Assembly (NCBI GenBank): GCA_030696695.1
Contig: JAUYRP010000002.1
Location: forward strand, 1 to 64,000
Origin: Methylophilus sp.
GTDB taxonomy: Bacteria; Pseudomonadota; Gammaproteobacteria; Burkholderiales; Methylophilaceae
Direction: 5' to 3'
Length of the DNA: 64,000 nt
Shown here: piece by piece, positions 1-64,000 of the stretch
How the letters are laid out: each line of letters opens with the position of its first letter
How positions within the stretch are numbered: position 1 is the first letter of the stretch
Notes under the pieces: model-generated
Told to the model about the DNA's origin: nothing
Databases searched by the model: none
The model's input: the letters and a program-made list of their open reading frames with translations, nothing else
Position numbers and translations under genes: made by a program

Positions 1-93
1 AACCACCCCTTCCCATCTCGAACAGGGCCGTGAAACGAACCAGCGCCAATGATAGTATGCTCTTCGCATGCGAAAGTAGGTCACCGCCAAGCT
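1..93 (+). rRNA. rrf: 5S ribosomal RNA, 3' part (5' end outside the window)
   Basis: The first ~93 bases carry the conserved 5S core CCATCTCGAACAG followed by GCGCCAATGATAGTATG and the closing AAAGTAGGTCACCGCC arm. Roughly the first 25-30 bases of the gene lie upstream of the window. It is the last gene of an rRNA operon and is followed at once by a strong terminator. The exact 3' end is estimated from family length. Confidence 0.93.
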
Positions 94-104
94 ATTTATA
101 CCAA

Positions 105-134
105 AAACCCTCAGAGGATATCTGAGGGTTTTTT
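105..134 (+). terminator. Rho-independent terminator of the rRNA operon (bidirectional)
   Basis: The inverted repeat CCCTCAGA-GGATA-TCTGAGGG (108-128) is followed by six T's and preceded by five A's. It can therefore stop rRNA transcription on the plus strand and the peroxiredoxin gene converging on the minus strand. Confidence 0.9.
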
Positions 135-182
135 ATTGTTGGTACTTTGTGATTCCGCTAAAACAGAAACTATCTAAATATT

Positions 183-722
183 TTAAACAGATTGTAATTG
201 TTTTAAATCGTCAATAATTTGTTGAGAGTGTTTTGAAGCATCAACATTAAAATAAGCCTTTGCTATGTTACTTTTTGGGTCAATTAAAAAGGTATAGCGC
301 TTAGCGAGCTTAACCGGTCCAATTTTAGTCAGTGCACCGTAGGCATTTGCAACCGACCCTTCCGTATCTGACAGGAGTGGAAAGGGTAGTGCGTACTTAG
401 TAGCAAATGCAATATGTGATTGTGAATCATCTACACTGATACCAACCACTTTTGCACCTAACTTTTCAAGGTGATGCATATCATCTCTAAAATGACATGC
501 TTCTTTGGTGCAGCCAGGGGTGTCATCTTTAGGGTAAAAGTAGAGCACTAACCACTGGTTTTTATATTGATTGAGATTGATACGGTCACCTTTGTGATCT
601 ACCAATTCGAAATAAGGAGCAGGCTGACCGAGTATAAGTTGTTGGTTGGGCGCATTAAAATAGCGATAACCCCAAAATGCTATTAATAGTAATAAGCTAT
701 AGAAAATAATCTTAAGTAACAT
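183..722 (-). CDS. Membrane-anchored peroxiredoxin, BCP/PrxQ family
   Basis: The product is 179 aa and is predicted to reduce hydroperoxides using thioredoxin-type electron donors. Residues 3-20 form a hydrophobic anchor or uncleaved signal, which the cytosolic BCP of E. coli lacks, so the catalytic domain (about 32-175) probably faces the periplasm. The peroxidatic motif DDTPGCTKEAC places the peroxidatic Cys at 71 and a resolving Cys five residues on at 76, the PrxQ arrangement. The gene stands alone, converging on the rRNA operon and sharing its terminator. Family assignment is firm; the location outside the cytoplasm is inferred from the N-terminus. Confidence 0.92.
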   Translation of the reverse strand: MLLKIIFYSLLLLIAFWGYRYFNAPNQQLILGQPAPYFELVDHKGDRINLNQYKNQWLVLYFYPKDDTPGCTKEACHFRDDMHHLEKLGAKVVGISVDDSQSHIAFATKYALPFPLLSDTEGSVANAYGALTKIGPVKLAKRYTFLIDPKSNIAKAYFNVDASKHSQQIIDDLKQLQSV

Positions 723-830
723 AGAATTATCAGCCTTGTAGTGATGCGAAGAATTGTTGATTCATAGTGTGATACTACATCATGCAGTTAAATCGGAAAT
801 AGCCTAATCTATGAGAAAATAATGCTTTTC

Positions 831-906
831 GCCCCCGTAGCTCAGTGGATAGAGCATCCCCCTCCTAAGGGGAGGGTCACACGTTCGATTCGTGTCGGGG
901 GCGCCA
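831..906 (+). tRNA. tRNA-Arg(CCU)
   Basis: A full cloverleaf can be drawn. The acceptor stem is GCCCCCG/CGGGGGC, the D arm GCTC/GAGC, the anticodon stem TCCCC/GGGGA around loop CTCCTAA (anticodon CCT), the T arm ACACG/CGTGT around TTCGATT, and CCA is encoded at the 3' end. It reads AGG codons. It stands alone between the peroxiredoxin and uup genes. tRNA-Arg genes are common integration sites, but no integrase or duplicated 3' end was seen nearby. Confidence 0.96.
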
Positions 907-928
907 CTCAAGTGAGTAGGTCGGGGTA

Positions 929-2860
929 CTAAAGTGACTTACTCTCCAATGACTCCCAACGCGCCATTTTAGTTTCAATTTCTAGATCAATTAAAGTTAA
1001 GCGTAATTGCATTTCCTTAACCTTATCTGCTAGTTCTCGATATACGTTTGGATCTGCTAAAAAAGCATTAATACTTGCTTGCTCGGCTTCAAGCTGCTCA
1101 ATTTGTAATGGAAGATCTGACAACTCTTTTTGTTCTTTAAAGTTGAGCTTTTGTGCAGTTTTGCTATTCGCATTTTGAACGTTTGCTGTTTTATCTAAAT
1201 TGGCTTTATTGGCGGCAGCACTATTTATTTTTTCTTTGGTTATCTTTTCAGTTAATTGCTGCTGGCTGAAACGCAACCAATCATCATAGCCGCCACCAAA
1301 TTCAGTTAGTTTGCCATTTCCTTCAAAAGCGATGACTTGTGTCACAGTGTTTTCTAAAAATGCACGATCGTGGCTGACCAAAAACAGCGTGCCGTTGTAA
1401 TCTTGTAATAAGCTCTCTAATAACTCTAAAGTATCAATGTCTAGATCGTTGGTGGGTTCATCTAGTACCAATACGTTTGCGGGTCTGGCAAAGAGTCTTG
1501 CTAGTAGCAAACGATTACGTTCACCACCTGAGAGTGACTTTACAGGTGAACGTGAACGCTGAGGTGGGAATAAAAAGTCCTCTAAATAGCTGATGACATG
1601 CTTACGCTCATTGCCAATCTCTACAAAGTCCGAACCAGGGCTAATGGTGTCAGCTAGGCTTGCCTCTTCGTTGAGTTGTTCACGCATTTGGTCAAAATAG
1701 GCGACGTTAACTTTGGTGCCACGCTCAATAGTGCCACTATCAGCTTCTATTTCTCCCAAAATGAGTTTTAGTAAGGTGGATTTGCCGATTCCATTTGGGC
1801 CTAGTAAACCAATTTTATCGCCACGTAAAATGCGTGTAGTAAAATTTTGAATAAGTGTCTTATGACCATAAGATTTGCATACTTGATTGAGTTCAGCAAC
1901 CAATTTACCGCTACGCTCGCCTGCGTCCAGATTCAGTTTCACGTTGCCCTGACGTTCGCGTCTAGCCGCGCGATCTAAGCGTAAAGCCTCTAATCTTCTT
2001 ACCCGTCCTTCATTACGTGTCCTGCGCGCTTTAATACCCTGGCGTATCCATACTTCTTCTTGTGCTAAAAACTTATCAAATTTAGCAGCGTGTGTTTCTT
2101 CGACAGCGAGTAATTCTTCTTTTTTGATTTGGTATTGACTGAAGTTACCAATAAAGTCGGTGAGTTTACCTCGGTCTAACTCAGTGATGCGGGTTGCCAA
2201 TTTGTCTAGAAAGCGCCTGTCATGCGTGATGAACAATACGCTACCGCCAAAACCTAGCAGCAGGTCTTCCAGCCACTCAATCGCTTCTAAATCTAGATGG
2301 TTGGTAGGTTCGTCAAGTAGTAATACTTCTGGTTCAGCCACTAAAGCACGTCCGAGCGCTACACGTTTGCGCCAACCGCCTGATAGGGTGGAAATATTGA
2401 CGTCAGCATCCAGTTTTAAGCGACTGAGGACAGTTTCAATACGTGATTGTGCTGCCCATCCATTTTGAGCATCCATTTCATGTTGTAAGCTTTGCATTTT
2501 TTGCATGAGTGCATCAATATCAGCATCGGGCTCACCCATGTCATGGGTAACTTGATGATAATCAATAATAGTTTGCTGCAATGTGCCTAAGCCTTCAGCA
2601 ACGGCCTCAAACACAGTGTGAGTGCTATCCAGTTCGGGTTCTTGTGGCACGTAGACAATACGCACATTCGGTGCACGCCATACCAAGCCATCGTCTAGTT
2701 TGATCGTGCCGGCAATCGCCTTAAGTAAGCTAGACTTCCCGGCACCGTTACGGCCAATTAGGCCAACGCGCTCACCAGCATCTAGCTGAAACGCTGCCTG
2801 ATCGAGTAAAGCATGGTGACCAAAAGCTAAGCTGGCATTGTCGAGTGTGATATGAGGCAT
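929..2860 (-). CDS. uup: ABC-F family ATPase Uup
   Basis: The product is 643 aa and contains two ABC ATPase domains on one chain with no membrane segment, the hallmark of ABC-F proteins that act on the ribosome or on branched nucleic acids. The first domain has Walker A GRNGAGKS at 36-43, signature LSGGWRKR and Walker B LLLDEPTNHLD. The second has GPNGIGKST near 355 and LSGGERNR near 445. The charged C-terminal ~100 residues, with a Q/E-rich predicted coiled coil, match the C-terminal DNA-binding coiled coil of Uup rather than EttA or YheS. Known Uup phenotypes are increased precise transposon excision when the gene is lost and help with ribosome assembly. The start is the first Met of a canonical ABC beginning (MPHITLDNASLAF). 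Confidence 0.93.
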   Translation of the reverse strand: MPHITLDNASLAFGHHALLDQAAFQLDAGERVGLIGRNGAGKSSLLKAIAGTIKLDDGLVWRAPNVRIVYVPQEPELDSTHTVFEAVAEGLGTLQQTIIDYHQVTHDMGEPDADIDALMQKMQSLQHEMDAQNGWAAQSRIETVLSRLKLDADVNISTLSGGWRKRVALGRALVAEPEVLLLDEPTNHLDLEAIEWLEDLLLGFGGSVLFITHDRRFLDKLATRITELDRGKLTDFIGNFSQYQIKKEELLAVEETHAAKFDKFLAQEEVWIRQGIKARRTRNEGRVRRLEALRLDRAARRERQGNVKLNLDAGERSGKLVAELNQVCKSYGHKTLIQNFTTRILRGDKIGLLGPNGIGKSTLLKLILGEIEADSGTIERGTKVNVAYFDQMREQLNEEASLADTISPGSDFVEIGNERKHVISYLEDFLFPPQRSRSPVKSLSGGERNRLLLARLFARPANVLVLDEPTNDLDIDTLELLESLLQDYNGTLFLVSHDRAFLENTVTQVIAFEGNGKLTEFGGGYDDWLRFSQQQLTEKITKEKINSAAANKANLDKTANVQNANSKTAQKLNFKEQKELSDLPLQIEQLEAEQASINAFLADPNVYRELADKVKEMQLRLTLIDLEIETKMARWESLESKSL

Positions 2861-2919
2861 GGGGATGTTAATTGATAAGAAGACGTAAGGTCGATATTGT
2901 AAACGACATCAAAGCACAC

Positions 2920-2945
2920 AGCCTTTATTCAAGCAAATAAAGGCT
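2920..2945 (-). terminator. 10-bp inverted repeat at the end of the polysaccharide cluster, possible terminator
   Basis: AGCCTTTATT-CAAGCA-AATAAAGGCT is a perfect 10-bp stem with a 6-base loop. It lies 17 bases beyond the stop of the last polysaccharide gene and 60 bases upstream of uup. There is no clear T-run after it on either strand, so it may be a weak terminator or an mRNA-end stabiliser. Confidence 0.45.
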
Positions 2946-2961
2946 ACTTAACCTTAACAAG

Positions 2962-4875
2962 CTAATGTATGGTTTGCGATGGCTCGATTGTAACGATTGC
3001 AGGTTCGCCTAAGGTAACAGCGCTTGATTGATATTCCTCAACCCAGTCTTTGAGTTGAATTTTCACTTGATGTTCAGAAAGGTGTTGTACTTTTTCTAAC
3101 CAAGTGAGCAAATCTTCTAGCCATGCAGCACTTACATTACGTGCTTGGGCTATACGAAGCTTTTCATGTGAAGTAGGCAATGTATTTTCATCGTCCGCTA
3201 ATAATTCTTCATACAACTTTTCACCAGGCCTTAAGCCAGTAAATTCAATACGAATTTCATCTTGTTGTAGACCCGATAGCTTGATCATGTCTTTAGCCAA
3301 ATCAATGATTTTGACAGGCTCGCCCATATCCAAGACGTAAATCTCTCCACCTTTACCCATGGTGCCTGCTTGTAACACAAGCTGTGCTGCCTCAGGAATA
3401 GACATAAAATAACGTGTGATGTCTGGATGCGTAATTGTGATTGGGCCGCCATTGGCAATCTGTTCACGAAACTTAGGAATGACGCTGCCACTACTACCTA
3501 ACACATTGCCAAACCGAACCGTGATAAATTGCGTTTTAGGCGCATTTTTGCTTGGTTTTTTGGGTTGTAAGCTTTGGCATACCAATTCTGCAAGACGTTT
3601 ACTAGCCCCCATCACATTGGTTGGATTCACGGCTTTATCAGTAGAGATCAGTACAAATTTTTCTACTTGCGCAGTTTGACAAGCCGTTGCAAATTGAAAT
3701 GTGCCAAACGCATTGTTGATAAGCGCTTCAGAAACATTAAAATCTTCCATCATCGGCACATGCTTGTAAGCAGCAGCGTGCAATACCAACTTGGGTTGAT
3801 GGCTTAGCAACACATGATTGATGCGTGTTTTGTTTTTGATGTCCGCCACGATATATAAAATTTGTGTGGTGATTTCGCGTTGACTAAATTCCTGCTGTAA
3901 TTTGTAAAGTGCATATTCAGAAATGTCGATACAAACCAGCTTTTTAGGTTGATACAACAGCACTTGGCGACACAACTCTGAGCCTATAGAGCCAGCCGCA
4001 CCACTCACTAGCACTGTATTGTCAGCAATCATAGTGCTCAAGCCGTCATTATCAAGTTTGACAACATCGCGCCCTAACAAGTCTTCCACATCCACTTTAC
4101 GGATTTGCGATACGCTTATTTTTCCACTCATCAAATCGCTCATGGCAGGGAGCGTTAACACTTCCATATTTGCATCGTTTGCTATGTTCACAGCGTTTCT
4201 TCTGGCTAAATGATTAGCAGAAGGCATGGCGATGATGCAATGCGTACAACCATACTTTTCTGCTAGTACAGGTAAGGCATCAATTGCACCTTCTACGCGA
4301 ATATGCATAAACTCACGCCCATGCATTAACTTGTTGTCATCTAACAGCGCAACTACTCGCCACTCTTGGCTTTTAGCCAGTTCTTTTATTAAGCTAATTG
4401 CAGCATCTTCCACACCAAGCACTATTACTGGTTTGCCCTGATTAGCAATTGGGTTGAATAATCGACGCTCTTTCCATGCGCGGTAGGTAAAGCGGCTACC
4501 CCCCATCACCAAGACTAACAACAGTGGATTTAAGATGATGACAGAGCGGGGTATTACTATCTGCGGGTGCATAGTTAAGCTTGCAAACCCAATCATTAAT
4601 GCAGACAAAACAACTGCGCGAATAATCCGTTTTAGATCGGGAATGCTGGCAAACCGCCAAAGCCCACGATACAGGCCAAAAAACAGAAAGCATGCAAACT
4701 CTACGGCAATAACAAACGGTAAACTTTTTGCAATGGTGTCAATGAAATTAGCCGGGATATCAAAGTTAAAACGCAACAGAAATGCAACATACCAAATAGC
4801 AGAAGCCACTACTACATCATGCAGCATAGCAACGTATGGTAACCATCTCACTATATATTGACGATAAAAATTCAT
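2962..4875 (-). CDS. Membrane UDP-HexNAc 4,6-dehydratase, WbpM/CapD family
   Basis: The product is 637 aa, the long form of the family. Residues 15-125 contain four hydrophobic helices, followed by a degenerate Rossmann linker domain and the SDR catalytic domain. The NAD-binding motif GAAGSIG is at 292-298. The catalytic stretch STDKAVNPTNVMGASK (411-426) has Met in place of the usual SDR Tyr, as in WbpM and FlaA1. These enzymes convert UDP-GlcNAc to the 4-keto-6-deoxy sugar used for QuiNAc, FucNAc or bacillosamine. It is the last gene of the minus-strand cluster, 14 bases after the phosphoglycosyl transferase. With that gene and the SDR at 5472 it forms a first-sugar module. The exact stereochemistry cannot be read from the sequence. 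Confidence 0.9.
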   Translation of the reverse strand: MNFYRQYIVRWLPYVAMLHDVVVASAIWYVAFLLRFNFDIPANFIDTIAKSLPFVIAVEFACFLFFGLYRGLWRFASIPDLKRIIRAVVLSALMIGFASLTMHPQIVIPRSVIILNPLLLVLVMGGSRFTYRAWKERRLFNPIANQGKPVIVLGVEDAAISLIKELAKSQEWRVVALLDDNKLMHGREFMHIRVEGAIDALPVLAEKYGCTHCIIAMPSANHLARRNAVNIANDANMEVLTLPAMSDLMSGKISVSQIRKVDVEDLLGRDVVKLDNDGLSTMIADNTVLVSGAAGSIGSELCRQVLLYQPKKLVCIDISEYALYKLQQEFSQREITTQILYIVADIKNKTRINHVLLSHQPKLVLHAAAYKHVPMMEDFNVSEALINNAFGTFQFATACQTAQVEKFVLISTDKAVNPTNVMGASKRLAELVCQSLQPKKPSKNAPKTQFITVRFGNVLGSSGSVIPKFREQIANGGPITITHPDITRYFMSIPEAAQLVLQAGTMGKGGEIYVLDMGEPVKIIDLAKDMIKLSGLQQDEIRIEFTGLRPGEKLYEELLADDENTLPTSHEKLRIAQARNVSAAWLEDLLTWLEKVQHLSEHQVKIQLKDWVEEYQSSAVTLGEPAIVTIEPSQTIH

Positions 4876-4889
4876 ATGTATTTGGTCTT

Positions 4890-5462
4890 TTAGTGAGATA
4901 CGCCGTCGCGTTTAATCACCTTAATAATCGTAAGCAGAATGATATAGCAATCTAGCCATAAGGATTGGTGTTTTAAGTAGTAGGCATCTAATTCAACTTT
5001 TTGCGATATCGGTAGTTCGTCTCGGCCGTTCACCTGCGCCCAGCCTGTGATGCCTGGTTTTAGGATATGTACACCTTGCTCTGTGCGCAACTGAATTAAA
5101 TCATCCTGATTAAATAGAGCCGGGCGAGGCCCTACAATTGACATATCACCCTTAAGCACACTCCATAGCTGTGGCAACTCATCCAAGCTCGTTTTTCGAA
5201 TAAAGCTACCTGTAGGTGTTAAATACTGATTAGGGTTTGCCTGTTGGTTCATGATATGTGTGGCGAGGGCAGGGGTATCTGCCTTCATTGATCTGAATTT
5301 AGGCATATTGAACATTAAGTTATGTCTACCAACGCGCCTGCTCCAGTAAAGTGCGTTGCCGGAAGAAGTGGTTTTTACCAACAAAAAGGCAATGATGATC
5401 AGTGGAGCAAGCAACACCAGTGAAACTACAACTAATAAAAGATCAAAAAAACGTTTGGACAT
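4890..5462 (-). CDS. Initiating sugar-1-phosphate transferase (monotopic phosphoglycosyl transferase)
   Basis: The product is 190 aa, the short PglC/WreU-like form without the four extra membrane helices of WcaJ/WbaP. One hydrophobic helix lies at about 7-29. The family motifs follow in order: PKFRSMKADT, TSLDELPQLWSVLKGDMS, VGPRPAL (with the catalytic DE pair in LDELPQ) and KPGITGWAQVNGR. It attaches the first sugar phosphate to undecaprenyl phosphate on the cytoplasmic face. Its position between a 4,6-dehydratase and an SDR reductase/epimerase suggests that the sugar is a 2-acetamido-6-deoxyhexose such as QuiNAc or FucNAc; this is inference from context. Confidence 0.92.
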   Translation of the reverse strand: MSKRFFDLLLVVVSLVLLAPLIIIAFLLVKTTSSGNALYWSRRVGRHNLMFNMPKFRSMKADTPALATHIMNQQANPNQYLTPTGSFIRKTSLDELPQLWSVLKGDMSIVGPRPALFNQDDLIQLRTEQGVHILKPGITGWAQVNGRDELPISQKVELDAYYLKHQSLWLDCYIILLTIIKVIKRDGVSH

Positions 5463-5471
5463 AGCAGTATT

Positions 5472-6404
5472 TTAATTATTGTGAATTGTTTTTTGAATGC
5501 CTTGTTTAAAGCTGTAAGGCGGCTTCCAGCCTAGTAATGTTTTTGCTTTACTAATATCTACCTGCAAATTACCACACAGACGTGTCGAAAGAGACTTTTT
5601 CCCAATTAAACTTAAGAAAAATACAAGCCATTGCTGGGGTATTGGAATGAGTAGGGCTGGGATGTCTAGCGATTGTCGAATGGTCTGAATGAGCTCGTTG
5701 GTAGAAACATCTTCATCATCTGAGATTAAAAATGTTTCATTCGCAGCTTTAGGGTGAGTAATACAACTAATCATAAAATCCACCAAGTTTTCTACATACA
5801 CCATGCTGCGCTTGTTATGAAGATCGCCAAACGGCAAAGGCAGTCTTAATTGACATAGATTAATCAGGTTTTTGAAATTTGCTTTAACGCCTTTACCATA
5901 AATTAATGGTGGTCTGATGATCACTACTTCCAAGTTGGAGTTAGCAGCAATCACTCTCAGCTCCTTTTCAGCCTCATATTTTGTCTTGCCGTAATCATCT
6001 TCGGGGTTTGGCATGTCTGATTCGTTAAATGCCGCGTTGCTGGTAGCCTCACCATTGACTTTAACCGAGCTAATAAAGATAAATCTTTTAACACCACTAC
6101 AGGCTGAAGCTAACGCAAGGTTTTTTGTGGCCGCAATATTTACCTCTGCATATGCTTGATAAGGATTTTCTGACTTATCATGTAACACATGAGCACGGCC
6201 TGCTAAATGAATAACAACATCAACCCCATTTAAGGCATCACTAAAGTCAGTATTCCTATCAAAATGAGTCACTTCAAAGTGTCTGATATTGTTGCTTGCG
6301 ATAACACTTTTGGATAACGCAATAATATGATGATCAGTTTTGATAAGCCGTTGACATACCTCTTTACCAACAAAACCATTTGCACCTGTTACTAAGATAT
6401 TCAT
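5472..6404 (-). CDS. NAD(P)-dependent sugar epimerase/reductase (extended SDR, WbpV/WreQ-like)
   Basis: The product is 310 aa with an N-terminal Rossmann fold beginning NILVTGANGFVG, a conserved Ser in ISSVKVNGE and the catalytic pair in YGKTKYEAEK (YxxxK). It acts on a nucleotide-activated sugar. Many relatives are named UDP-glucose 4-epimerase. In this setting, next to the 4,6-dehydratase and phosphoglycosyl transferase, a 4-keto reductase or C4 epimerase finishing UDP-QuiNAc or UDP-FucNAc is the better guess. The gene lies 9 bases upstream of the transferase and is clearly co-transcribed. Confidence 0.85.
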   Translation of the reverse strand: MNILVTGANGFVGKEVCQRLIKTDHHIIALSKSVIASNNIRHFEVTHFDRNTDFSDALNGVDVVIHLAGRAHVLHDKSENPYQAYAEVNIAATKNLALASACSGVKRFIFISSVKVNGEATSNAAFNESDMPNPEDDYGKTKYEAEKELRVIAANSNLEVVIIRPPLIYGKGVKANFKNLINLCQLRLPLPFGDLHNKRSMVYVENLVDFMISCITHPKAANETFLISDDEDVSTNELIQTIRQSLDIPALLIPIPQQWLVFFLSLIGKKSLSTRLCGNLQVDISKAKTLLGWKPPYSFKQGIQKTIHNN

Positions 6405-6407
6405 TGT

Positions 6408-7169
6408 TTATGGGCTTGTTCTAAAGTGTCGCATTAAAGTCCATTTAATGAAAAATAGCAGCATGCTTTTAAGGTGCCATTTTAAGTATTTTATACTTTT
6501 GTGACTGGACCTCCTCGCCTCATGAATAACGGATGTATTTGGTGAGTAAATAATAGAGTGCTCTACTTCGTGTAGCGATCTGCAAATATCTACATCTTCA
6601 TAATACAAAAAATACCGCTCATCAAAACCACCAATCGCCTTGAATTTTTCAGACTTGAATAGCATGAACATACCACCCACCCAGTCTGGGTTAATAATAG
6701 TGCTATCCGTAGGGTAGTCTGGTATTTTTCTCGTATATGCTATTTTCTTTAATATATAAAGTGGCGTTGGAAACTTACGCACACTGTCTTCAACACCCCC
6801 CTCGGGATTAATTACCTTGGGACCAATGAGTGCGGCAGAGTGCTTTTCTAGCTCTGATATTAATATGCTAAAAGGGCTTGTAAGCAAACGTATATCTGGG
6901 TTGATTATGCAAAAGTAAGGCGTATCGCAAAAGGTGAATGCTTGATTATGGTTAGCACCAAAACCTTTTGGGTGAGCATTGCGAATAATGTGGATCGGAA
7001 AGGTGTAATCTAAAGTTTTGAACGTTAAAGCTTCATCGACATTGACCGTAAGCGTAACGCTAATATCGTCCTTAGCGTACTTTTCTAAATCGTCTAGCAG
7101 TTCACCAACCAGTTGTTGTTGCAGGTGACTAACCACTGACAGCGTAACGCTTGATTTTTTATTGATCAT
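6408..7169 (-). CDS. Glycosyltransferase family 2, rhamnosyltransferase-like
   Basis: The product is 253 aa with a GT-A fold. The nucleotide-binding start is eroded (TLSVVSHLQQQ), but the segment NPKGFG-like AHPKGFGANHNQAF and the NPDIRL motif, standing where the metal-binding DxD sits, are typical of WbbL-type rhamnosyl/fucosyl transferases. GGFDERYFLYYEDVD is the classic acceptor-side motif. The start codon overlaps the stop of the upstream GT2 gene by 4 bases (ATGA), implying translational coupling. The donor may be a GDP-6-deoxy sugar made by the cluster's Gmd enzymes, but donor and acceptor are not readable from sequence. Confidence 0.87.
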   Translation of the reverse strand: MINKKSSVTLSVVSHLQQQLVGELLDDLEKYAKDDISVTLTVNVDEALTFKTLDYTFPIHIIRNAHPKGFGANHNQAFTFCDTPYFCIINPDIRLLTSPFSILISELEKHSAALIGPKVINPEGGVEDSVRKFPTPLYILKKIAYTRKIPDYPTDSTIINPDWVGGMFMLFKSEKFKAIGGFDERYFLYYEDVDICRSLHEVEHSIIYSPNTSVIHEARRSSHKSIKYLKWHLKSMLLFFIKWTLMRHFRTSP

Positions 7170-7897
7170 TTCAAATTATTTTTGACGTTATTTTGATTGG
7201 TAGCTGAAACTAATCTAATTGCAAGATTGGAAATTAATAACAATCGGAGTTGTATTTTTCTCAGCACGCTATTCTTACTTTCCATAAAAGATGCATTTTT
7301 GTCATGCCTTCTATATAAAACTAGCTTTTCATTTAAAAAAACAACATTACCTTTTATTTCAGCAAGCAAGCCTAACCAAACGTCATGCATGGGTATATTG
7401 GAAGGGAAGGGAAGTGCCACATCGAGCAATTCTCTTTTGAATGCCATGCAGCATCCTATGTAACTATTTTTATAAATGTTTAGCAATATGCCTTTCTTTG
7501 AATTTTTCATTACAAAAAAAGAACCAGCGACATGATTTAAATTAGAGTCAACTACTATACAGTCTGTTACGACAAGTGTATGTTTAGCTAGTGCTGTTTT
7601 GCAGACATTCACTTTATTAGGTAACCACACATCATCTTGATCAGAAAGGAATATTAAACTTCCTTTTGCAGCATAAAGTGCCCGCTCAAAATTTTTGATG
7701 ATACCTAACCTAACAGATCCACTGATGACTTTTATTCTAGGGTCATTAATCTTATTAATGATTGCAATTGTGTCATCAGTCGATACATCGTCAGAAACTA
7801 TCAACTCATCTTCGGGGCCTACCTGATTTAATATCGAAATAATCTGAGCATGGATATATTTACTTGCATTGTGAGTTGCGATGCACACAGAGATCAT
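7166..7897 (-). CDS. Glycosyltransferase family 2 (SDQDDVW type)
   Basis: The product is 243 aa, starting MISVCIATHNASKYI, with VSDDVSTDDT and the strongly conserved SDQDDVWLPNKV motif, where the two Asp bind the metal-nucleotide sugar. This motif is shared by O-antigen glycosyltransferases of the WfgD-like group. MHDVWLGLLA further on matches the acceptor-site region. The chain is short, ending soon after the catalytic domain. It is coupled to the next gene by a 4-base overlap. Substrates are unknown. Confidence 0.87.
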   Translation of the reverse strand: MISVCIATHNASKYIHAQIISILNQVGPEDELIVSDDVSTDDTIAIINKINDPRIKVISGSVRLGIIKNFERALYAAKGSLIFLSDQDDVWLPNKVNVCKTALAKHTLVVTDCIVVDSNLNHVAGSFFVMKNSKKGILLNIYKNSYIGCCMAFKRELLDVALPFPSNIPMHDVWLGLLAEIKGNVVFLNEKLVLYRRHDKNASFMESKNSVLRKIQLRLLLISNLAIRLVSATNQNNVKNNLK

Positions 7898-7912
7898 TTC
7901 GCTGCATTCACG

Positions 7913-9154
7913 TTAGTTTACTTCGACAATTTCAAGGTTTGGCAATGGGAACACAAGTTTTGTACCAGAAAGTTTTTTGTTTGATATGAAAAACTTTTTA
8001 AAATGCCAAGGCAAAACAATTAAATAATCGGGTTTTTTTTCTAACAACTCGGCTTCAGAAATAATAGGAACCCAAGTGCCCGGCGTGAAGCATCCAAACT
8101 TTTCAGCATTAACTTCACCAACATAATCTACATCATCAGTACTCAAATCACAGTATTGCAACAGCACATTTCCTTTGGTGGATGCCCCCAGCACAGACAC
8201 AGTTTGATTATTTGAACGGGCTGTTTTGATAAAGGCTAAGAGGTCAGCCTTGGTTTTAACAACACGTTCTGCAAACGCATTGAAAGGGGTCAATGTATCC
8301 AATCCAGCTGAAACCTCATTGTCCAGAATTTTTTGGATAGAAGGAACCACTGATTTGTCGCCGTTTGCTTTAGTAACGGTTATTGAAAAACTACCACCGT
8401 TAATATCGTTGAACTCAACGTCTAAGATTTTAAAACCAACTCTGTCTGCCATCCACTTAATTTGGCGAAGTGCGTAAAATTCTAAGTGTTCGTGACAGAC
8501 GGTATCGTAAGAGTTTGTATCTAGCATGGTTGGCATATAGCTTTGTTCAAACACCCAAATACCGTCATCGGCTAACACTTCATAAACTTGTTGCATAAAG
8601 CCCATAGGGTCTTCAAGATCGTAGAACATTGAGAACGAAGTGACTACTTTTGCTTTTTTATTAGGAAACTTTTCTTTTACTAATTCAGCACTAAAAAAAT
8701 CAGGTATGAGCTGTATGTGTTTGGGATAATAGTTATGAAATTTAATACCAGTTGGATCAACCCCCACTAGCACTGGCCCTGTGGATGGATAAGCCTGTAA
8801 TGTTGTGCTGTCATTGCTACCAATATCAATAACCAAATCGCCAGATTTTAATTCAACCAGCTTTAAAATCCGCTCAACTTTGCTATTGAGGTGTGCTACC
8901 ATGCTGGCATTAAGGCCAGAACGATAACCATAATTCTCGCCATACATTTCACCCAAATCATATGAGTGTTCCATTTGGACTAAGCCACACGTTTCAGCGC
9001 CACCCATGCATTTGACCAAGCGAAGAGGCCCTGTTGTAACTTTTGCATGTTTAGTTTTAGGAAAAACACCTGTCAGCATTTGCTCCCCTAAATCTAAAAC
9101 CAATTCGAGATGGGTGTTACCACAAATTCTACATTTTTCAATTTTTTTATACAT
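7913..9154 (-). CDS. SAM-dependent C-methyltransferase (TylCIII/NovU-like) with N-terminal zinc site
   Basis: The product is 413 aa. The N-terminus carries a zinc-binding module: CRICG at 8-12, then two more Cys (KCMGGAETCG). The SAM-binding domain includes LVIDIGSNDSTTL, and the C-terminal domain begins near SVLGASTKGN. This three-part layout (Methyltransf_13/11/14 type) is that of enzymes adding a methyl group to C3 of 4-keto-6-deoxy nucleotide sugars to make branched sugars. A Gmd-like dehydratase that could supply the 4-keto substrate lies directly upstream. A branched deoxysugar in the polymer is therefore plausible, but unproven. Confidence 0.85.
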   Translation of the reverse strand: MYKKIEKCRICGNTHLELVLDLGEQMLTGVFPKTKHAKVTTGPLRLVKCMGGAETCGLVQMEHSYDLGEMYGENYGYRSGLNASMVAHLNSKVERILKLVELKSGDLVIDIGSNDSTTLQAYPSTGPVLVGVDPTGIKFHNYYPKHIQLIPDFFSAELVKEKFPNKKAKVVTSFSMFYDLEDPMGFMQQVYEVLADDGIWVFEQSYMPTMLDTNSYDTVCHEHLEFYALRQIKWMADRVGFKILDVEFNDINGGSFSITVTKANGDKSVVPSIQKILDNEVSAGLDTLTPFNAFAERVVKTKADLLAFIKTARSNNQTVSVLGASTKGNVLLQYCDLSTDDVDYVGEVNAEKFGCFTPGTWVPIISEAELLEKKPDYLIVLPWHFKKFFISNKKLSGTKLVFPLPNLEIVEVN

Positions 9155-9168
9155 CTTTAAAACCTTTG

Positions 9169-10140
9169 CTAACTTTTATTTTTCATCAGTGTTTGCATAT
9201 CTGCATCCACCATCATTTTAACTAACTCTATAAAGCTTACTGCAGGTTGCCAGCCTAATCTATTTTTTGCCTTTGAAGCATCACCTACTAAAGTAGCAGG
9301 CTCTGATGGTCTGTATGAAGAAGCATCTTCAATCACATAATTCTTATAATCCAAACCAAGGTAACTAAATGCACATTTACAAAATTCACGCACTGTATGT
9401 GTTTTACCCGTAGCTACAATATAGTCATCTGGGGTATTGTGCTGTAGCATCAGCCACATAGCATTTACTGTATCACCTGCAAAGCCCCAATCTCTAACAG
9501 TATCTAGGTTACCAATAAGCAACTCACTTGATAGGCCGAGTTTTATTTTAGCAGCCTCATGTGTAATTTTTCTTGTTACAAAACCTAACCCTCGCCGAGG
9601 GCTCTCATGATTAAATAAAATGGCAGAACAAGCGAACATATTATAACGTTCGCGGTAAATTCTTATCATAGAATCAGCATAAAGCTTAGCGGCGCCATAA
9701 GGGCTTCTTGGTTTGCATGGAGTAAGTTCAGATTGTGGGCTGGTTAGAGCCTCACCAAATATTTCTCTGCTTGATGCCTGACAAAATTTGATTTGACTAT
9801 CTACACTACGGATTGCCTCCAAAATTCTTGCTACCACCAGACCATTGATTTCTGCAATCTCGACAGGATTATCAAACATGCCAGCGCCTGACGAAAAAGC
9901 CGCTAAATTATACACTTCTGCTGGACGATATTCTTTAAGGAGGTTTTTGATGGCATCTTGATTAATAAAGTCCCACTCAACAAGAGTTACATAGTTTAGT
10001 AGAGTTAAATCAACCTTATTCTTAGCATTTTGGATGTTTCTAACAATGCCGACAACAGCATAACCTTTGGAGATTAACAGTTCGGTGAGGTATGAACCAT
10101 CTTGGCCGGCCACTCCAGTGATTAAAGCAATCTTTTTCAA
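9169..10140 (-). CDS. GDP-mannose 4,6-dehydratase-like SDR (second Gmd paralogue)
   Basis: The product is 323 aa from the chosen TTG start, giving (M)KKIALITGVAGQDGSYL, the expected Gmd N-terminus. An ATG 30 bases further up (10170) would lie inside the preceding glycosyltransferase gene and add a non-homologous leader. The NAD motif is GVAGQDG, the active site SSREIFG and YGAAK, and NHESPRRG is the conserved GDP-sugar segment. Differences from the canonical Gmd at 16473 (SSREIFG for STSELYG, FSSGAGMF for MSHVAVSF) suggest a changed substrate or product, for example a 4-reductase or an isomer-specific dehydratase. It sits just before the C-methyltransferase. Confidence 0.82.
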   Translation of the reverse strand: MKKIALITGVAGQDGSYLTELLISKGYAVVGIVRNIQNAKNKVDLTLLNYVTLVEWDFINQDAIKNLLKEYRPAEVYNLAAFSSGAGMFDNPVEIAEINGLVVARILEAIRSVDSQIKFCQASSREIFGEALTSPQSELTPCKPRSPYGAAKLYADSMIRIYRERYNMFACSAILFNHESPRRGLGFVTRKITHEAAKIKLGLSSELLIGNLDTVRDWGFAGDTVNAMWLMLQHNTPDDYIVATGKTHTVREFCKCAFSYLGLDYKNYVIEDASSYRPSEPATLVGDASKAKNRLGWQPAVSFIELVKMMVDADMQTLMKNKS

Positions 10141-10142
10141 TT

Positions 10143-11174
10143 TTAAACACCAACCAAACGAGAGGCCCATCGGCTTGCAGGGTTTTGATACTTACTATTG
10201 TCAAGGCTATACATAGCCATTCTCATGGACTTATTTATTAACGCACAGTAAATTGAGGCTAGAATATTCATTAACTTGGCAGGGAATAAGGCAATCAGTA
10301 AATAACCTAAGCATTTAAACCAACTGGATTGAGGTGCAAGGAATCGTCTAAACTCTGTATAGGTATATGCGCCTGTTGCACGATAAAAAACCAGTCTTTT
10401 TAGTTTTTTTACATAATCATTAGGACATACTGAAGTTTTTGACCTTGTGGAATATCCTTCAAACGACCAAATCAAATTAGGCCATTTAATTAGCCAGATT
10501 TCCAATCCTCTTGGGGTCCACATGGCATTACCATATCTAATGCTAATAAGAGGTTTTGAAATCAAAGCAATCTCAGTCAATAATGGTTGTTGAAAAATCA
10601 CACCTACATGAATGAATAAACTTCCATAGTAAGCTTCACGTTCTCTGGCTAACCATAGCTCTCTTTTAATAATCACACATCCAATAAACGATAAACCATG
10701 GCCGGCATCTGCCATAAACCTGTCGCCATCATGTTCAGTATAGTGTTGATTGGCGTCTAACTTGATAAGCTTGCTGTCTAGTATTTTGGAGAAGTCAACA
10801 GTGGCTACTTCTGCATTCACAACTACTAAATCATTAATACCGTTAAGTTTGGTTAATATGGTACTCAAAGCGCTTGGCTTAACCAAGTCATCATCAGTCA
10901 TCAGCCAGCAATATTGGCCAAGTGCATAGCCAACTGCTTTATCATAATCTTTATCAATGCCAGAGTTTTCTTGCTCTCTGTAATATTTAACCTCAGGATG
11001 ATTAGCAACATACGCACGCATCACTTCTTCAGTGTTATCAGGTGAGCAACCATCCACAACAATTAATTCGACACTTGGACTCAGTTGAGGCAAGAGCGAG
11101 TCTAACGTTTGAGTAATAAAATTGCCTCTGTTGTATGTGGTGATACAGATTGACAATATAATTGGGCTAAGCAT
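10143..11174 (-). CDS. Glycosyltransferase family 2 (abequosyltransferase-like)
   Basis: The product is 343 aa. It begins ILSICITTYNRGNFI and has VVDGCSPDNT and MTDDDLVKPS, whose Asp cluster is the predicted metal/nucleotide-sugar site. The C-terminal third is basic and hydrophobic (residues 270-325) and may sit on the membrane. It resembles transferases of dideoxy or deoxyhexoses such as RfbV. It is clearly a paralogue of the next gene upstream, with the same length and motif order. The genes overlap by 8 bases, and the stop is 2 bases from the next TTG start. Confidence 0.86.
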   Translation of the reverse strand: MLSPIILSICITTYNRGNFITQTLDSLLPQLSPSVELIVVDGCSPDNTEEVMRAYVANHPEVKYYREQENSGIDKDYDKAVGYALGQYCWLMTDDDLVKPSALSTILTKLNGINDLVVVNAEVATVDFSKILDSKLIKLDANQHYTEHDGDRFMADAGHGLSFIGCVIIKRELWLAREREAYYGSLFIHVGVIFQQPLLTEIALISKPLISIRYGNAMWTPRGLEIWLIKWPNLIWSFEGYSTRSKTSVCPNDYVKKLKRLVFYRATGAYTYTEFRRFLAPQSSWFKCLGYLLIALFPAKLMNILASIYCALINKSMRMAMYSLDNSKYQNPASRWASRLVGV

Positions 11175-12192
11175 GTTTAACTCTTAAATTCAGTTTTTTG
11201 TAGCATCTATAAAAATATCTTGCCATCAGAAAAATGCTATAAGGAAATGTTTTATACAGGAATACCACTAAGCTATTTTTTAATGACTTATCACTATAGG
11301 CCATTTTAATTAATTGGTCTAAAAGTGGGCGGCTTTCTCTCATTGGGTTTCTTATAGTTTGTATTTTTGCAGATAGAAATGACTGCAATTTAAATTCATT
11401 TCTAATCACACGCCGAATATGAAATGCCTCTAGACTTTCATAACCATAACAATGGTTAGCTAAGTTGTGATATCCCTCAATCCCAATTCGGTAGCGATTA
11501 ACGACGCCTCTGTCTGCAAACGAATCATTGTCACCCCTTTGGTCAAGCAATATAGTTGGAATATATTTCACTCTTAAACCATTCTTTGAAATATCCAACA
11601 GTCTGGCTACATGCGCCCAGCAGCTCCCATCAAACTTCGGCATCAATGTACCTAAATCCCAGGTGCATTTTTTGATAATTAAGCCACTCATAAAACTAAA
11701 AAAAGCTTCGGTGGTTGCTGCATTAGCAAACCAATTAAGCCTTTGGTCAGTAATTGAAAAGTCCGCTTCAAATGATTTTTCAGTATTTAAAACAGCGTGT
11801 TCATGTAATAACTCCATGTTGATATTACAAATAGTGTGTTTGCAAATATAAACATCATGATTAGACTGGGTTTCGCTAATTACCCGAGCAATCGAGCCTT
11901 GTCGCATTACATCATCACCGCTAAATAACCAGCAGTAGTCTGCATTTGCTTTACTTACACAGCAGGCCATGTCAGCATCAATGCCACCTCTTTTGTCTGC
12001 ACGGTAATATTTTATAAATGACCAAGAATCTGTGTATCGTTCCATTAGTTTTTTGGTGTGGTCGGTGGAGCCGCCATCATAAACAATCACTTCAATATTA
12101 TTGGTTGATTGTATAAGTATTGAGTCTAGCGCTTGTTCTAAATACTCAGCACAGTTATAAACGGGAATGCAGATGGACAATATAGGTTTCAT
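11167..12192 (-). CDS. Glycosyltransferase family 2 (paralogue of the downstream neighbour)
   Basis: The product is 341 aa with ILSICIPVYNCAEYL, VYDGGSTDHT and FSGDDVMRQGS, equivalent to the Asp-rich site of the neighbouring enzyme. A basic, hydrophobic C-terminus (VVFLYKTFPYSIFLMARYFY) probably touches the membrane. The pair probably arose by tandem duplication and adds successive residues of the repeat unit; this is inference. Donor and linkage are unknown. The reading frame overlaps the next gene by 8 bases. Confidence 0.86.
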   Translation of the reverse strand: MKPILSICIPVYNCAEYLEQALDSILIQSTNNIEVIVYDGGSTDHTKKLMERYTDSWSFIKYYRADKRGGIDADMACCVSKANADYCWLFSGDDVMRQGSIARVISETQSNHDVYICKHTICNINMELLHEHAVLNTEKSFEADFSITDQRLNWFANAATTEAFFSFMSGLIIKKCTWDLGTLMPKFDGSCWAHVARLLDISKNGLRVKYIPTILLDQRGDNDSFADRGVVNRYRIGIEGYHNLANHCYGYESLEAFHIRRVIRNEFKLQSFLSAKIQTIRNPMRESRPLLDQLIKMAYSDKSLKNSLVVFLYKTFPYSIFLMARYFYRCYKKLNLRVKHA

Positions 12193-12202
12193 TTTTTTAT
12201 TA

Positions 12203-13285
12203 TTAATGTTGTTTTAATAGTTTTTGGTAGAACTGATGATGACTGCGGCTAACATCCTCCCAGCTATATGATGTATTTAGCATAATACGATTCCCAATAT
12301 AGTGATCCAGCACCTCTCCCATGCTGTTTATATCATCGTATGCACAATAATAGATATTTCTGTCCTTTTGATAACCTAATAATTCAGGCTGTTTTGTTGT
12401 TGCAATTGTAAATACACCAGAGTTTTCCGCCGCTTTAAGTGACGTATTCCACACACCAGTACCATCGGGAAATGGAAAAATAATCGCATCAGAGGCCGCT
12501 AAAATTTTACCTACCTCTTGGCTTGGTAAGAAGCCAGTGACGGTCACATGCTTTACCCATTTTTCTTGTTTGATAATACTAAGAATTTTTTCTTGATATG
12601 GGTTCCTAATATCTAAATCACAAATGAGTACCAAATGCTGTGTCTCAGGATTCACAATCTTAAATAGATTTTCCAAGCCTTTGTTCTGATTGGCAAATCC
12701 AAAGAAGCATACCATTTTTTTATCTTTGGATATTTTTTGCTTGATTGTAAGAATATCGTTTTCGTTCAAAGCAGGAATGGGAATAGTAGCAGCATTTGGG
12801 ACATACATTTGGGGTGTCGATTTTAGCCAATATTTTACCCATTTTGGCAGTAATGCTGGCAAGTCCGGCCGCACGTAAATCAGACAATCACATGAAGTCA
12901 CATTGGGCCAGCCTACGGTGCCACAACCAGCATAATGTTCATGCCATGTTTGTATAACCTTTATCCCCATCACCTTACATAACACAGGCAGGTACTTTGC
13001 AAGTATCCCAGTGTATCCAATTGTTGGATACTGAATATGCGCGACATCGGGATTAAATTCAGAAATTAGCTTTTTGATTTTAAATAGGTTTCTTAGTCTC
13101 CATCCGTGCTTATTATGTAAAATCTTTACACTCTCTATATGGTATTCATCTGTAGGATAAGTCGATGTCAATATGGCTAACTCGAGATGGTTAAGTGCAG
13201 ACAGAGATTTTGCCAAGTGATAGGTGTAATCACCCACCCCACATTTGTCGGGAGGGTATGAACCTGTGATAACAAGAACTTTCAA
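12203..13285 (-). CDS. Glycosyltransferase family 4 (GT-B fold)
   Basis: The product is 360 aa. The N-terminus VLVITGSYPPDKCGVGDYT is the typical GT4 acceptor-domain opening with its glycine loop. The C-terminal half has VCFFGFANQNKGLENLF and IIFPFPDGTGVWNTSLKAAE, which stands where the donor-binding EX7E motif lies but has Asp in place of the first Glu. It is the only GT-B enzyme in the cluster. Many family members use GDP-mannose or UDP sugars, and ManC in the same cluster would provide GDP-mannose. Co-oriented, about 10 bases from its upstream and downstream neighbours. Confidence 0.88.
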   Translation of the reverse strand: MKVLVITGSYPPDKCGVGDYTYHLAKSLSALNHLELAILTSTYPTDEYHIESVKILHNKHGWRLRNLFKIKKLISEFNPDVAHIQYPTIGYTGILAKYLPVLCKVMGIKVIQTWHEHYAGCGTVGWPNVTSCDCLIYVRPDLPALLPKWVKYWLKSTPQMYVPNAATIPIPALNENDILTIKQKISKDKKMVCFFGFANQNKGLENLFKIVNPETQHLVLICDLDIRNPYQEKILSIIKQEKWVKHVTVTGFLPSQEVGKILAASDAIIFPFPDGTGVWNTSLKAAENSGVFTIATTKQPELLGYQKDRNIYYCAYDDINSMGEVLDHYIGNRIMLNTSYSWEDVSRSHHQFYQKLLKQH

Positions 13286-13291
13286 TTGAAA

Positions 13292-13996
13292 CTAGATTTT
13301 TTCTAACACCAGCCAGCCAAAAGTGTATTTTTTTCCACCACATTCGATGGGCGTATCTTCACCATTGGCATTGAAATCACCTACCGCTTTAAAACCATAG
13401 TTGTTGGCTAATTGGATAAAGTTTGCTACATCATCTTTAGAAAAAATCAACCAATCCATATCGAAAAACTTAATACCAGTCGTGTCTATTTTCTCGGGCC
13501 AATAATCAAATGAGGCAATAAAGTAACCACCTGATTTTAGTAAACGAGACATTTCTTTCAGCAAAGCATGCGCATCAAAACCATGTTCTATTACAGATAT
13601 AGAGGTGATTGCTTTAAAAGAAGCATCAGGGAAGGGGGTGTGCATAAAATTCGTTGTTTCATAACGGATGCTACCTTGACCAGGCATTAAATTTAATTCC
13701 GGGTTTAAGTCTGCCCCTGTGAGATTGGTATAACCTTGTTTATGTAGCGCTACGATAATCTCAGATGCGTAACAACCAATGTCCAATACTGGGTCGTGTT
13801 TTTGTATATTCTGATCAAGAAATTTTAAGGTTTCTAGCACGTCCCAACTCTTAATTTTGTCGCCTAATTTTACGCCAGAATGCAAACGGAATCTTCTGAG
13901 CAATGTCTGAAAAGGAGACTCTAAGCAAGAGGCTCCCCTTTGGATTAACTCTCTTCGTGCATTCTCAATTTGTGAATTGTTTTTTAGAACTTTCAT
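13292..13996 (-). CDS. Class I SAM-dependent methyltransferase
   Basis: The product is 234 aa. The SAM-binding motif I reads VLDIGCYASEI, followed by an acidic strand end (TGADLNPEL), and TSISVIEHG and LKSGGYFIASFDYW fit motifs II-III of a Methyltransf_11 domain. It probably O-methylates a sugar of the polysaccharide or its lipid-linked precursor, judged from its place between a glycosyltransferase and an FkbM methyltransferase. No catalytic signature allows a finer call. Confidence 0.82.
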   Translation of the reverse strand: MKVLKNNSQIENARRELIQRGASCLESPFQTLLRRFRLHSGVKLGDKIKSWDVLETLKFLDQNIQKHDPVLDIGCYASEIIVALHKQGYTNLTGADLNPELNLMPGQGSIRYETTNFMHTPFPDASFKAITSISVIEHGFDAHALLKEMSRLLKSGGYFIASFDYWPEKIDTTGIKFFDMDWLIFSKDDVANFIQLANNYGFKAVGDFNANGEDTPIECGGKKYTFGWLVLEKI

Positions 13997-14052
13997 GGTT
14001 GTGCCTTATATATCTGCAAATGGGGGAGGTGATGTTATCTGTTATTACAAAG

Positions 14053-14928
14053 CTAGTTATTTTCAGGAGGAGCAAACCTATAGTTAATAGTGCCTGACTC
14101 GCATTTTCCCAACGCAACCCATTGCTCAATATCATTTTGAGTAATCAGTTTATTGTGGTGATCTGCTGTTCGTACTTCATAGCCATTATCCCAAAACAAT
14201 TTAAATGTATCTGCATAATTGGGATTAATACCATCTGGATGATATTCATTGAGACAAATTTCTACAACCCATACAGGTTTAGGTATTAACTTCATAGTAT
14301 TAGCTGCACCTGTTAAAGCAGCATACTCAGCACCTTCAACATCTACTTTAATAAAAATCTGTTTACCGTTAAATCTCTCTCCAACAAGTGTGTCAAGAGT
14401 GGTAAGTGGTATGGTGCGTTTAAAGATTTTAGAAGCACCTGCCCAACTATCAATAAGTGATGCACCCGTGCTGGAAGCACCGTAAAGTGTGGCCAAGCCA
14501 GATTTGTTGCTAAGACCAACAGGAAAAACCTCAACGTCTGTCCAGTTGTTAGCAAGCAAATTTTCCATTAAGAAGTCTAAATTTTTCTGTAATGGCTCTA
14601 TTGAGAGCACGTGTTTATCCGATGATCTTGCTAGGCATGAATAAAAGCCAATGTTTGCACCAACATCTATAAATACATCAGATTTTGAGAATTCTTCCAT
14701 GAATAGCTTGGTCTCCTCAGGTTCAAACTCACCTTTTTGCATAGCAATATGATGGATAGAACTACTACCTAGCAAGTTAAAACCGTAAGGTGTCATTGTT
14801 GGTTTTGTGGATTTTGATAAATATGAATTATAGATATCTTTTAATTCGTATTTGGCTAGAAAAAGCTTTTTTCTCAAACTTTTTAATAGGTCAGATTTGT
14901 TAAGTAGTTTTTTTAATTGAACATACAT
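14053..14928 (-). CDS. FkbM family methyltransferase
   Basis: The product is 291 aa. The FkbM core begins FIDVGANIGFYSCLA (SAM motif I), continues with VLSIEPLQKN and ends with FIKVDVEGAEYAAL, the DVEG motif typical of the family. FkbM enzymes are O-methyltransferases on sugars and polyketides. The first ~60 residues are basic and precede the domain. It lies between wzx and the other methyltransferase, with a 56-base gap downstream. The third methyltransferase in the cluster suggests a heavily methylated polymer. Confidence 0.88.
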   Translation of the reverse strand: MYVQLKKLLNKSDLLKSLRKKLFLAKYELKDIYNSYLSKSTKPTMTPYGFNLLGSSSIHHIAMQKGEFEPEETKLFMEEFSKSDVFIDVGANIGFYSCLARSSDKHVLSIEPLQKNLDFLMENLLANNWTDVEVFPVGLSNKSGLATLYGASSTGASLIDSWAGASKIFKRTIPLTTLDTLVGERFNGKQIFIKVDVEGAEYAALTGAANTMKLIPKPVWVVEICLNEYHPDGINPNYADTFKLFWDNGYEVRTADHHNKLITQNDIEQWVALGKCESGTINYRFAPPENN

Positions 14929-14957
14929 AATTGATTTATCCAGCAGTGGTTGTATTT

Positions 14958-16466
14958 TTAACTAGGTGTAATTGTTTTATATTTATACCAAAGTTCAAAT
15001 TTAGATTTGATTTCTGAGGGCATAAGCATGTAATTAATGGTGATCGACGATAACATGAAGCAAGTGCCCCACATTAAATTATAAAAGTAACTAGTTGCTT
15101 CATGTGTTAAGAACCAACCGAGACTAATCACAGCTAAGCTTGTTAATAGTTGAAGTCCTACGCAGTTTGTAAGCCAGCTCCACCCTTGGCCTATCAAGAG
15201 CTTTCTGTGGGTCAACCAAGTTCCAAATAATAAGTAACTTATGTTTAACAGAAGCCAGGCAAAAGCGCCGCCGCGCGCACCGTAATGCAGAGTTAAAACA
15301 AAAATCAACGGCACGAGCGTTACTATAAGGACGCTTGTAATTGTTAATGGTATTTTTGTATTTCCGTAAGCTAATTGAAGCGCAAAAGGGAAGTGCATTG
15401 CTCCATTAAGTCCCGTGCCAAGCAAAAGTAGTGAACAAACTATTGCTGTATTTTCAGCCAGATTCACATCTCTTGTCCATATGTATAGAAGGTCTTGGGA
15501 GTAGAACGCACCTGTCAGAACGAGTGGAAAAAATACCGATAAAAACAAGCGTGTTCCTGCTTTATATAAGCTTTCTAGCTTATCAATTTCACCTGATGCA
15601 ACTAATGCAGTCATGCGAGGGTAAATAGCGTTAAATAGCGGGGTTAGTAAAATATATAAGCTATTGGCAACTACTCCAGCTAGAACGTAATGACCAAAGC
15701 TCTCAAGGCTTAATAGCTTACTCAGAACTACCTTGTCTATTTGTATAAGAAGCACCCCAGTAATTGCTAAAGAACTCATCCCAGCAGTGAATTTCCATAT
15801 TCGCTTTAGGTCATCCAGTGAAAAATTACGTTTTTCATGTTTACCTTCAACAACACGCCAAGCAACGAAATGCATAATAAGTGCATAGCACACACCTACA
15901 CAAGCTTGCCAGATAAAAAACGCTTTGATGGTAGGAGAAACCAAAATGAGTATCGCAACTGTTCCCAAACTAGAGAGTGTGCCAAAAGCAGTGTTAATCA
16001 TGCTAGAGAGCGCCACACGTTGCATGCCCATTAACGCACCCATATATAAACCAACTGGCCAGCGACATGCCACAACAAGACCCATAAGCATCAGTGCTTG
16101 GGTAATCGTCGCAGTAGGTAATGCCCTTGCTTGTAGCCAATGGGTTGCAATCAGTGGGGCTAGCACAAGAATTACAAGCCCTATCACAAAAGCCATCCCC
16201 CAATAAACAATTGAGAGTGTATGCAAAAGGCTTCTGGCCTCTTGCATTTTGTTGGTTGCAGAGCATCTTGCAACCTCTCGATTAATTGTTGGAGATAAGC
16301 CTAGGTCGAGTAGTTGGAGTAATGCTTGAGTGGTTGCAAAAAAGCCTATGAGTCCATACGCTTCGGTGCCCAAATATTTGATGTAAAGTGGGACTACTGC
16401 TAAACCAAGTAATGCACTCCAAATAGAACCAAATAGCCCAACAGAGAAGTTTCTTTTTAAGGCCAC
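14958..16466 (-). CDS. Wzx-type oligosaccharide flippase (MOP superfamily)
   Basis: The product is 502 aa and almost wholly hydrophobic, with roughly 12-14 predicted transmembrane helices. The N-terminus (FSVGLFGSIWSALLGLAVVP) and LGTEAYGLIGFFATTQ match the first helices of Wzx/RfbX proteins. It flips undecaprenyl-linked repeat units to the periplasmic side. It is the only polytopic transporter in the cluster, and no multi-TM candidate for the polymerase Wzy was found. Downstream of gmd by 6 bases. Confidence 0.9.
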   Translation of the reverse strand: MALKRNFSVGLFGSIWSALLGLAVVPLYIKYLGTEAYGLIGFFATTQALLQLLDLGLSPTINREVARCSATNKMQEARSLLHTLSIVYWGMAFVIGLVILVLAPLIATHWLQARALPTATITQALMLMGLVVACRWPVGLYMGALMGMQRVALSSMINTAFGTLSSLGTVAILILVSPTIKAFFIWQACVGVCYALIMHFVAWRVVEGKHEKRNFSLDDLKRIWKFTAGMSSLAITGVLLIQIDKVVLSKLLSLESFGHYVLAGVVANSLYILLTPLFNAIYPRMTALVASGEIDKLESLYKAGTRLFLSVFFPLVLTGAFYSQDLLYIWTRDVNLAENTAIVCSLLLLGTGLNGAMHFPFALQLAYGNTKIPLTITSVLIVTLVPLIFVLTLHYGARGGAFAWLLLNISYLLFGTWLTHRKLLIGQGWSWLTNCVGLQLLTSLAVISLGWFLTHEATSYFYNLMWGTCFMLSSITINYMLMPSEIKSKFELWYKYKTITPS

Positions 16467-16472
16467 GCAGAA

Positions 16473-17570
16473 TTACTCGTGGTAGTCATATGCACCAAAC
16501 CCGTGATGCTTCACTAACTCATCACGTTGTGCTGACTTAAAGTCTTCTCTTACCATCTCTGATACTAGTTCTTGGAAAGTAATTTTGGGCGTCCAGCCAA
16601 GTTTTTGTTTTGCTTTTGTTGGGTCGCCTAACAGAGTTTCTACTTCGGTTGGTCTAAAATAACGCGGATCAACTTTAACAATCACATTGCCTTGCGCATC
16701 TGTGCCAGTTTCATCTACGCCAGTACCTTGCCAAGTGATGTGCATATCAAGCTCTTTAGCAGCGGCGTTAACAAAGTCACGGACGCTATACTGCACGCCT
16801 GTGGCAATCACAAAATCTTCAGCAGTATCTTGTTGCAACATAAGCCATTGCATTTCTACGTAGTCCTTCGCATGCCCCCAGTCACGTAAAGCATCTAAAT
16901 TGCCTAAATATAAGCATTCTTGTAAACCAAGCTTAATGCGTGCTAATGCACGCGTGATTTTACGCGTAACAAAAGTTTCTCCGCGCAATGGACTTTCGTG
17001 ATTAAACAAAATGCCGTTACAAGCATAAATGCCGTAAGCCTCACGGTAATTGACTGTAATCCAGTAGGCGTAAAGTTTAGCCACTGCATAAGGGCTACGA
17101 GGGTAGAACGGAGTGGTTTCTTTTTGTGGTATTTCTTGTACCAGACCATACAGCTCAGAAGTAGACGCCTGATAGAATTTTGTTTTCTTTTCTAATCCCA
17201 AAATTCTAATTGCTTCTAAAATTCTTAATGTACCAATGCCATCTGCATTCGCTGTATATTCTGGCGTATCGAAACTTACTGCCACATGACTCATGGCGGC
17301 TAGGTTGTAAATTTCATCAGGTTGAACCTGTTGAATTATTCTGATTAGATTGGTTGAGTCAGTAAGGTCACCATGATGTAAGAAGAACTTTACTTCTTTT
17401 TCGTGAATATCTTGATACAAGTGATCAATACGGTCAGTATTAAATAATGATGCTCTGCGCTTTACACCATGCACAATGTAGCCTTTGTTCAGTAAAAACT
17501 CAGCTAAATATGCACCGTCTTGCCCAGTCACGCCAGTGATCAAGGCTACTTTTTGTTTACTATTGGTCAT
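16473..17570 (-). CDS. gmd: GDP-mannose 4,6-dehydratase
   Basis: The product is 365 aa, the usual Gmd length. It has [15 protein letters not shown] (NADP site), [17 protein letters not shown] (the RR pair binding the adenosine phosphate), STSELYG and YAVAK for catalysis, and [17 protein letters not shown] for GDP-sugar binding. It converts GDP-mannose to GDP-4-keto-6-deoxymannose, the precursor of fucose, rhamnose, perosamine and branched sugars. Its start overlaps the manC stop by 4 bases, so the two enzymes are translated together and catalyse consecutive steps. No GDP-fucose synthase or Rmd with clear identity follows. Confidence 0.96.
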
Positions 17571-19024
17571 TCGGGTTTAACTCTTCCGTAACTGTCATCT
17601 ATTCTTATAATATCGTCCTCACCCACATAGTCCCCGCACTGTACTTCTATGATTTGTAAAAGTTTTTCACCTTGATTGGCAAGGCGATGCTGGTGCGTTT
17701 TGGGGATGTAAGTAGATTGATTTTCTTGTAATTTGTACTCGATACCGTTGTTGGTAATGGTGGCTTCGCCGCTAATGACTACCCAATGTTCTGAACGGTG
17801 TTTGTGCATTTGTAATGAGAGTTTAGCGCCTGTTTTAACTTCAATACGCTTCATTTTATAATTGGGGCCTTCTTCCAGCACTGTGTAATTGCCCCAAGGC
17901 CTATAAACTGTTTGATGCAGCTTGTGCGCATCATGATTTTGCTGTTTAAGTTGGTTGTAAATATCTTTGACATTTTGCACATGACTTCTATTCGCTACCA
18001 ACAGTGCATCAGGCGTATCGACCACCATGATATTTTCCAAACCTACCATGGCGATTAAGCGTTTGTCGCTTTGCACATAGCAATCTTTAGTCATGTTCAG
18101 TATGGCTTTACCAGAGACACGATTGCCATCTTCATCTGCAGCAGTAAGCGTACTCATGGCGTCCCAAGCGCCGATATCGCTCCAACCAATGTCACATGGA
18201 ATGACCGCGACATTGCTGGATTTTTCCATAATGGCGTAGTCAATGGAATTGCTAGGCACGTTGGCAAAAGAGGTTGCTTCAAACTCAACTTGGGTAATGT
18301 CTGTGGTTTGATTAAGTGATGCTTCAAAACAGGCCTTGGCTGTATTCAGGATATCTGGGGCGTGGCGTTGAAACTCTGAGAGTAGGGTGCTGGCTTTGGC
18401 GCAGAACATGCCAGAGTTCCAATAAAACTTGCCAGAGTCCACATAGGTTTGTGCAGTGGCTAAGTTAGGTTTTTCTACAAAACGTGCCACTTCGTAACCA
18501 ATGGCGTTTTGATTGGATATGATGGCTTTGCTTTGGTTAGCTTCGATATAGCCATAACCAGTTTCTGGGGCATTGGGCTGTATACCAAATGTGACAATTT
18601 TGCCTGATTCCGCAATCACGCTAGCATTGGTGACAGCTTGCTGAAATGCAGCCTGATTAGAGATTAAATGATCGGCCGTCAAAATCAATAAAATAGCTTC
18701 TTCACCATGTTGTTTGGCCACGTACAGTGCAGCTAAAGCTACCGCTGCAGCGGTGTTGCGCCCAAACGGTTCTAGTAGAAAACTAGTTTTTGTATTGGCT
18801 TGATTGACTTCTCGGTAGTCGTCTTTGGTTTTGAATAGCAACTCGCGATTAGTGACGGTGAGTACTTCTGTCACATTGGGCAAGATAGCGCCGCGTATAA
18901 ACGACTTTTGCAAAAAGCTTTCGTTATCCGCTAACCTTATGAATGGTTTGGGATGAAGCTCACGCGATACTGGCCACAAACGAGAGCCAGCACCTCCACA
19001 CAAAATGGTCGGTATAATATTCAT
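17567..19024 (-). CDS. manC: Mannose-1-phosphate guanylyltransferase / mannose-6-phosphate isomerase
   Basis: The product is 485 aa and bifunctional. The N-terminal nucleotidyltransferase starts [21 protein letters not shown] (pyrophosphorylase signature) and includes FVEKPN. The C-terminal cupin (about 370-480) holds the isomerase site, with [12 protein letters not shown] supplying metal ligands. It makes GDP-mannose for Gmd. It is the first gene of the cluster. A perfect TATAAT lies at 19032-19037 on its strand, only 8 bases before the ATG, with no Shine-Dalgarno. If that is the promoter, the mRNA would be nearly leaderless. Confidence 0.95.
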
Positions 19025-19094
19025 AAACGCGATTATATAATGAAGTGTATGTAAAAACGATGCATATCAAACCATAAACATGTAAATGGAACCA

Positions 19095-21125
19095 TTAAGC
19101 TTTTGGTTGATTCAGCATGGCGCGTATGCTTGCCATTTTTGATTTGCCAAAGTCTTTACTGGCCAAGAGCTGGTCAGGGTCATTAAACGGGTTGCCAAAA
19201 TGCTTCACGTCATCTTTGGGTAGCTCGGCAATAAAGCGGCTTTGCTCGCACATTTGCATTTCACCTGCGCGTTTGCGTTTTTTGCACCATGAGATATTCA
19301 ACGACTTTTGCGCGCGCGTAATGCCTACATACATGAGTCGACGTTCTTCCTCAATTTGATCATTATCAATCGATTCTCGATGTGGGAGGATGCCTTCTTC
19401 ACAGCCAATCAAGAATACATGACCAAACTCTAGCCCTTTAGCAGCGTGTAGGGTGGAAAGTTTGACAGCATCTGGTTCGCCATTTTCTTTGCCTTCTAAC
19501 ATGCTAATTAGAGACACCATTTGTGTGAGTTCTAATAAGGTTTTACCCTCAGCTTCATTCCCAAACTCAGTATTGGCTTCGCCTTTTTTAGTGAGCCATG
19601 CAATAAACTCTTGCACATTGCCCCATTTGCTTTCGGCGGCGCGTGGCTCCTCGCTGTCGTACAAATAGGTTTCGTACTGAATCGTGTTCAGCAAATCTTG
19701 CAGTAAATCACCTGCTGGGTCTTTGGTGGCACGCGATTGTAACTTATTGATGTATTGGCAGAAGTTGAGCAAATCTTCTAATTGGCGGCTACCAAGTTCA
19801 CGTTGAAACTCACCTTCAAACGCAGCTGCAAATAGCGATAAATGATGTGCGCTGGCATATTCACCCAAGCGCTCGAGTGTGGTGTTGCCTATGCCTTTCT
19901 TGGGTGTGGTGGCCGCGCGAATAAAGGCCGGATCGTCATCTTCGTTGGCGACTAAGCGTAAATAACTCACGATATCTTTGATTTCTGCTTTATCAAAAAA
20001 CGATTGCCCACCAGAGATAGTGTAGGGAATTTTCTGATTGCGTAGATATTGCTCCATGATGCGCGCTTGGTGATTACCACGGTACAAAATGGCGTAGTCT
20101 TTATATTGGGTACGATGTTCAAATTTGTGGGCTTGCAGTTTCATCATCACAGATTCTGCTTCGTGCTCCTCGCTCATAGTCGCTGAGACTTGAATCATGT
20201 CACCAGTGCCTAAATCGCTCCATAGTTTTTTTTCAAACAGTTTAGGATTATTCGCAATCACCTGATTGGCAGCACGTAATATGCGCACCGTGGAGCGGTA
20301 GTTTTGCTCAAGTTTAATGACTTTTAGTCGGCTAAAGTCCACAGTCAATTGGCGTAAGTTTTCTACATCTGCGCCACGCCAACCATAAATCGCTTGGTCG
20401 TCATCACCCACAGCCGTAAATTGGCCACGCACGCCTGTGAGCATTTTAATGAGCTTGTACTGGCAGGCGTTGGTGTCTTGGTATTCATCAATCAGCAAGT
20501 ATTGGAGTTTGCGCTGCCATTTATCCAAGGCTTCGGGGTGCTCCGAGAACAACTCAACAGGTAATTTGATTAAATCGTCAAAATCCACCGCCTGATAGGC
20601 TTTGAGCGTTTGTTGGTAAATTTGGTACACCTTTGCCGCGGCATGCGTTAAATCTTCCTCTGCGGTGGCCTTGGCTTGGTCGGGATTGATAAATCCGTTT
20701 TTCCAATTGGAAATTTGCCACTGTGTTTTTCGCAGTAATTGTTTATCGGTAGTCGCCAGCACGTCACTTAAAATTTTGAAGCTATCGGATGAATCCAGTA
20801 TCGAAAACTGCGGTTTATAACCTAAATACGCACATTCTTGTCTGAGGATCTGTAAACCCAGTGAATGGAAAGTGGCGACGGTTAAACCCTTGGTGGATTT
20901 GCCTTCCATGAGTTTCGAGACCCGCTCTTGCATTTCAAGTGCGGCTTTGTTGGTAAAGGTAATCGCTGCGATTTCTTTAGCGGAATAGCCAGCCTCATTA
21001 ATTAAATAAGCGATTTTTTGCGTGATGACGCGGGTTTTACCACTGCCTGCACCGGCTAAGACGAGCAACGGACCATCCAAGTATTTTACGGCTTCGCGCT
21101 GAGGCGCATTGAGATGACTGAACAT
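19095..21125 (-). CDS. rep: ATP-dependent DNA helicase Rep
   Basis: The product is 676 aa, the normal Rep/UvrD length. The SF1A motifs are visible in order: LAGAGSGKTRVIT (Walker A, residues 24-36), ITFTNKAALEM, LIDEYQDTN (motif II), GDDDQAIYGWRGAD (III), LEQNYRST (IV), TLHAAKGLEF (V) and VGITRAQKSL (VI). It is a 3'-5' helicase that clears proteins ahead of replication forks. The C-terminus is short, favouring Rep over UvrD. The gene lies 70 bases upstream of manC in the same direction and is probably a separate transcription unit. Confidence 0.93.
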   Translation of the reverse strand: MFSHLNAPQREAVKYLDGPLLVLAGAGSGKTRVITQKIAYLINEAGYSAKEIAAITFTNKAALEMQERVSKLMEGKSTKGLTVATFHSLGLQILRQECAYLGYKPQFSILDSSDSFKILSDVLATTDKQLLRKTQWQISNWKNGFINPDQAKATAEEDLTHAAAKVYQIYQQTLKAYQAVDFDDLIKLPVELFSEHPEALDKWQRKLQYLLIDEYQDTNACQYKLIKMLTGVRGQFTAVGDDDQAIYGWRGADVENLRQLTVDFSRLKVIKLEQNYRSTVRILRAANQVIANNPKLFEKKLWSDLGTGDMIQVSATMSEEHEAESVMMKLQAHKFEHRTQYKDYAILYRGNHQARIMEQYLRNQKIPYTISGGQSFFDKAEIKDIVSYLRLVANEDDDPAFIRAATTPKKGIGNTTLERLGEYASAHHLSLFAAAFEGEFQRELGSRQLEDLLNFCQYINKLQSRATKDPAGDLLQDLLNTIQYETYLYDSEEPRAAESKWGNVQEFIAWLTKKGEANTEFGNEAEGKTLLELTQMVSLISMLEGKENGEPDAVKLSTLHAAKGLEFGHVFLIGCEEGILPHRESIDNDQIEEERRLMYVGITRAQKSLNISWCKKRKRAGEMQMCEQSRFIAELPKDDVKHFGNPFNDPDQLLASKDFGKSKMASIRAMLNQPKA

Positions 21126-21365
21126 ATAACTGCTTTAAAAGAGAGGCTTGTTGAAAACGCTAGACAACATTTTAGCGGCTTTTTCATATCGCAATCGTTT
21201 TTTTGACGAACACTGCAAGTTTTATCTTTGGCTGTGCTTGAGAAATGGCGAGCGTATATTCAAACATCGCACAATAAAAGTAACAGCGAATGTAAATTTT
21301 ATAACATAGCAGGCGTACTCCCGTTGGGGCTATAGAGTAAGCGCGCAATAAGCGATATAGTGTAG

Positions 21366-21381
21366 TTCTAATTAATTAGAA
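21366..21381. promoter_or_regulatory. Perfect 16-bp palindrome upstream of the diguanylate cyclase gene
   Basis: TTCTAATTAATTAGAA is its own reverse complement and ends 26 bases before the ATG of the diguanylate cyclase. It may be an operator for a dimeric regulator; the AT-rich composition makes chance less unlikely. The rest of the 282-base rep/diguanylate cyclase intergenic region shows nothing else recognisable. Confidence 0.35.
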
Positions 21382-21407
21382 TAGATTTATTCAACTCACC
21401 TAAACTT

Positions 21408-22610
21408 ATGCCAACCTTTGACTTAAAAACCATCATTTTTATGTCAATGCTGCTAACGTTCATGTTATCCATGTTGTTAGGGATCACGCGTTCTCATCAT
21501 AAAGACATGAATGGCCCCGGCTATTGGGCTGTCGGTAATTTGGTGATTGGTTTGGGGATGGTAATCCTATTCTCTAAATTTGAATCGACACAATGGCATA
21601 TTTTGCCGGGCGTGGTCTTGATAGGCATTGGACTAGGCTTGTTTATCAATGGCATTCAGGCGTTCTCGGGCAAAACGGTGCACCGCACGCTACCAATTGT
21701 CGTCGCCATACTACTCACGTTTTTAAATATCTATTTAATTCAACATCAGCAAGATTTACGCATGGTGGTGATGGGTAATGCACTTTTATTTGCGATTGTT
21801 TATTTACTTGGCGCTAGGCTCACTTTTGGCAAAGATGATGGCTTAGTGGGTAATTTGTATTGGATAGCGTCTAGCCTATTTTTCATGATGGCGTTATTGC
21901 TGATAGCGCGTGTGCTTTCCGCGTTTTATATGGAAAGCAATTTATTTAAGAGCTTTTTAGACTGGCCAGTCAATGCCTACACCTTTATGCTGGCATGTGT
22001 CATTCAGTTTTTCGTCTCAGTGTTGTTTGTGTTAATGCTAACCGCACAGGTCAATCAAAACCTACAATCCATGGCGACAGTCGATGGTTTGACTAATGTG
22101 CTGAATCGTCGCGGATTACAAGACGCAGCAGTGAAAATGCATGCGATTTGTAAGCGCATTCAAATACCGATGTCACTATTGCTGGTGGACTTAGACCACT
22201 TTAAAAAAGTGAATGACAACCATGGCCATTTGGCCGGGGATGAAGTGCTGATTATGATTGCAAAAACCATTAAAGCCACTTTGCGTGCGGGCGACGTAGT
22301 AGGGCGCTACGGTGGTGAAGAGTTTTGTGTGCTGTTGCCAAATACCAGCGAGAAAGAGGCCGTTGCACTCGCGGAGCGGATACGTGAGATTATTCAGCAC
22401 AAAAAAATATCAATACGCCATGTAAAAAAATCGTCGCAATCGGTCAATGAATTAAAGTGCACTGTGAGTATCGGTGCGGCTGGTTCAGAGTCTACGGGTT
22501 ACGATATCCAGCGATTGTTGGCTTCTGCTGATAACGCTTTATACATGGCTAAAAACCGTGGCAGAAATTTAGTGGCGACCCATGCAGGAATCGCAACCAA
22601 GTCACATTGA
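21408..22610 (+). CDS. Membrane diguanylate cyclase (GGDEF)
   Basis: The product is 400 aa. Six to seven hydrophobic helices fill residues 8-220, with short loops and no recognised ligand-binding fold. The GGDEF domain spans about 235-395: DGLTNVLNRRG at its start, the metal and substrate segment DLDHFKKVNDNHGH, and the active site GGEEF at 302-306. The inhibitory I-site RAGD lies five residues upstream, so product inhibition by c-di-GMP is expected. It is transcribed alone from a promoter facing away from rep, with a palindrome just upstream. The sensed signal is unknown. It converges with ylqF, 13 bases apart. Confidence 0.93.
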   Translation: MPTFDLKTIIFMSMLLTFMLSMLLGITRSHHKDMNGPGYWAVGNLVIGLGMVILFSKFESTQWHILPGVVLIGIGLGLFINGIQAFSGKTVHRTLPIVVAILLTFLNIYLIQHQQDLRMVVMGNALLFAIVYLLGARLTFGKDDGLVGNLYWIASSLFFMMALLLIARVLSAFYMESNLFKSFLDWPVNAYTFMLACVIQFFVSVLFVLMLTAQVNQNLQSMATVDGLTNVLNRRGLQDAAVKMHAICKRIQIPMSLLLVDLDHFKKVNDNHGHLAGDEVLIMIAKTIKATLRAGDVVGRYGGEEFCVLLPNTSEKEAVALAERIREIIQHKKISIRHVKKSSQSVNELKCTVSIGAAGSESTGYDIQRLLASADNALYMAKNRGRNLVATHAGIATKSH

Positions 22611-22623
22611 TTTGAAAGATAAA

Positions 22624-23550
22624 TTAATCCTCTTCGTCTTGGTCTTTTGCTTCTGTGTTGTCTTCGGGTATTTTAGTTAAGGTATCAATTAACAATTGTC
22701 GGCTGGTGGGCGTTTCTAAACTGACACGACCAATCGCACCGCTACGATAATCGGTCAGCAAAGTCATGGCGGTGCGTTCCATATCCCACTCACCATCGTG
22801 GCGCTTGTAGGCGCGGCGCTTGGCAATAGCTTCCAGTAAATCAATGCCATCCATCTCAGCCACATTAAGTTTCATGGCATCTAGCTTGTAACGCACATTC
22901 AGTAATTCAGGGTAAGTGTTGAGTAATACATCCCCTAAAAACACGGCCACATCTTCGTCAATCACCGCATTTCTACCTATGGCATGACTAGCCGCTAGCA
23001 TGTAACCATCGCTTTCGTAGGCGATTTTCGGCCACATCATGCCTGGCGTGTCGGTAATGCTCATGGTGGCATCTAAATCAAAGCGTTGCTGGCTTTTGGT
23101 CACAGCAGGTTCATCGCCCACTTTGGCCACACGGCGATTCAGCAATGCATTCATCAATGTGGATTTGCCTACATTCGGGATGCCCATGATCATCATGCGT
23201 AACGGTTTAAGATGCGTGCCACGGTGCGGCGCAAGCTTGCGGCAAAGTGCTGGTATTTTTTTTGCATCCCCTGCTTTTTTGCAAGAGAGTGCGACCGCTT
23301 TGGTATTGGGTTGCGCGTTAAAGTAATTCAGCCATGCTTGTGTGGTTGCTGGGTCTGCTAAATCAGCCTTATTTAAAATTTTCAGGTTCGGGCGTTGCCG
23401 AAAATTGCGCATGTCATCAATCATAGGGTTGTGACTAGCCGCAGGTAAGCGCGCGTCTAGCACCTCAATGACCACGTCTATAAACTCCATGGTTTCTTCT
23501 GCTTTTTTGCGCGCAGAAGTCATATGTCCTGGATACCACTGAATTGCCAA
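22624..23550 (-). CDS. ylqF: Ribosome biogenesis GTPase RbgA/YlqF
   Basis: The product is 308 aa, a circularly permuted GTPase. It opens with the family signature IQWYPGHM. G4 (LNKADLAD) comes before G1 (GIPNVGKSTLMN) and G3 (DTPGMMWP), the permuted order. The C-terminal helical domain is present, and the tail after residue 295 is acidic (EDNTEAKDQDEED). In Bacillus this protein matures the 50S subunit; the betaproteobacterial role is presumed similar. It stands alone, with no obvious operon partner. Confidence 0.93.
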   Translation of the reverse strand: MAIQWYPGHMTSARKKAEETMEFIDVVIEVLDARLPAASHNPMIDDMRNFRQRPNLKILNKADLADPATTQAWLNYFNAQPNTKAVALSCKKAGDAKKIPALCRKLAPHRGTHLKPLRMMIMGIPNVGKSTLMNALLNRRVAKVGDEPAVTKSQQRFDLDATMSITDTPGMMWPKIAYESDGYMLAASHAIGRNAVIDEDVAVFLGDVLLNTYPELLNVRYKLDAMKLNVAEMDGIDLLEAIAKRRAYKRHDGEWDMERTAMTLLTDYRSGAIGRVSLETPTSRQLLIDTLTKIPEDNTEAKDQDEED

Positions 23551-23640
23551 TGCATACTCCTGAATAGGAATGTTTAAAAAGTGATGACCAAATCAATAGC
23601 CATACCAACGCTTACCAAGCCAAACGCACTGCGCAGGGCG

Positions 23641-23676
23641 AAAAAAATGCGCAAACTTTACAAGTCTGCGCATTTT
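23641..23676 (-). terminator. Rho-independent terminator of the ECF sigma/DUF3106 gene set
   Basis: A long hairpin has outer stem AAAATGCGCA/TGCGCATTTT and an inner stem ACTT/AAGT after one mismatch. On the minus strand it is followed by a run of seven T's. It lies 80 bases downstream of the DUF3106 stop. Confidence 0.8.
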
Positions 23677-23756
23677 ATCATTGAGTAGTAGCTATACAGC
23701 GTTTTATCTTGCTGTGCTCGGTTTCACTTCTGATTTGCCTCTCGGTTTAAATCTCA

Positions 23757-24257
23757 CTATCTATCTTCTCTTTTGCGTTTATTTTTCTTTTCACGCCATT
23801 TTTGTTTGAGCGCGTCTTTATCTTCTGGGCTCATATGATGCAGGCGCTCGCGCATCTTTTCTTTTTGCTCGGGGGGTATATTTTTCCAGCGATTCCGTAA
23901 TGCTTCACGCTCATCTGGTGGCAGTCTTTTGAATTCCTGCATCCGTTCTTTAATGCGCGCTTTTTCCTCATGACTCATGTTGTCATAGCGATGCATTCTA
24001 TCTTGCAAACGGTTACGCTGTTCTGGCGGCAAGCTATTCCAGCGCTCTGCACCTTGGCGGAGTCGCTCTTGACGATTGGGCGGGAGGTCACGCCAATCAT
24101 CTTTCATCGGTGCCAGTGTCTCTTGTTGTTGTGGCGACAAGTTTTCCCAGTTCACACCATCAGCGCGTGCCAAGGTGTGAAACTGTAGCAGTATTAATAA
24201 GAGCGAAACGCTTAACACTGACTGCATTAGTCGGTGATGAAGTGTGTAAAGCAACAT
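23757..24257 (-). CDS. DUF3106 secreted protein
   Basis: The product is 166 aa. The start at 24257 was preferred over an upstream ATG at 24377 because AAGGGA precedes it and the protein then opens with a signal peptide (hydrophobic stretch about 12-26, cleavage near ARA-DG). The mature part is a charged repeat of about 21 residues built around W..LPP.QR.RL (NSLPPEQRNRL, KRLPPDEREAL, KNIPPEQKEKM), typical of DUF3106. The tail is very basic (KQKWREKKNKRKREDR). Function is unknown. The constant neighbour is an ECF sigma factor with a DUF3619 membrane protein, suggesting an envelope-stress role. That is inference. Confidence 0.85.
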   Translation of the reverse strand: MLLYTLHHRLMQSVLSVSLLLILLQFHTLARADGVNWENLSPQQQETLAPMKDDWRDLPPNRQERLRQGAERWNSLPPEQRNRLQDRMHRYDNMSHEEKARIKERMQEFKRLPPDEREALRNRWKNIPPEQKEKMRERLHHMSPEDKDALKQKWREKKNKRKREDR

Positions 24258-24380
24258 GATGTTTCCCTTGTGTATATCTTGATGCAAATAGCATTTTGCG
24301 CCTCTAGATACGGACGCTTTTTTTATGGTGTCATTCTTTAACGTAATGTTTGGTTGCATACTCAGGCTAGTAAACACGCG

Positions 24381-24794
24381 CTAAGCTGTGCGTGAAGTCG
24401 CCTCATTCATTGAGTTCAAGTTGTTGGGGCTAGGTTTGGTTTCATCTAGCCACAAATAAAAGTCAGGATCGGTCACTGCATCAAAATCTTCTGGGCTTTC
24501 CACCAATTCAAACATTGCCGTGTATTCACCTGAGACAGCGGCAGGGTTCGTCGCCTGTTGTGCGGGCAAAATAAACATCACCGCCATCACACTGCAAAAG
24601 GCAACGCCTGCCAGCGGCGCCCATACCTTAGTATTTGACCCGATATTTTTCCACCAAGCTTGTTTGCCTGATTGTTGCAATGCCTTACGACGTATTGCAT
24701 GTAAGCGAAGCTGCGTATCCGCATCAATATCATTGGTTGAATCAGTGAGTTTGGTTTTAATACGCTCAGTAAATGTTTTTTCATCTATGGTCAT
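24381..24794 (-). CDS. DUF3619 membrane protein, probable anti-sigma-type partner of the ECF factor
   Basis: The product is 137 aa. The start at 24794 was chosen because ATGA overlaps the sigma factor stop and AAAGGAA lies 8 bases upstream; a longer frame reaching 24872 lies within the sigma gene. Residues 1-60 are charged and presumably cytoplasmic, one hydrophobic helix lies at about 66-85 (APLAGVAFCSVMAVMFIL), and the acidic remainder would be periplasmic. That topology and the translational coupling to an ECF sigma factor suit an anti-sigma factor. No ZAS zinc motif (HxxxCxxC) is present. Function is inferred from position only. Confidence 0.82.
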   Translation of the reverse strand: MTIDEKTFTERIKTKLTDSTNDIDADTQLRLHAIRRKALQQSGKQAWWKNIGSNTKVWAPLAGVAFCSVMAVMFILPAQQATNPAAVSGEYTAMFELVESPEDFDAVTDPDFYLWLDETKPSPNNLNSMNEATSRTA

Positions 24795-25315
24795 GGCTGA
24801 AATTCCTTTAAAGCAATTCGTAATTTTTCCAAAGCACGCGAGTAATGGGTTTTGACACTGCTTTCCGAGCACTGCATGGCTTTGGCAGTATCGCTAATGT
24901 CTAAACCTTCCCAAATCCGCAATAAAAAAACCTGTTGTTGGCGTAACGGCATTTCACTTAATGCTTGGTTTAAATGCGCCATAAACTCAGCATCTTGTAA
25001 TTGGATATCTGGAAAACTGGAGATATCCGCAGGATGTTGCTCTAAGCGATCTTCCGTATCTTCATCGTCAGATGGTTTATCTAGCCAACTTCTAAATCTG
25101 TTTCTAACCGTTTGTCGGCGATGCCAGTCCATGATGCGCGATTCTAAAATACTGTAGAACAGCGGTTTCCATGATGACGGTGGGTGGTCGCTATACTTTT
25201 GCACCAACTTAATCATGGCATCTTGCACAATGTCTAATGCATCATCTCGATTGCCCGTTGCCAGCTGGGCCATTCGAAAAGCACGACGTTCGATTTCAGC
25301 TAAAAAAGCTTCCAT
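24791..25315 (-). CDS. ECF-type RNA polymerase sigma factor
   Basis: The product is 174 aa. Sigma region 2 spans about 10-75 (DDALDIVQDAMIKLVQKY, then MDWHRRQTVRNRF), then an acidic linker of ~45 residues (DDEDTEDRLEQHP). Region 4 (about 115-170) contains MPLRQQQVFLLRIWEG and the helix-turn-helix SDTAKAMQCSESSVKTHYSRA. It directs RNA polymerase to a stress or envelope regulon and is probably held back by the coupled DUF3619 protein. A repeat protein gene lies 49 bases upstream on the same strand. No autoregulated promoter motif was identified with confidence. Confidence 0.92.
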   Translation of the reverse strand: MEAFLAEIERRAFRMAQLATGNRDDALDIVQDAMIKLVQKYSDHPPSSWKPLFYSILESRIMDWHRRQTVRNRFRSWLDKPSDDEDTEDRLEQHPADISSFPDIQLQDAEFMAHLNQALSEMPLRQQQVFLLRIWEGLDISDTAKAMQCSESSVKTHYSRALEKLRIALKEFQP

Positions 25316-25364
25316 GTATCCTTCACTTCATTGTCATGCTTTGTCTTATTGTTTTTAATAAAAA

Positions 25365-25742
25365 CTAATTGTGTTTGTTACGGCGGTCAGCTCTTCTATC
25401 TAAGCGATTATTAATCCGCTCGCCTTTATTGTCCAAGCGCTGGTCTGCTCGATTGCCACGGTTATCTAAACGTTGGTCCACGCGGTCACCTTTATTTTCT
25501 AAACGATCGGCACGATGTTCATGACCATTTGCATCTGCTCTGTCTGCTCTGCGATCGAGGCGATTTTCAATACGATCGCCCTTGTCATCTAAGCGCTCTT
25601 CTCGGCGGTCACCGCGGTTATCCAAACGTTGTTCAATTCTATCACCACGCTTATCTAAATCCGCAGCAATGGCAACGCTTGTCATGGCTGAAAAACTAAG
25701 TACTGTTGCAAATAATGTTGTTCTAATCATTGTATTCATCAT
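25365..25742 (-). CDS. Secreted 11-residue-repeat protein (RLDNRGDRxxx)
   Basis: The product is 125 aa. The signal peptide (about 1-27, ending AIAA) is followed by nothing but a charged repeat of period 11: RLDNRGDRREE, RLDDKGDRIEN, RLDRRADRADA, then after a short NGHEH break RLDNRGNRADQ, RLDNKGERINN and RLDRRADRRNK. Arg and Asp/Glu alternate so that each repeat is nearly neutral. Length and period suggest an extended or coiled periplasmic rod. GGGAG lies 3 bases before the first ATG and 6 before the second (25739), so either start may be used. It sits directly upstream of the ECF sigma gene. I do not recognise a function. Confidence 0.82.
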   Translation of the reverse strand: MMNTMIRTTLFATVLSFSAMTSVAIAADLDKRGDRIEQRLDNRGDRREERLDDKGDRIENRLDRRADRADANGHEHRADRLENKGDRVDQRLDNRGNRADQRLDNKGERINNRLDRRADRRNKHN

Positions 25743-25857
25743 TAACTCCCTAATTAGTTAGTATGTAATCAAGCAAATTTCAATGCTCTTATACCTCCAA
25801 ACGCAAAGCGCAGCTCAGCGACGACAAGCCTGCATTAATTATTTAGTTTTGTGAAGA

Positions 25858-26703
25858 ATGCGCGATAAAATGTGCGTTATGTCTATGCCGCCAGAAATCA
25901 AACCTAACCAATCCGTTGCCTTATTAAAAGCACTACATATTTTAACGCGTGACGGTAAGCTCAACCAAGATAGCCGACGTAAGTTAAAGCAGGTGTATCA
26001 CTTAGTGAACTTTATTGAACCACTGCTGCAAGAGGTGATGTCAACGCAACCTAACCCAGTGTTAGTAGACCATGGCGCAGGTAAATCGTATTTGGGGTTT
26101 ATCTTGTATGACTTGCTGTTGAAACAGCACCAAGCTGGGCAAGTGGTTGGCATTGAAACACGAGCCGACTTGGTGGATAAATCTAAAGCGTTGGCAGAGG
26201 AGTGCGCGTTTTCTAGAATGGATTTTCACCATTTGAGCGTGGCAGATTCGATGACATCATCGGCGATTCCTGCTGAAGTGAGTGTCGTCACGGCTTTACA
26301 TGCCTGCAATACTGCAACGGATGATGCGATACAGTTTGGTTTAAAGAAGCGTGCGCAATATATGGTGCTAGTACCGTGCTGCCAAGCCGAAGTGGCCGAA
26401 GTGATGCGCCAGCATAAGGCGGAAAGCTTGAGTAAAACACCGCTGAGTGAGCTCTGGCGTCACCCCATCCATACCCGTGAATTTGGTAGCCATATCACCA
26501 ATGTGCTGCGCTGTTTGCAATTAGAAGCCCATGGATATCAAGTGACTGTGACGGAGCTAGTGGGATGGGAGCACTCCATGAAAAATGAGCTAATCATCGC
26601 CAAATGGACCAACCAACCTAAGCGTGCTTCTCAGCAACGTTTAGTTGAAATGTTAGAAGCGTTGAATCTGAACGCACTACAACATCGTTTTATGCCTGCC
26701 TAA
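25858..26703 (+). CDS. Class I SAM-dependent methyltransferase (Methyltransf_32-like)
   Basis: The product is 281 aa. The SAM site is VLVDHGAGKSYLGFILYDLL, with VVGIETRADLVDKSK as the acidic second motif. TALHACNTATDDAI and VLVPCCQAEVAE (PCCQ) mark the group with a conserved Cys pair, also seen in proteins that resemble RNA methyltransferases. The substrate is unknown. Three Met codons lie in the first ten positions, and none has a strong Shine-Dalgarno, so the start is uncertain by up to 30 bases. It is a single gene. Confidence 0.8.
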   Translation: MRDKMCVMSMPPEIKPNQSVALLKALHILTRDGKLNQDSRRKLKQVYHLVNFIEPLLQEVMSTQPNPVLVDHGAGKSYLGFILYDLLLKQHQAGQVVGIETRADLVDKSKALAEECAFSRMDFHHLSVADSMTSSAIPAEVSVVTALHACNTATDDAIQFGLKKRAQYMVLVPCCQAEVAEVMRQHKAESLSKTPLSELWRHPIHTREFGSHITNVLRCLQLEAHGYQVTVTELVGWEHSMKNELIIAKWTNQPKRASQQRLVEMLEALNLNALQHRFMPA

Positions 26704-26963
26704 ATAGATAAGTCTTTGTTTTATTAGCGTGTAAATCATTAGCTTGATGTTTGACTACACGTGAATTGTGCTCCCCAGTCTTTTTAACTTCATTTTGTCA
26801 TCACCTACACGCCTGTTTTCTAGTCTGGTGTGACTAGCTTACGTATCCCATTCTTAATTTTTCACAACTTTTAACTTGCTAAAGTGAGCAAGTCAAAAAG
26901 ACTCTGTGCATGCGCCGTACCTAAACCAATGGCACAGAGATACATAACTTTATTCATAGAGAG

Positions 26964-29900
26964 ATGATTGTGAAAAATCTATTCCTGCATATATACCAGC
27001 TACTCGTATTGCTGAATTTGTTCTTCGTTGCCACGTTAAGTCATGCTTCCACACAGGGCGTTGTTATTAGTCAGGTGTATGGCGGTAATGGCTCGACATT
27101 GAATCGTGATTACGTTGAGTTGTTTAATGCGTCTAGTCAGCCAGTCAATATTTCTGGCTGGTCTATTCAATATTCAAGTGCAACCGGTACAGGTCTATTT
27201 GCAGGGAATGGCATTGCCGCACTCAATGGCGTCATGCAGCCCGGTCAATATTACTTGGTAGGTTTGGCCACGGCAGCCAATGGTGCCGCCTTACCTACAG
27301 TAGACGCGACTGGCACCACCAATATGAGCGGTACAGCGGGCAAGGTGGTGCTGGTGAATACGAGTGCGGGTTTGGCATGTAATGGTGGATCTACACCTTG
27401 TAATGCCAGTCAGCAAGCGCAAATCGTAGATTTAGTGGGTTATGGCTCAGCAAATTATTTTGAAACGCAGGCAGCCCCTGCGATTACATCCAGTACTGCG
27501 TTGTTGCGTGCTAGTAACGGCTGTGTAGATACCAACAATAATGCTGCAGATTTTGCCGCTGGTGTCCCAGCACCTAGAAACTCAACATCACCGTTGAGTA
27601 TATGTGGAGCGGCAGCTAATCAAGCAATTTTATTAAGCTGCCAGGCACTGAGTGTTAACTTAGGTCAGCCAGGTGCTGTACAGCTGACTGCAAGCGATGC
27701 AGATAGCATAGTAAACAATGTGAATGCTGTTTCTGGCTTAGTGGATGGTATTACTCTAAGTAATTTTGCTGCAGCGAATCAAGAGGGTGATTCTGCCAGC
27801 GTCACACTGAGTACAGATGGCACATTGGCTGCAGGTACTTATCCAGTAGTGGTTAATTTTAGCAATGATGATGCGCAATCTGCGAGTTGCACGGTGACCG
27901 TTGCCGTACAAGCATCAGCTGCGGTTACGCGCATTTTCGATATCCAAGGCAGTAGTTTGGGTGTTAGCTCAGTTAGCCCGCTCAATGGCAGTACAGTAAC
28001 CACCGAAGGCGTGGTAACTGCCGTGTTCAGTGGTCTCAGTGGGTTCTATATGCAAGACGAAGCTGGTGATGGCAATCCACTGACATCAGACGGTATTTTT
28101 GTGTACGTAGGCAGTGCACCCACCGTGAATGTTGGTCAGAAAATTCGTTTAACTGGCAATGTGACTGAATTTAATACCATCACTGAGTTGGTGAACCCAA
28201 GCAATATTCAAGTATTAAGCAACGCGAATCCTGTCATGCCTACTGATATCAGCTTGCCAGAAGCGATGGAAGGCGATTTAGAAGCCTACGAGGGTATGCT
28301 GGTGCGCATCGTGTCGCCGATGACGGTATCGCAAAATTACTTTCAGGGGCGTTACGGTCAAGTGTCGTTATCTGCACAAGGTCGGATGATTAAGCCAACC
28401 AATATTTATGAGGCAGGTTCACCTGAGGCCATATTACTGGCGGATGACAATGCAAGGCGTCGTATCACTTTAGATGACGGCTCAAGTGCGCAAAACCCCA
28501 ATCCGATTCCGTTTATTGGGCAAGACAATACCTTGCGTGCTGGTGATGTGGCACAAACAATTACCGGTGTGATTGACCATGGCTTAATTACTGCGAGCAG
28601 CACAGGGCCTAGAGATTACAAAATACATCCAACAGTGGCGCCAGTGTTTGCACGTGAAAATGCAAGATTGGCAACGCCATTGGCTGTAGGTGGCAATATT
28701 AAAGTAGCGAGCTTTAATGTGTTGAATTACTTCACGACGTTTACCAATGGTGCCACGGCTAATGGACAAACAGGCCAAGGCTGCTCACTAGGCGCAAGTG
28801 TGACTGCAAGCAATTGCCGTGGTGCAAATAATCTAGCTGAATTTGTACGCCAACGCGACAAAATTGTGGCGGCGTTAGTTGCAATGAATGCCGATGCCGT
28901 TGGTTTGATGGAAATTCAAAATAATGGTGTTACTGCAGTGCAAAACTTGGTGGATGCATTGAACGCTGTGGTGGGTGCGGGCACTTATGCACGTGTGCCA
29001 GAACCGTTGGCAGGTATGGGTACCGATGCGATTAAAGTGACCATGATTTATAAGCCAGCCAAATTGAGCTTGGTTGGTACTGCGTTGACTGACACCAATA
29101 GCATCAACAACCGCCCAACGTTCGCACAAACGTTTGCAGCCAATAACGGTGAAAAATTCTCGGTATTGGTCAACCACTTTAAATCCAAAAGTTGCGGAAG
29201 TGCCTCAGGTGCAGATCAAGATGCTGGCGATGGTCAAGGTTGTTACAACGCACAACGCTTGCAACAAGCACAGCAATTAACCAACTTCATTCAAACAGTA
29301 CAAGCAAACGCTGGTGACTCGGATGTATTGGTGATTGGTGACTTAAACGCATACGGCAAAGAAGACCCAATTGTGAATCTTGCCGATGCAGGTTTCGCTG
29401 ATCAAATCGCACGTTTTTATGGCAACCAAGGTTACACCTATGTGTTTGATGGCGAAGCTGGCTACTTAGACCATGCATTGGCAAACGCCACTATGGCATC
29501 ACAAGTAGTAGGTGTGCATGTTTGGCCTATCAATGCAGATGAGCCTTTTGTGATTGACTACAACACCGAGTTTAAACCACAAGATTTATATACATCTTCG
29601 CCTTATCGTTCATCCGACCATGATCCTGTCGTGGTGGGGCTGAGTCTACGCAAATCAATTACTGGCACTAATGGTCGTGACACTTTAGTGGGCACAGCGG
29701 GTGATGACTTGTTGGTAGGTGGGCAGGGCGCTGACACCCTCACGGGTGGTGCTGGCAGAGACGTATTTGTGTTCAACAACATGCGCGATGCTATCGACAC
29801 CATTACCGATTTTACGCCACAACTAGACCAAGTTAGCTTGGCTGGCTTACTAGACAGCATTAGCTACACCGGTGCAAATCCTTTCAATGAGGGTTACGCA

Positions 29901-30038
29901 CGACTCACCACGGTGGGTGGAGATCTACACCTACAGATTGATGCGGATGGCAATGGTGCTGGTGTGTATAAAACATTGGCGATTTTAAAAGGTGTGCAAT
30001 TAAACACTTTAGATATAGCTAGAGATTTTGTTTGGTAA
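26964..30038 (+). CDS. ExeM/NucH-family extracellular endonuclease with lamin-tail domain and RTX C-terminus
   Basis: The product is 1024 aa. After an N-terminal hydrophobic segment (about 8-27) comes a lamin-tail domain (VVISQVYGGNGSTLNRDYVELFN). A central OB-like region and an endonuclease/exonuclease/phosphatase domain follow (about 575-890) with SFNVLNYF, GLMEIQNNG, VIGDLNAYGKEDP and SDHDP at 884-888, all catalytic motifs. The last ~130 residues carry RTX nonapeptides (GTAGDDLLVGGQGADTLTGG) and a type I secretion-like end. It should degrade extracellular DNA, with Ca2+ and Mg2+ needed. The ATG has AGAGAG immediately before it; a GTG at 26970 fits that ribosome site better. First of four co-oriented secretion genes. 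Confidence 0.9.
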   Translation: MIVKNLFLHIYQLLVLLNLFFVATLSHASTQGVVISQVYGGNGSTLNRDYVELFNASSQPVNISGWSIQYSSATGTGLFAGNGIAALNGVMQPGQYYLVGLATAANGAALPTVDATGTTNMSGTAGKVVLVNTSAGLACNGGSTPCNASQQAQIVDLVGYGSANYFETQAAPAITSSTALLRASNGCVDTNNNAADFAAGVPAPRNSTSPLSICGAAANQAILLSCQALSVNLGQPGAVQLTASDADSIVNNVNAVSGLVDGITLSNFAAANQEGDSASVTLSTDGTLAAGTYPVVVNFSNDDAQSASCTVTVAVQASAAVTRIFDIQGSSLGVSSVSPLNGSTVTTEGVVTAVFSGLSGFYMQDEAGDGNPLTSDGIFVYVGSAPTVNVGQKIRLTGNVTEFNTITELVNPSNIQVLSNANPVMPTDISLPEAMEGDLEAYEGMLVRIVSPMTVSQNYFQGRYGQVSLSAQGRMIKPTNIYEAGSPEAILLADDNARRRITLDDGSSAQNPNPIPFIGQDNTLRAGDVAQTITGVIDHGLITASSTGPRDYKIHPTVAPVFARENARLATPLAVGGNIKVASFNVLNYFTTFTNGATANGQTGQGCSLGASVTASNCRGANNLAEFVRQRDKIVAALVAMNADAVGLMEIQNNGVTAVQNLVDALNAVVGAGTYARVPEPLAGMGTDAIKVTMIYKPAKLSLVGTALTDTNSINNRPTFAQTFAANNGEKFSVLVNHFKSKSCGSASGADQDAGDGQGCYNAQRLQQAQQLTNFIQTVQANAGDSDVLVIGDLNAYGKEDPIVNLADAGFADQIARFYGNQGYTYVFDGEAGYLDHALANATMASQVVGVHVWPINADEPFVIDYNTEFKPQDLYTSSPYRSSDHDPVVVGLSLRKSITGTNGRDTLVGTAGDDLLVGGQGADTLTGGAGRDVFVFNNMRDAIDTITDFTPQLDQVSLAGLLDSISYTGANPFNEGYARLTTVGGDLHLQIDADGNGAGVYKTLAILKGVQLNTLDIARDFVW

Positions 30039-30092
30039 GGCTGTAGAGATTAGCGATAACAATTTTTAATTATTCACTTGGGAGAAATCAAT

Positions 30093-30812
30093 ATGTATAG
30101 AAATGGTTTATTAGCACTGGCTTTGTTTGCGACATCGCAGGCATATGCGGCAGATATTACACAATGGAACTTTAACTCTGTGCCAGCAGATTCAAGCACA
30201 ACAACAGGTTCGCTCATAGCGAGTGTTGGGGTTGGTAGCTTGAGCACTTTGGGTAGCGTGACGCAGACATTTGCAAGCGGCTCGGCCAATGGTGGTTCAT
30301 CTGATCCAGTCACTGTTGATGATACCGGTTTGAGCACGCTCACTTATGCAGCGCAGGGTACAAGCAACAAATTAACAGGCGTGCAATTCAACGTGAGCAC
30401 GCTGGGTTTTGAAGACATTGTGCTTGCTTATGATATTCGTCACAGCAACACCAGTTCACGCTACGAGCAAGTGCAGTACTCATTAGATGGCATCAACTTT
30501 GTGGATGTTGCGCTATTTGATGGCAACGCAGGCGATACATGGTTTAACCAGCGCACAGTGGATTTATCGACCATCGCTGGCGTGAACAATAATGCTAGCT
30601 TTGCCTTCCGCGTGGTGAGCGCATTCGCACCTAACACCTCTGCTTATGCGGCATCAAATACTGGTAGTAACTATGCCACCAGTGGCACATGGCGCTTTGA
30701 TATGGTGACCGTTTCAGGTAACACCATTGCCCCAGTACCAGAGCCTGAAACCTTTGCCATGTTATTGGCTGGTCTCGGCATATTGGGTTTTTCAGCACGT
30801 CGTCAACAATAA
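30093..30812 (+). CDS. PEP-CTERM exosortase-substrate protein
   Basis: The product is 239 aa. The start at 30093 (signal peptide MYRNGLLALALFATSQAYA) has GGGAGAAA upstream, better than the TTG at 30078. The middle (about 20-205) is Ser/Thr/Asn-rich, predicted beta, and resembles sugar- or adhesion-type extracellular domains. The C-terminus has PVPEPETFAMLLAGLGILGF followed by SARRQQ, the PEP-CTERM sorting signal (Pro-Glu-Pro, membrane helix, basic tail) recognised by an exosortase. No exosortase is in the window. Its place between a secreted nuclease and a secreted nucleotidase suggests a related extracellular or matrix role. Confidence 0.88.
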   Translation: MYRNGLLALALFATSQAYAADITQWNFNSVPADSSTTTGSLIASVGVGSLSTLGSVTQTFASGSANGGSSDPVTVDDTGLSTLTYAAQGTSNKLTGVQFNVSTLGFEDIVLAYDIRHSNTSSRYEQVQYSLDGINFVDVALFDGNAGDTWFNQRTVDLSTIAGVNNNASFAFRVVSAFAPNTSAYAASNTGSNYATSGTWRFDMVTVSGNTIAPVPEPETFAMLLAGLGILGFSARRQQ

Positions 30813-30840
30813 TTCATTCATCAAATTAAAGGGAATTGAT

Positions 30841-33132
30841 ATGTTAAGAATCAAAACATTAGCATTGAGCATCACCATGCTATTTGCTGCCAATACAGCA
30901 TTTGCAGAAGGCGTTACCCTGTTGCATGTAGGTGACCAAGAAAGCTGGTTGCTGTCAGCACAAGGCAACTTACGCGATAACGCAGGCCAAGCGATTTCGT
31001 TCTATGGTGGTATTGATCGTTTAGCTACAGTGATTAAAAATACAGAAACTACTGCCGCGAGTAATGGACGTTTTGTGTTGAAACTAAACGCGGGCGATGC
31101 GCTTTTACCGAGCCCGAGATTTACGGCTAGCTTTACAAACCTGGCTAACGCTTACACCGATGGTGGTCAAGATTTCTATGACGCGATTGCCATGCGTCAA
31201 ATTGGTTTTGATGCCACTGTGATTGGCAACCATGAGTTTGACTTAGGTCCAACCACTGCAGCACGTTTCGCCAAAGTATCTGGTACAACGTATTTATCAA
31301 GCAACCTTAATTTTGATGCCACAGCAGAATTTGCTGCATTAAAAACATCAGGCGTGGTTGCGCCTTCTAAAGTAGTCACCACCACCAATGGTAAGAAGAT
31401 TGGTATTGTGGGCGCCACAACACCGTTGCTACCTGCAATCTCCTCTCCAGGGGCAGTGAACTTAATTGGCTATAGCCCAAGCAATACCGATCAGCAAAAC
31501 TTGGTTGCACTCGTGCCGATTATTCAAGCTGAAGTGGATCGCTTAAAAACTGAAGGCGTGAACACCATTATTTTACTGAGCCATTTGCAAAATGCGGCCA
31601 ATGAAATCAATAGCATCGTGCCAGCGTTAACGAATGTAGATATGGTGGTATCTGGTGGCGGTCATGAGTTGATGACAGACCCAGATGATCTGTTGATCAA
31701 TGGTGGCGTAGCGCCTAGCTTTAATACACATCCAGTGTATGCAACCGACCTAGCGGGTAAACAAGTGCCAGTGCTTACTGGGCATTTTGGTAATCGCTAT
31801 GTCGGCGAGGTGAACTTAACCATTGATGACAATACCGGTGCGCTGACTAGCATTGATAGTACACGCATGATTCGCGTGACGGGTGCAGCCGCTGATGCAG
31901 ATGCTGTGGTAGGCGATGCAACGCTATTCAACAGCGTCATTACGCCAGTCAATCATTATATTGCTGCATTAAACGCGCAAATTATTGGCACTACTGCGAC
32001 AAAACTGAATGGCCCCACCCACACCACTTGTACCCCAGCACCCTGCGTGTTTGTGGCTGGTGTGCGTAACGCAGAAACAGGCTTGGGTAATTTAGTGGCG
32101 GATGCCATGCGCTTTGCTGGCAATGCAGATGTGGCGATTCAAAACTCTGGCGGTATTCGTACCAATATCGCCACTGCGGGCAATGTGTCAGTGGGTGACA
32201 CCTTCAATATCTTACCGTTTACTAACTTGGTAAAACGCGCACCCAGTATGAATGCTACACAGTTGAAAGACATCCTTGAGCATGCTTACGCAACTACTAG
32301 CCCAACAGGTTTGGCGAATGGCCGTTATGCACAAGTGTCTGGTATGCAAATCACTTATAAGAGTGATAACACAGCACGCACGACACAAGGTACAGGCAAT
32401 CGTATTTTGCGTGTAGTGTTAGATGATGGCACGGTATTGATTGATGGCGGTGCAGTGGTGAATACCACCCGTACTTTCTCATTTGCCACCATCGACTTTA
32501 CGGCAAACGGCGGTGACGGCTATCCATTCGCGGCCAATAACGTTGAGTTTGAAAACAGCCCATTCACCATTACTTACCAAGAAGCCTTAGCTAACTACAT
32601 TCAAACACCTAAAGCAGCGGGTGGTTTGGGTCGCTTAAATGCAACTGACGGTGATGAAATTACCAGCAACGCTTATGGTTTAGAAAATCAATATGACACG
32701 CAAGGTCGTTTGATTGATGTAACGATTGCTACTGCAACACCAGGGTTGACAAGAACGGGTAGCGCTGGTCGCGACACACTTGTGGGCACCAATGGCGATG
32801 ACATCTTAGTGGGTGCTGCTGGTGCAGATATGTTAACAGGTGGTGCGGGTGCTGATGTGTTCGTATACAACGATATGCGCGATGCTGGTGACACGATTAC
32901 TGACTTTACGTTGTATGCAGACAAACTCCGTTTGTCTGGCGTATTGACCAAAGCTGGCTATGCAGGCAACTCGCCTGTCGCTGACGGTTATGTACGCTTT
33001 GTAGATGTCACCGGTGGTGTCAGCGTACAAGTGGATGCAGATGGCCCGAACGGCGCCGGTACATTCCGTCCTTTAGTGACCCTAAAAGGCTTGGTTGCAC
33101 ACCAAATGTCAGCAGCACGTGACTTGAATTAA
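30841..33132 (+). CDS. Secreted 5'-nucleotidase / metallophosphatase with RTX C-terminus
   Basis: The product is 763 aa from ATG 30841, preceded by AAAGGGAA and starting with a clear signal peptide (cleavage after AFA, residue 22). The metallophosphatase domain has HVGDQES at 29-35, GDALLPS, GNHEFD at 129-134 and GGGHE. The C-terminal 5'-nucleotidase domain has GNLVADAMR and NSGGIRTNI, which binds the nucleotide. An RTX tail (about 640-760) closely resembles that of the nuclease upstream (GRDTLVGT, GADMLTGGAGADVFVYNDMRDA). The first metal motif reads DxE rather than the usual DxH. With the nuclease it would release phosphate and nucleosides from extracellular DNA. Confidence 0.9.
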   Translation: MLRIKTLALSITMLFAANTAFAEGVTLLHVGDQESWLLSAQGNLRDNAGQAISFYGGIDRLATVIKNTETTAASNGRFVLKLNAGDALLPSPRFTASFTNLANAYTDGGQDFYDAIAMRQIGFDATVIGNHEFDLGPTTAARFAKVSGTTYLSSNLNFDATAEFAALKTSGVVAPSKVVTTTNGKKIGIVGATTPLLPAISSPGAVNLIGYSPSNTDQQNLVALVPIIQAEVDRLKTEGVNTIILLSHLQNAANEINSIVPALTNVDMVVSGGGHELMTDPDDLLINGGVAPSFNTHPVYATDLAGKQVPVLTGHFGNRYVGEVNLTIDDNTGALTSIDSTRMIRVTGAAADADAVVGDATLFNSVITPVNHYIAALNAQIIGTTATKLNGPTHTTCTPAPCVFVAGVRNAETGLGNLVADAMRFAGNADVAIQNSGGIRTNIATAGNVSVGDTFNILPFTNLVKRAPSMNATQLKDILEHAYATTSPTGLANGRYAQVSGMQITYKSDNTARTTQGTGNRILRVVLDDGTVLIDGGAVVNTTRTFSFATIDFTANGGDGYPFAANNVEFENSPFTITYQEALANYIQTPKAAGGLGRLNATDGDEITSNAYGLENQYDTQGRLIDVTIATATPGLTRTGSAGRDTLVGTNGDDILVGAAGADMLTGGAGADVFVYNDMRDAGDTITDFTLYADKLRLSGVLTKAGYAGNSPVADGYVRFVDVTGGVSVQVDADGPNGAGTFRPLVTLKGLVAHQMSAARDLN

Positions 33133-33174
33133 TACGCACAATTTTAATGAATATTTAAATGATAAGGATGAATC

Positions 33175-33888
33175 ATGAACACGAATAAACTTTTATGGAA
33201 ACACGTCGTTGTGAGCTCTACATTGGCCATGTTATTTGCAGGCAATGCAATGGCGGTCACTAATGGTAGTTTTAGTGATGGCTTAAACGGTTGGAGCGCT
33301 TTAGGTGATGTGAACTTACAAGCAGGTGCCATTCTCATGACTACGGCCTCTGTTGATTTTGAAGATGACTACCCAGAATCCGCTGGCGCTTTCAATGCCT
33401 CTGGAACTGCTGCTGCCGAAACCGGCGTAGTGGGTGGTATTGAGGACTTTATCGGTGTGGCCATGGGGACGTTGAATGTAGGGGAAAACTTTGCATTTGA
33501 AGGCTCAGTACTCAAACAAACGTTTAATGTGAACGCAGGCGATACCCTGACATTTAACTGGAACTTCTTCACGAACGAAGCCAGCACAGGTGCCGATTAT
33601 GCGTTTGTGAGCATCAATGGCGCGCTGACAACATTGGCGACCCCATTGGATGCAGTCAATAGCTCATTGCCTTATGCCTATACCACTGGCTTTCAAACCT
33701 TTAGCCAAACCTTCAACACAGCATCCTCAGTCACACTGGCATTTGGTGTGGTAGACGTGAATGACTACAACGTCACTTCTGCTTTGTGGTTTGATAATGT
33801 AGCGGTGGTACCAGAGCCTGAGACTTATGCGATGTTATTAGCCGGTTTAGGTTTATTAGGATTTGCGAGCCGCCGTAAACAAGCATAA
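33175..33888 (+). CDS. PEP-CTERM protein (second in the locus)
   Basis: The product is 237 aa. The signal peptide ends at GNAMA (about 28). The mature N-terminus NGSFSDGLNGWSALGDV is the opening of a carbohydrate-binding-like beta sandwich seen in many choice-of-anchor and PEP-CTERM proteins. The sorting tail is VPEPETYAMLLAGLGLLGF then ASRRKQA. It is 42 bases downstream of the nucleotidase and followed by a strong terminator, so it closes the four-gene unit. The function is unknown beyond export and likely exosortase processing. Confidence 0.88.
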   Translation: MNTNKLLWKHVVVSSTLAMLFAGNAMAVTNGSFSDGLNGWSALGDVNLQAGAILMTTASVDFEDDYPESAGAFNASGTAAAETGVVGGIEDFIGVAMGTLNVGENFAFEGSVLKQTFNVNAGDTLTFNWNFFTNEASTGADYAFVSINGALTTLATPLDAVNSSLPYAYTTGFQTFSQTFNTASSVTLAFGVVDVNDYNVTSALWFDNVAVVPEPETYAMLLAGLGLLGFASRRKQA

Positions 33889-33905
33889 GGTTTTCTTGTT
33901 GTATC

Positions 33906-33939
33906 AAAAGCTGGTGCGTGGTTGGCACCAGCTTTTTTT
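33906..33939 (+). terminator. Rho-independent terminator after the PEP-CTERM/RTX gene set
   Basis: The stem AAAGCTGGTGC/GCACCAGCTTT with a 7-base loop (GTGGTTG) is followed by further T's. It lies 18 bases after the stop of the second PEP-CTERM gene. Confidence 0.9.
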
Positions 33940-33997
33940 ATGGTAGAAGCGCCAAGTATTCTGTCGTATCATCCCTAAAAAAACACAAGGATGACAC

Positions 33998-34435
33998 ATG
34001 CACAATTTATTACTGGTCCTAACATTACTCACAACAGCAACATTTGCACACGCTGAAAAAACATTGCCTGTACCTATACAACCCTATGCTGATCTGAGTG
34101 GCGTGTATACGTGTACTGGCGATGATGCGCATGAAGGCCAGTACACTGGCACCGTTACCATGCAACGCAAGCCAGAACACAGCAAAGGTAGCTATGCAAG
34201 TTATGACTTTAAGTTAGAAGTGCCAGGTTACGGCACCTATTTAGGCCATGCTGCTGCCAATGGCAACGTTGCCGCCATGCATTTTGCTTTGACGGATCAG
34301 TCCACCAAAGATTACGGCACGGGCATTGCGCAATTCAACATTAATCCACAAGGCCAGCTGACTTTTCATAAATTTTACTTTGAGCCTGAATTTAAAGGTG
34401 GCAATACAGGTCTAGAAGATTGTGTGCGGCAATAA
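33998..34435 (+). CDS. Small secreted protein of unknown function
   Basis: The product is 145 aa with a signal peptide MHNLLLVLTLLTTATFAHA. The mature 126 residues are predicted beta-rich. Two Cys, one near the start (VYTCTGDD) and one near the end (LEDCVRQ), could form a disulfide closing a barrel. The segment GTVTMQRKPEHSKGSYASYDF resembles lipocalin-like or calycin strands only loosely. I do not recognise the family. It has its own ribosome site (ACAAGGATG) and stands between a terminator and hrpA. Confidence 0.75.
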   Translation: MHNLLLVLTLLTTATFAHAEKTLPVPIQPYADLSGVYTCTGDDAHEGQYTGTVTMQRKPEHSKGSYASYDFKLEVPGYGTYLGHAAANGNVAAMHFALTDQSTKDYGTGIAQFNINPQGQLTFHKFYFEPEFKGGNTGLEDCVRQ

Positions 34436-34550
34436 CAAACCTTTTCACAGTAAGGCGCTTGTAAATCTTGCAACGGCTTGAGTCTCACAGTTGTTAACTA
34501 TTTGTATTGCCTAAATCCTTTTATATGTGGCGTGTTAAAATCACGCTTTT

Positions 34551-37500
34551 ATGAGCCAAATCAACCCTTCTCAGTTTATCACTCAGTTAGAAAAGCAATT
34601 GTCCACCTGCATGCTGGTGGATCGCTTTCCTTTGCGTAGACGTTTGCAGCAAGCGCAAGCCCTGCTCAAGCAGAAAAAACCTGTTGAGAAATCATTGGCA
34701 GACATTGCCAGCGCATTGCAGCGGTCTGCGCAAAAAATGCAGGTACGTCTGACTGGATTGCCAAAACCGGAGTATCCGTCTGAGTTGCCTGTGAGTGGCA
34801 AAAAGGACGATATTGCCGCCGCCATACAGCAACACCAAGTGGTGATTGTGTGTGGCGAAACGGGTTCTGGTAAAACTACGCAATTACCCAAAATCTGCTT
34901 AGAGCTGGGGCGCGGCGTGGCTGGCTTGATTGGGCACACACAACCTAGACGTATTGCAGCACGCTCCGTAGCGAGCCGAATTGCACAAGAGTTAAACTCT
35001 CCACTCGGACAAACGGTTGGTTATAAAGTACGCTTTAACGATAAGCTGTCTGAGTCTAGTTATATCAAGCTGATGACGGATGGTATTTTGCTAGCCGAAA
35101 CGCAAGGCGATAAATTTCTAAATGCCTACGACACGATTATTATTGATGAGGCGCATGAGCGCAGCCTGAATATTGATTTCCTATTGGGCTATCTCAAGCA
35201 GTTATTACCTAAACGGCCAGATTTAAAAGTGATTGTGACGTCTGCCACCATTGATGCAGAGCGCTTTTCCAACCATTTTGTTGGTGCGCCTATTATTGAG
35301 GTATCTGGCCGGACTTATCCAGTTGAGGTGCGTTATCGCCCACTTGGAAAATCTGGCTTCCGGGCAAAAGAAATAGCCGAAGCTGAAAATGCGCAGTTTG
35401 ATTTAGATGACGACACCATCTTTGGGATTGCGCGCAAAGCTAAAACAGAAGCGCGTTGGTTGGAAGAAGATGACGAAGAAGAGGCGATCGAAGAAGCCAT
35501 TTTAGACGCGGCTGATGATTTGTTGCGGCAAGGGGATGGTGATATTTTGGTATTCCTGCCAGGTGAGCGTGAGATTCGCGATACCGCAGACCATTTGCGC
35601 AAATATCAAGGGCGATCAGCCAAACTCAAACATGTAGAAGTGCTACCCTTATTTGCGCGTTTAAGCATCGAAGACCAACAGAAGATTTTTAAAAGCCATA
35701 GTTCGCGTCGCATCGTATTGGCGACCAATGTGGCCGAGACCTCACTCACTGTGCCTGGCATTAAATATGTGATTGATGCAGGGTTGGCGCGCGTCAATCG
35801 ATACAGTCCACGTGCCAAGGTAGAGCAACTGCAAATTGAAAAGATTTCGCAAGCCGCCGCCAAACAACGCGCTGGCCGTTGTGGGCGTGTATCCAACGGT
35901 ATTTGTGTCAGGTTATATTCAGAAGAAGACTTTAATAGTCGCCCAGCGTTTACAGAACCTGAAATTCTGCGTAGCTCGCTTGCTTCAGTCATTTTGCGCA
36001 TGGCGGCCTTGCGCTTAGGGGATGTCACCGAGTTTCCCTTTATTGAAGCGCCGTCTTCTAGACTCATTGCGGATGGTTATTTGCTGTTGCAAGAGCTGGG
36101 CGCGGTGAATGAGCAACGCCAAATCACAGAAGTGGGTTTGCAATTATCCAAGTTACCTTTAGACCCACGCGTGGGGCGCATGATTTTGGCTGGCAAGCGA
36201 GAGGGTAGCTTAAAAGAAATCCTGATGATTGCCAGTGTGTTGAGCATTCAAGATCCGCGGGAACGTCCGATGGATAAGCGCGAAGCCGCAGACAACGCGC
36301 ATGCGAAGTTTGCAGGCGAAGGTTCAGATTTTATGAGCTATTTAAAAATTTGGGATTGGTACGATCACGCGCTTAAACATAAGAAATCCAATAAAGACTT
36401 GCTGAATCAATGCCACCAACACTTCCTCTCTTTTCTGCGTCTTAAAGAATGGCGTGAGTTGCATGCGCAATTACTAGACATTGTTGAGGAAATGGAATTT
36501 AAGCTCAACGATAAGGAAGCGAATTACGAGCAAATTCATAAAGCATTGCTAGCAGGCCTGCTTGGCAATATCGGCTTTAAAGACGGTGAGGCCGATAGCT
36601 ATGCAGGTGCGCGTGGCATACGCTTTCATGTGGCGCCAGGTTCGTGTTTAAAGAAAACACGACCAAAGTGGGTGATGGCTGCCGAGTTGGTGGATACCAC
36701 TAAGTTGTATGCACGTTGCGTGGCAAAGATAGAGCCTGATTGGATAGAACCACTTGCACGTGGCCTCACACAAAGCCATTATGCCGACCCACGTTGGGAT
36801 AGAAAGTTGGCGCAAGTGGTGGCATGGGAACGTGTGAGCTTATATGGCTTAACAGTGATCCCAAAACGTCGCGTACATTATGGGGTGATTGATCCAGTAG
36901 AATCGCGCGAAATTTTCATTCGTGAGGCGCTTGCTAATATGGAGTTCGATACTAGAGCACCATTTTTTGATGCAAATAAGCGCATGATTGCCGAAATTGA
37001 AGAGTTGGAACACAAGGCGCGCCGTCAAGATGTGCTGGTAGATGAACACCAGTTATTTGCATTTTATGATGCCATTATTCCGCAAGGCATCGTCAACGGT
37101 GCCGGATTTGAAAAATGGCGTGCCGATGCCGAGAAACTATCGCCTAAATTATTGTATTTAACACGTGATGCGCTCATGCGTCATGGCGCTTCTGCGATTA
37201 CCGAAGCGCAGTTTCCGGAAACCATGGAAATGGACGGCACTGCGCTGGCACTCAAGTATCGATTTGAGCCAGGACATGCCTTGGATGGCGTTACAGCTAC
37301 CGTGCCATTGGCATTGCTCAACCAGTTAGATGCCACACGAGCCGACTGGTTGGTGCCGGGCATGATTCGTGAAAAGCTCACCGCGCTGACTAAATCGTTA
37401 CCTAAAACCTTACGTCGTGTATGCGTACCCGTTCCAGAGTTTGTCACTGGCTTTTTAGAACAGCATGCCTCACAGGGCGCCTTATTGCCTACATTGGCTG

Positions 37501-38567
37501 AGTACATTCAACGTAAAACCTCGCTCAAGCTAGCAGAATCTGATTTTGACTTAAGCGTAATCCCTGAACATTTACGCATGAATTTTAGCGTGGTAGATGA
37601 AAAGGGTAGGGAGCTAGGCATGGGCCGTGATTGGCATGCGCTGAAAAAGCAATTAGGCTCTGCCGCGCAACTCACATTCCGTTCCAATTCTCCAAGTATT
37701 GAAAAAACAGGATTAAAGCAGTGGGATTTTGGCGATTTGCCTGAGACGTTAACGTTTACCAAAGATGGGCATCAGCTCACTGGTTATCCTGCGTTAGAAG
37801 ACCAACTGGAAAGTGTGGCGGTCAAATTGTTTGATACGGCGGCAGAGGCCAGCGTAAATCATCGTAAAGGTGTTTGCCGCTTAATGCGTTTTGAGTTAAA
37901 AGAACAGATGAAACAACTGGAAAAGGGGTTACCTAATTTTAACCAATACGCCTTACTCCTGCGTAACATTATTTCACCTGAAGACTTGCGAGAAGACATG
38001 TTGACGGCGATTGCAGACCGCGCCTTTATTGGTGAGGATGATCTGCCCAGAACCAATGACAGCTTTATGAAATTAAAACAGCGTGCGCGTGCCAGATTGC
38101 CTGCTGTGACCGATGCGATTACCCGCCAAGCACAAGCCATTGCCAATGAATACCAAGCCCTAGTGCAACAACAAGCCAAAATGCCAGCGACGGTGAATCG
38201 GCTTAAGCGAGATTGCGAACAGCAAATAGGGTTACTGGTTTACAAAGGATGTTTTACGCAAACACCTTGGGAATATTTGCAGCACGTACCACGTTATTTA
38301 AAAGCGTTACGATTGCGTATTGAAAAACAACCTAGTAACGCTGACCGCGATGGCAAGCATGCCGCTAGTGTGGGGCTGATATGGCAACGCTGGCAAGATA
38401 AAGTCCAAGCACTGTATGCTGCCCACCAACAAGTGCCAACGGCGTTAGCAGAGTATCGCTGGTTAATTGAGGAGTTGCGTGTGTCGCTATTTGCACAAGA
38501 ACTACGCACGCCGTTCCCGGTCTCTACTAAACGTTTAGATAAAGTGTGGTCGGAAATAGCGCACTAG
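34551..38567 (+). CDS. hrpA: ATP-dependent RNA helicase HrpA
   Basis: The product is 1338 aa, full length for the large proteobacterial DEAH/RHA helicase. Motifs in order: GETGSGKTTQLPK (I), QPRRIAARSVA (Ia), DEAHERSLN (II), VTSATIDAERF (III), FLPGEREI (IV), TNVAETSLTVPG (V) and QRAGRCGR (VI). Then come the HA2 and OB regions and the long C-terminal DUF3418 domain (about 750-1330). An acidic insertion (EEDDEEEAIEEAI, near 305) sits between the two RecA-like domains. In E. coli HrpA rescues stalled ribosomes and processes mRNA. The following gene starts 5 bases after its stop. Confidence 0.96.
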   Translation: MSQINPSQFITQLEKQLSTCMLVDRFPLRRRLQQAQALLKQKKPVEKSLADIASALQRSAQKMQVRLTGLPKPEYPSELPVSGKKDDIAAAIQQHQVVIVCGETGSGKTTQLPKICLELGRGVAGLIGHTQPRRIAARSVASRIAQELNSPLGQTVGYKVRFNDKLSESSYIKLMTDGILLAETQGDKFLNAYDTIIIDEAHERSLNIDFLLGYLKQLLPKRPDLKVIVTSATIDAERFSNHFVGAPIIEVSGRTYPVEVRYRPLGKSGFRAKEIAEAENAQFDLDDDTIFGIARKAKTEARWLEEDDEEEAIEEAILDAADDLLRQGDGDILVFLPGEREIRDTADHLRKYQGRSAKLKHVEVLPLFARLSIEDQQKIFKSHSSRRIVLATNVAETSLTVPGIKYVIDAGLARVNRYSPRAKVEQLQIEKISQAAAKQRAGRCGRVSNGICVRLYSEEDFNSRPAFTEPEILRSSLASVILRMAALRLGDVTEFPFIEAPSSRLIADGYLLLQELGAVNEQRQITEVGLQLSKLPLDPRVGRMILAGKREGSLKEILMIASVLSIQDPRERPMDKREAADNAHAKFAGEGSDFMSYLKIWDWYDHALKHKKSNKDLLNQCHQHFLSFLRLKEWRELHAQLLDIVEEMEFKLNDKEANYEQIHKALLAGLLGNIGFKDGEADSYAGARGIRFHVAPGSCLKKTRPKWVMAAELVDTTKLYARCVAKIEPDWIEPLARGLTQSHYADPRWDRKLAQVVAWERVSLYGLTVIPKRRVHYGVIDPVESREIFIREALANMEFDTRAPFFDANKRMIAEIEELEHKARRQDVLVDEHQLFAFYDAIIPQGIVNGAGFEKWRADAEKLSPKLLYLTRDALMRHGASAITEAQFPETMEMDGTALALKYRFEPGHALDGVTATVPLALLNQLDATRADWLVPGMIREKLTALTKSLPKTLRRVCVPVPEFVTGFLEQHASQGALLPTLAEYIQRKTSLKLAESDFDLSVIPEHLRMNFSVVDEKGRELGMGRDWHALKKQLGSAAQLTFRSNSPSIEKTGLKQWDFGDLPETLTFTKDGHQLTGYPALEDQLESVAVKLFDTAAEASVNHRKGVCRLMRFELKEQMKQLEKGLPNFNQYALLLRNIISPEDLREDMLTAIADRAFIGEDDLPRTNDSFMKLKQRARARLPAVTDAITRQAQAIANEYQALVQQQAKMPATVNRLKRDCEQQIGLLVYKGCFTQTPWEYLQHVPRYLKALRLRIEKQPSNADRDGKHAASVGLIWQRWQDKVQALYAAHQQVPTALAEYRWLIEELRVSLFAQELRTPFPVSTKRLDKVWSEIAH

Positions 38568-38572
38568 TACAT

Positions 38573-39478
38573 ATGCAACCTGAAATGCAATTTATCCAAG
38601 AGAATTCAGCAGAAGCGTTTTTAGCCAAGCCGCGCCGCGACCGTGCGATACATATTCGCATCAGCCGCAATACCTTGCTTGCCGTCATTTTTTCTATCGT
38701 GTTTCATGCGCTGCTTTTAATAGTAGTGATCCCGAAACCAGAAATGGCGCCATTGCCACCACCTACCACCATTGACGTCAATCTAGCGCCTCTTCCACAA
38801 GCTGCGCCTATTGTTGCTGAGCCAGCACCGCCGCCGCCCGAGCCTGAATCAACTCCTGCACCTAAGGTGATTGCGCAAAAACCGACGCCTAAGCCCAAAC
38901 CACCTAAGCCTCAGGATTTTTCTGTACCCGAAGTGATGACGCAAAAGGCGCCTAGTCCGCTACCTACGCCTGCACCTAACAAACAGCCACCAACGCCAGA
39001 TGAAGCGCCAGTGGATATGATGGCCATGGTCAATCAGCGACGAGCGCAGCGCGAATCAGTCGAGTCTTATGCTAGGCAGCAGAATGCTGAGGCGGCTGCA
39101 CGTGAACGTGGCCCTAGCCAAGATGAAATCCGTGATAAGCGCATCATGGAAAACTTAAAAGTGGGCACGAATGGTATTTTTGAGGTCAGACGCCTAGATG
39201 TGACGGGGGCCAGCTTTAGCTTTAAAGGTTGGACGGATAACTATAATAACGCCAAGCTAAAGTTTTACGAGGTAGAGCCCCGCAGTGGCCAGGACATCAG
39301 GTTGCTGATGATTCGCCGCATGATTGCTTTAATTCGAGAGCACTACCAAGGAGACTTTGACTGGGAATCACATCGTCTTGGGCGCTCAGTTATCAAATCA
39401 GCGCGTATTGAAGACAGCGCTGAGCTAGAAGACTTTTTGATGCAGGAGTTTTTTGGGCCAAATTATAAAACGCAGTAG
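38573..39478 (+). CDS. Proline-rich TonB-like inner-membrane protein
   Basis: The product is 301 aa from the ATG at 38573. An in-frame ATG 27 bases earlier would overlap hrpA. A short cytoplasmic N-terminus leads to one helix (about 31-52, TLLAVIFSIVFHALLLIVVI). A Pro-rich spacer (PPPPEPESTPAPK, PTPKPKPPKP) follows for ~90 residues, as in TonB. A charged region and a folded C-terminus of ~105 residues come next (FEVRRLDVTGASFSFKGW to FFGPNY). The C-terminal domain lacks the YP box of true TonB energy transducers, so energy transduction is unproven. Coupled to hrpA by position. Confidence 0.8.
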   Translation: MQPEMQFIQENSAEAFLAKPRRDRAIHIRISRNTLLAVIFSIVFHALLLIVVIPKPEMAPLPPPTTIDVNLAPLPQAAPIVAEPAPPPPEPESTPAPKVIAQKPTPKPKPPKPQDFSVPEVMTQKAPSPLPTPAPNKQPPTPDEAPVDMMAMVNQRRAQRESVESYARQQNAEAAARERGPSQDEIRDKRIMENLKVGTNGIFEVRRLDVTGASFSFKGWTDNYNNAKLKFYEVEPRSGQDIRLLMIRRMIALIREHYQGDFDWESHRLGRSVIKSARIEDSAELEDFLMQEFFGPNYKTQ

Positions 39479-39556
39479 TAATAACCGAACGCTATCGTGA
39501 ATCACTGCTGCGCACATCGACTAAGTTGATTACTGATTAATCATTGATATGGGGCA

Positions 39557-39799
39557 TTAATGTTTATTCATTAACGTTTGCATCAGTGTTTGATACGATT
39601 GTTTTGATGCGTGGAGTGTATTGATTTTTGCCATGGCCTCGTTGGTTAGCGCGTTTAACGTTGAGAATGCCTCGATGTCTAAACGCAGACTAAATGCGCC
39701 AATTTCTAGCTCGGTAGTTTGATGTGTTTCGCAATAGGTGACGCGGCAACCTTCGTTACCCGCGAGTAAAATTTTGTTACATGGTGTTTGATGCTGCAT
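39557..39799 (-). CDS. Small protein of unknown function, paralogue of the 69-aa protein at 40359
   Basis: The product is 80 aa with no signal or membrane segment. The pattern MxHQ...C.V.Y....T.ELEIG...L....F......AMAKI aligns over about 55 residues with the 69-aa protein encoded at 40359-40568. AAGGAAAAC precedes its ATG. It is the last gene of the Fur-box-headed group and has two extra Cys (residues 7 and 18, with a third at 23). Function is unknown; iron-linked expression is inferred from the operator upstream of the group. Confidence 0.7.
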   Translation of the reverse strand: MQHQTPCNKILLAGNEGCRVTYCETHQTTELEIGAFSLRLDIEAFSTLNALTNEAMAKINTLHASKQSYQTLMQTLMNKH

Positions 39800-39849
39800 A
39801 TGTTTTCCTTCGTAATAAAAAGCAATGTAAGTGCTATATGAACGCGCGT

Positions 39850-40017
39850 TCAGTTGCTGTACAGATTGATGATATGTTGTATGGCGGCTGGCAAGGTGAC
39901 ATACACCGCTGACGACAAATGCGCATCGGATGACAGCATGCGCTGCTGTGTTGGTTGCAGCAGTCTCGCAGGATTTGTCCTGACTGCATGATTTGCTTCA
40001 TCATTTGCATTCGTCAT
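39850..40017 (-). CDS. Possible 55-aa protein in the Fur-controlled gene group
   Basis: An open frame from ATG at 40015-40017 to TGA at 39850-39852 would encode 55 aa, starting MTNANDEANHAVRTNPARLL and ending IQHIINLYSN. It fills most of the 245-base gap between two co-oriented small genes, leaving 27 and 50 bases on either side. No good Shine-Dalgarno is seen (ATCAACCT). It has neither a membrane segment nor Cys. The coding status is uncertain; the fit to the spacing of the array is the main support. Confidence 0.4.
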   Translation of the reverse strand: MTNANDEANHAVRTNPARLLQPTQQRMLSSDAHLSSAVYVTLPAAIQHIINLYSN

Positions 40018-40044
40018 AGGTTGATATCTACGCTGATCAATACG

Positions 40045-40335
40045 TTAATGCATGCCGGCTTGCATCGGAATCACGTTGTCTTGTAAGTCCTCATATTCTT
40101 TGACCACAAATCCCCATTGCATGTAAATGCGTTTAGACACATTGCATATCAGCTCACTTTCAGCATATTCGGGTGCTGTCAGTGTTTCCGCTAAGCTCAA
40201 TGCCAGTTTCGCTAGCTCAAACGATGGCTTGCCTGCATATATCGTGGTGACACATAACAATGAAGCCATCACAGCACTGGCATCGGGCATATTGGGGTCA
40301 TATAAATCGCTTTTACCTCTGAGATGTTGTTGCAT
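40045..40335 (-). CDS. Small protein of unknown function in the Fur-controlled group
   Basis: The product is 96 aa and predicted mainly helical (SFELAKLALSLAETLTAP, then VSKRIYMQWGFVVKEYEDL). Two Cys (CVTT near 28 and ICNV near 64) and several Met are present. There is no signal peptide. It starts 23 bases after the stop of the 69-aa gene, with AAGGAATCTGC before its ATG, so co-transcription is likely. I do not recognise the family. Confidence 0.72.
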   Translation of the reverse strand: MQQHLRGKSDLYDPNMPDASAVMASLLCVTTIYAGKPSFELAKLALSLAETLTAPEYAESELICNVSKRIYMQWGFVVKEYEDLQDNVIPMQAGMH

Positions 40336-40358
40336 TTGCAGATTCCTTTACGCATTGA

Positions 40359-40568
40359 TTATGTAGAAAACCCTACCTCGGTTTGCATGACAATTTTTGC
40401 TGCCGCCTTACGCATCATTTCATGCATCACAATAAAGCTATCGGCTTCAAATTTGAGTGTCGTGCCTCCTACCTCAACCTCAACAGTGTCCATCGATTTG
40501 TTGTAGAGCACTTTACAAGCGGTGTTGCTGGGTAACATGGCTTGTCCAACGATTTTTTGATGTCTCAT
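40359..40568 (-). CDS. Small protein of unknown function, first gene behind a Fur box
   Basis: The product is 69 aa and soluble, beginning MRHQKIVGQAMLPSNTACKV, with a beta-hairpin-like middle (DTVEVEVGGTTLKFEADSF) and a helical end (MHEMMRKAAAKIVMQ). AAGGAG stands 7 bases before the ATG. It is related to the 80-aa protein at the end of the same group. A near-perfect Fur box lies 33-47 bases upstream, so it should be made when iron is scarce. The role is unknown: iron-sparing regulator, haem or iron carrier, or an RNA-binding protein are all possible. Confidence 0.78.
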   Translation of the reverse strand: MRHQKIVGQAMLPSNTACKVLYNKSMDTVEVEVGGTTLKFEADSFIVMHEMMRKAAAKIVMQTEVGFST

Positions 40569-40600
40569 GGCTGACTCCTTGAGTTGAGATGGTTATTAAA

Positions 40601-40615
40601 TGATAATCATTCTCA
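40601..40615 (-). promoter_or_regulatory. Fur box
   Basis: TGATAATCATTCTCA matches the 7-1-7 Fur consensus TGATAATNATTATCA at 14 of 15 positions counting the free centre, and the flanks (AA... TTTAA) fit too. It lies just upstream of the small-protein group, at a distance that would cover its promoter. Confidence 0.88.
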
Positions 40616-40952
40616 TTTAAAGAGTCAACAAAAGAATAAATAGTTCAATGCATCAAGCAATTGGCAGAATTGGCATTGGCAGCATGCGAACGCTAAATAT
40701 GGTTCTATTTAACCAGTAAAAGATGGACAGTCTGTGTGTCAGGATTATCCATTGGCTAGCACAGGCAGTTGCCATGCTAACTTTTTGGATGCGAATACTA
40801 GTGAATCAAAGCGATATGATTTGTGGGTTACCCACGCGAGTAAATGTGTGAAATGTGAAATGGATAATCGAAAATGCTAGCTCAACAGGGATGGCTGTAG
40901 GATTTTTAAAGTAAGATAGAAAGATACAGTCAATAAAACAAGCGCTGAAGCA
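40616..40952. other. Intergenic stretch without a recognised gene
   Basis: Between the Fur box and the end of the MliC-like gene there are about 335 bases with no open frame that has a ribosome site, no hairpin with a T-run and no repeat that I can support. The longest plus-strand frame from ATG (40647 onward) stops after 23 codons. It could hold a small RNA, but nothing in the sequence shows this. Confidence 0.5.
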
Positions 40953-41348
40953 TCAAAGTGTCGGCATACGCGTACATTGTTCAATGGCTTTTCTACCCAC
41001 TGCCCAAGTAGCATTGTCACCTTTACCCCATAGCGTGTATTGCCCGTTAGTCACTTTAAACCCGCTAGTCACTTTTTGTGAGGGCAGTTCTAACACTGTA
41101 GCGTCTGGCAATGTCACCGTTGCACCAGTGAGTCTTTTTTCCATCCGGTGTGTGCCACCTCTGCCGCCGCGCACGATAGGCACGAATTTATGATTAAACT
41201 CAACGCTCAGCTGCGTACCCATATCGCATTGATATTGCGCTATAGGGTTTGCTTTTGGTGTTGTTGCGCAGGCAGTAGCCAGTAGCGCTGCACTGGTAAC
41301 TAATAGCAATGAATAAAGTTGAGCTGGCGGCCTTGAGATGCGTGTCAT
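40953..41348 (-). CDS. MliC-like lipoprotein (C-type lysozyme inhibitor family)
   Basis: The product is 131 aa from ATG 41348, which has AAAGGGA upstream; an upstream ATG at 41420 gives no signal. A lipoprotein signal ends LLATAC (Cys about 27). The mature part has YQCDMGTQLSVEF, LPDATVLELP, VTSGFKVTNGQYTLWGKGD and a C-terminal Cys (EQCTR), the order of the MliC/PliC fold (C..G..l.v.F...a.v.l......L......sG..Y......f...g..a). MliC proteins inhibit host-type lysozyme in the periplasm. Assignment is from motif order; inhibition is not certain. Confidence 0.72.
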   Translation of the reverse strand: MTRISRPPAQLYSLLLVTSAALLATACATTPKANPIAQYQCDMGTQLSVEFNHKFVPIVRGGRGGTHRMEKRLTGATVTLPDATVLELPSQKVTSGFKVTNGQYTLWGKGDNATWAVGRKAIEQCTRMPTL

Positions 41349-41434
41349 TTTGAGTCCCTTTGAGTCGTACATGATAAATTTAAGCGACTTAAAAGCGGCT
41401 TGTGACATGTTAGTCATCAAAGGCGTATATAAGT

Positions 41435-42451
41435 TTACACTTGCATCAATGCTTTCCTGATTTCTAACTCATCCAAGCCTTTACCAATCAACACAATGCG
41501 GCTTAGCGGTTCGTCTTCATCCCAGCCTTCTAATAAAGTGGGCGGATAAGGGGTAAAGTGTACGGCATGAATCGCCAGCGGAGCAGGCTGGTCTTCTGCA
41601 TGAATAATGCCTTTTAAGCGCAATAAGTGCTCGCCATAGGTTTGGCATAACCATAAAATGCGCGGTTTCAAATCGGCCCAATTCAATGGCTTGGGCATGG
41701 TCACGGTAAAGCTAGTGATGTCTTCGTCATGCGGCTTTTGTGGCAACATGCCACGCGGTTTAGCAGACTTTACTGGCGCACGTAACCAGCGCTGCGGTTC
41801 TGCTTGTTTGCCTGTGGGGTCAAATAGGCCAACGTCAATGATAAATGCCGGGTCTATCTCACCATGCAAAATCTTGTGTTGCGTGGCCCCTGGGTTCAGC
41901 GCAATCAGCTTTTCTTTCAGTGCATCCACTTGCTCTGCACTCACTAAATCAGTTTTGGTAATGAGTAATACATCCGCTACCGCTGCTTGTTTGCGGGCCT
42001 CATTGTGTGTGTCAATTTGTTCTGCACCATAGGCGGCATCAATCGTCACTACCACGGCATCTAACCGATACACCGACTCAATCACAGGCTCATTAAGTAA
42101 GTTACCCAGAATCGGGCCAGGATCCGCCATGCCTGTAGTTTCAATCACCAATCGGTTAAATTGTGGGATGGCTTCCATCGCGCGCTTAAAAAATAGATCA
42201 CGCATGGTATCAGCCAATTCATTACTCAGCGTGCAGCACAGGCAGCCACTTTGAAGCAGCACGGTATTGTCGGCCACATAGCTGCTCTCTACATTTTGCG
42301 CCAAGATATGATCTAAACCAGCTTCTCCCAACTCATTGATGATGACAGCCGTATTTTTCATACCTTCATTCGTAAGAAGTTTATTGAGTAGTGTGGTTTT
42401 GCCCGAGCCTAAAAAGCCAGTAAGTAAAGTAACGGGAATGCGATGGTCCAT
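41435..42451 (-). CDS. COG0523 (CobW/YjiA-like) metallochaperone GTPase
   Basis: The product is 338 aa. The P-loop is GSGKTT at 15-20. The metal-binding CxCC motif GCLCC is at 69-73, with ETTGMADPG (Walker B region) and ITKTDL as the G4 motif. The C-terminal CobW_C domain is present. COG0523 proteins deliver zinc or other metals to client enzymes using GTP. This copy is nearer to YjiA than to ZigA and is shorter than the ZigA homologue at 49826. It diverges from the M14-type hydrolase gene, and a palindrome proposed as a Zur operator lies in the shared intergenic region, 124 bases from its ATG. Confidence 0.9.
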   Translation of the reverse strand: MDHRIPVTLLTGFLGSGKTTLLNKLLTNEGMKNTAVIINELGEAGLDHILAQNVESSYVADNTVLLQSGCLCCTLSNELADTMRDLFFKRAMEAIPQFNRLVIETTGMADPGPILGNLLNEPVIESVYRLDAVVVTIDAAYGAEQIDTHNEARKQAAVADVLLITKTDLVSAEQVDALKEKLIALNPGATQHKILHGEIDPAFIIDVGLFDPTGKQAEPQRWLRAPVKSAKPRGMLPQKPHDEDITSFTVTMPKPLNWADLKPRILWLCQTYGEHLLRLKGIIHAEDQPAPLAIHAVHFTPYPPTLLEGWDEDEPLSRIVLIGKGLDELEIRKALMQV

Positions 42452-42574
42452 AGTTAGCCTAAGGTGAGTAGAGTGATGCGTAATTAAAATAATCGAATCG
42501 TAATTTTTAAGCGGTCTTGATATCGCTAGATGAATGTAGTGGACAAAAAGGTCATTTACTATCTATGCAATATG

Positions 42575-42598
42575 CGCAACAATGTTGCAAATTATAAT
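42575..42598 (+). promoter_or_regulatory. Promoter with a 15-bp palindrome proposed as a Zur operator
   Basis: CGCAACAATGTTGCA (42575-42589) contains the perfect inverted repeat GCAACA-A-TGTTGC. It agrees at 12 of 15 positions with the palindrome upstream of the dksA2 operon. A perfect -10 box TATAAT follows at 42593-42598, so a bound repressor would sit in the promoter spacer. It lies 25 bases before the ATG of the secreted deacylase gene. Confidence 0.6.
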
Positions 42599-42613
42599 GG
42601 GTGCTATTGAATA

Positions 42614-43648
42614 ATGCGATATATTTTACTTGTAATCATGGCTTTCAGTGCGGCTAACTGCTTTGCGGAGTCAATATTTTCTATCATGAACCATGAAATA
42701 AAATCGAATAGTTCCCGTTCATGGATGCAAACCGTTGCGGATACACAATTGCCAATTACCGTGATACATGGCCAATATCCTGGCCCAGTGTTAACGTTAA
42801 CTGCTGGTATTCACGGTGATGAATTCCCAGCCATTTTTGCGTTACAAAAACTACGACAAGCAATTCATCCTGATAGATTGCACGGCACATTGGTTATCGT
42901 ACATCTTGCCAATTTAGAAGGGTTTCATGGCCGACGTGTTGCGTTAAGCCCAGTCGATGAAAAGAATCTAAACAGGATATTTCCTGGCCACGTAGACGGA
43001 ACACTGACTGAGCAAGTTGCATACTTTATGACGCATCAAATTATCAGCAAAACGGATTATTTAATTGATATTCATTCAGGTAGCTGGAATGAAACCTTAT
43101 TGCCACATGTGTACTCCCCCGTCATGAATAAACACGCGCTAGACAAAAAAACATTGGCGTTTGCTAAATCATTAGGCGTGCCACATATCGTTTTATACGA
43201 TGAGCGACCACATGATCCAGAGCACTCAATTTCGTATCCCAACACAGCACAAACCAGAGGAAAGCCAGCGTTAACTTTGGAAGTTGGTCAATTGGGGCAA
43301 AGTGAAGAGCAGGATATTGAGCAGATATATCAAGCCAGTATGCGCGCGATGCGTTACCTAGCCATGTATGATTTAGGCCAGCAAGATAATCCTGATGCAA
43401 TCTCTTCGCATGTGGCGCTATACCGAAAACTAGTGGACGTCCAAAGTCCATTCACTGGGATATTTCGTCCATATACCCAAGTGGGTGAACAAGTTAAACA
43501 AGGGCAAGCGATTGGACAGGTAAGCGATTACTTTGGAAACGTGATGACGACATTATATGCACCAGTCACTGGTACTGTATTAATGCAAAAACAAACCCCG
43601 CCAATCCGTAAGGGCGAATCAACAACAGATATTGCGATAAGCCATTAA
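42614..43648 (+). CDS. Exported M14-type deacylase (succinylglutamate desuccinylase/aspartoacylase family)
   Basis: The product is 344 aa with a signal peptide (hydrophobic about 3-15, possible cleavage after CFA at 18), unusual for this mostly cytosolic family. Predicted zinc ligands are H67 and E70 in GIHGDEF and H154 in DIHSG. NLNRIFPG (118-125) is the substrate-binding stretch and E223 in TLEVG the likely catalytic base. A C-terminal beta domain (FTGIFRPYTQVGEQVKQGQ) resembles a lipoyl-like fold found in these proteins. It should cleave an N-acyl bond in the periplasm. The promoter overlaps a proposed Zur box. Substrate unknown; a peptide or metallophore is possible. Confidence 0.85.
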   Translation: MRYILLVIMAFSAANCFAESIFSIMNHEIKSNSSRSWMQTVADTQLPITVIHGQYPGPVLTLTAGIHGDEFPAIFALQKLRQAIHPDRLHGTLVIVHLANLEGFHGRRVALSPVDEKNLNRIFPGHVDGTLTEQVAYFMTHQIISKTDYLIDIHSGSWNETLLPHVYSPVMNKHALDKKTLAFAKSLGVPHIVLYDERPHDPEHSISYPNTAQTRGKPALTLEVGQLGQSEEQDIEQIYQASMRAMRYLAMYDLGQQDNPDAISSHVALYRKLVDVQSPFTGIFRPYTQVGEQVKQGQAIGQVSDYFGNVMTTLYAPVTGTVLMQKQTPPIRKGESTTDIAISH

Positions 43649-43649
43649 T

Positions 43650-44927
43650 TTATGGATGAACTGGCGCTGATGCTTGGTTTTCAAATGTTGGCATATTGAC
43701 TAAATCGTTCACCGTCATAGCCTTTTCCTCAAACAAATACGGATACAAAAAGTGTCTGAGCTGGGTGTGAAAGTCAGTGATACGCCGACGATGCGTGAGC
43801 AGGTGTGTCACATTGCTTTGCGCGATGTTCTCAAGGCTGTGTTGCACCCATAGACTAGGCAGCACCAATCCTAACTTCTTAGTAGTTTGATCGCGTAATG
43901 CTAATGTCTGTTCTCTATCGGTTACTTGCGCTTGTAATTGTACATCTGCCATATGTTGAAAGGCGTAGTACCATTTCCAGTGAAAGCGTCCGGTCACCGC
44001 TGGCGTATCTTGCCATTGTGGATAATGCACATAGAATGGATTGAGCGTATCGGTTTTGGGCTGGTCCCACGCATTATGGACCAGTTGACGGTGTTGCAAA
44101 GCAATTTGGCTACCATCCTGTATTGGGTACTGTTGGTGTAGCCAAAGTTGCGCAAGATTCGGCAGTGCTACACACAACACCAGCCAAATACTTGCAAGTA
44201 GCATGGCATTTAAACTAGCGTTCATTGCTTGCTTGCGCAAACTGATGAATAGACAGATGACCACCCAAAACAGGGTATACAGCGCGGTAATGGCAATCAC
44301 TGTGATGAGAGGCTTTAACGAAAGCGATTGCGCAATTGCAAAAAACACCAATGGAATGATTAAGCTCAGCAAAATCAGTACCCATCTAAGCAATACACGT
44401 CTTGCCCAAAACACTTTAGGATTTGCAATCAAACTGTTTAAAAAGACTAAGCGTTGTGCTTGAAACTCGCTGGCTTTTAAGTCATGTAGTAAAGCAATAC
44501 ATATTAACGGAGTGAAAAACACCAGCCAAAAAGCATAGTCAAAACTACCCAACATCACATATTCGGGATGGTGTGATTCACCATCATATAGCTGGCCTTG
44601 CAACCCAAGTAAGCGAATGCGCTGGACATAAGGTGTCACTAAACGATTGCCTAAGGCTAAAAAACTCCATTCGGTGGGGTGTTGGTAAACGTTATGAAAG
44701 AGGTAATAACCGATTTCACCTGCGTCGATTTGCGCACGTGACGCGTAGTCTGCCTGTTGGCTTTGATGCCTGAGATCCGCCTCTAATTGTGCATGGCTGA
44801 TCTGCTCGCGAATATGGTGAATGTTTTGCCAGCCATTATGTAGACTGAGCCACGTCAGCAATAAGCTGATGCACAATAACAGTAAAATGCTGCGCTGTTT
44901 GAGTAAATGTGTCAGTTCTTGTTTCAT
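43650..44927 (-). CDS. ABC-2 type permease subunit, DUF3526 (second of a pair)
   Basis: The product is 425 aa. A first helix lies at about 14-30, a long periplasmic loop (about 35-125) follows, then five helices between 130 and 275. A second soluble segment (280-425) contains PFYVHYPQW, a conserved part of DUF3526 proteins. It starts inside the stop of its partner (4-base overlap) and ends 1 base from the convergent deacylase gene. Pairs of DUF3526 permeases with one ATPase and a TonB receptor recur as a set, with no assigned substrate that I know of. The large periplasmic loops suggest contact with a periplasmic partner. Confidence 0.82.
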   Translation of the reverse strand: MKQELTHLLKQRSILLLLCISLLLTWLSLHNGWQNIHHIREQISHAQLEADLRHQSQQADYASRAQIDAGEIGYYLFHNVYQHPTEWSFLALGNRLVTPYVQRIRLLGLQGQLYDGESHHPEYVMLGSFDYAFWLVFFTPLICIALLHDLKASEFQAQRLVFLNSLIANPKVFWARRVLLRWVLILLSLIIPLVFFAIAQSLSLKPLITVIAITALYTLFWVVICLFISLRKQAMNASLNAMLLASIWLVLCVALPNLAQLWLHQQYPIQDGSQIALQHRQLVHNAWDQPKTDTLNPFYVHYPQWQDTPAVTGRFHWKWYYAFQHMADVQLQAQVTDREQTLALRDQTTKKLGLVLPSLWVQHSLENIAQSNVTHLLTHRRRITDFHTQLRHFLYPYLFEEKAMTVNDLVNMPTFENQASAPVHP

Positions 44928-46333
44928 GTGCGGTGCATTATTCTTGAGAGCAGTAACAGCGGTAATAAAATCCAGGCAAGTAACACTGCAATAGAGGTGA
45001 TGATAGCGGTTTGACTGACGTCAAGTGCGGCGAGTGAAATTGTTGGGCGTGGCGCTTTTTTCCAAAAATCGGCCGATACGCGCGTGTTTTTATCGTCATG
45101 TCTTTGCACTTGATGCGTATGTATTTGGTTGAGATATTGAATCAGTCGATAACGACGGTCCTCGGCCTGGCGAATAAATGCTAAATGGTGTGTTAGATCG
45201 CTGCCGCTACTGGCCATTTGTAAATATTGCAATGCGAGTGCTGGTGACAACCATAGCCATTGTCTGATGGTTGCGTTTTGCTTAGCCAATTGTTGTTCAT
45301 GTAACGCTTGTTGCTCACGATAAACTACCGTGGTTAAGCGTTCCCCTTCTTGCATTAACAACCCGTTGTAATTGAGTGGTAGGTCCTCAATGCGATCAAC
45401 GCCATGCGCTTTGAGTAGATTGGATTTAAACGTAGCAAAATGCGGATCATCAGGGTTGTGACTATCCCCAATCGCTTTCAATTTGATTTCAGCATGGTAT
45501 TCCGCTTCGGTACGTGGCTGCGTAGGATGCATAATCTGCGACACGTTGGCTAAGCCGCGCGGGAAAATAATACACACGCAGACCCAGCACAACAACAATG
45601 CTAATAACCCACTATGCAGTTGCTGATTACTCCATGAAATCGCGACCACCAGTAAGCACCAGCCAGCGATATACAGGCTTTGCCCCAGCAACATGGTAGA
45701 GAGTCTCACTAGGGCTTGCTCACTTCCCCAAATCCAAAAGAGTACAAGAAGCGCTTGTGCTAGCAGCAAGATGGCCAGTGGAATAAATAAAGCCAGCCAT
45801 TTGCCAGTAGCAATTTTCCATGCAGGCATGCCATTCCCGCGCATAAAAGCGAGTGTGCCCCCGATTTTTTCTCCAGTGATGGTGGCGTAACCAATCATGA
45901 TGAGAAAGAGTGGCATCCACCATTGCACAATCATGGCTGGGGTAATAATGGGAAAGCGTCCCGCACTGGTGGCTTCTGTCGCAGGGTTAAAATTGGCACT
46001 GTTTAAACGATGACCCTCTAAATAAACGAGATGCCCAGACTGATCAAGAATGCCAGGCTCTATTACGCTTAGCGGGTGGATGGGTCTTGCCACAAAGTCA
46101 CCATAATGCGAAACCCGATGTGGGTGGCGATCAGGTTGTGATTCCCAATCGTGCAGACTGCGCTCAGTGACTTGCGTAACGGTGCGTGCATGATCTTGCC
46201 AATGATGATGCGCAGCGATGGCTGAGATCGCCCAAAGTACGATTAACACGAGCAGCAATAAAACAGGAATGCGCGCATGCCACAGGCGGCGCCATTCGTT
46301 ATACATCATTAGCATGACAGGTGATGATTTCAT
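44924..46333 (-). CDS. ABC-2 type permease subunit, DUF3526 (first of a pair)
   Basis: The product is 469 aa. The topology mirrors its partner: one helix at about 20-42, a periplasmic loop to ~135, five helices (about 138-265), a ~170-residue periplasmic domain and a final helix (about 445-465). The N-terminus ends the cytoplasmic part with NEWRRLWHARIPVLL, typical of NosY/ABC-2 exporters. Overlap of 4 bases with both the ATPase upstream and the second permease downstream shows a tightly coupled transporter. Direction of transport (efflux versus outer-membrane energising) cannot be told. Confidence 0.83.
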   Translation of the reverse strand: MKSSPVMLMMYNEWRRLWHARIPVLLLLVLIVLWAISAIAAHHHWQDHARTVTQVTERSLHDWESQPDRHPHRVSHYGDFVARPIHPLSVIEPGILDQSGHLVYLEGHRLNSANFNPATEATSAGRFPIITPAMIVQWWMPLFLIMIGYATITGEKIGGTLAFMRGNGMPAWKIATGKWLALFIPLAILLLAQALLVLFWIWGSEQALVRLSTMLLGQSLYIAGWCLLVVAISWSNQQLHSGLLALLLCWVCVCIIFPRGLANVSQIMHPTQPRTEAEYHAEIKLKAIGDSHNPDDPHFATFKSNLLKAHGVDRIEDLPLNYNGLLMQEGERLTTVVYREQQALHEQQLAKQNATIRQWLWLSPALALQYLQMASSGSDLTHHLAFIRQAEDRRYRLIQYLNQIHTHQVQRHDDKNTRVSADFWKKAPRPTISLAALDVSQTAIITSIAVLLAWILLPLLLLSRIMHRT

Positions 46334-47040
46334 GCTTGGCCTTGATACAAGCGTTTGAGATTGTCTAGCGTGAGTGAACTTTGCGCTATTGACACTGGTT
46401 GCAAGCGACCACTTGCTAACATAGTCAAACGGTCTGAAAACGCCATAGCGGACAACACATCATGTGTGACAACCAATACGCCCATGCCAGAAGATTTGCA
46501 TTGCAAAATCAGTTGATTCAGCTCTTCAGTCGCCTGCGGGTCCAAGCCAGAATTCGGCTCATCTAATAGTAGTAATTTGGCTTGTTTTGCTAAAGCTAGC
46601 GCTAGCATCACTTTTTGTTTCATGCCTTTAGAATAGGTTTGGCAAGGGTCATGCCAAGCGCGCTCCGGCAGTCCTGCTTGTGACAAACAGTCGCTGATTT
46701 CTGCACGCTCAGGGTTATTGTCAAGACTCAGAAAATAGCGGATATTTTCAATGGCCGAAAGATGTCCATACACTGCTGGTTGTTCAGGCACATAGGCCAA
46801 ATGCGCTCTAGCTAAATGCGGCTGATGAAAAACACTGCTATCGGCAATGCGTACATCACCCTGTATGTTAGCTGACGTGTCAGCCAGCCCCAAAATGCAC
46901 TTCAGTAAACTGGATTTACCGGCGCCGTTACTCCCTAGTACAGCCACCACCTCGCCATTGTGCAGTTCCAAATTGACCTGATTCAGCACAACGTGATTCT
47001 CGTAACTTAGCGAAAGCTGGGCTATGGATAATAAAGGCAT
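46330..47040 (-). CDS. ABC transporter ATP-binding protein for the DUF3526 permeases
   Basis: The product is 236 aa. Walker A is GSNGAGKSS, the signature is YSKGMKQKV (a degenerate LSGGQ, as in ABC-2 exporters such as CcmA/NosF), and Walker B is LLLLDEPNSGLDP, followed by VVTHD. The start at 47040 has GGTGA 7 bases upstream and gives the usual MPLLSIAQLSL; an ATG at 47055, fused to the TonB receptor stop as TAATG, would add five residues. It is co-transcribed with the receptor and the two permeases. Confidence 0.9.
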   Translation of the reverse strand: MPLLSIAQLSLSYENHVVLNQVNLELHNGEVVAVLGSNGAGKSSLLKCILGLADTSANIQGDVRIADSSVFHQPHLARAHLAYVPEQPAVYGHLSAIENIRYFLSLDNNPERAEISDCLSQAGLPERAWHDPCQTYSKGMKQKVMLALALAKQAKLLLLDEPNSGLDPQATEELNQLILQCKSSGMGVLVVTHDVLSAMAFSDRLTMLASGRLQPVSIAQSSLTLDNLKRLYQGQA

Positions 47041-47054
47041 GTTCAATTCACCCA

Positions 47055-49052
47055 TTAAAAATCGACACTTGCGGATAATGTAAAGTTACGGCCCGCCCCA
47101 GGTGAGTGAATCGAGTCAACGACTGCACTGTTCACACTTTGGTCGAATACATATTCGTAAAACTTATCGAATATATTATTGGCTTGCAAACTAAGTGTTC
47201 CCCAACTGGTTTTGTAATCGATATTCGCATTAGTGATCGTATACGCGCCAAACTTGCCACCAATATTGGCTTCATTTAAGTAATAGGCACCTTGTCTATC
47301 TACGTGCACACGTGCCACTAGCTTATCGCTATGGGCATATTGTAGCCCGACTGATGCCGTATGGTCAGGAATACCGCGTAAGTCATTACCTGCAAAGTTT
47401 TGATTGGTAGTAGATGCTTTTGTAATTTCAGTAAACACTTTAGAGACATTGGCCCACATAGACCACTGGTCGTTAAATGCGATATCAAAGCTCGCATCGA
47501 TGCCTTTGCGTTCTGTCTCACCTACATTTTGACCAGTGCCATCAATTACCACAAACTCATCTTGTGCTTCTTGCTGCCAGTAAGAGACACGCGTGTTGAG
47601 TTTTCCCCAATTGCTTTTTAAGCCAAGCTCCCAGCCATCGTTAATCGCGACATCACGCGCATTGGTATTGCCCGTAGTAAAAGCGTCACCACCAAAAGGA
47701 TGTTGGAACGAACGGCCATAGTTAGCGAAAATGGTTTGTGTGTCTGTGACGTTAGCGAACACGTTAAGTTTGGGTTGCATAATCGTCCCAAAATCAAACA
47801 TGCGACGATTAGTAGCGACATCATTCACTACAAAAGCGCGATTTGCATCACCCTCTAGACGGTCAGCGCGTATTGCCGCATTCCAACGCAGCCAGCTGAT
47901 TGGGGTGTTTTCAATTTGCACAAACGCACCTTGGGATTCAAAATCAAAGTCGAAATCGCGGCGCGTTTGTGTGCCGCGGAAGCGTTGCTCAAGCACTTGC
48001 TGCTTTTCAATATCGTAGCCAGATTGTAAGGTCCAATCTGGGTGTATGCGCCAGTTAAACTTTGCGATAAACCCCTGCATATTCTGATCATCAAAACGGT
48101 TTTCAACCAATAATTGACTGGCCGAAAAGCGTACATCCCTGATGCGTTCCACCCCTTGGCTGTAGGCTTTAAGGCTTAGGTCTGTATTCTCATTAAAAAA
48201 ATAGTCGTAGTGCAAACTGATGTGTTTAAACTCTTTTTGTCCACCGTCTTGATCTGCATAATCAGCAGAACTTCGTGGGTTGTCACGCGCCTCTTGTTTA
48301 GTCAAATAGCCAGGCGCTTCTAACGCGTTGTATTTGCCATATTTGGTGCTAAGGGCAAGGCTGGATGTTTCAAAGTCGTATTGCCAGCGGCCAGAAAGAG
48401 CAATCTTTTCATTACTGGTGTGATCACGATAGCCATTGCCAGCGCGGTAACCAAAAGCATAATTTTGGGTAAACTCGTCAGACTTATCACCAAAGTAGCC
48501 TTGTAATTCTCGCGTATCAAAGCTACCAATGGTTGCTTGTAACTGCTTGCCCGTATCCTTGCGTGTTTCCACTTTATAGTTACCGGCCGTAGCAAATAAG
48601 CCTGTTGTTGGGTCGCTGGTGCCTTTGAATACTTGAATGTTTTGTATATTGGTCGGAAACAAATAATCCATCTCGTTATAACCATTGTGCAGATTCGAAG
48701 GAATACCATCCACCAATAGTTTGGCATGAGGTGTAATGCCGTCTCCGGCAAATCCTCGAATAGAGATGTCGGTATTAATAATCCCTTGGTTGAATCTGGA
48801 CAGCACAACCCCGGGCGTTTTTGTATAAAGTTCCAGCGTATCTGTGACATGCTCATATTCCAACTCATCACGTGTGATCACATCGACAGAGCCAGCCAAG
48901 GCTTTGTCGACATTCAGCAGTTCTTGTTTCCCAATCACTACAATACTGTCCAGCGCTACCTCATTGCTGGTGTCTGAAAAGGCGGGTGTTGTTGGTAAAA
49001 ATATCAATGCAATTGCGCTGGCGACAGTAGTTGGTTTCATATTTTTTTTCAT
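47055..49052 (-). CDS. TonB-dependent outer-membrane receptor
   Basis: The product is 665 aa. The signal peptide ends near PAFS (about 26). The TonB box region is DSIVVIGK, the plug runs from LNVDKALAGSVDVITRDEL to about 165 with INTDISIRGFAGDG and LLVDGIPS, then a 22-strand barrel ends in ...LSASVDF with the terminal Phe needed for outer-membrane insertion. Nothing in the loops identifies a ligand; no His-rich loop like that of ZnuD is present. It heads the ABC/DUF3526 genes and follows DUF1826 after 90 bases. Zinc or metallophore import is a guess from context. Confidence 0.92.
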   Translation of the reverse strand: MKKNMKPTTVASAIALIFLPTTPAFSDTSNEVALDSIVVIGKQELLNVDKALAGSVDVITRDELEYEHVTDTLELYTKTPGVVLSRFNQGIINTDISIRGFAGDGITPHAKLLVDGIPSNLHNGYNEMDYLFPTNIQNIQVFKGTSDPTTGLFATAGNYKVETRKDTGKQLQATIGSFDTRELQGYFGDKSDEFTQNYAFGYRAGNGYRDHTSNEKIALSGRWQYDFETSSLALSTKYGKYNALEAPGYLTKQEARDNPRSSADYADQDGGQKEFKHISLHYDYFFNENTDLSLKAYSQGVERIRDVRFSASQLLVENRFDDQNMQGFIAKFNWRIHPDWTLQSGYDIEKQQVLEQRFRGTQTRRDFDFDFESQGAFVQIENTPISWLRWNAAIRADRLEGDANRAFVVNDVATNRRMFDFGTIMQPKLNVFANVTDTQTIFANYGRSFQHPFGGDAFTTGNTNARDVAINDGWELGLKSNWGKLNTRVSYWQQEAQDEFVVIDGTGQNVGETERKGIDASFDIAFNDQWSMWANVSKVFTEITKASTTNQNFAGNDLRGIPDHTASVGLQYAHSDKLVARVHVDRQGAYYLNEANIGGKFGAYTITNANIDYKTSWGTLSLQANNIFDKFYEYVFDQSVNSAVVDSIHSPGAGRNFTLSASVDF

Positions 49053-49098
49053 ATATGTATTTATATTAAGTAGGGATTCATCAAATTTAAATGCGTCA

Positions 49099-49113
49099 CG
49101 TTACTTATTAACG
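49099..49113. promoter_or_regulatory. Weak 7-1-7 palindrome before the TonB receptor gene
   Basis: CGTTACT-T-ATTAACG has six of seven arm pairs complementary and lies 47 bases upstream of the receptor ATG. It has the geometry of a Fur-family operator but only partly resembles the two stronger palindromes of the locus, so it may be chance. Confidence 0.25.
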
Positions 49114-49142
49114 GGCGCTTCTCTTGCTTACGTGGGCGGTAT

Positions 49143-49829
49143 CTACCACAGTGCATCCATCGCCAACACCACTCTGATTTGGTTGGGTGCAACCGCTGGC
49201 GAACGGTGAATCACTCCACGCTGTTGATTGCCTTGCCACAAGCTACCTTTTAATAGTGCAACGGCAAAAGCAGACGATTGGTGCAGGCCTGCGCAATCAA
49301 GTATTAACCCAGAGTCGGCATCACACACGTTTGCTGTGCTTATACCCAGTTTGCTGCGGTCTGCGTAGCGGTCATCCAGCCACTCGGTACCTGGCCCTAG
49401 ATAGGTACATAACAGCCGAATGCCAGTGCGGTCCACATGAAATTTAGGGCACATGGCGCCATGCAATACTTCCAAACGCACGCCAATTTCTGGGCAGCCA
49501 ATGAGGTCGCTATACAGGTGGGCAAGCAAATCGATGTCGGCTAGCAAGGCGTCGCGCCCTGGTTGGGCAAGCAATAAACGTTGTGCCAGCACTGGTCCGT
49601 AAACCGATTCTCCAGCCGACAACATCACTTGAAAACCTCTGCCTAATGAAGGGGCGATGGATTGCAGATATTGTGTGATGGCCTCGGACTGTGGACGCTC
49701 TACCACGGTGATTTGTTGCTCATGCGCAAAAATACTTAACAGCTCCAGCGCATCAAAATCCACAGCGGTTGGCGCAGTGCTTTTGTAAACACTGTTTTTT
49801 GGATGAGTGCTTTGCGTGGCAGTTATCAT
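49143..49829 (-). CDS. DUF1826 protein, possible non-haem iron or zinc enzyme
   Basis: The product is 228 aa, cytosolic. The conserved core is [20 protein letters not shown] (127-146) and [18 protein letters not shown] (194-211). H131, D133 and H208, followed by R219, match the HxD...H...R layout of 2-oxoglutarate/Fe(II) dioxygenases; H124 and C127 are also invariant-looking. That enzyme link is my inference. The gene overlaps zigA by 4 bases (ATGA), so it is produced with a zinc-starvation GTPase. Family members commonly lie beside COG0523 genes. Confidence 0.85.
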
Positions 49830-51070
49830 GCCACCACCTCTAATACTCGGCTGTCATCTTCCTCTGTTGTGGTTTCTAGTTGCACCGACCACTTTGGAAA
49901 AGGGTCGGCTAGCTGTTTCCAACTGTCCATGCCCAAGGCAATTTCGGCTTCGGTCAATAAGCAGGCATCAAACCGTGCGGTGAGGGCTGCTTTGTCCATG
50001 TGCATGCCGATGATGACCAGTTCTTGTTGACGATCGCCGTAGGGTTCCACCCAACGCGATTTGATATGTTGAAAACTATCAGCATCTTCTGGCCAGTATT
50101 CATTGGGCGTAGCCACCCACCACATACCCGCCAACTCGGTACGTGTGACGGCACCCGCTTGTGACCAAGTGGCGCAAAAATCTGGGCGTGAGGCAATCCA
50201 GTAACGGCCTTTTGAGCGCACTACACCAGGCCATTCGGTATTCAACCATTGCCATAAGCGTTGCGGATGAAAGGGTTTGCGTGCGCGATAGACAAAGCTA
50301 GAGATGCCGTACTCTTCCGTTTCAGGCACATGCTCGCCACGCAGTTCTTGCAACCAACCTGGTGCTTCGGACGCTTGGTCAAAATCAAACAAGCCCGTGT
50401 TCATGATGCGCTCCAGTGGTACTTTGCCAAAAGTGCTGTGCAATAATTGCGCGCGCGGGTTCAGGGTTTTTAAGATGCCTTCCAGTTGTCCAATTTCGGC
50501 CGGGGTCATCAAGTCGGTTTTGTTCAGGACCAACACGTCGCAGAACTCGATTTGGTCCACTAATAAATCCACCACTGCACGTTCGTCTTCGTCACCCAAC
50601 GATTCACCGCGTGCAGCCAGCATGTCTTGTGAGCTATAGTCTTTTAAAAAGTTATAACCATCCACCACTGTTACCATGGTGTCGAGTTGCGCCACATCGC
50701 CTAGTGACACGCCGTCATCATCGGCAAAGGTAAATGTTTCGGCAATAGGCAGAGGCTCTGAAATGCCTGTGGTTTCAATCAACAAATAATCAAAACGGTT
50801 TTCTTTGGCCAAGCGGGTGATTTCGACCAATAAATCCTCACGCAAGGTACAGCAGATGCAGCCGTTGCTCATTTCCACTAATTTCTCTTCTTGGCGTGAC
50901 AGTTCTGCGCCACCATCACGCACCAATTGCGCGTCAATATTCACTTCAGACATGTCATTGACAATCACAGCGACGCGCTTGCCTTCGCGATTATTTAAAA
51001 TATGGTTGAGGAGCGTGGTTTTACCAGCGCCTAAAAAGCCAGACAACACGGTGACGGGAAGCTTTTGCAT
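49826..51070 (-). CDS. zigA: ZigA-type COG0523 zinc metallochaperone GTPase
   Basis: The product is 414 aa. P-loop GFLGAGKTT at 11-19, switch region [10 protein letters not shown], the metal-binding CxCC GCICC at 70-74, [10 protein letters not shown] and the G4 motif NKTDL (in [10 protein letters not shown]) are visible. A long CobW_C domain includes HPQRLWQWL and [13 protein letters not shown]. This longer form with SEVNID is the ZigA/YeiR-type subgroup controlled by Zur and thought to move zinc to essential enzymes. It follows dksA2 by 9 bases and overlaps DUF1826. The dksA2-zigA order recalls the pair in Pseudomonas aeruginosa. Confidence 0.92.
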
Positions 51071-51079
51071 CGCGATTCC

Positions 51080-51487
51080 TTAATGATTAAATTGTCGTTC
51101 ACGGCGCTCATGATGTTCTTGCGCCTCTAAACATAGTTTGGTGGTGGGTCTGGCGATAAGCCGCAATAGACCAATAGGCTCGCCAGTGTCAGCGCAGTAG
51201 CCATAACTGCCATCTGTAATACGCGCCAATGCACTGTTAATGGATTTCAGATATTTTCGTTCACGGTCACGGGTTCTCAACTCCAATCCGCGCGACTCCT
51301 CTTGTGTCGCACGGTCAGCAGGATCAGCAGCAGCATCAACCTCGCGTAAATGTTCGCTGGTATGGTTGAGGTTGTCATGCAATTGCGCCAGCTCTTGTAA
51401 TAACAAGGCTTTGAAAAATGCCAGTTGCGTAGCATTCATATAGTCGCTGGCTGGCATGCTGAGTAACTCTGGTGCGGTGTGAGACAT
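51080..51487 (-). CDS. dksA2: DksA2-like RNA polymerase-binding protein lacking a full zinc finger
   Basis: The product is 135 aa. The N-terminal coiled coil (about 20-90, tip DAAADPADRA where DksA has its DxxDxA motif) enters the RNA polymerase secondary channel. The C-terminal finger, four Cys in DksA, here has C98-xx-T101 and C119-xx-A122, so two ligands are missing. The same two-Cys form is known for the P. aeruginosa DksA2 that replaces DksA when zinc is short. It is the first gene after paired palindromes and is followed by zigA. No strong Shine-Dalgarno precedes it. Confidence 0.9.
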   Translation of the reverse strand: MSHTAPELLSMPASDYMNATQLAFFKALLLQELAQLHDNLNHTSEHLREVDAAADPADRATQEESRGLELRTRDRERKYLKSINSALARITDGSYGYCADTGEPIGLLRLIARPTTKLCLEAQEHHERRERQFNH

Positions 51488-51500
51488 GCAATCTTAATCG

Positions 51501-51553
51501 TGCAATAAAGTTGCATTTTATAGATTAAAAGATATTAATGCAACTAAGTTGCA
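51501..51553 (-). promoter_or_regulatory. Paired 15-bp palindromes flanking the dksA2 promoter, proposed Zur operators
   Basis: TGCAACTAAGTTGCA (51539-51553) is a perfect 7-1-7 inverted repeat. TGCAATAAAGTTGCA (51501-51515) is the same with two arm mismatches. On the minus strand TTGCAT inside the first can serve as -35, and TATAAA at 51517-51522 as -10, so the repeats bracket the promoter. Zur is encoded just upstream. The shape fits a Fur-family repressor; identification as Zur sites is inference. Confidence 0.68.
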
Positions 51554-51617
51554 ATTAATAAAGCTGGGCGCTAAATGAATAGTAGGGCTAGATCAATAAC
51601 GAGAATGGTTAAAGCGA

Positions 51618-52088
51618 TTAATTATTGAGATGCTTGCCTAAAGAAGCACATTGCAGGCAGATACCTTTGATGTTGATATCAATGCTATCCACTTGGAATT
51701 TATCGAGCGCGCTTTGTGGAAAACGCGGTTCTAGTTCATGAATACATGTGATTTGACCGCACAGTTTGCAATGCAAATGCGCATGATGATGATTTTGCAG
51801 TGCTTGTGGCTGACTGTTTTTATTTGTAGCGGGTAAAAAGCGTGGTTGAGACAGCTGAAACTTCCACGCGCGATTTTCACCTGAAATTTTATGCACCAAA
51901 TCATGTTCTGTCAGCCAATCCAACACGCGATAAATCGTCACGCGGTCAAATTCTTTCTGGCCTGATAAACGCTCTAAAATTTCGGGATGACTTAATGCAC
52001 TTTCAGCATCTGCAATGGTGTTCAACACGGCGAGACGCGCTTTGGTGGGGCGTAGCCCTGCGTTGATGATGCGTTCTTGTATGTTCAT
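51618..52088 (-). CDS. zur: Zinc uptake regulator Zur (Fur family)
   Basis: The product is 156 aa from ATG 52088; a longer frame overlaps selO. The winged helix covers residues 8-80, with the recognition helix region EFDRVTIYRVLDWL. Then HHHAHLHCKLCGQ holds metal ligands. The structural zinc site is C107-xx-C110 and C144-xx-C147. His-rich DHHHAH-like features, the linkage to dksA2/zigA and the absence of peroxide-type motifs favour Zur over Fur or PerR. Represses zinc-scavenging genes when zinc is plentiful. It lies 7 bases after selO and 130 bases before the dksA2 start, across the palindromes. Confidence 0.88.
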   Translation of the reverse strand: MNIQERIINAGLRPTKARLAVLNTIADAESALSHPEILERLSGQKEFDRVTIYRVLDWLTEHDLVHKISGENRAWKFQLSQPRFLPATNKNSQPQALQNHHHAHLHCKLCGQITCIHELEPRFPQSALDKFQVDSIDINIKGICLQCASLGKHLNN

Positions 52089-52095
52089 ACAATAA

Positions 52096-53682
52096 TTATG
52101 AACTACAGGACAACATAGAACAACCCGCTTTATGTCTTGCCCAGTCTGGTCGTTTTTCTTCAAAGTGTGCCATGCCGGCTTGCTCTGTATATGGATTGCG
52201 CAAAACTTGATGCAAAGTTTCTAATAAGCTGGTGTCATTATTCTCAGCTAAATCAATGGCTTGTTGTGCCAAATAGTTGCGTAATACATAGCGTGGATTA
52301 TGCGTTTGCATTTGTGCAAGTCTTGCTTGTACAGACTGTGATGCATGTTGAACACGCTGGCAATAATGGGTAAGCCATTCAGCAAAGTCAGCACTAAAGT
52401 TAGCGTAGCCTTGCTCTGTATAGAACGCAATCTTGAGTGTTTCAACTTCTGGTGCGTGAATATCTAGCTTTGCCAAATGCGTAAAGAATAAGGTCATGTC
52501 TACTTCTGCACGCATCATCAACTCAAAGCAGCGGTTGACCATTTCACCGTCACCATCTTGCCAATCACCGATACCAAATTTGCCTGCAAAAGATTGTGTC
52601 AGTTGCGTCACGTATGTGCTGTCATATTGCTCAATGGCCAGTGCTAAACCCTCTGTATTCGGTAAGATAGCCGCCAGCGCATCGGCCAAACGTTCTAAAT
52701 TCCAGCGCGCAATGTCAGGCTGACGACCGAAACAGTAACGTTTGCCTTGCGCATCTGTAGTGTTGGGTGTCCAGCCTGGGTCAAAGTTATCTACCCAGCC
52801 ATAAGGCCCGTAATCAATGGTAAGACCAAGAATGGACATATTATCGGTATTCATCACGCCATGCACAAATCCTACGCGCATCCAATGCGCAACCATGACA
52901 GCCGTACGTTCACAAATTTCCATAAACCATGCGTTAACAAGCTCGGGCGTTAATTGACTGTCAGCTAGTTTGTAAGGTTGTGAGACATACCAATCATGAA
53001 AGTCACGGTCAATCGTAAAAGCAATCAACTGCTTGAGTAAACTAAGCTCGCCACGGCTAGCCAATATTTCAAAATGTCCAAAACGCGTAAAAGAAGGCGC
53101 TACACGGCAGACAATTGCTCCCGTTTCTAATTGCGGGTTGCCATCGTAAAACATATCACGGACCACTTTATCGCCAGTAGTCACAAGACTTAATGCGCGT
53201 GTGGTGGGTACGCCCAAATGGAACATCGCTTCAGAACATAAATATTCGCGTAAGCTCGAACGTAGCACAGCACGGCCATCTGCTCGTCTGGAGTAGGGCG
53301 TTGCACCTGCGCCTTTGAGTTGTAGTTCAAATCGTTTATCGTTATTGATTAACTCGCCCAGTAAAATGGCACGCCCATCACCCAATTGCCCAGCCCAATT
53401 GCCAAACTGATGACCACCATAGCGCGTTGCGTAGGCTTGCATACCCGGCAACACCTCGTTACCACTCAATGCATTGAGCATGGCTGGATCTTGCATGTCA
53501 CTTGTGCTCAGGCCAAGCATATTGGCAACTTCGGGAGAATATGCCAGCAATGTTGGTGCACGCACTTGATTCGGTTGGACCAACGACCAAAGCGCATTGG
53601 GCACTTGACGCGTAAAGTTGTCGGTCTCGGGGTCGCCAGGTAGTTCGCGCAACCAGCGATTATCAAATTGCAGTGTTTTCAT
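52096..53682 (-). CDS. selO: Protein adenylyltransferase SelO (YdiU/UPF0061 family)
   Basis: The product is 528 aa, full length for SelO. The pseudokinase motifs show: YATRYGGHQFGNWAGQLGDG (glycine-rich loop region), FELQLKGAGATPYSRRADG, and GVMNTDNMSILGLTIDYGP, equivalent to the catalytic N and DFG. SelO transfers AMP to Ser/Thr/Tyr and helps against oxidative stress. The C-terminus ends CSMLSCSS, the redox Cys position that is selenocysteine in animals. Its placement directly before zur is unexpected for this family and may put it in the same transcript. Confidence 0.94.
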   Translation of the reverse strand: MKTLQFDNRWLRELPGDPETDNFTRQVPNALWSLVQPNQVRAPTLLAYSPEVANMLGLSTSDMQDPAMLNALSGNEVLPGMQAYATRYGGHQFGNWAGQLGDGRAILLGELINNDKRFELQLKGAGATPYSRRADGRAVLRSSLREYLCSEAMFHLGVPTTRALSLVTTGDKVVRDMFYDGNPQLETGAIVCRVAPSFTRFGHFEILASRGELSLLKQLIAFTIDRDFHDWYVSQPYKLADSQLTPELVNAWFMEICERTAVMVAHWMRVGFVHGVMNTDNMSILGLTIDYGPYGWVDNFDPGWTPNTTDAQGKRYCFGRQPDIARWNLERLADALAAILPNTEGLALAIEQYDSTYVTQLTQSFAGKFGIGDWQDGDGEMVNRCFELMMRAEVDMTLFFTHLAKLDIHAPEVETLKIAFYTEQGYANFSADFAEWLTHYCQRVQHASQSVQARLAQMQTHNPRYVLRNYLAQQAIDLAENNDTSLLETLHQVLRNPYTEQAGMAHFEEKRPDWARHKAGCSMLSCSS

Positions 53683-53785
53683 CCTGCTATTTTAGAGGGT
53701 TTAATCACATTTCAGTTGCAATTTTTGACAGGAATGCAGTCGTGACTCATGTATCATGGCGGCTATATCCAATGAAGTGTTTTGC

Positions 53786-55693
53786 ATGAACGTATTTTAT
53801 GAAGAAGATGGTGGCTTTAAAGTCGCCTCCATCATGACAGAAGCTGACAGTTCGCTACAAATAGAGTCCAGCAGCGGCAAGCGCTCTAAAATTAAAGTGG
53901 CGAATGTGTTGATGCGATTTGAACAGCCGATAGCTGGGTTCATGGAGGCTGCTAATGCCGAAGCCGATACGCTGGATACTGACTTTTTATGGGAGTGCTG
54001 CGGCGAAGCCGAATTTAACTTTTTAGCGCTGGCACAAGAATATTATGGTGCAAAACCCACGCCAACCCAATCGGCCGCAGTCGCCATTAAACTACATGCA
54101 GCCCCCATGTATTTTTACCGCAAGGGTAAAGGTAACTACAAATCTGCACCACCCGAAACGCTTAAGGCTGCTTTAGCAGGGCAAGAAAAGAAACGTTTGC
54201 AAGCCGAGCATGTTGCGCAGATGACAGAGGCTTTGAAATCTGGACAGTTACCAGACAGCTTTGCTACTAAGCTAGACATGCTGTTTTACGCCCCAGACAA
54301 AAACACCTTGGAATGGAAAGCGCTTGAGCAAGCCACCCATGATTTGCACCTGATGCCAATACAAGTGTTGGCGAATGCTGGTGCGATTCCATCGGTGCAC
54401 GATTATCATTTGGGCGCATTTTTACGGGAATACTTTCCACATGGCGGCGCGTTTGGCGCGTTTGACATTGCCGATGCACCAGACGATTTGCCACTGTCAG
54501 ACGCTGAAGCATTTAGTATTGATGACAGCACGACGACGGAGATTGATGATGCACTATCGGTCACGCCACTGGCCAATGGCAACACCTTAGTCGGTGTGCA
54601 TATTGCAGCACCTGCGCTAGGTGTATTGCCAAACACACCATTGGATATGGAAGTGATGAAGCGTTTGTCTACGGTGTATATGCCAGGACACAAAATCACC
54701 ATGCTGCCAGAGGCTGCCATTCGCCCATTCAGTTTAGATGCAGGTGAGATCAAACCTGTGTTATCGCTGTATATCGAAGTGGCGCCAGATTTGAACGTGA
54801 TCAAGCGCGAAACCAAGTTAGAGCGTATCAAGATTGCTGAAAACTTACGGCATGACAGCCTAGAGCCTTTCTTTAATGAAACCACATTAGATACTGATAC
54901 CGGCCATCCCTATTGGTCACGTTTGTTATATTTGTTCCAGTTAGCAGAAAGTTTAGAAAAAGCACGTGGCAAGTATGACCCAACGCGTCCACCGCAGGTC
55001 GACTACAATTTTTATGTAGATGACGGTAAAGTCACTATTGTGAATCGCCAACGTGGTTCACCCATGGATAAATTGGTGGCTGAGTTGATGATTGAAGCCA
55101 ATAGCCAATGGGGTGCATTGTTAGCGGAGCATAAACTACCGGGAATCTATCGCGCACAAAATGGCGGTAAAGTGTACATGACCACCAAAGCAGAAGGGCA
55201 CCAAGGTTTAGGTGTGGCGCAATATGCATGGAGTACATCGCCATTACGGCGTGCGGTGGATTTGATTAATCAGCGCCAGCTTATCGCAGCGGTACAAATG
55301 ACACCGCCTGTTTACCCAGCCAATAGTGATGTCATTGTCGGTCATATGCGTAACTTCGATTTAACCTATAACGCTTACAACGAGTTTCAAACACGCATGG
55401 AGCGTTTTTGGTGCTTGCAATTTTTGATTCAAGAAAATATCACTGAGATTCAAGCCACGGTTTGGCGTGAAAATTTAGTGCGTTTAGATGCTTTGCCTTA
55501 TATGACCAAAGTGCCAAGTTTGCCGGAACTAAAAGCGGGAACGCGGGTGCAGTTGGCTATACAAAAAGTAGATACATTACTGATGGAATTGCATTGCCAG
55601 TTTAAAGGCGTACTTGAGAATCAGCCCGAAGCAACAGCATCTGAAGCAGTGCAAACTGTAGAAGTCACCGAAATTGAAGAGGATGTTGAGTAG
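53786..55693 (+). CDS. RNase II family 3'-5' exoribonuclease (RNB domain)
   Basis: The product is 635 aa from ATG 53786 (MNVFYEEDGGFKV, the common opening of these betaproteobacterial enzymes); an ATG 30 bases earlier cannot be excluded. The RNB domain (about 245-555) has IDDSTTTEIDDALSV with the catalytic Asp residues, then the HIAAPA strand and DKLVAELMIEANSQWG. The N-terminal cold-shock domains are shortened and replaced by a region unlike E. coli RNase II, and a short S1-like end follows (RVQLAIQKVDTLLMEL). It degrades single-stranded RNA. Ends 9 bases before the next gene. Confidence 0.88.
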   Translation: MNVFYEEDGGFKVASIMTEADSSLQIESSSGKRSKIKVANVLMRFEQPIAGFMEAANAEADTLDTDFLWECCGEAEFNFLALAQEYYGAKPTPTQSAAVAIKLHAAPMYFYRKGKGNYKSAPPETLKAALAGQEKKRLQAEHVAQMTEALKSGQLPDSFATKLDMLFYAPDKNTLEWKALEQATHDLHLMPIQVLANAGAIPSVHDYHLGAFLREYFPHGGAFGAFDIADAPDDLPLSDAEAFSIDDSTTTEIDDALSVTPLANGNTLVGVHIAAPALGVLPNTPLDMEVMKRLSTVYMPGHKITMLPEAAIRPFSLDAGEIKPVLSLYIEVAPDLNVIKRETKLERIKIAENLRHDSLEPFFNETTLDTDTGHPYWSRLLYLFQLAESLEKARGKYDPTRPPQVDYNFYVDDGKVTIVNRQRGSPMDKLVAELMIEANSQWGALLAEHKLPGIYRAQNGGKVYMTTKAEGHQGLGVAQYAWSTSPLRRAVDLINQRQLIAAVQMTPPVYPANSDVIVGHMRNFDLTYNAYNEFQTRMERFWCLQFLIQENITEIQATVWRENLVRLDALPYMTKVPSLPELKAGTRVQLAIQKVDTLLMELHCQFKGVLENQPEATASEAVQTVEVTEIEEDVE

Positions 55694-55702
55694 CGTCCGC
55701 AT

Positions 55703-56518
55703 ATGTTTAGATTCAATCGAAAAATACATAAAAGCGTTGCAGACAGCAGTGTAGTAGAGGTCACCGAGATGGAGGGTGTGCGCTCCCTCCATTTGGGCTC
55801 GGTCACCGTGCAAAGTAGTATGCGTGTCAAAGAACCCTTTGCGTTGGAATTGCCCTATTCACGGGGCATGATGGGCTTTTTGTTGTTCAAGCAGAATACA
55901 CAACAAGTCCTCACCATTGGCTTGGGTGGCGGATCTGTACCTAAGTATATTTGGCAATATTGCCCAGACATTGCGCAAACCGTGGTGGAAATTAACCCAC
56001 AGGTGATTCAAATTGCACGTAGCCATTTTTATGTGCCAGAGGACGATGCGCGATTGCAAATATTGCATACGGACGGCATTGCTTATATGCAAGACCATTT
56101 GAATATTTGCGATGTGTTGATGATAGATGCCTTTGATAGCGTGGGCATTCCACCAGATTTTTGTACGCAGGCTTTTTTTGACGATTGCGCCGAGGTATTG
56201 CGCTACGATGGCATCTTCGTCATTAACTTGTGGGGAAGTGACAAAAATTTCGATATTTACTTACAACGCATCGAGCAAAGCTTTGATGGTCATGTGCTGA
56301 TATTGCCCACAGGTAAGCCAGGTAATATTGTGGTATTTGGATTTAAACAAGCCAATACCCCTGTCATCAAAGTCGCGCAGTTACAAGCGCGTGCACAACA
56401 ATTGGTGCTGGCACATCGTATTGATTATGCTGATCTTGTAGAACGTTTAATGTCACACAACCCACACGATAAATTACAGTTTAACTTCGATCATATGCGT
56501 GGTCAGCACGTAGATTAG
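55703..56518 (+). CDS. Spermidine synthase-like (polyamine aminopropyltransferase fold) protein
   Basis: The product is 271 aa. The dcSAM/SAM site reads LTIGLGGGSVPK, then VVEINPQVIQIAR and the acidic MIDAFDSVGIP. The Asp-Tyr pairs that hold the polyamine in true SpeE are not clear, so a role as spermidine synthase is uncertain; many proteins of this type are annotated as spermidine synthase family with unknown substrate. It lies between the RNB nuclease and a THUMP methyltransferase, and co-transcription with both is likely. Confidence 0.8.
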   Translation: MFRFNRKIHKSVADSSVVEVTEMEGVRSLHLGSVTVQSSMRVKEPFALELPYSRGMMGFLLFKQNTQQVLTIGLGGGSVPKYIWQYCPDIAQTVVEINPQVIQIARSHFYVPEDDARLQILHTDGIAYMQDHLNICDVLMIDAFDSVGIPPDFCTQAFFDDCAEVLRYDGIFVINLWGSDKNFDIYLQRIEQSFDGHVLILPTGKPGNIVVFGFKQANTPVIKVAQLQARAQQLVLAHRIDYADLVERLMSHNPHDKLQFNFDHMRGQHVD

Positions 56519-56555
56519 AAGCTAGAAATTAGAAATCCTGAATTAGGAACACACA

Positions 56556-57698
56556 ATGAATCAATACTTTGCTACTTGCCCTAGAGGCCTAGAAGCGTTA
56601 CTGGTGAGCGAGCTACAAGCCAGCGGCGCCCGCGATATCAAACCTACCGATGGAGGTGTTGGTTTTGCTGGCGAATTGGCCGTGTGCTACCACGCCAATT
56701 TACATTCACGCATTGCCACACGCATTCTGATACAAGTAGGGCGTGGTCAATATGCAACGGAAGATGATTTGTACCAAGCAGCTTACAAGCTGAATTGGCC
56801 CAATTGGTTTGATGTAAAACATGATTTTATGGTGAAGGTCACTGGCGTGAAGTGCCCGCTCAAGAGTTTGGAATTTGCAACGCTCAAAATCAAAGATGCG
56901 ATTTGCGATAAATTCCGTCAAGTAGTCAATTCACGTCCTTATATTGATACCAAAACACCCGCAGTGCGCGTGCATGCTTATTTAACAGCGGATAGCTATC
57001 AATATTATGTCGATACTTCTGGCAATGCCTTGTATCAGCGTGGCAACCGCAAGGCGAGTATTGAAGCGCCGTTGCGTGAAAACTTAGCCGCAGGCATATT
57101 ACAACTCACAGGATGGAAACCCGGGCAGGCATTGCTAGACCCTATGTGTGGTAGCGGTACATTTTTGCTAGAGGCCGCCATGATGGCATTACAGATTGCG
57201 CCTGGCCTAAATCGCAATTTTGGCTTCGAAAAGCTCAAGAACTTTGAATCGGACACTTGGAAAAAAATCAAAAATGCAGCGCTCAAAGCCGTCAAGCCAA
57301 CTAGTTTTCAAAAACTGTATGGCAGTGATATGGATTTACGTGCGGTACGTGTCACCAAACAAAATCTGACAGAAGCTGGGTTGTCAGAGGCGGTGCAGTT
57401 AGCACATGTGAACTTTACTGAAGCCGTGCCACCAGACGACAGTGGTATATTGGTAGCGAACCCACCTTATGGCGTAAGGATAGGCGAGGATGAAGAGTTA
57501 GCAATGCTTTACCCCAAAATGGGAGAAACCTTAAAGCGTAAATTTGCAGGATGGAATACCTACTTTTTAACCAACGATTTGCGCTTGCCTAAATTGATGC
57601 GTTTAACACCAAGCAAGCGTACTCCGCTGTTTAACGGGCCGTTAGAATGCCGACTATTTGAAATAAAAATGGTCGCAGGGTCTAACCGCAAAGAATAA
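56556..57698 (+). CDS. THUMP-domain rRNA guanine N2-methyltransferase (RlmL/YpsC-like)
   Basis: The product is 380 aa. It opens with QYFATCPRGLEALLVSEL, as in the N-terminal half of RlmL. The THUMP domain spans about 45-150. The Rossmann methyltransferase has LLDPMCGSGTFLLEAA for SAM and the catalytic NPPYG (base-methylating N-P-P-Y). This corresponds to the enzyme making m2G2445 in 23S rRNA, here as a stand-alone protein without the RlmK half. AATTAGGAAC precedes the start. Confidence 0.9.
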   Translation: MNQYFATCPRGLEALLVSELQASGARDIKPTDGGVGFAGELAVCYHANLHSRIATRILIQVGRGQYATEDDLYQAAYKLNWPNWFDVKHDFMVKVTGVKCPLKSLEFATLKIKDAICDKFRQVVNSRPYIDTKTPAVRVHAYLTADSYQYYVDTSGNALYQRGNRKASIEAPLRENLAAGILQLTGWKPGQALLDPMCGSGTFLLEAAMMALQIAPGLNRNFGFEKLKNFESDTWKKIKNAALKAVKPTSFQKLYGSDMDLRAVRVTKQNLTEAGLSEAVQLAHVNFTEAVPPDDSGILVANPPYGVRIGEDEELAMLYPKMGETLKRKFAGWNTYFLTNDLRLPKLMRLTPSKRTPLFNGPLECRLFEIKMVAGSNRKE

Positions 57699-57726
57699 AA
57701 AATAACGCTGTGATTTAATTTGCGCG

Positions 57727-57744
57727 CAAGGTATTATTACCTTG
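57727..57744 (+). terminator. Hairpin after the THUMP methyltransferase gene, weak terminator candidate
   Basis: CAAGGTA-TTAT-TACCTTG is a 7-bp stem with a 4-base loop 28 bases after the stop codon. It is not followed by a T-run, so termination is uncertain. The remaining ~160 bases before the next gene contain no recognised riboswitch or other element. Confidence 0.4.
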
Positions 57745-57904
57745 TGTTCACATAATTATACAAACAATAAATTCATCTCTAGTATCCACATTTTTTAGAT
57801 ACTTCATACTTTCAGAGCTTTATCACATGCATGGTAAATCCTCTGCTCGTAACACATAGTTGTTATCCAATCTCGAAAATAGAGTTAGATAAAAGGGGAA
57901 GTGT

Positions 57905-60181
57905 GTGGAGAGTCTTTTAGGGTTGTTAATTCCAAATGAGTTTATGCCACATGGCCACTGCTACTTATGGACCCCAGTACTGCTGTGGTTATATGTAGTG
58001 TCGGATAGCGTCATTGCACTTTCCTATTTCACCATTCCGCTTGCACTTTTGTACCTTGTAAAAAAACGTAACGATATCCAGTTTAATTGGATTTTTGTCA
58101 TGTTCTCGATATTTATCTTTGCCTGTGGCATGACGCATCTAATATCGATTTTCACTATTTGGATGCCAGCCTATTGGGTCGATGCCAGTGTCAAAGGTAT
58201 TACCGCAATTGCTTCTGCGATCACGGCGTTTATGCTTTGGCGGCTGATGCCAATTGCCTTAACCATGACCAGCACAAAACAGTTACAGAAAAATATCGAC
58301 CAGCTCCAATTTGAAGTGAAACAACGCTTGGTAGCTGAGTCGCAATTGGCAGAACTCAATAACAATCTTGAAGCGATCGTGCAACAGCGCACACAAGAGC
58401 TGACCAACGCAGTTACTGAATTACAACATGAAATTGACCGCAGAAAACTGATTGAGCACGCTTTGTTTAAAGAGAAAAAGCAAGCGTTGGTCACTTTGGA
58501 GTCTATTGCCGATGGTGTGATTACCACTGATATGTGCTCCAATGTGACGTATCTAAATCCTGTAGCAGAAACAATGACAGGATGGTGCAAGGAAGATGCT
58601 ATAGGTAAACCCGTGCTGGAGGTGTTTAGAATCCTCAATGAAAGTTCACGTAAGTTAGCAGCCAATCCTGTGGATGTGGTGCTTGCACATGGGCAGGTGT
58701 GTGGTTTGGCTAATCACACCATGCTCATCGCCAAAACTGGTGAAGAGTTTGCAATTGAGGACTCTGCCGCACCCATTAAAAGTGAAGAGGGCGAGATGCT
58801 GGGGGTAGTGCTGGTATTTCATGATGTGAGCAATGCCAAGCAAATGGCAGAAAAAATGTCCTATTTAGCAGAGCATGATTTTCTGACCGATTTGCCAAAT
58901 CGACTGTTGCTCACAGATCGTATTACACAAGCATTGAACGCTGCAAAACGTAAAAAATCCAGAGTGGCCATCATCTATTTAGATATTGATCATTTTAAGA
59001 AAATTAACGATACCTTGGGTCATGAAGTCGGCGATCAGCTACTGAAATTCTTGAGTAAAAAATTACAAAATTGTATTCGTACTACCGACACCATTAGCCG
59101 CCAAGGCGGCGATGAGTTTGTGATATTACTTTCCGAGATTGATAGCCCAATGGCGCCAGCCGAAATCGCGCAAAAATTACTCAATGCCACCAATGACTAT
59201 TACCAGATAGGCACGCACGAGCTAAAAGTCAGTGCCAGTATTGGGATTTCAATGTACCCAGAGGATGGTGAGTCAGCGGACATGTTGATGCGCAATGCGG
59301 ATGCCGCCATGTACTATGCCAAAGGTTTGGGTAGAAATAACTATCAATTTTTTACCAAGGAATTGAGCACGCGTATTGCAGATCAGGTTGCGCTAGAAAA
59401 TCGTTTGCATAAAGCCGCCAATCAGAATGAATTCGTGCTGATGTATCAACCCAAAGTGTCGCTCAAGACAGGGAGAATTGTAGGCGCCGAGGCGCTCATT
59501 CGCTGGCAACATCCCGAAAACGGCATGATTGCCCCCAATGTATTTATTCCAACTGCTGAAGATACCGGCTTGATTAAAGTGATTGGGCAATGGGTATTAT
59601 CAGAAGCCTGTCGTCAAAACAAAGCTTGGCAAAACATGGGCTTGCCGCCTATCCCTGTGGCCATTAATGTTTCTGCTGTGGAGCTTAGGCACACAGGCTT
59701 TTTAAATGAAGTGTCTAGGGTTTTAATGCAAAGTGGTTTGAATCCTCAATACTTAGAGTTAGAAGTCACCGAAACAGTGGCGATTCATGGCGATAGCGAA
59801 GGCATTGCGGATTTGATTGCGCTAAAAGATATGGGCGTAAGGTTGTCGATTGATGATTTTGGTACTGGCTTCTCAAGCTTGTCGTATTTAAAACGATTGC
59901 CAATTGATACCATTAAAATTGATAAAAGCTTTGTGCGTGATATCAAAACAGATGCCAATGATGCAGCGATTATTACAGCAATTATTAAAATGTCGCATAG
60001 CCTTAACTTTAAGGTCATTGCAGAGGGTGTAGAAACTGCCGAACAATTGGCTTTTCTTAAAGATTATGACTGCGACGAGATGCAAGGCTTTTACTTTAGT
60101 AAGCCACTGACTGCAGAGGCATTTTCAGCATTGCTACAATCAGAAAAAACATTAGATACCATAGACACGCCACTTTTATAA
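57905..60181 (+). CDS. Ethylene-receptor-type sensor fused to PAS, GGDEF and EAL domains
   Basis: The product is 758 aa, starting at GTG with GGGGAAG just upstream. Residues 20-125 hold three to four membrane helices that match the plant ETR1 ethylene-binding domain. Its key residues D25, Y32, I35, P36, C65 and H69 are all present at a constant offset of +9 (D34, Y41, I44, P45, and C74 and H78 in CGMTH), including the Cys/His copper ligands. A coiled coil (about 130-190), a PAS domain (about 195-315), GGDEF (401-405, with an RTTD I-site) and EAL (529-531) follow. It should sense ethylene or a like ligand and make or break c-di-GMP. Signal and net activity are inferred. Confidence 0.92.
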   Translation: MESLLGLLIPNEFMPHGHCYLWTPVLLWLYVVSDSVIALSYFTIPLALLYLVKKRNDIQFNWIFVMFSIFIFACGMTHLISIFTIWMPAYWVDASVKGITAIASAITAFMLWRLMPIALTMTSTKQLQKNIDQLQFEVKQRLVAESQLAELNNNLEAIVQQRTQELTNAVTELQHEIDRRKLIEHALFKEKKQALVTLESIADGVITTDMCSNVTYLNPVAETMTGWCKEDAIGKPVLEVFRILNESSRKLAANPVDVVLAHGQVCGLANHTMLIAKTGEEFAIEDSAAPIKSEEGEMLGVVLVFHDVSNAKQMAEKMSYLAEHDFLTDLPNRLLLTDRITQALNAAKRKKSRVAIIYLDIDHFKKINDTLGHEVGDQLLKFLSKKLQNCIRTTDTISRQGGDEFVILLSEIDSPMAPAEIAQKLLNATNDYYQIGTHELKVSASIGISMYPEDGESADMLMRNADAAMYYAKGLGRNNYQFFTKELSTRIADQVALENRLHKAANQNEFVLMYQPKVSLKTGRIVGAEALIRWQHPENGMIAPNVFIPTAEDTGLIKVIGQWVLSEACRQNKAWQNMGLPPIPVAINVSAVELRHTGFLNEVSRVLMQSGLNPQYLELEVTETVAIHGDSEGIADLIALKDMGVRLSIDDFGTGFSSLSYLKRLPIDTIKIDKSFVRDIKTDANDAAIITAIIKMSHSLNFKVIAEGVETAEQLAFLKDYDCDEMQGFYFSKPLTAEAFSALLQSEKTLDTIDTPLL

Positions 60182-60185
60182 TAGG

Positions 60186-60563
60186 ATGAAAACATCACGC
60201 ATGACCACACCCAATGACAGTCTTCAGCACCTGCGCGCCAAGATCAATACATTTGTTGCGGAGCGCGATTGGGATCAGTTTCATACACCCAAAAACTTGG
60301 CGATGGCCATGATTGTGGAGGCGGCTGAATTAGTAGAGCAGTTTCAATGGGATACGCCTGCCGAAAGCTTAGCAATGACGCCAGAAAAGCGAACAGCTGT
60401 GAGTCATGAACTTGCAGATACCTTTGTCTATTTGCTGAGGATTGCAGAAGTATTAAATATTGATTTAATCGAAGCAGCCAATCAAAAAATAGTACTGAAT
60501 GCACAAAAATATCCGATCGAAAAAGCCAAGGGCAGCAATGCTAAATATACAGCTTATGAGTAA
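60186..60563 (+). CDS. MazG-like nucleotide pyrophosphohydrolase
   Basis: The product is 125 aa, all-alpha. EAAELVEQFQW and HELADTFVYLLRIAE carry the paired acidic motifs (ExxE and ExxD) that bind Mg2+ in the MazG/RS21-C6 family. Such small enzymes clean up non-canonical NTPs, often dCTP analogues. It starts 4 bases after the GGDEF-EAL stop with no clear Shine-Dalgarno; a second ATG at 60201 is possible. A terminator follows. Confidence 0.87.
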   Translation: MKTSRMTTPNDSLQHLRAKINTFVAERDWDQFHTPKNLAMAMIVEAAELVEQFQWDTPAESLAMTPEKRTAVSHELADTFVYLLRIAEVLNIDLIEAANQKIVLNAQKYPIEKAKGSNAKYTAYE

Positions 60564-60611
60564 AGGAAGTTGATAGAAACTGTAGTATCTAGCTGTGCGT
60601 TCGCACAATAA

Positions 60612-60637
60612 AAAGCCCTGCATTTGCAGGGCTTTTT
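60612..60637. terminator. Bidirectional Rho-independent terminator
   Basis: The inverted repeat AAAGCCCTGCA-TT-TGCAGGGCTTT has A's on the left and T's on the right, so it can end both the plus-strand MazG-like transcript and the minus-strand thiol peroxidase transcript. Confidence 0.92.
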
Positions 60638-60663
60638 ACATCCAACCTTGTGATGGATTTAAT

Positions 60664-61164
60664 TTATAACACAGCTAATGCTGCATCATAGTTTGGCTCA
60701 TTGGCAATTTCACTCACAAGTTCGCTGTGCAGCACTTTGTTGTTTTCATCTAGCACGACTACTGCACGAGCGGTTAAGCCGGCTAAGCTGCTATCAATAA
60801 TATTGACACCATAATCATTGGCAAATTTTGCAGTGTCACGGAATGTAGACAGCATCACCACATTCTCAATGCCTTCTGCGCCACAAAAACGACTTTGCGC
60901 AAACGGTAAATCAGCAGAAATACAGAGCACTACAGTGTTGTCCATTTTGCTGGCTTTTTGATTGAATGTGCGCACAGAGGTAGCGCAAGTGGGCGTGTCA
61001 ACACTTGGGAAAATATTGAGCACTTTGCGTTTACCTGTATATGCACTTAATGATTGCAATACACGTTTTGCATCAGCTAATTGGAAATCTGGCGCTGCTT
61101 GACCAACGCTAGGTAAATTGCCACCCACTGATACTGGTCCGCCTTTAAGCGTTACTGTTGCCAT
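60664..61164 (-). CDS. tpx: Thiol peroxidase Tpx (copy 1)
   Basis: The product is 166 aa from ATG 61164, which has AAGGAG upstream. The peroxidatic Cys is in [14 protein letters not shown] and the resolving Cys in [11 protein letters not shown], the 2-Cys atypical Tpx arrangement. It reduces H2O2 and alkyl hydroperoxides with thioredoxin in cytoplasm or periplasm; no signal peptide is present. It lies directly downstream of a second tpx, 134 bases away in the same direction, so the two may be differently regulated. Confidence 0.95.
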
Positions 61165-61297
61165 AAATATGCTCCTTATAAATATCAAAAAATGAATTAT
61201 TATTGTTAAATATTCAGCCTAAAGCCAAATGATGATGTGTTCACCATCTTAATTTAGTCAGGTAATACCATACTAGATTAGGTGGTGAATGGGGACT

Positions 61298-61801
61298 TTA
61301 TTTTAACGCTCTTAATGCTGCTTGGTAATTAGGTTCGTCTGCAATTTCAGGTACAAGCTCAACATATTTCACCACATTGTTTTCGTCTGCGATGATGACA
61401 GCACGTGCTGCCAACCCAGCCAGTTTACTCGTCACAATTAGCACGCCATAGTTTTTAAACATATCGCGCCCACGTAAGGTGGATAAATTCACCACATGGT
61501 CTATGCCTTCTGCAGCGCAAAAACGTTGCTGCGCAAAAGGTAAATCCCCCGATACATTGAGTACGACTGTGTTTTTCAAGCCACTTGCAAGTTGATTAAA
61601 TCGCCTGACAGAACTTGCACACGTTGGCGTGTCGATGCTTGGAAAGATATTCAGGACTTTACGTTTTCCTGCAAAATTATCTAAAGTAATATCTTCAAGA
61701 TTTTTATCCACCAATGTGAATTCGGGGATGTGATCACCCACTTTAGGTAAAACGCCCTCAATGAGAACAGGGCTTCCCATCAAAGTAACGGCATTAGGCA
61801 T
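61298..61801 (-). CDS. tpx: Thiol peroxidase Tpx (copy 2)
   Basis: The product is 167 aa from ATG 61801 (AAAAGGAA upstream); the frame continues 22 codons further up without a matching family start. Peroxidatic Cys in [15 protein letters not shown], resolving Cys in [11 protein letters not shown]. It shares motif order with copy 1 throughout but differs at many positions ([17 protein letters not shown] versus [17 protein letters not shown]), so the duplication is not recent. Two peroxidases side by side imply distinct substrates, timing or oxidant levels. Confidence 0.94.
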
Positions 61802-61912
61802 TGGTGTTCCTTTTGACTCACTTAATACTGCGTTAATAGCTACAAAAAAAGCATTTGCATGACACAAATGCTTTATAACACAAATCTGCTGGACAGCGCT
61901 ATTTTAAGCCAT

Positions 61913-63073
61913 TTAGGCTAATACATTTTCACTCAAATAACCAATGGTCATGGTTTGATTGTGTAGCACGCTATCAGAGGTGTTGGGACGAGGCGCGAGT
62001 TCACCGTAAGAGTAAAAACCGGTAATACTGGTTTTTGCACCAAGGATTTGTTGTACTTGTTTTACTTCGTCTACCACCAACTCAGCCATTACGCCTTTGC
62101 GTCCAACACAACTGACGCAGAGCGCCAAACCAGTTTGGTTGGTTTTATTCTCGCCCAAACCATCCATTACTAATTCTGCAGCGGCACCTGCACCTTCCAC
62201 TAGGCGATCATGATTGGTTTGGCAAAGGCGTACTGTTTCTCCCTCTTCCACGTTACCAGCAAAGGTAAGGCTGTTATCGTTAGCATTTACAGCGAGTAAG
62301 GTGCGAATTTTCTCCACATCACGTTTGCCTTCTTCAATAATCGCAAGCGGGAATTTAAGGCCTGTGCCTGGCAAACCTTTCGAGAAAGCTTCTCCAATGT
62401 ACATGCGATACAGCGGCAATGCAGGTTTGCCATCCATTTCGTAAACAATGTTTTTTTCTGATTTTGTAATTTTGCGTGGTGGGCCGTATGGCTTCCATCC
62501 GCCAAGCGCGCCACTAGAAACGATCAGTGAGTCACCATATAAACCCACCGCGATAATCATGCCGTCAGAAACAGTGTCGTTAAATAATTGTAGTGTTTTG
62601 ACAAATGCACCACCATCACCAGCTAGGCCGCCAATGATGGGGATTTCGCCAAGTACGCTTTGAAAGCCTTTGAGTAGCTCTGAACCATTCACATTTAGGC
62701 CGTCAGAAATCACTAGCAATGCTTTGAGCGTATCGGCTTTTAATTGTTTACCTAATAATGCAGCGGTTTCAAACGAGTTTTGCATGCCAGACATTTTGGT
62801 CTGCGCTACACGCTGTACAACTTTTTCCCACATGATGGCAGTAATTTGAATGCTATCGTCAAAAACGCCATTGACGTTTATCTCGCCCGATGTCGTGCAG
62901 CCAATAATTTGTGCAGTTGGGTAACGTGCTTTTAAGAATGATTGTAATTTACCTTCAGAAAATCGCTTCACTGAGGAAAAAGTTAATACTAGATTAGCAG
63001 TTGGAAGAGGTGAAGCAGCGGGTAGATCTTTGAGTGCGCCTTTGGCATCTACAGATTCTTGTCTAATTAGCAT
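61913..63073 (-). CDS. FIST domain sensor protein
   Basis: The product is 386 aa with no signal peptide or membrane helix. The FIST N domain covers about 25-225 (IIGCTTSGEI, PIIGGLAGDG) and FIST_C about 230-370 (YRMYIGEAF, GFYSYGELAPRP). FIST proteins bind small ligands, perhaps amino acids, and often sit next to chemotaxis or c-di-GMP genes. Here it diverges from pilG by 233 bases, and an ethylene-type c-di-GMP enzyme is 2 kb away. It probably feeds a signal to a two-component or chemosensory pathway; the ligand is unknown. Confidence 0.9.
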   Translation of the reverse strand: MLIRQESVDAKGALKDLPAASPLPTANLVLTFSSVKRFSEGKLQSFLKARYPTAQIIGCTTSGEINVNGVFDDSIQITAIMWEKVVQRVAQTKMSGMQNSFETAALLGKQLKADTLKALLVISDGLNVNGSELLKGFQSVLGEIPIIGGLAGDGGAFVKTLQLFNDTVSDGMIIAVGLYGDSLIVSSGALGGWKPYGPPRKITKSEKNIVYEMDGKPALPLYRMYIGEAFSKGLPGTGLKFPLAIIEEGKRDVEKIRTLLAVNANDNSLTFAGNVEEGETVRLCQTNHDRLVEGAGAAAELVMDGLGENKTNQTGLALCVSCVGRKGVMAELVVDEVKQVQQILGAKTSITGFYSYGELAPRPNTSDSVLHNQTMTIGYLSENVLA

Positions 63074-63306
63074 TGATTGCAGCCCTTAAAAAATTAACTT
63101 GAGAAATGTATCTAAATTACCCATTTTTAGCATTAAATGTTAAAGTGTTTTATCACAAATGTAAGCTAAGTGTTGCATTTCTGTTTAGATAATGTAATAT
63201 TTTTCTACAAATGTAAAGGATTGTTACCGGATTTTAGAGTTAACCAATACAAAAACCTTAGAAGAGTTGACAGGTAAACAACGTACAACAATAGGAGCGC
63301 ATTTAA

Positions 63307-63693
63307 TTGTCCAACGGTGATACAGCAGCTGTAAAAGTCATGGTGATTGATGACAGTAATACCATTCGACGCAGCGCCGAAATATTTCTAAAAAATGCAG
63401 GATATGCGGTGATCTTGGCGGAAGATGGCTTTGATGCGCTATCCAAGATTGCAGATCAGCATCCGCAAATTATCTTTATCGATATCATGATGCCGCGTTT
63501 AGATGGTTATCAAACTTGCAGCCTGATCAAACGTAATGACCGATTCAAGTCCACACCAGTCATCATGCTGTCTAGTAAGGATGGCTTGTTTGATCGTGCA
63601 CGTGGCCGCATGGCTGGCTCAGATGAATACCTCACCAAACCATTTACACAAGAAACCTTAGTGGCAGCTGTCACAGAGTATGTCAAAATCTAG
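63307..63693 (+). CDS. pilG: PilG-type twitching-motility response regulator
   Basis: The product is 128 aa, a stand-alone receiver domain. The acidic pocket VIDDS, phospho-acceptor in FIDIMMPRLDG and the Lys of YLTKPF are all present. TTG is used as start codon: AGGAG lies 9 bases upstream and no Met codon precedes the domain. PilG and PilH are the receiver pair of the Chp (twitching) chemosensory system that drives type IV pilus extension. The next gene starts 28 bases later. The rest of the operon (pilI, pilJ) lies beyond the window. Confidence 0.9.
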   Translation: MSNGDTAAVKVMVIDDSNTIRRSAEIFLKNAGYAVILAEDGFDALSKIADQHPQIIFIDIMMPRLDGYQTCSLIKRNDRFKSTPVIMLSSKDGLFDRARGRMAGSDEYLTKPFTQETLVAAVTEYVKI

Positions 63694-63721
63694 CGATAAC
63701 ATTTAACAATAAGGATTCAAC

Positions 63722-64000
63722 ATGGCGATAGAAAAAATACTGGTAGTAGATGATTCAGCAACAGACCGTTTTTATTTAACTGAAATGCTAGAAGCCAATA
63801 ATTTTGAAGTGCAGACCCTTGAAAGTGGCGAGGCTTGTGTAGAAAAAGCAGCAAGCCTTGCACCTGATTTAATTGTGATGGACATCATCATGACTGGCAT
63901 CACAGGGTTTCAGGCAGCAAGAACGCTGACCAAAGATCCAGCAACGACCAATATTCCCATTGTGCTGACATCAGGTAAGTTACAAGTGACAGATTTGGCA
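63722..64000 (+). CDS. pilH: PilH-type response regulator, cut by the window end
   Basis: The first 93 codons are present. A receiver domain begins MAIEKILVVDDSATDRFYL; the phospho-acceptor is the Asp of VMDIIMTGITGFQA, and IPIVLTSGK has the Lys. ACAATAAGGATTCAAC supplies the ribosome site. No stop is reached, so the end lies outside. Taken with pilG this is the second gene of a Chp-type operon for twitching motility. Confidence 0.88.
   Translation, partial: MAIEKILVVDDSATDRFYLTEMLEANNFEVQTLESGEACVEKAASLAPDLIVMDIIMTGITGFQAARTLTKDPATTNIPIVLTSGKLQVTDLA

Follow-up and report, generated by a model that had tools for sequence, protein, structure and literature searches.

A probable Zur-controlled zinc-starvation island of Methylophilus sp. 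with a ZnuK/ZnuGHI-type acquisition system

Described relatives and composition of the island

The znuGHI genes of Caulobacter crescentus have been known since 2014 to be repressed by Zur and induced by zinc shortage, and Zur gel shifts, reporters, and arrays have been published for the znuK/znuGHI locus (CC1517–CC1520) (PMC4176598). In this locus, an ATPase and two DUF3526 permeases adjoin a TonB receptor, and the receptor and ABC genes diverge around one canonical Zur box (PMC4176598). ZnuABC likewise combines Zur-controlled zinc acquisition with an ABC transporter. Zur-linked clusters of another kind contain COG0523 proteins (yciC/zigA type), a cysteine-poor DksA, and DUF1826, the last of which appears in a figure legend that includes an outer membrane protein as well; neither a DUF3526 transporter nor an M14 deacylase is named in the part of the text compared (PMC2770081). 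The cobW1 operon of Cupriavidus metallidurans, a COG0523 operon preceded by two Zur boxes, is expressed under zinc starvation only; it carries other genes (folE, cysS, queD, allB, and a carbonic anhydrase gene), and the portion of the text compared names no DUF3526-type transporter (PMC10882993). The word DUF3526 was not found in the literature searched, in which the name znuGHI is seldom used.

The gene cluster described here lies in a window of 64,000 nucleotides, the whole stretch of Methylophilus sp. DNA that was analyzed, and is probably a Zur-controlled zinc-starvation island that includes ZnuK/ZnuGHI-type acquisition. Domain profile searches of the window located the genes named in the original prediction (Table 1), and its zinc-starvation theme agrees with both the operators and the relatives described below. 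The island has the COG0523, DksA, and DUF1826 genes of the PMC2770081 clusters and, in addition, both a DUF3526 transporter and an M14 deacylase. As predicted, its DksA keeps half of the four zinc cysteines (Cys98 and Cys119 only), and this partial loss of the C4 zinc finger places it among the zinc-independent DksA2 proteins.

Table 1. Genes and putative operators of the island, with window coordinates.
Feature	Position	Strand	Profile match or remark
YjiA-like COG0523 GTPase	41435..42451	-	PF02492, PF07683; divergent from M14
Operator 3, CGCAACAATGTTGCA	42575..42589	.	1 mismatch; 25 bp before M14, 124 bp before yjiA
AstE/AspA-type M14 deacylase	42614..43648	+	PF24827, 107 bits
DUF3526 permease 2, ZnuI-like	43650..44927	-	PF12040
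DUF3526 permease 1, ZnuH-like	44924..46333	-	PF12040
ABC ATPase, ZnuG-like	46330..47055	-	PF00005
TonB-dependent receptor, metallophore/siderophore type	47055..49052	-	PF00593, PF07715
DUF1826 protein	49143..49829	-	PF08856, 173.9 bits
zigA, COG0523 zinc metallochaperone GTPase	49826..51070	-	NCBIfam NF038288, 685 bits (cut-off 600)
dksA2	51080..51487	-	TIGR02420, 126 bits (cut-off 115.5)
Operator 2, TGCAATAAAGTTGCA	51501..51515	.	1 mismatch; 38 bp from operator 1
Operator 1, TGCAACTAAGTTGCA, putative Zur box	51539..51553	.	0 mismatches; conserved in family loci
zur, Fur-family regulator, 156 aa	51618..52088	-	Pfam FUR PF01475, 46.9 bits (cut-off 23.1)
selO, upstream neighbor of zur	52096..53682	-	PF02696

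The regulator contains HxH and CxxC motifs, and its PF01475 match spans profile positions 2–75 of 121. It reaches 27.3 bits against the curated Zur model NF008646 (cut-off 167), i.e., it is weakly Zur-like, and it is called Zur by context. Counterparts occur in 10 of the 12 family loci scanned by motif, with one more in L039. SelO had been counted among the zinc genes, but no operator with up to two mismatches precedes it, and this gene appears best left outside the zinc set.

The Caulobacter locus, located through its published 19-base box, provided the closest comparison for the transporter. The ATPase encoded next to the published znuK/znuG box is 40% identical to that of the island, and the island permeases 1 and 2 match the Caulobacter proteins with identities of 33.6% (E 1e-78) and 31.7% (E 6e-83), respectively. 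By homology, the ABC set, an ATPase with two PF12040 permeases related to CC1518–CC1520, can be assigned to the ZnuGHI type. Among the control genomes (n = 14), PF12040 was found only in Caulobacter vibrioides. The earlier view that a Zur-linked DUF3526 transporter was undescribed therefore falls, since Zur already controls this ABC type in Caulobacter as znuK/znuGHI (PMC4176598). Yet the two loci differ: in the island, the receptor and ABC genes are co-directional behind dksA2-zigA-DUF1826, the palindrome is different, and a receptor of a different type is encoded.

Indeed, the island receptor shows only 24–27% identity to ZnuK over parts of its length and is therefore not assigned to the adjacent ZnuK type. 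It scores 112.6 bits against TIGR01783, below the cut-off of 223.5. The best matches of its profile (A3) are CntO, FoxA, and the enantio-pyochelin receptor, and a PDB search with its single sequence gave no match at 1e-5. The structure model of the receptor had a pLDDT of 63.5 and was left out of the fold search. The receptor is treated here as exchangeable and not as defining for the ABC family.

Operators and conservation of the zinc set

The palindromes of the original prediction proved genuine: TGCAACNNNGTTGCA occurs in two copies before dksA2 and in one before the M14 gene. Counted in the window alone, this is weak, with three sites against 0.72 expected and at least three in 5 of 100 shuffles. 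The operators are taken as supported because they are conserved across the family and because of the genome-wide site list. Operator 1 is the sole exact site in the genome. Allowing one mismatch gives 10 sites, six within genes and four at gene starts; all four of the latter precede zinc genes, the fourth being a ZnuD-like receptor (best PDB match ZnuD, E 2e-56). With the window counted, paired boxes are present in all 14 testable family loci, with the 38-bp spacing in 13, and a box with up to two mismatches precedes the M14 gene in each of the 10 family loci that have one. The canonical gammaproteobacterial Zur box was also tried, and the window has 26 matches with up to three mismatches against 35 expected. 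A promoter scan of the window, which gave fewer sites than shuffles, was set aside.

Between DUF1826 and the TonB receptor (49053–49142), no separate operator was seen, and no terminator-like site is listed on the receptor strand; read-through from dksA2 into the receptor is assumed for these reasons. Repression of the ABC set by Zur is predicted; the putative operator is conserved and common to zinc genes. With zinc present, the island's Zur would occupy the paired operators before dksA2 and the single one before the M14 gene, keeping both units off. When zinc runs short, cells would produce a DksA that spares zinc, together with DUF1826, the chaperone ZigA, and the ZnuK/ZnuGHI-type system.

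A comparison of family loci shows that the island order is preserved across three genera, and yjiA relatives with 78–79% identity adjoin the cassette in L038 and L052. A case was sought in which the TonB/ABC set stands far from zinc genes and has a different operator. Three Methylobacillus-type relatives do have the DUF3526 transporter apart from zigA, but the operator is the same: in all three, the box, with 0–1 mismatches, lies about 100–150 bp before the ATPase. In one of these genomes, paired boxes precede dksA2-zigA-COG0523, beside zur.

In other bacteria, the canonical Zur box with up to two mismatches was found in 19 of 32 divergent receptor/ATPase promoters against 0.3 expected, and it precedes the receptor in 4 of 28 co-directional loci. 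These loci are not mutually independent. L102 and L123 were dropped from the count (region of 2179 bases), two co-directional regions comprise only 62–63 bases, and Methylobacillus contributes one of the 28 co-directional loci and one of the eight receptor-less loci. Failed shuffles kept the original sequence, which makes the control slightly stricter. In a zinc-blind phylum sample, only two of eight other DUF3526 loci have the canonical box with up to two mismatches; this count and that of the co-directional loci weigh against the explanation favored here.

It was also considered that the TonB/ABC genes are mere neighbors with a role in the supply of some other metal or nutrient. This explanation fits L170 and L173–L175, four distant DUF3526 loci that have neither a Zur box with up to two mismatches nor a match to the zinc-gene profiles applied. 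However, the gene order kept in three genera, the shared operator where the set stands apart, the Zur boxes and the DUF1826/ZigA/YjiA-type neighbors near DUF3526 loci of other bacteria, and the znuGHI precedent make it very improbable. The inclusion of the receptor/ABC-DUF3526 set in the zinc group, as first proposed, therefore holds.

Fold and possible role of the DUF3526 transporter

The AlphaFold model of permease 1 (pLDDT 86) appears to have a partial NosY-like fold. The first 11 PDB matches of its fold search were NosDFY/NosFY chains, with target TM values of at most 0.70, a best E of 1.7e-3 (short of 0.001), and RMSD values of 13–21 Å. NosFY of the NosDFY copper machine was also the best match of the permease 1 profile in the PDB (E 0.0012, positions 135–254 only), while the single sequence gave no meaningful match. 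Permease 1 differs from NosFY in its large extra regions outside the core and in its zinc setting, and nosD, nosZ, and nosL are absent among the annotated genes of the island. Permease 1 carries an HPHxxxH motif; the full conservation of His70 and His108, which lie within the scan peptides, is partly an effect of this choice of peptides. Among the papers listed in a literature search on Zur, NosY, and zinc, none appeared related by its title, perhaps save for two genome papers.

The island encodes no substrate-binding protein, and its genome has no ABC-3 (ZnuB-type) permease at E 0.001, whereas 13 of 14 control genomes were matched; in both respects it differs from ZnuABC. One possible explanation is that the DUF3526 ABC complex is an inner-membrane high-affinity zinc importer that replaces ZnuABC and has the TonB receptor for an outer-membrane partner. 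The Caulobacter authors term znuGHI a putative high-affinity uptake system (PMC4176598), and a review places it among the ABC-type systems of zinc uptake (PMC6103462). In the order sample, 19 genomes have permease 1 (threshold E 1e-20), and five of them also have ABC-3 (threshold E 1e-9), compared with 154 of 300 overall (P 0.021, kinship ignored). Among 50 other cassette genomes, taken from the 70 loci L078–L147, 22 have an ABC-3 match, but 15 of these are partial (20–31 bits) and were read as cross-matches; by manual reading, seven have a strong full-length ABC-3 and 43 no clear ZnuB-type permease. Against direct import stand the lack of a binding protein, the missing kinship correction of these counts, and the family sample, in which ABC-3 in 0 of 19 compared with 16 of 187 gives P 0.17 (kinship again ignored).

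Furthermore, another importer exists. In 6 of the 14 testable family loci, the gene that directly follows the boxes encodes a ZIP transporter (Pfam confirmed all three tested). Of the 15 family loci retrieved, 8 include a ZIP gene in the set, the L052 copy being interrupted by a stop. The island's genome also has a ZIP gene, without a box. Since ZIP genes occur in the same set, the ABC unit is less needed as an importer. The preferred step, put tentatively at slightly below even odds, is that zinc is passed in the periplasm to another importer, e.g., a ZIP protein. The metallophore-type TonB receptor would carry a zinc complex into the periplasm, where the NosY-like ABC complex with its two DUF3526 permeases would strip the zinc from it at the expense of ATP, by means of a conserved histidine site that is assumed to face the periplasm.

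The exported deacylase would then break or recycle the ligand. For this M14 protein, the best NCBIfam model is DoeB (102 bits, below the cut-off of 403), PDB 3cdx is matched with E 8e-29, the motifs HGDE, DIHSG, and LEVG are present, and a signal peptide is likely as judged by eye. A different role for the same genes would be export of a zinc-binding compound by the ABC complex, with retrieval by the TonB receptor and processing by the M14 protein. ABC-2 permeases are mostly exporters, which together with the missing binding protein is consistent with such a role, as are the relationship of the M14 protein to deacylases and the receptor profile, with its matches to both FoxA and the pseudopaline receptor CntO. 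However, no biosynthesis gene is present among the annotated genes of the island, and export is considered unlikely. Opine dehydrogenase, associated with staphylopine-type metallophores, had no match in the genome and none in the controls either, so that this search is uninformative.

Implications for zinc acquisition

Most of the island is a variation on a described system and not a new kind. What looks new is the union with dksA2-zigA, the family-specific operator, the different receptor, the inclusion of an M14 deacylase among the Zur targets proposed, and a permease in which conserved histidines accompany an apparent, partial NosY-like fold. As a rather speculative generalization, DUF3526 pairs may form a NosFY-like zinc-handling ABC class of alpha-, beta-, and gammaproteobacteria, often under Zur and lacking a binding protein, which would pull zinc from receptor-delivered complexes via an extramembrane conserved histidine site and would spare some lineages ZnuABC. 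This matters for the 43 cassette genomes above, in which zinc scavenging is unexplained by ZnuB. For the Methylophilaceae, a Zur operator and regulon can now be proposed. The tie of DUF3526 to Zur across classes, together with the apparent NosY-like fold and the conserved histidines, would make this domain, so far without a name, a zinc machine that can be tested.

Gene content and operator sites

The window, part of a 2.98 Mb genome in 34 contigs, was examined by open reading frame (ORF), Pfam and NCBIfam checks, and all genes named in the original prediction of a zinc-starvation island are present. The zur gene likely starts at 52088 rather than at the TTG at 52163 of the ORF listing, and DksA retains only Cys98 and Cys119 of its zinc cysteines. 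ZigA scores above the threshold of its curated NCBIfam model. The YjiA-like protein reaches 195 bits with its best NCBIfam model, below the cut-off of 361, and is therefore named only as COG0523. The genes for the ATPase and both DUF3526 permeases abut or overlap, the TonB receptor gene abuts the ATPase gene, and 90 bp separate the receptor from DUF1826. The M14 protein contains the family motifs and, judged by eye, likely a signal peptide. That it acts on the zinc ligand is speculation; producing a zinc enzyme during zinc shortage would be odd and may also point to another metal.

The putative Zur operator, TGCAACNNNGTTGCA, consists of two 7-base halves flanking one base, an arrangement shared with Fur-family boxes. 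Allowing one mismatch, the window holds three sites (0.72 expected), which is not strong. The whole genome holds ten, six of them inside ORFs (L007–L012); all four sites at gene starts are ahead of zinc genes. Three of the four are in the window, and the other overlaps the earliest candidate start codon of a small ORF that contains His residues, with the next ATG behind the box. This ORF is followed by a TonB receptor whose best PDB match is ZnuD (E 2e-56), and a same-genus genome (L197) has a one-mismatch box ahead of the same pair. The reversed pattern is also common at two mismatches (113 vs 181 matches); thus, looser matches carry little weight. Excerpts of a Cupriavidus metallidurans study provide a precedent for two boxes before one operon, expressed there under zinc starvation only (PMC10882993).

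Coordinates of the island, its operator sites and other features observed in the window and in related loci
Feature	Position	Observation
tRNA-Arg	831–906	By the polysaccharide cluster
Polysaccharide biosynthesis cluster	2962–19024	Epimerases, C-methyltransferase, flippase-like protein, glycosyltransferase, ManC; G+C 37–39% at 6–16 kb; island-like
Two neighboring large RTX-repeat proteins	26964–33132	One with lamin-tail and endonuclease/phosphatase domains, the other with a 5'-nucleotidase C-terminal domain; both resemble secreted scavengers of nucleic acids or phosphate
Protein without Pfam match	38546–39478	Lies 2 kb away from the island; resembles a TonB-type energy transducer in having a single hydrophobic segment and an extended Pro-rich region; could be a partner of the island receptor
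MliC (lysozyme inhibitor) domain protein	40953–41420	Lipoprotein-like; just downstream of yjiA
Predicted zinc-starvation island	41435–53682	
Operator site	42575	Before the M14 gene
TonB receptor	47055–49052	
Operator sites	51501, 51539	Before dksA2
Operator site	contig 2:139580	At the His-containing ORF
ZIP gene, Methylotenera island head	L052:14993–15736	Reading frame split in two by a stop, through gene disruption or an assembly error
Second cassette, Massilia phyllostachyos	L136:14873–19279	More distant receptor and DUF3526 cassette adjoining the first
One-mismatch operator, Methylobacillus relative	L196:5050	Near a Gly/His-rich exported protein and a small membrane protein that by eye resembles MerC; these could be additional Zur targets

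Conservation of the island in Methylophilaceae

Permease 1 is present in 19 of 187 family genomes, and its surroundings were retrieved for the 18 besides the window's. In 15 of these loci, from three genera, permease 1 is 42–75% identical and the island order is kept: first genes, zigA, (DUF1826), receptor, ATPase, permease 1 and permease 2. M14 is often convergent behind permease 2, and a second receptor is inserted in L047 and L050. Among the 16 island-type loci, window included, the operon head lies outside the retrieved stretch in L041 and L050, leaving 14 testable. All 14 carry at least two boxes (≤2 mismatches) at the head, exactly 38 bp apart in 13 and 54 bp apart in L039. A box (≤2 mismatches) also lies 15–38 bp before M14 in all ten M14-bearing loci, window included; other sites with ≤1 mismatch occur only inside selO (L051) and rnb (L052). 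In 7/14 loci (L040, L042, L044, L045, L046, L048 and L051), a third box follows the second at a distance of 16 bp, on the side nearer the first gene.

The boxes are followed first by dksA2 in six loci (window, L040, L044, L045, L046 and L048), by a ZIP transporter in six (L038, L042, L043, L047, L049 and L052) and by zigA in two (L039 and L051). ZIP is placed behind permease 2 in L039 and at the cut end of L050, and Pfam confirmed the three ZIP proteins tested. A motif search found zur in 10 of 12 loci scanned, and it is also present in L039. The window receptor shares 84% and 76% identity with those of L038 and L039, from other genera, versus 56–65% with same-genus receptors; this pattern suggests that the receptor gene has been exchanged between genera.

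Three genomes of another genus (Methylobacillus type) have a permease just 26–35% identical, and no zigA, dksA2 or DUF1826 match was found within the 20 kb surrounding the cassette (receptor, ATPase and two permeases). All three carry a box with zero or one mismatch roughly 100–150 bp before the ATPase. The original prediction had named, as evidence against itself, a TonB/ABC set away from zinc genes under another operator; here the set stands apart and the operator is the same. One of these genomes has eight sites with ≤1 mismatch, six of which were examined: two, 38 bp apart, precede dksA2-zigA-COG0523 (read by eye) beside zur, a third lies beside a TonB receptor and an exported protein containing His, the ATPase box makes a fourth, and two have no clear zinc gene.

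Distant relatives and zinc uptake genes

In one scan of species genomes, from which the best 80 of 182 relatives were used, the cassette occurs in sphingomonads, caulobacters, xanthomonads, pseudomonads, Acinetobacter and Burkholderiales. Seventy loci (L078–L147) were analyzed, two from Methylobacillus. Of the other 68, several on short contigs, 10 have a DUF1826, ZigA- or YjiA-type gene nearby and three more a Fur-family gene. The canonical Zur box TGTTATNNNATAACA (≤2 mismatches at 12 scored positions; expectation from dinucleotide shuffles) was found in 19/32 promoter regions between divergent receptor and ATPase genes (0.3 expected), 4/28 co-directional regions (0.1) and 3/8 regions lacking an upstream receptor (0.08), with zero mismatches in Acinetobacter stercoris and Acidovorax.

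In a phylum-wide sample, PF12040 (DUF3526) occurs in 9/249 genomes, eight besides the window's; one locus (L172) is from the same genome as scan locus L083. Only two of the eight loci have a canonical box (≤2 mismatches) within the stretch retrieved, which counts against the richness seen in the scanned divergent promoters: L171, where it sits at the beginning of the receptor reading frame, and L176, with two YjiA-type genes. DUF1826 is present at L172 and a Fur-family gene at L169, and the stretches retrieved for L170 and L173–L175 show no such box, DUF1826, YjiA-type or Fur-family gene. Permease scores are low in L170 and L173–L175, and likewise in L171 and L176.

No ABC-3 (ZnuB-type) permease was detected in the window's genome at E 0.001, and one ZIP is present. 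With kinship ignored, ABC-3 occurs in 5/19 permease-1 genomes versus 154/300 overall in an order sample (P 0.021) and in 0/19 versus 16/187 in a family sample (P 0.17). Among 50 other cassette genomes drawn from the 70 loci, 22 have a match, strong and full-length in seven by our reading. Thirteen of 14 control genomes have ABC-3, the exception being Caulobacter vibrioides.

Permease 1, the receptor and the Caulobacter system

The permease 1 model has a mean pLDDT of 86, and chains from NosDFY, NosFY or NosDFYL entries take all of the top 11 places among its PDB matches (E 1.7e-3 to 0.12, target TM 0.40–0.70, rmsd 13–21 Å). NosY (7o0y_D) is both the best fold match and the best sequence-profile match (E 0.0012, positions 135–254 only); NosDFY serves copper-site assembly. 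His70, His72, His76 and His108 occur in 84/84 permease 1 sequences and His292 in 83/84, the counts for His70 and His108 being biased since both lie within peptides used to choose scan sequences. Among ten permease-1-type sequences not so chosen (eight from phylum-sample loci, one of these loci being shared with the scan, one from L055 and one from the second L136 cassette), His72 and His108 occur in all and His76 in nine, while His70 and His292 vary. The conserved histidines lie in stretches between core helices of the model, which we infer, by analogy with NosY, to be outside the membrane.

The profile of the window receptor, which includes three receptors only 19–22% identical, best matches CntO, FoxA and the enantio-pyochelin receptor, all receptors of metal chelates; as a single sequence, it matched no PDB chain.

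No mention of DUF3526 was found in the literature outside subscription papers, and nothing on Methylophilus with Zur and zinc was related by title; a published Zur motif for Methylophilaceae may exist. A Zur cluster legend (PMC2770081) and a Francisella zinc paper (PMC5786701), both seen as excerpts, already mention DUF1826. For ABC-2, Zur, a TonB-dependent receptor and zinc limitation together, only a Caulobacter crescentus account was found outside subscription papers and RegPrecise. Excerpts of it describe the ABC-2 genes znuGHI (CC1518-1520) and the receptor znuK (CC1517), upregulated 12- to 41-fold in a zur mutant, with a common Zur box, Zur gel shifts and zinc-responsive reporters; no znuGHI mutant appears in them (PMC4176598). 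The window receptor is of another type than ZnuK, with 24–27% identity over parts only. The exact published box occurs in 2/61 Caulobacter genomes, with genes for a receptor, an ATPase and two permeases around it; identity to the window proteins is 40% for the ATPase and 33.6% and 31.7% for the permeases. The permeases of a Caulobacter relative match DUF3526, which among the 14 control genomes occurs only in Caulobacter vibrioides. From these identities, DUF3526 matches and the control result, the ABC transporter of the island is a homologue of znuGHI.
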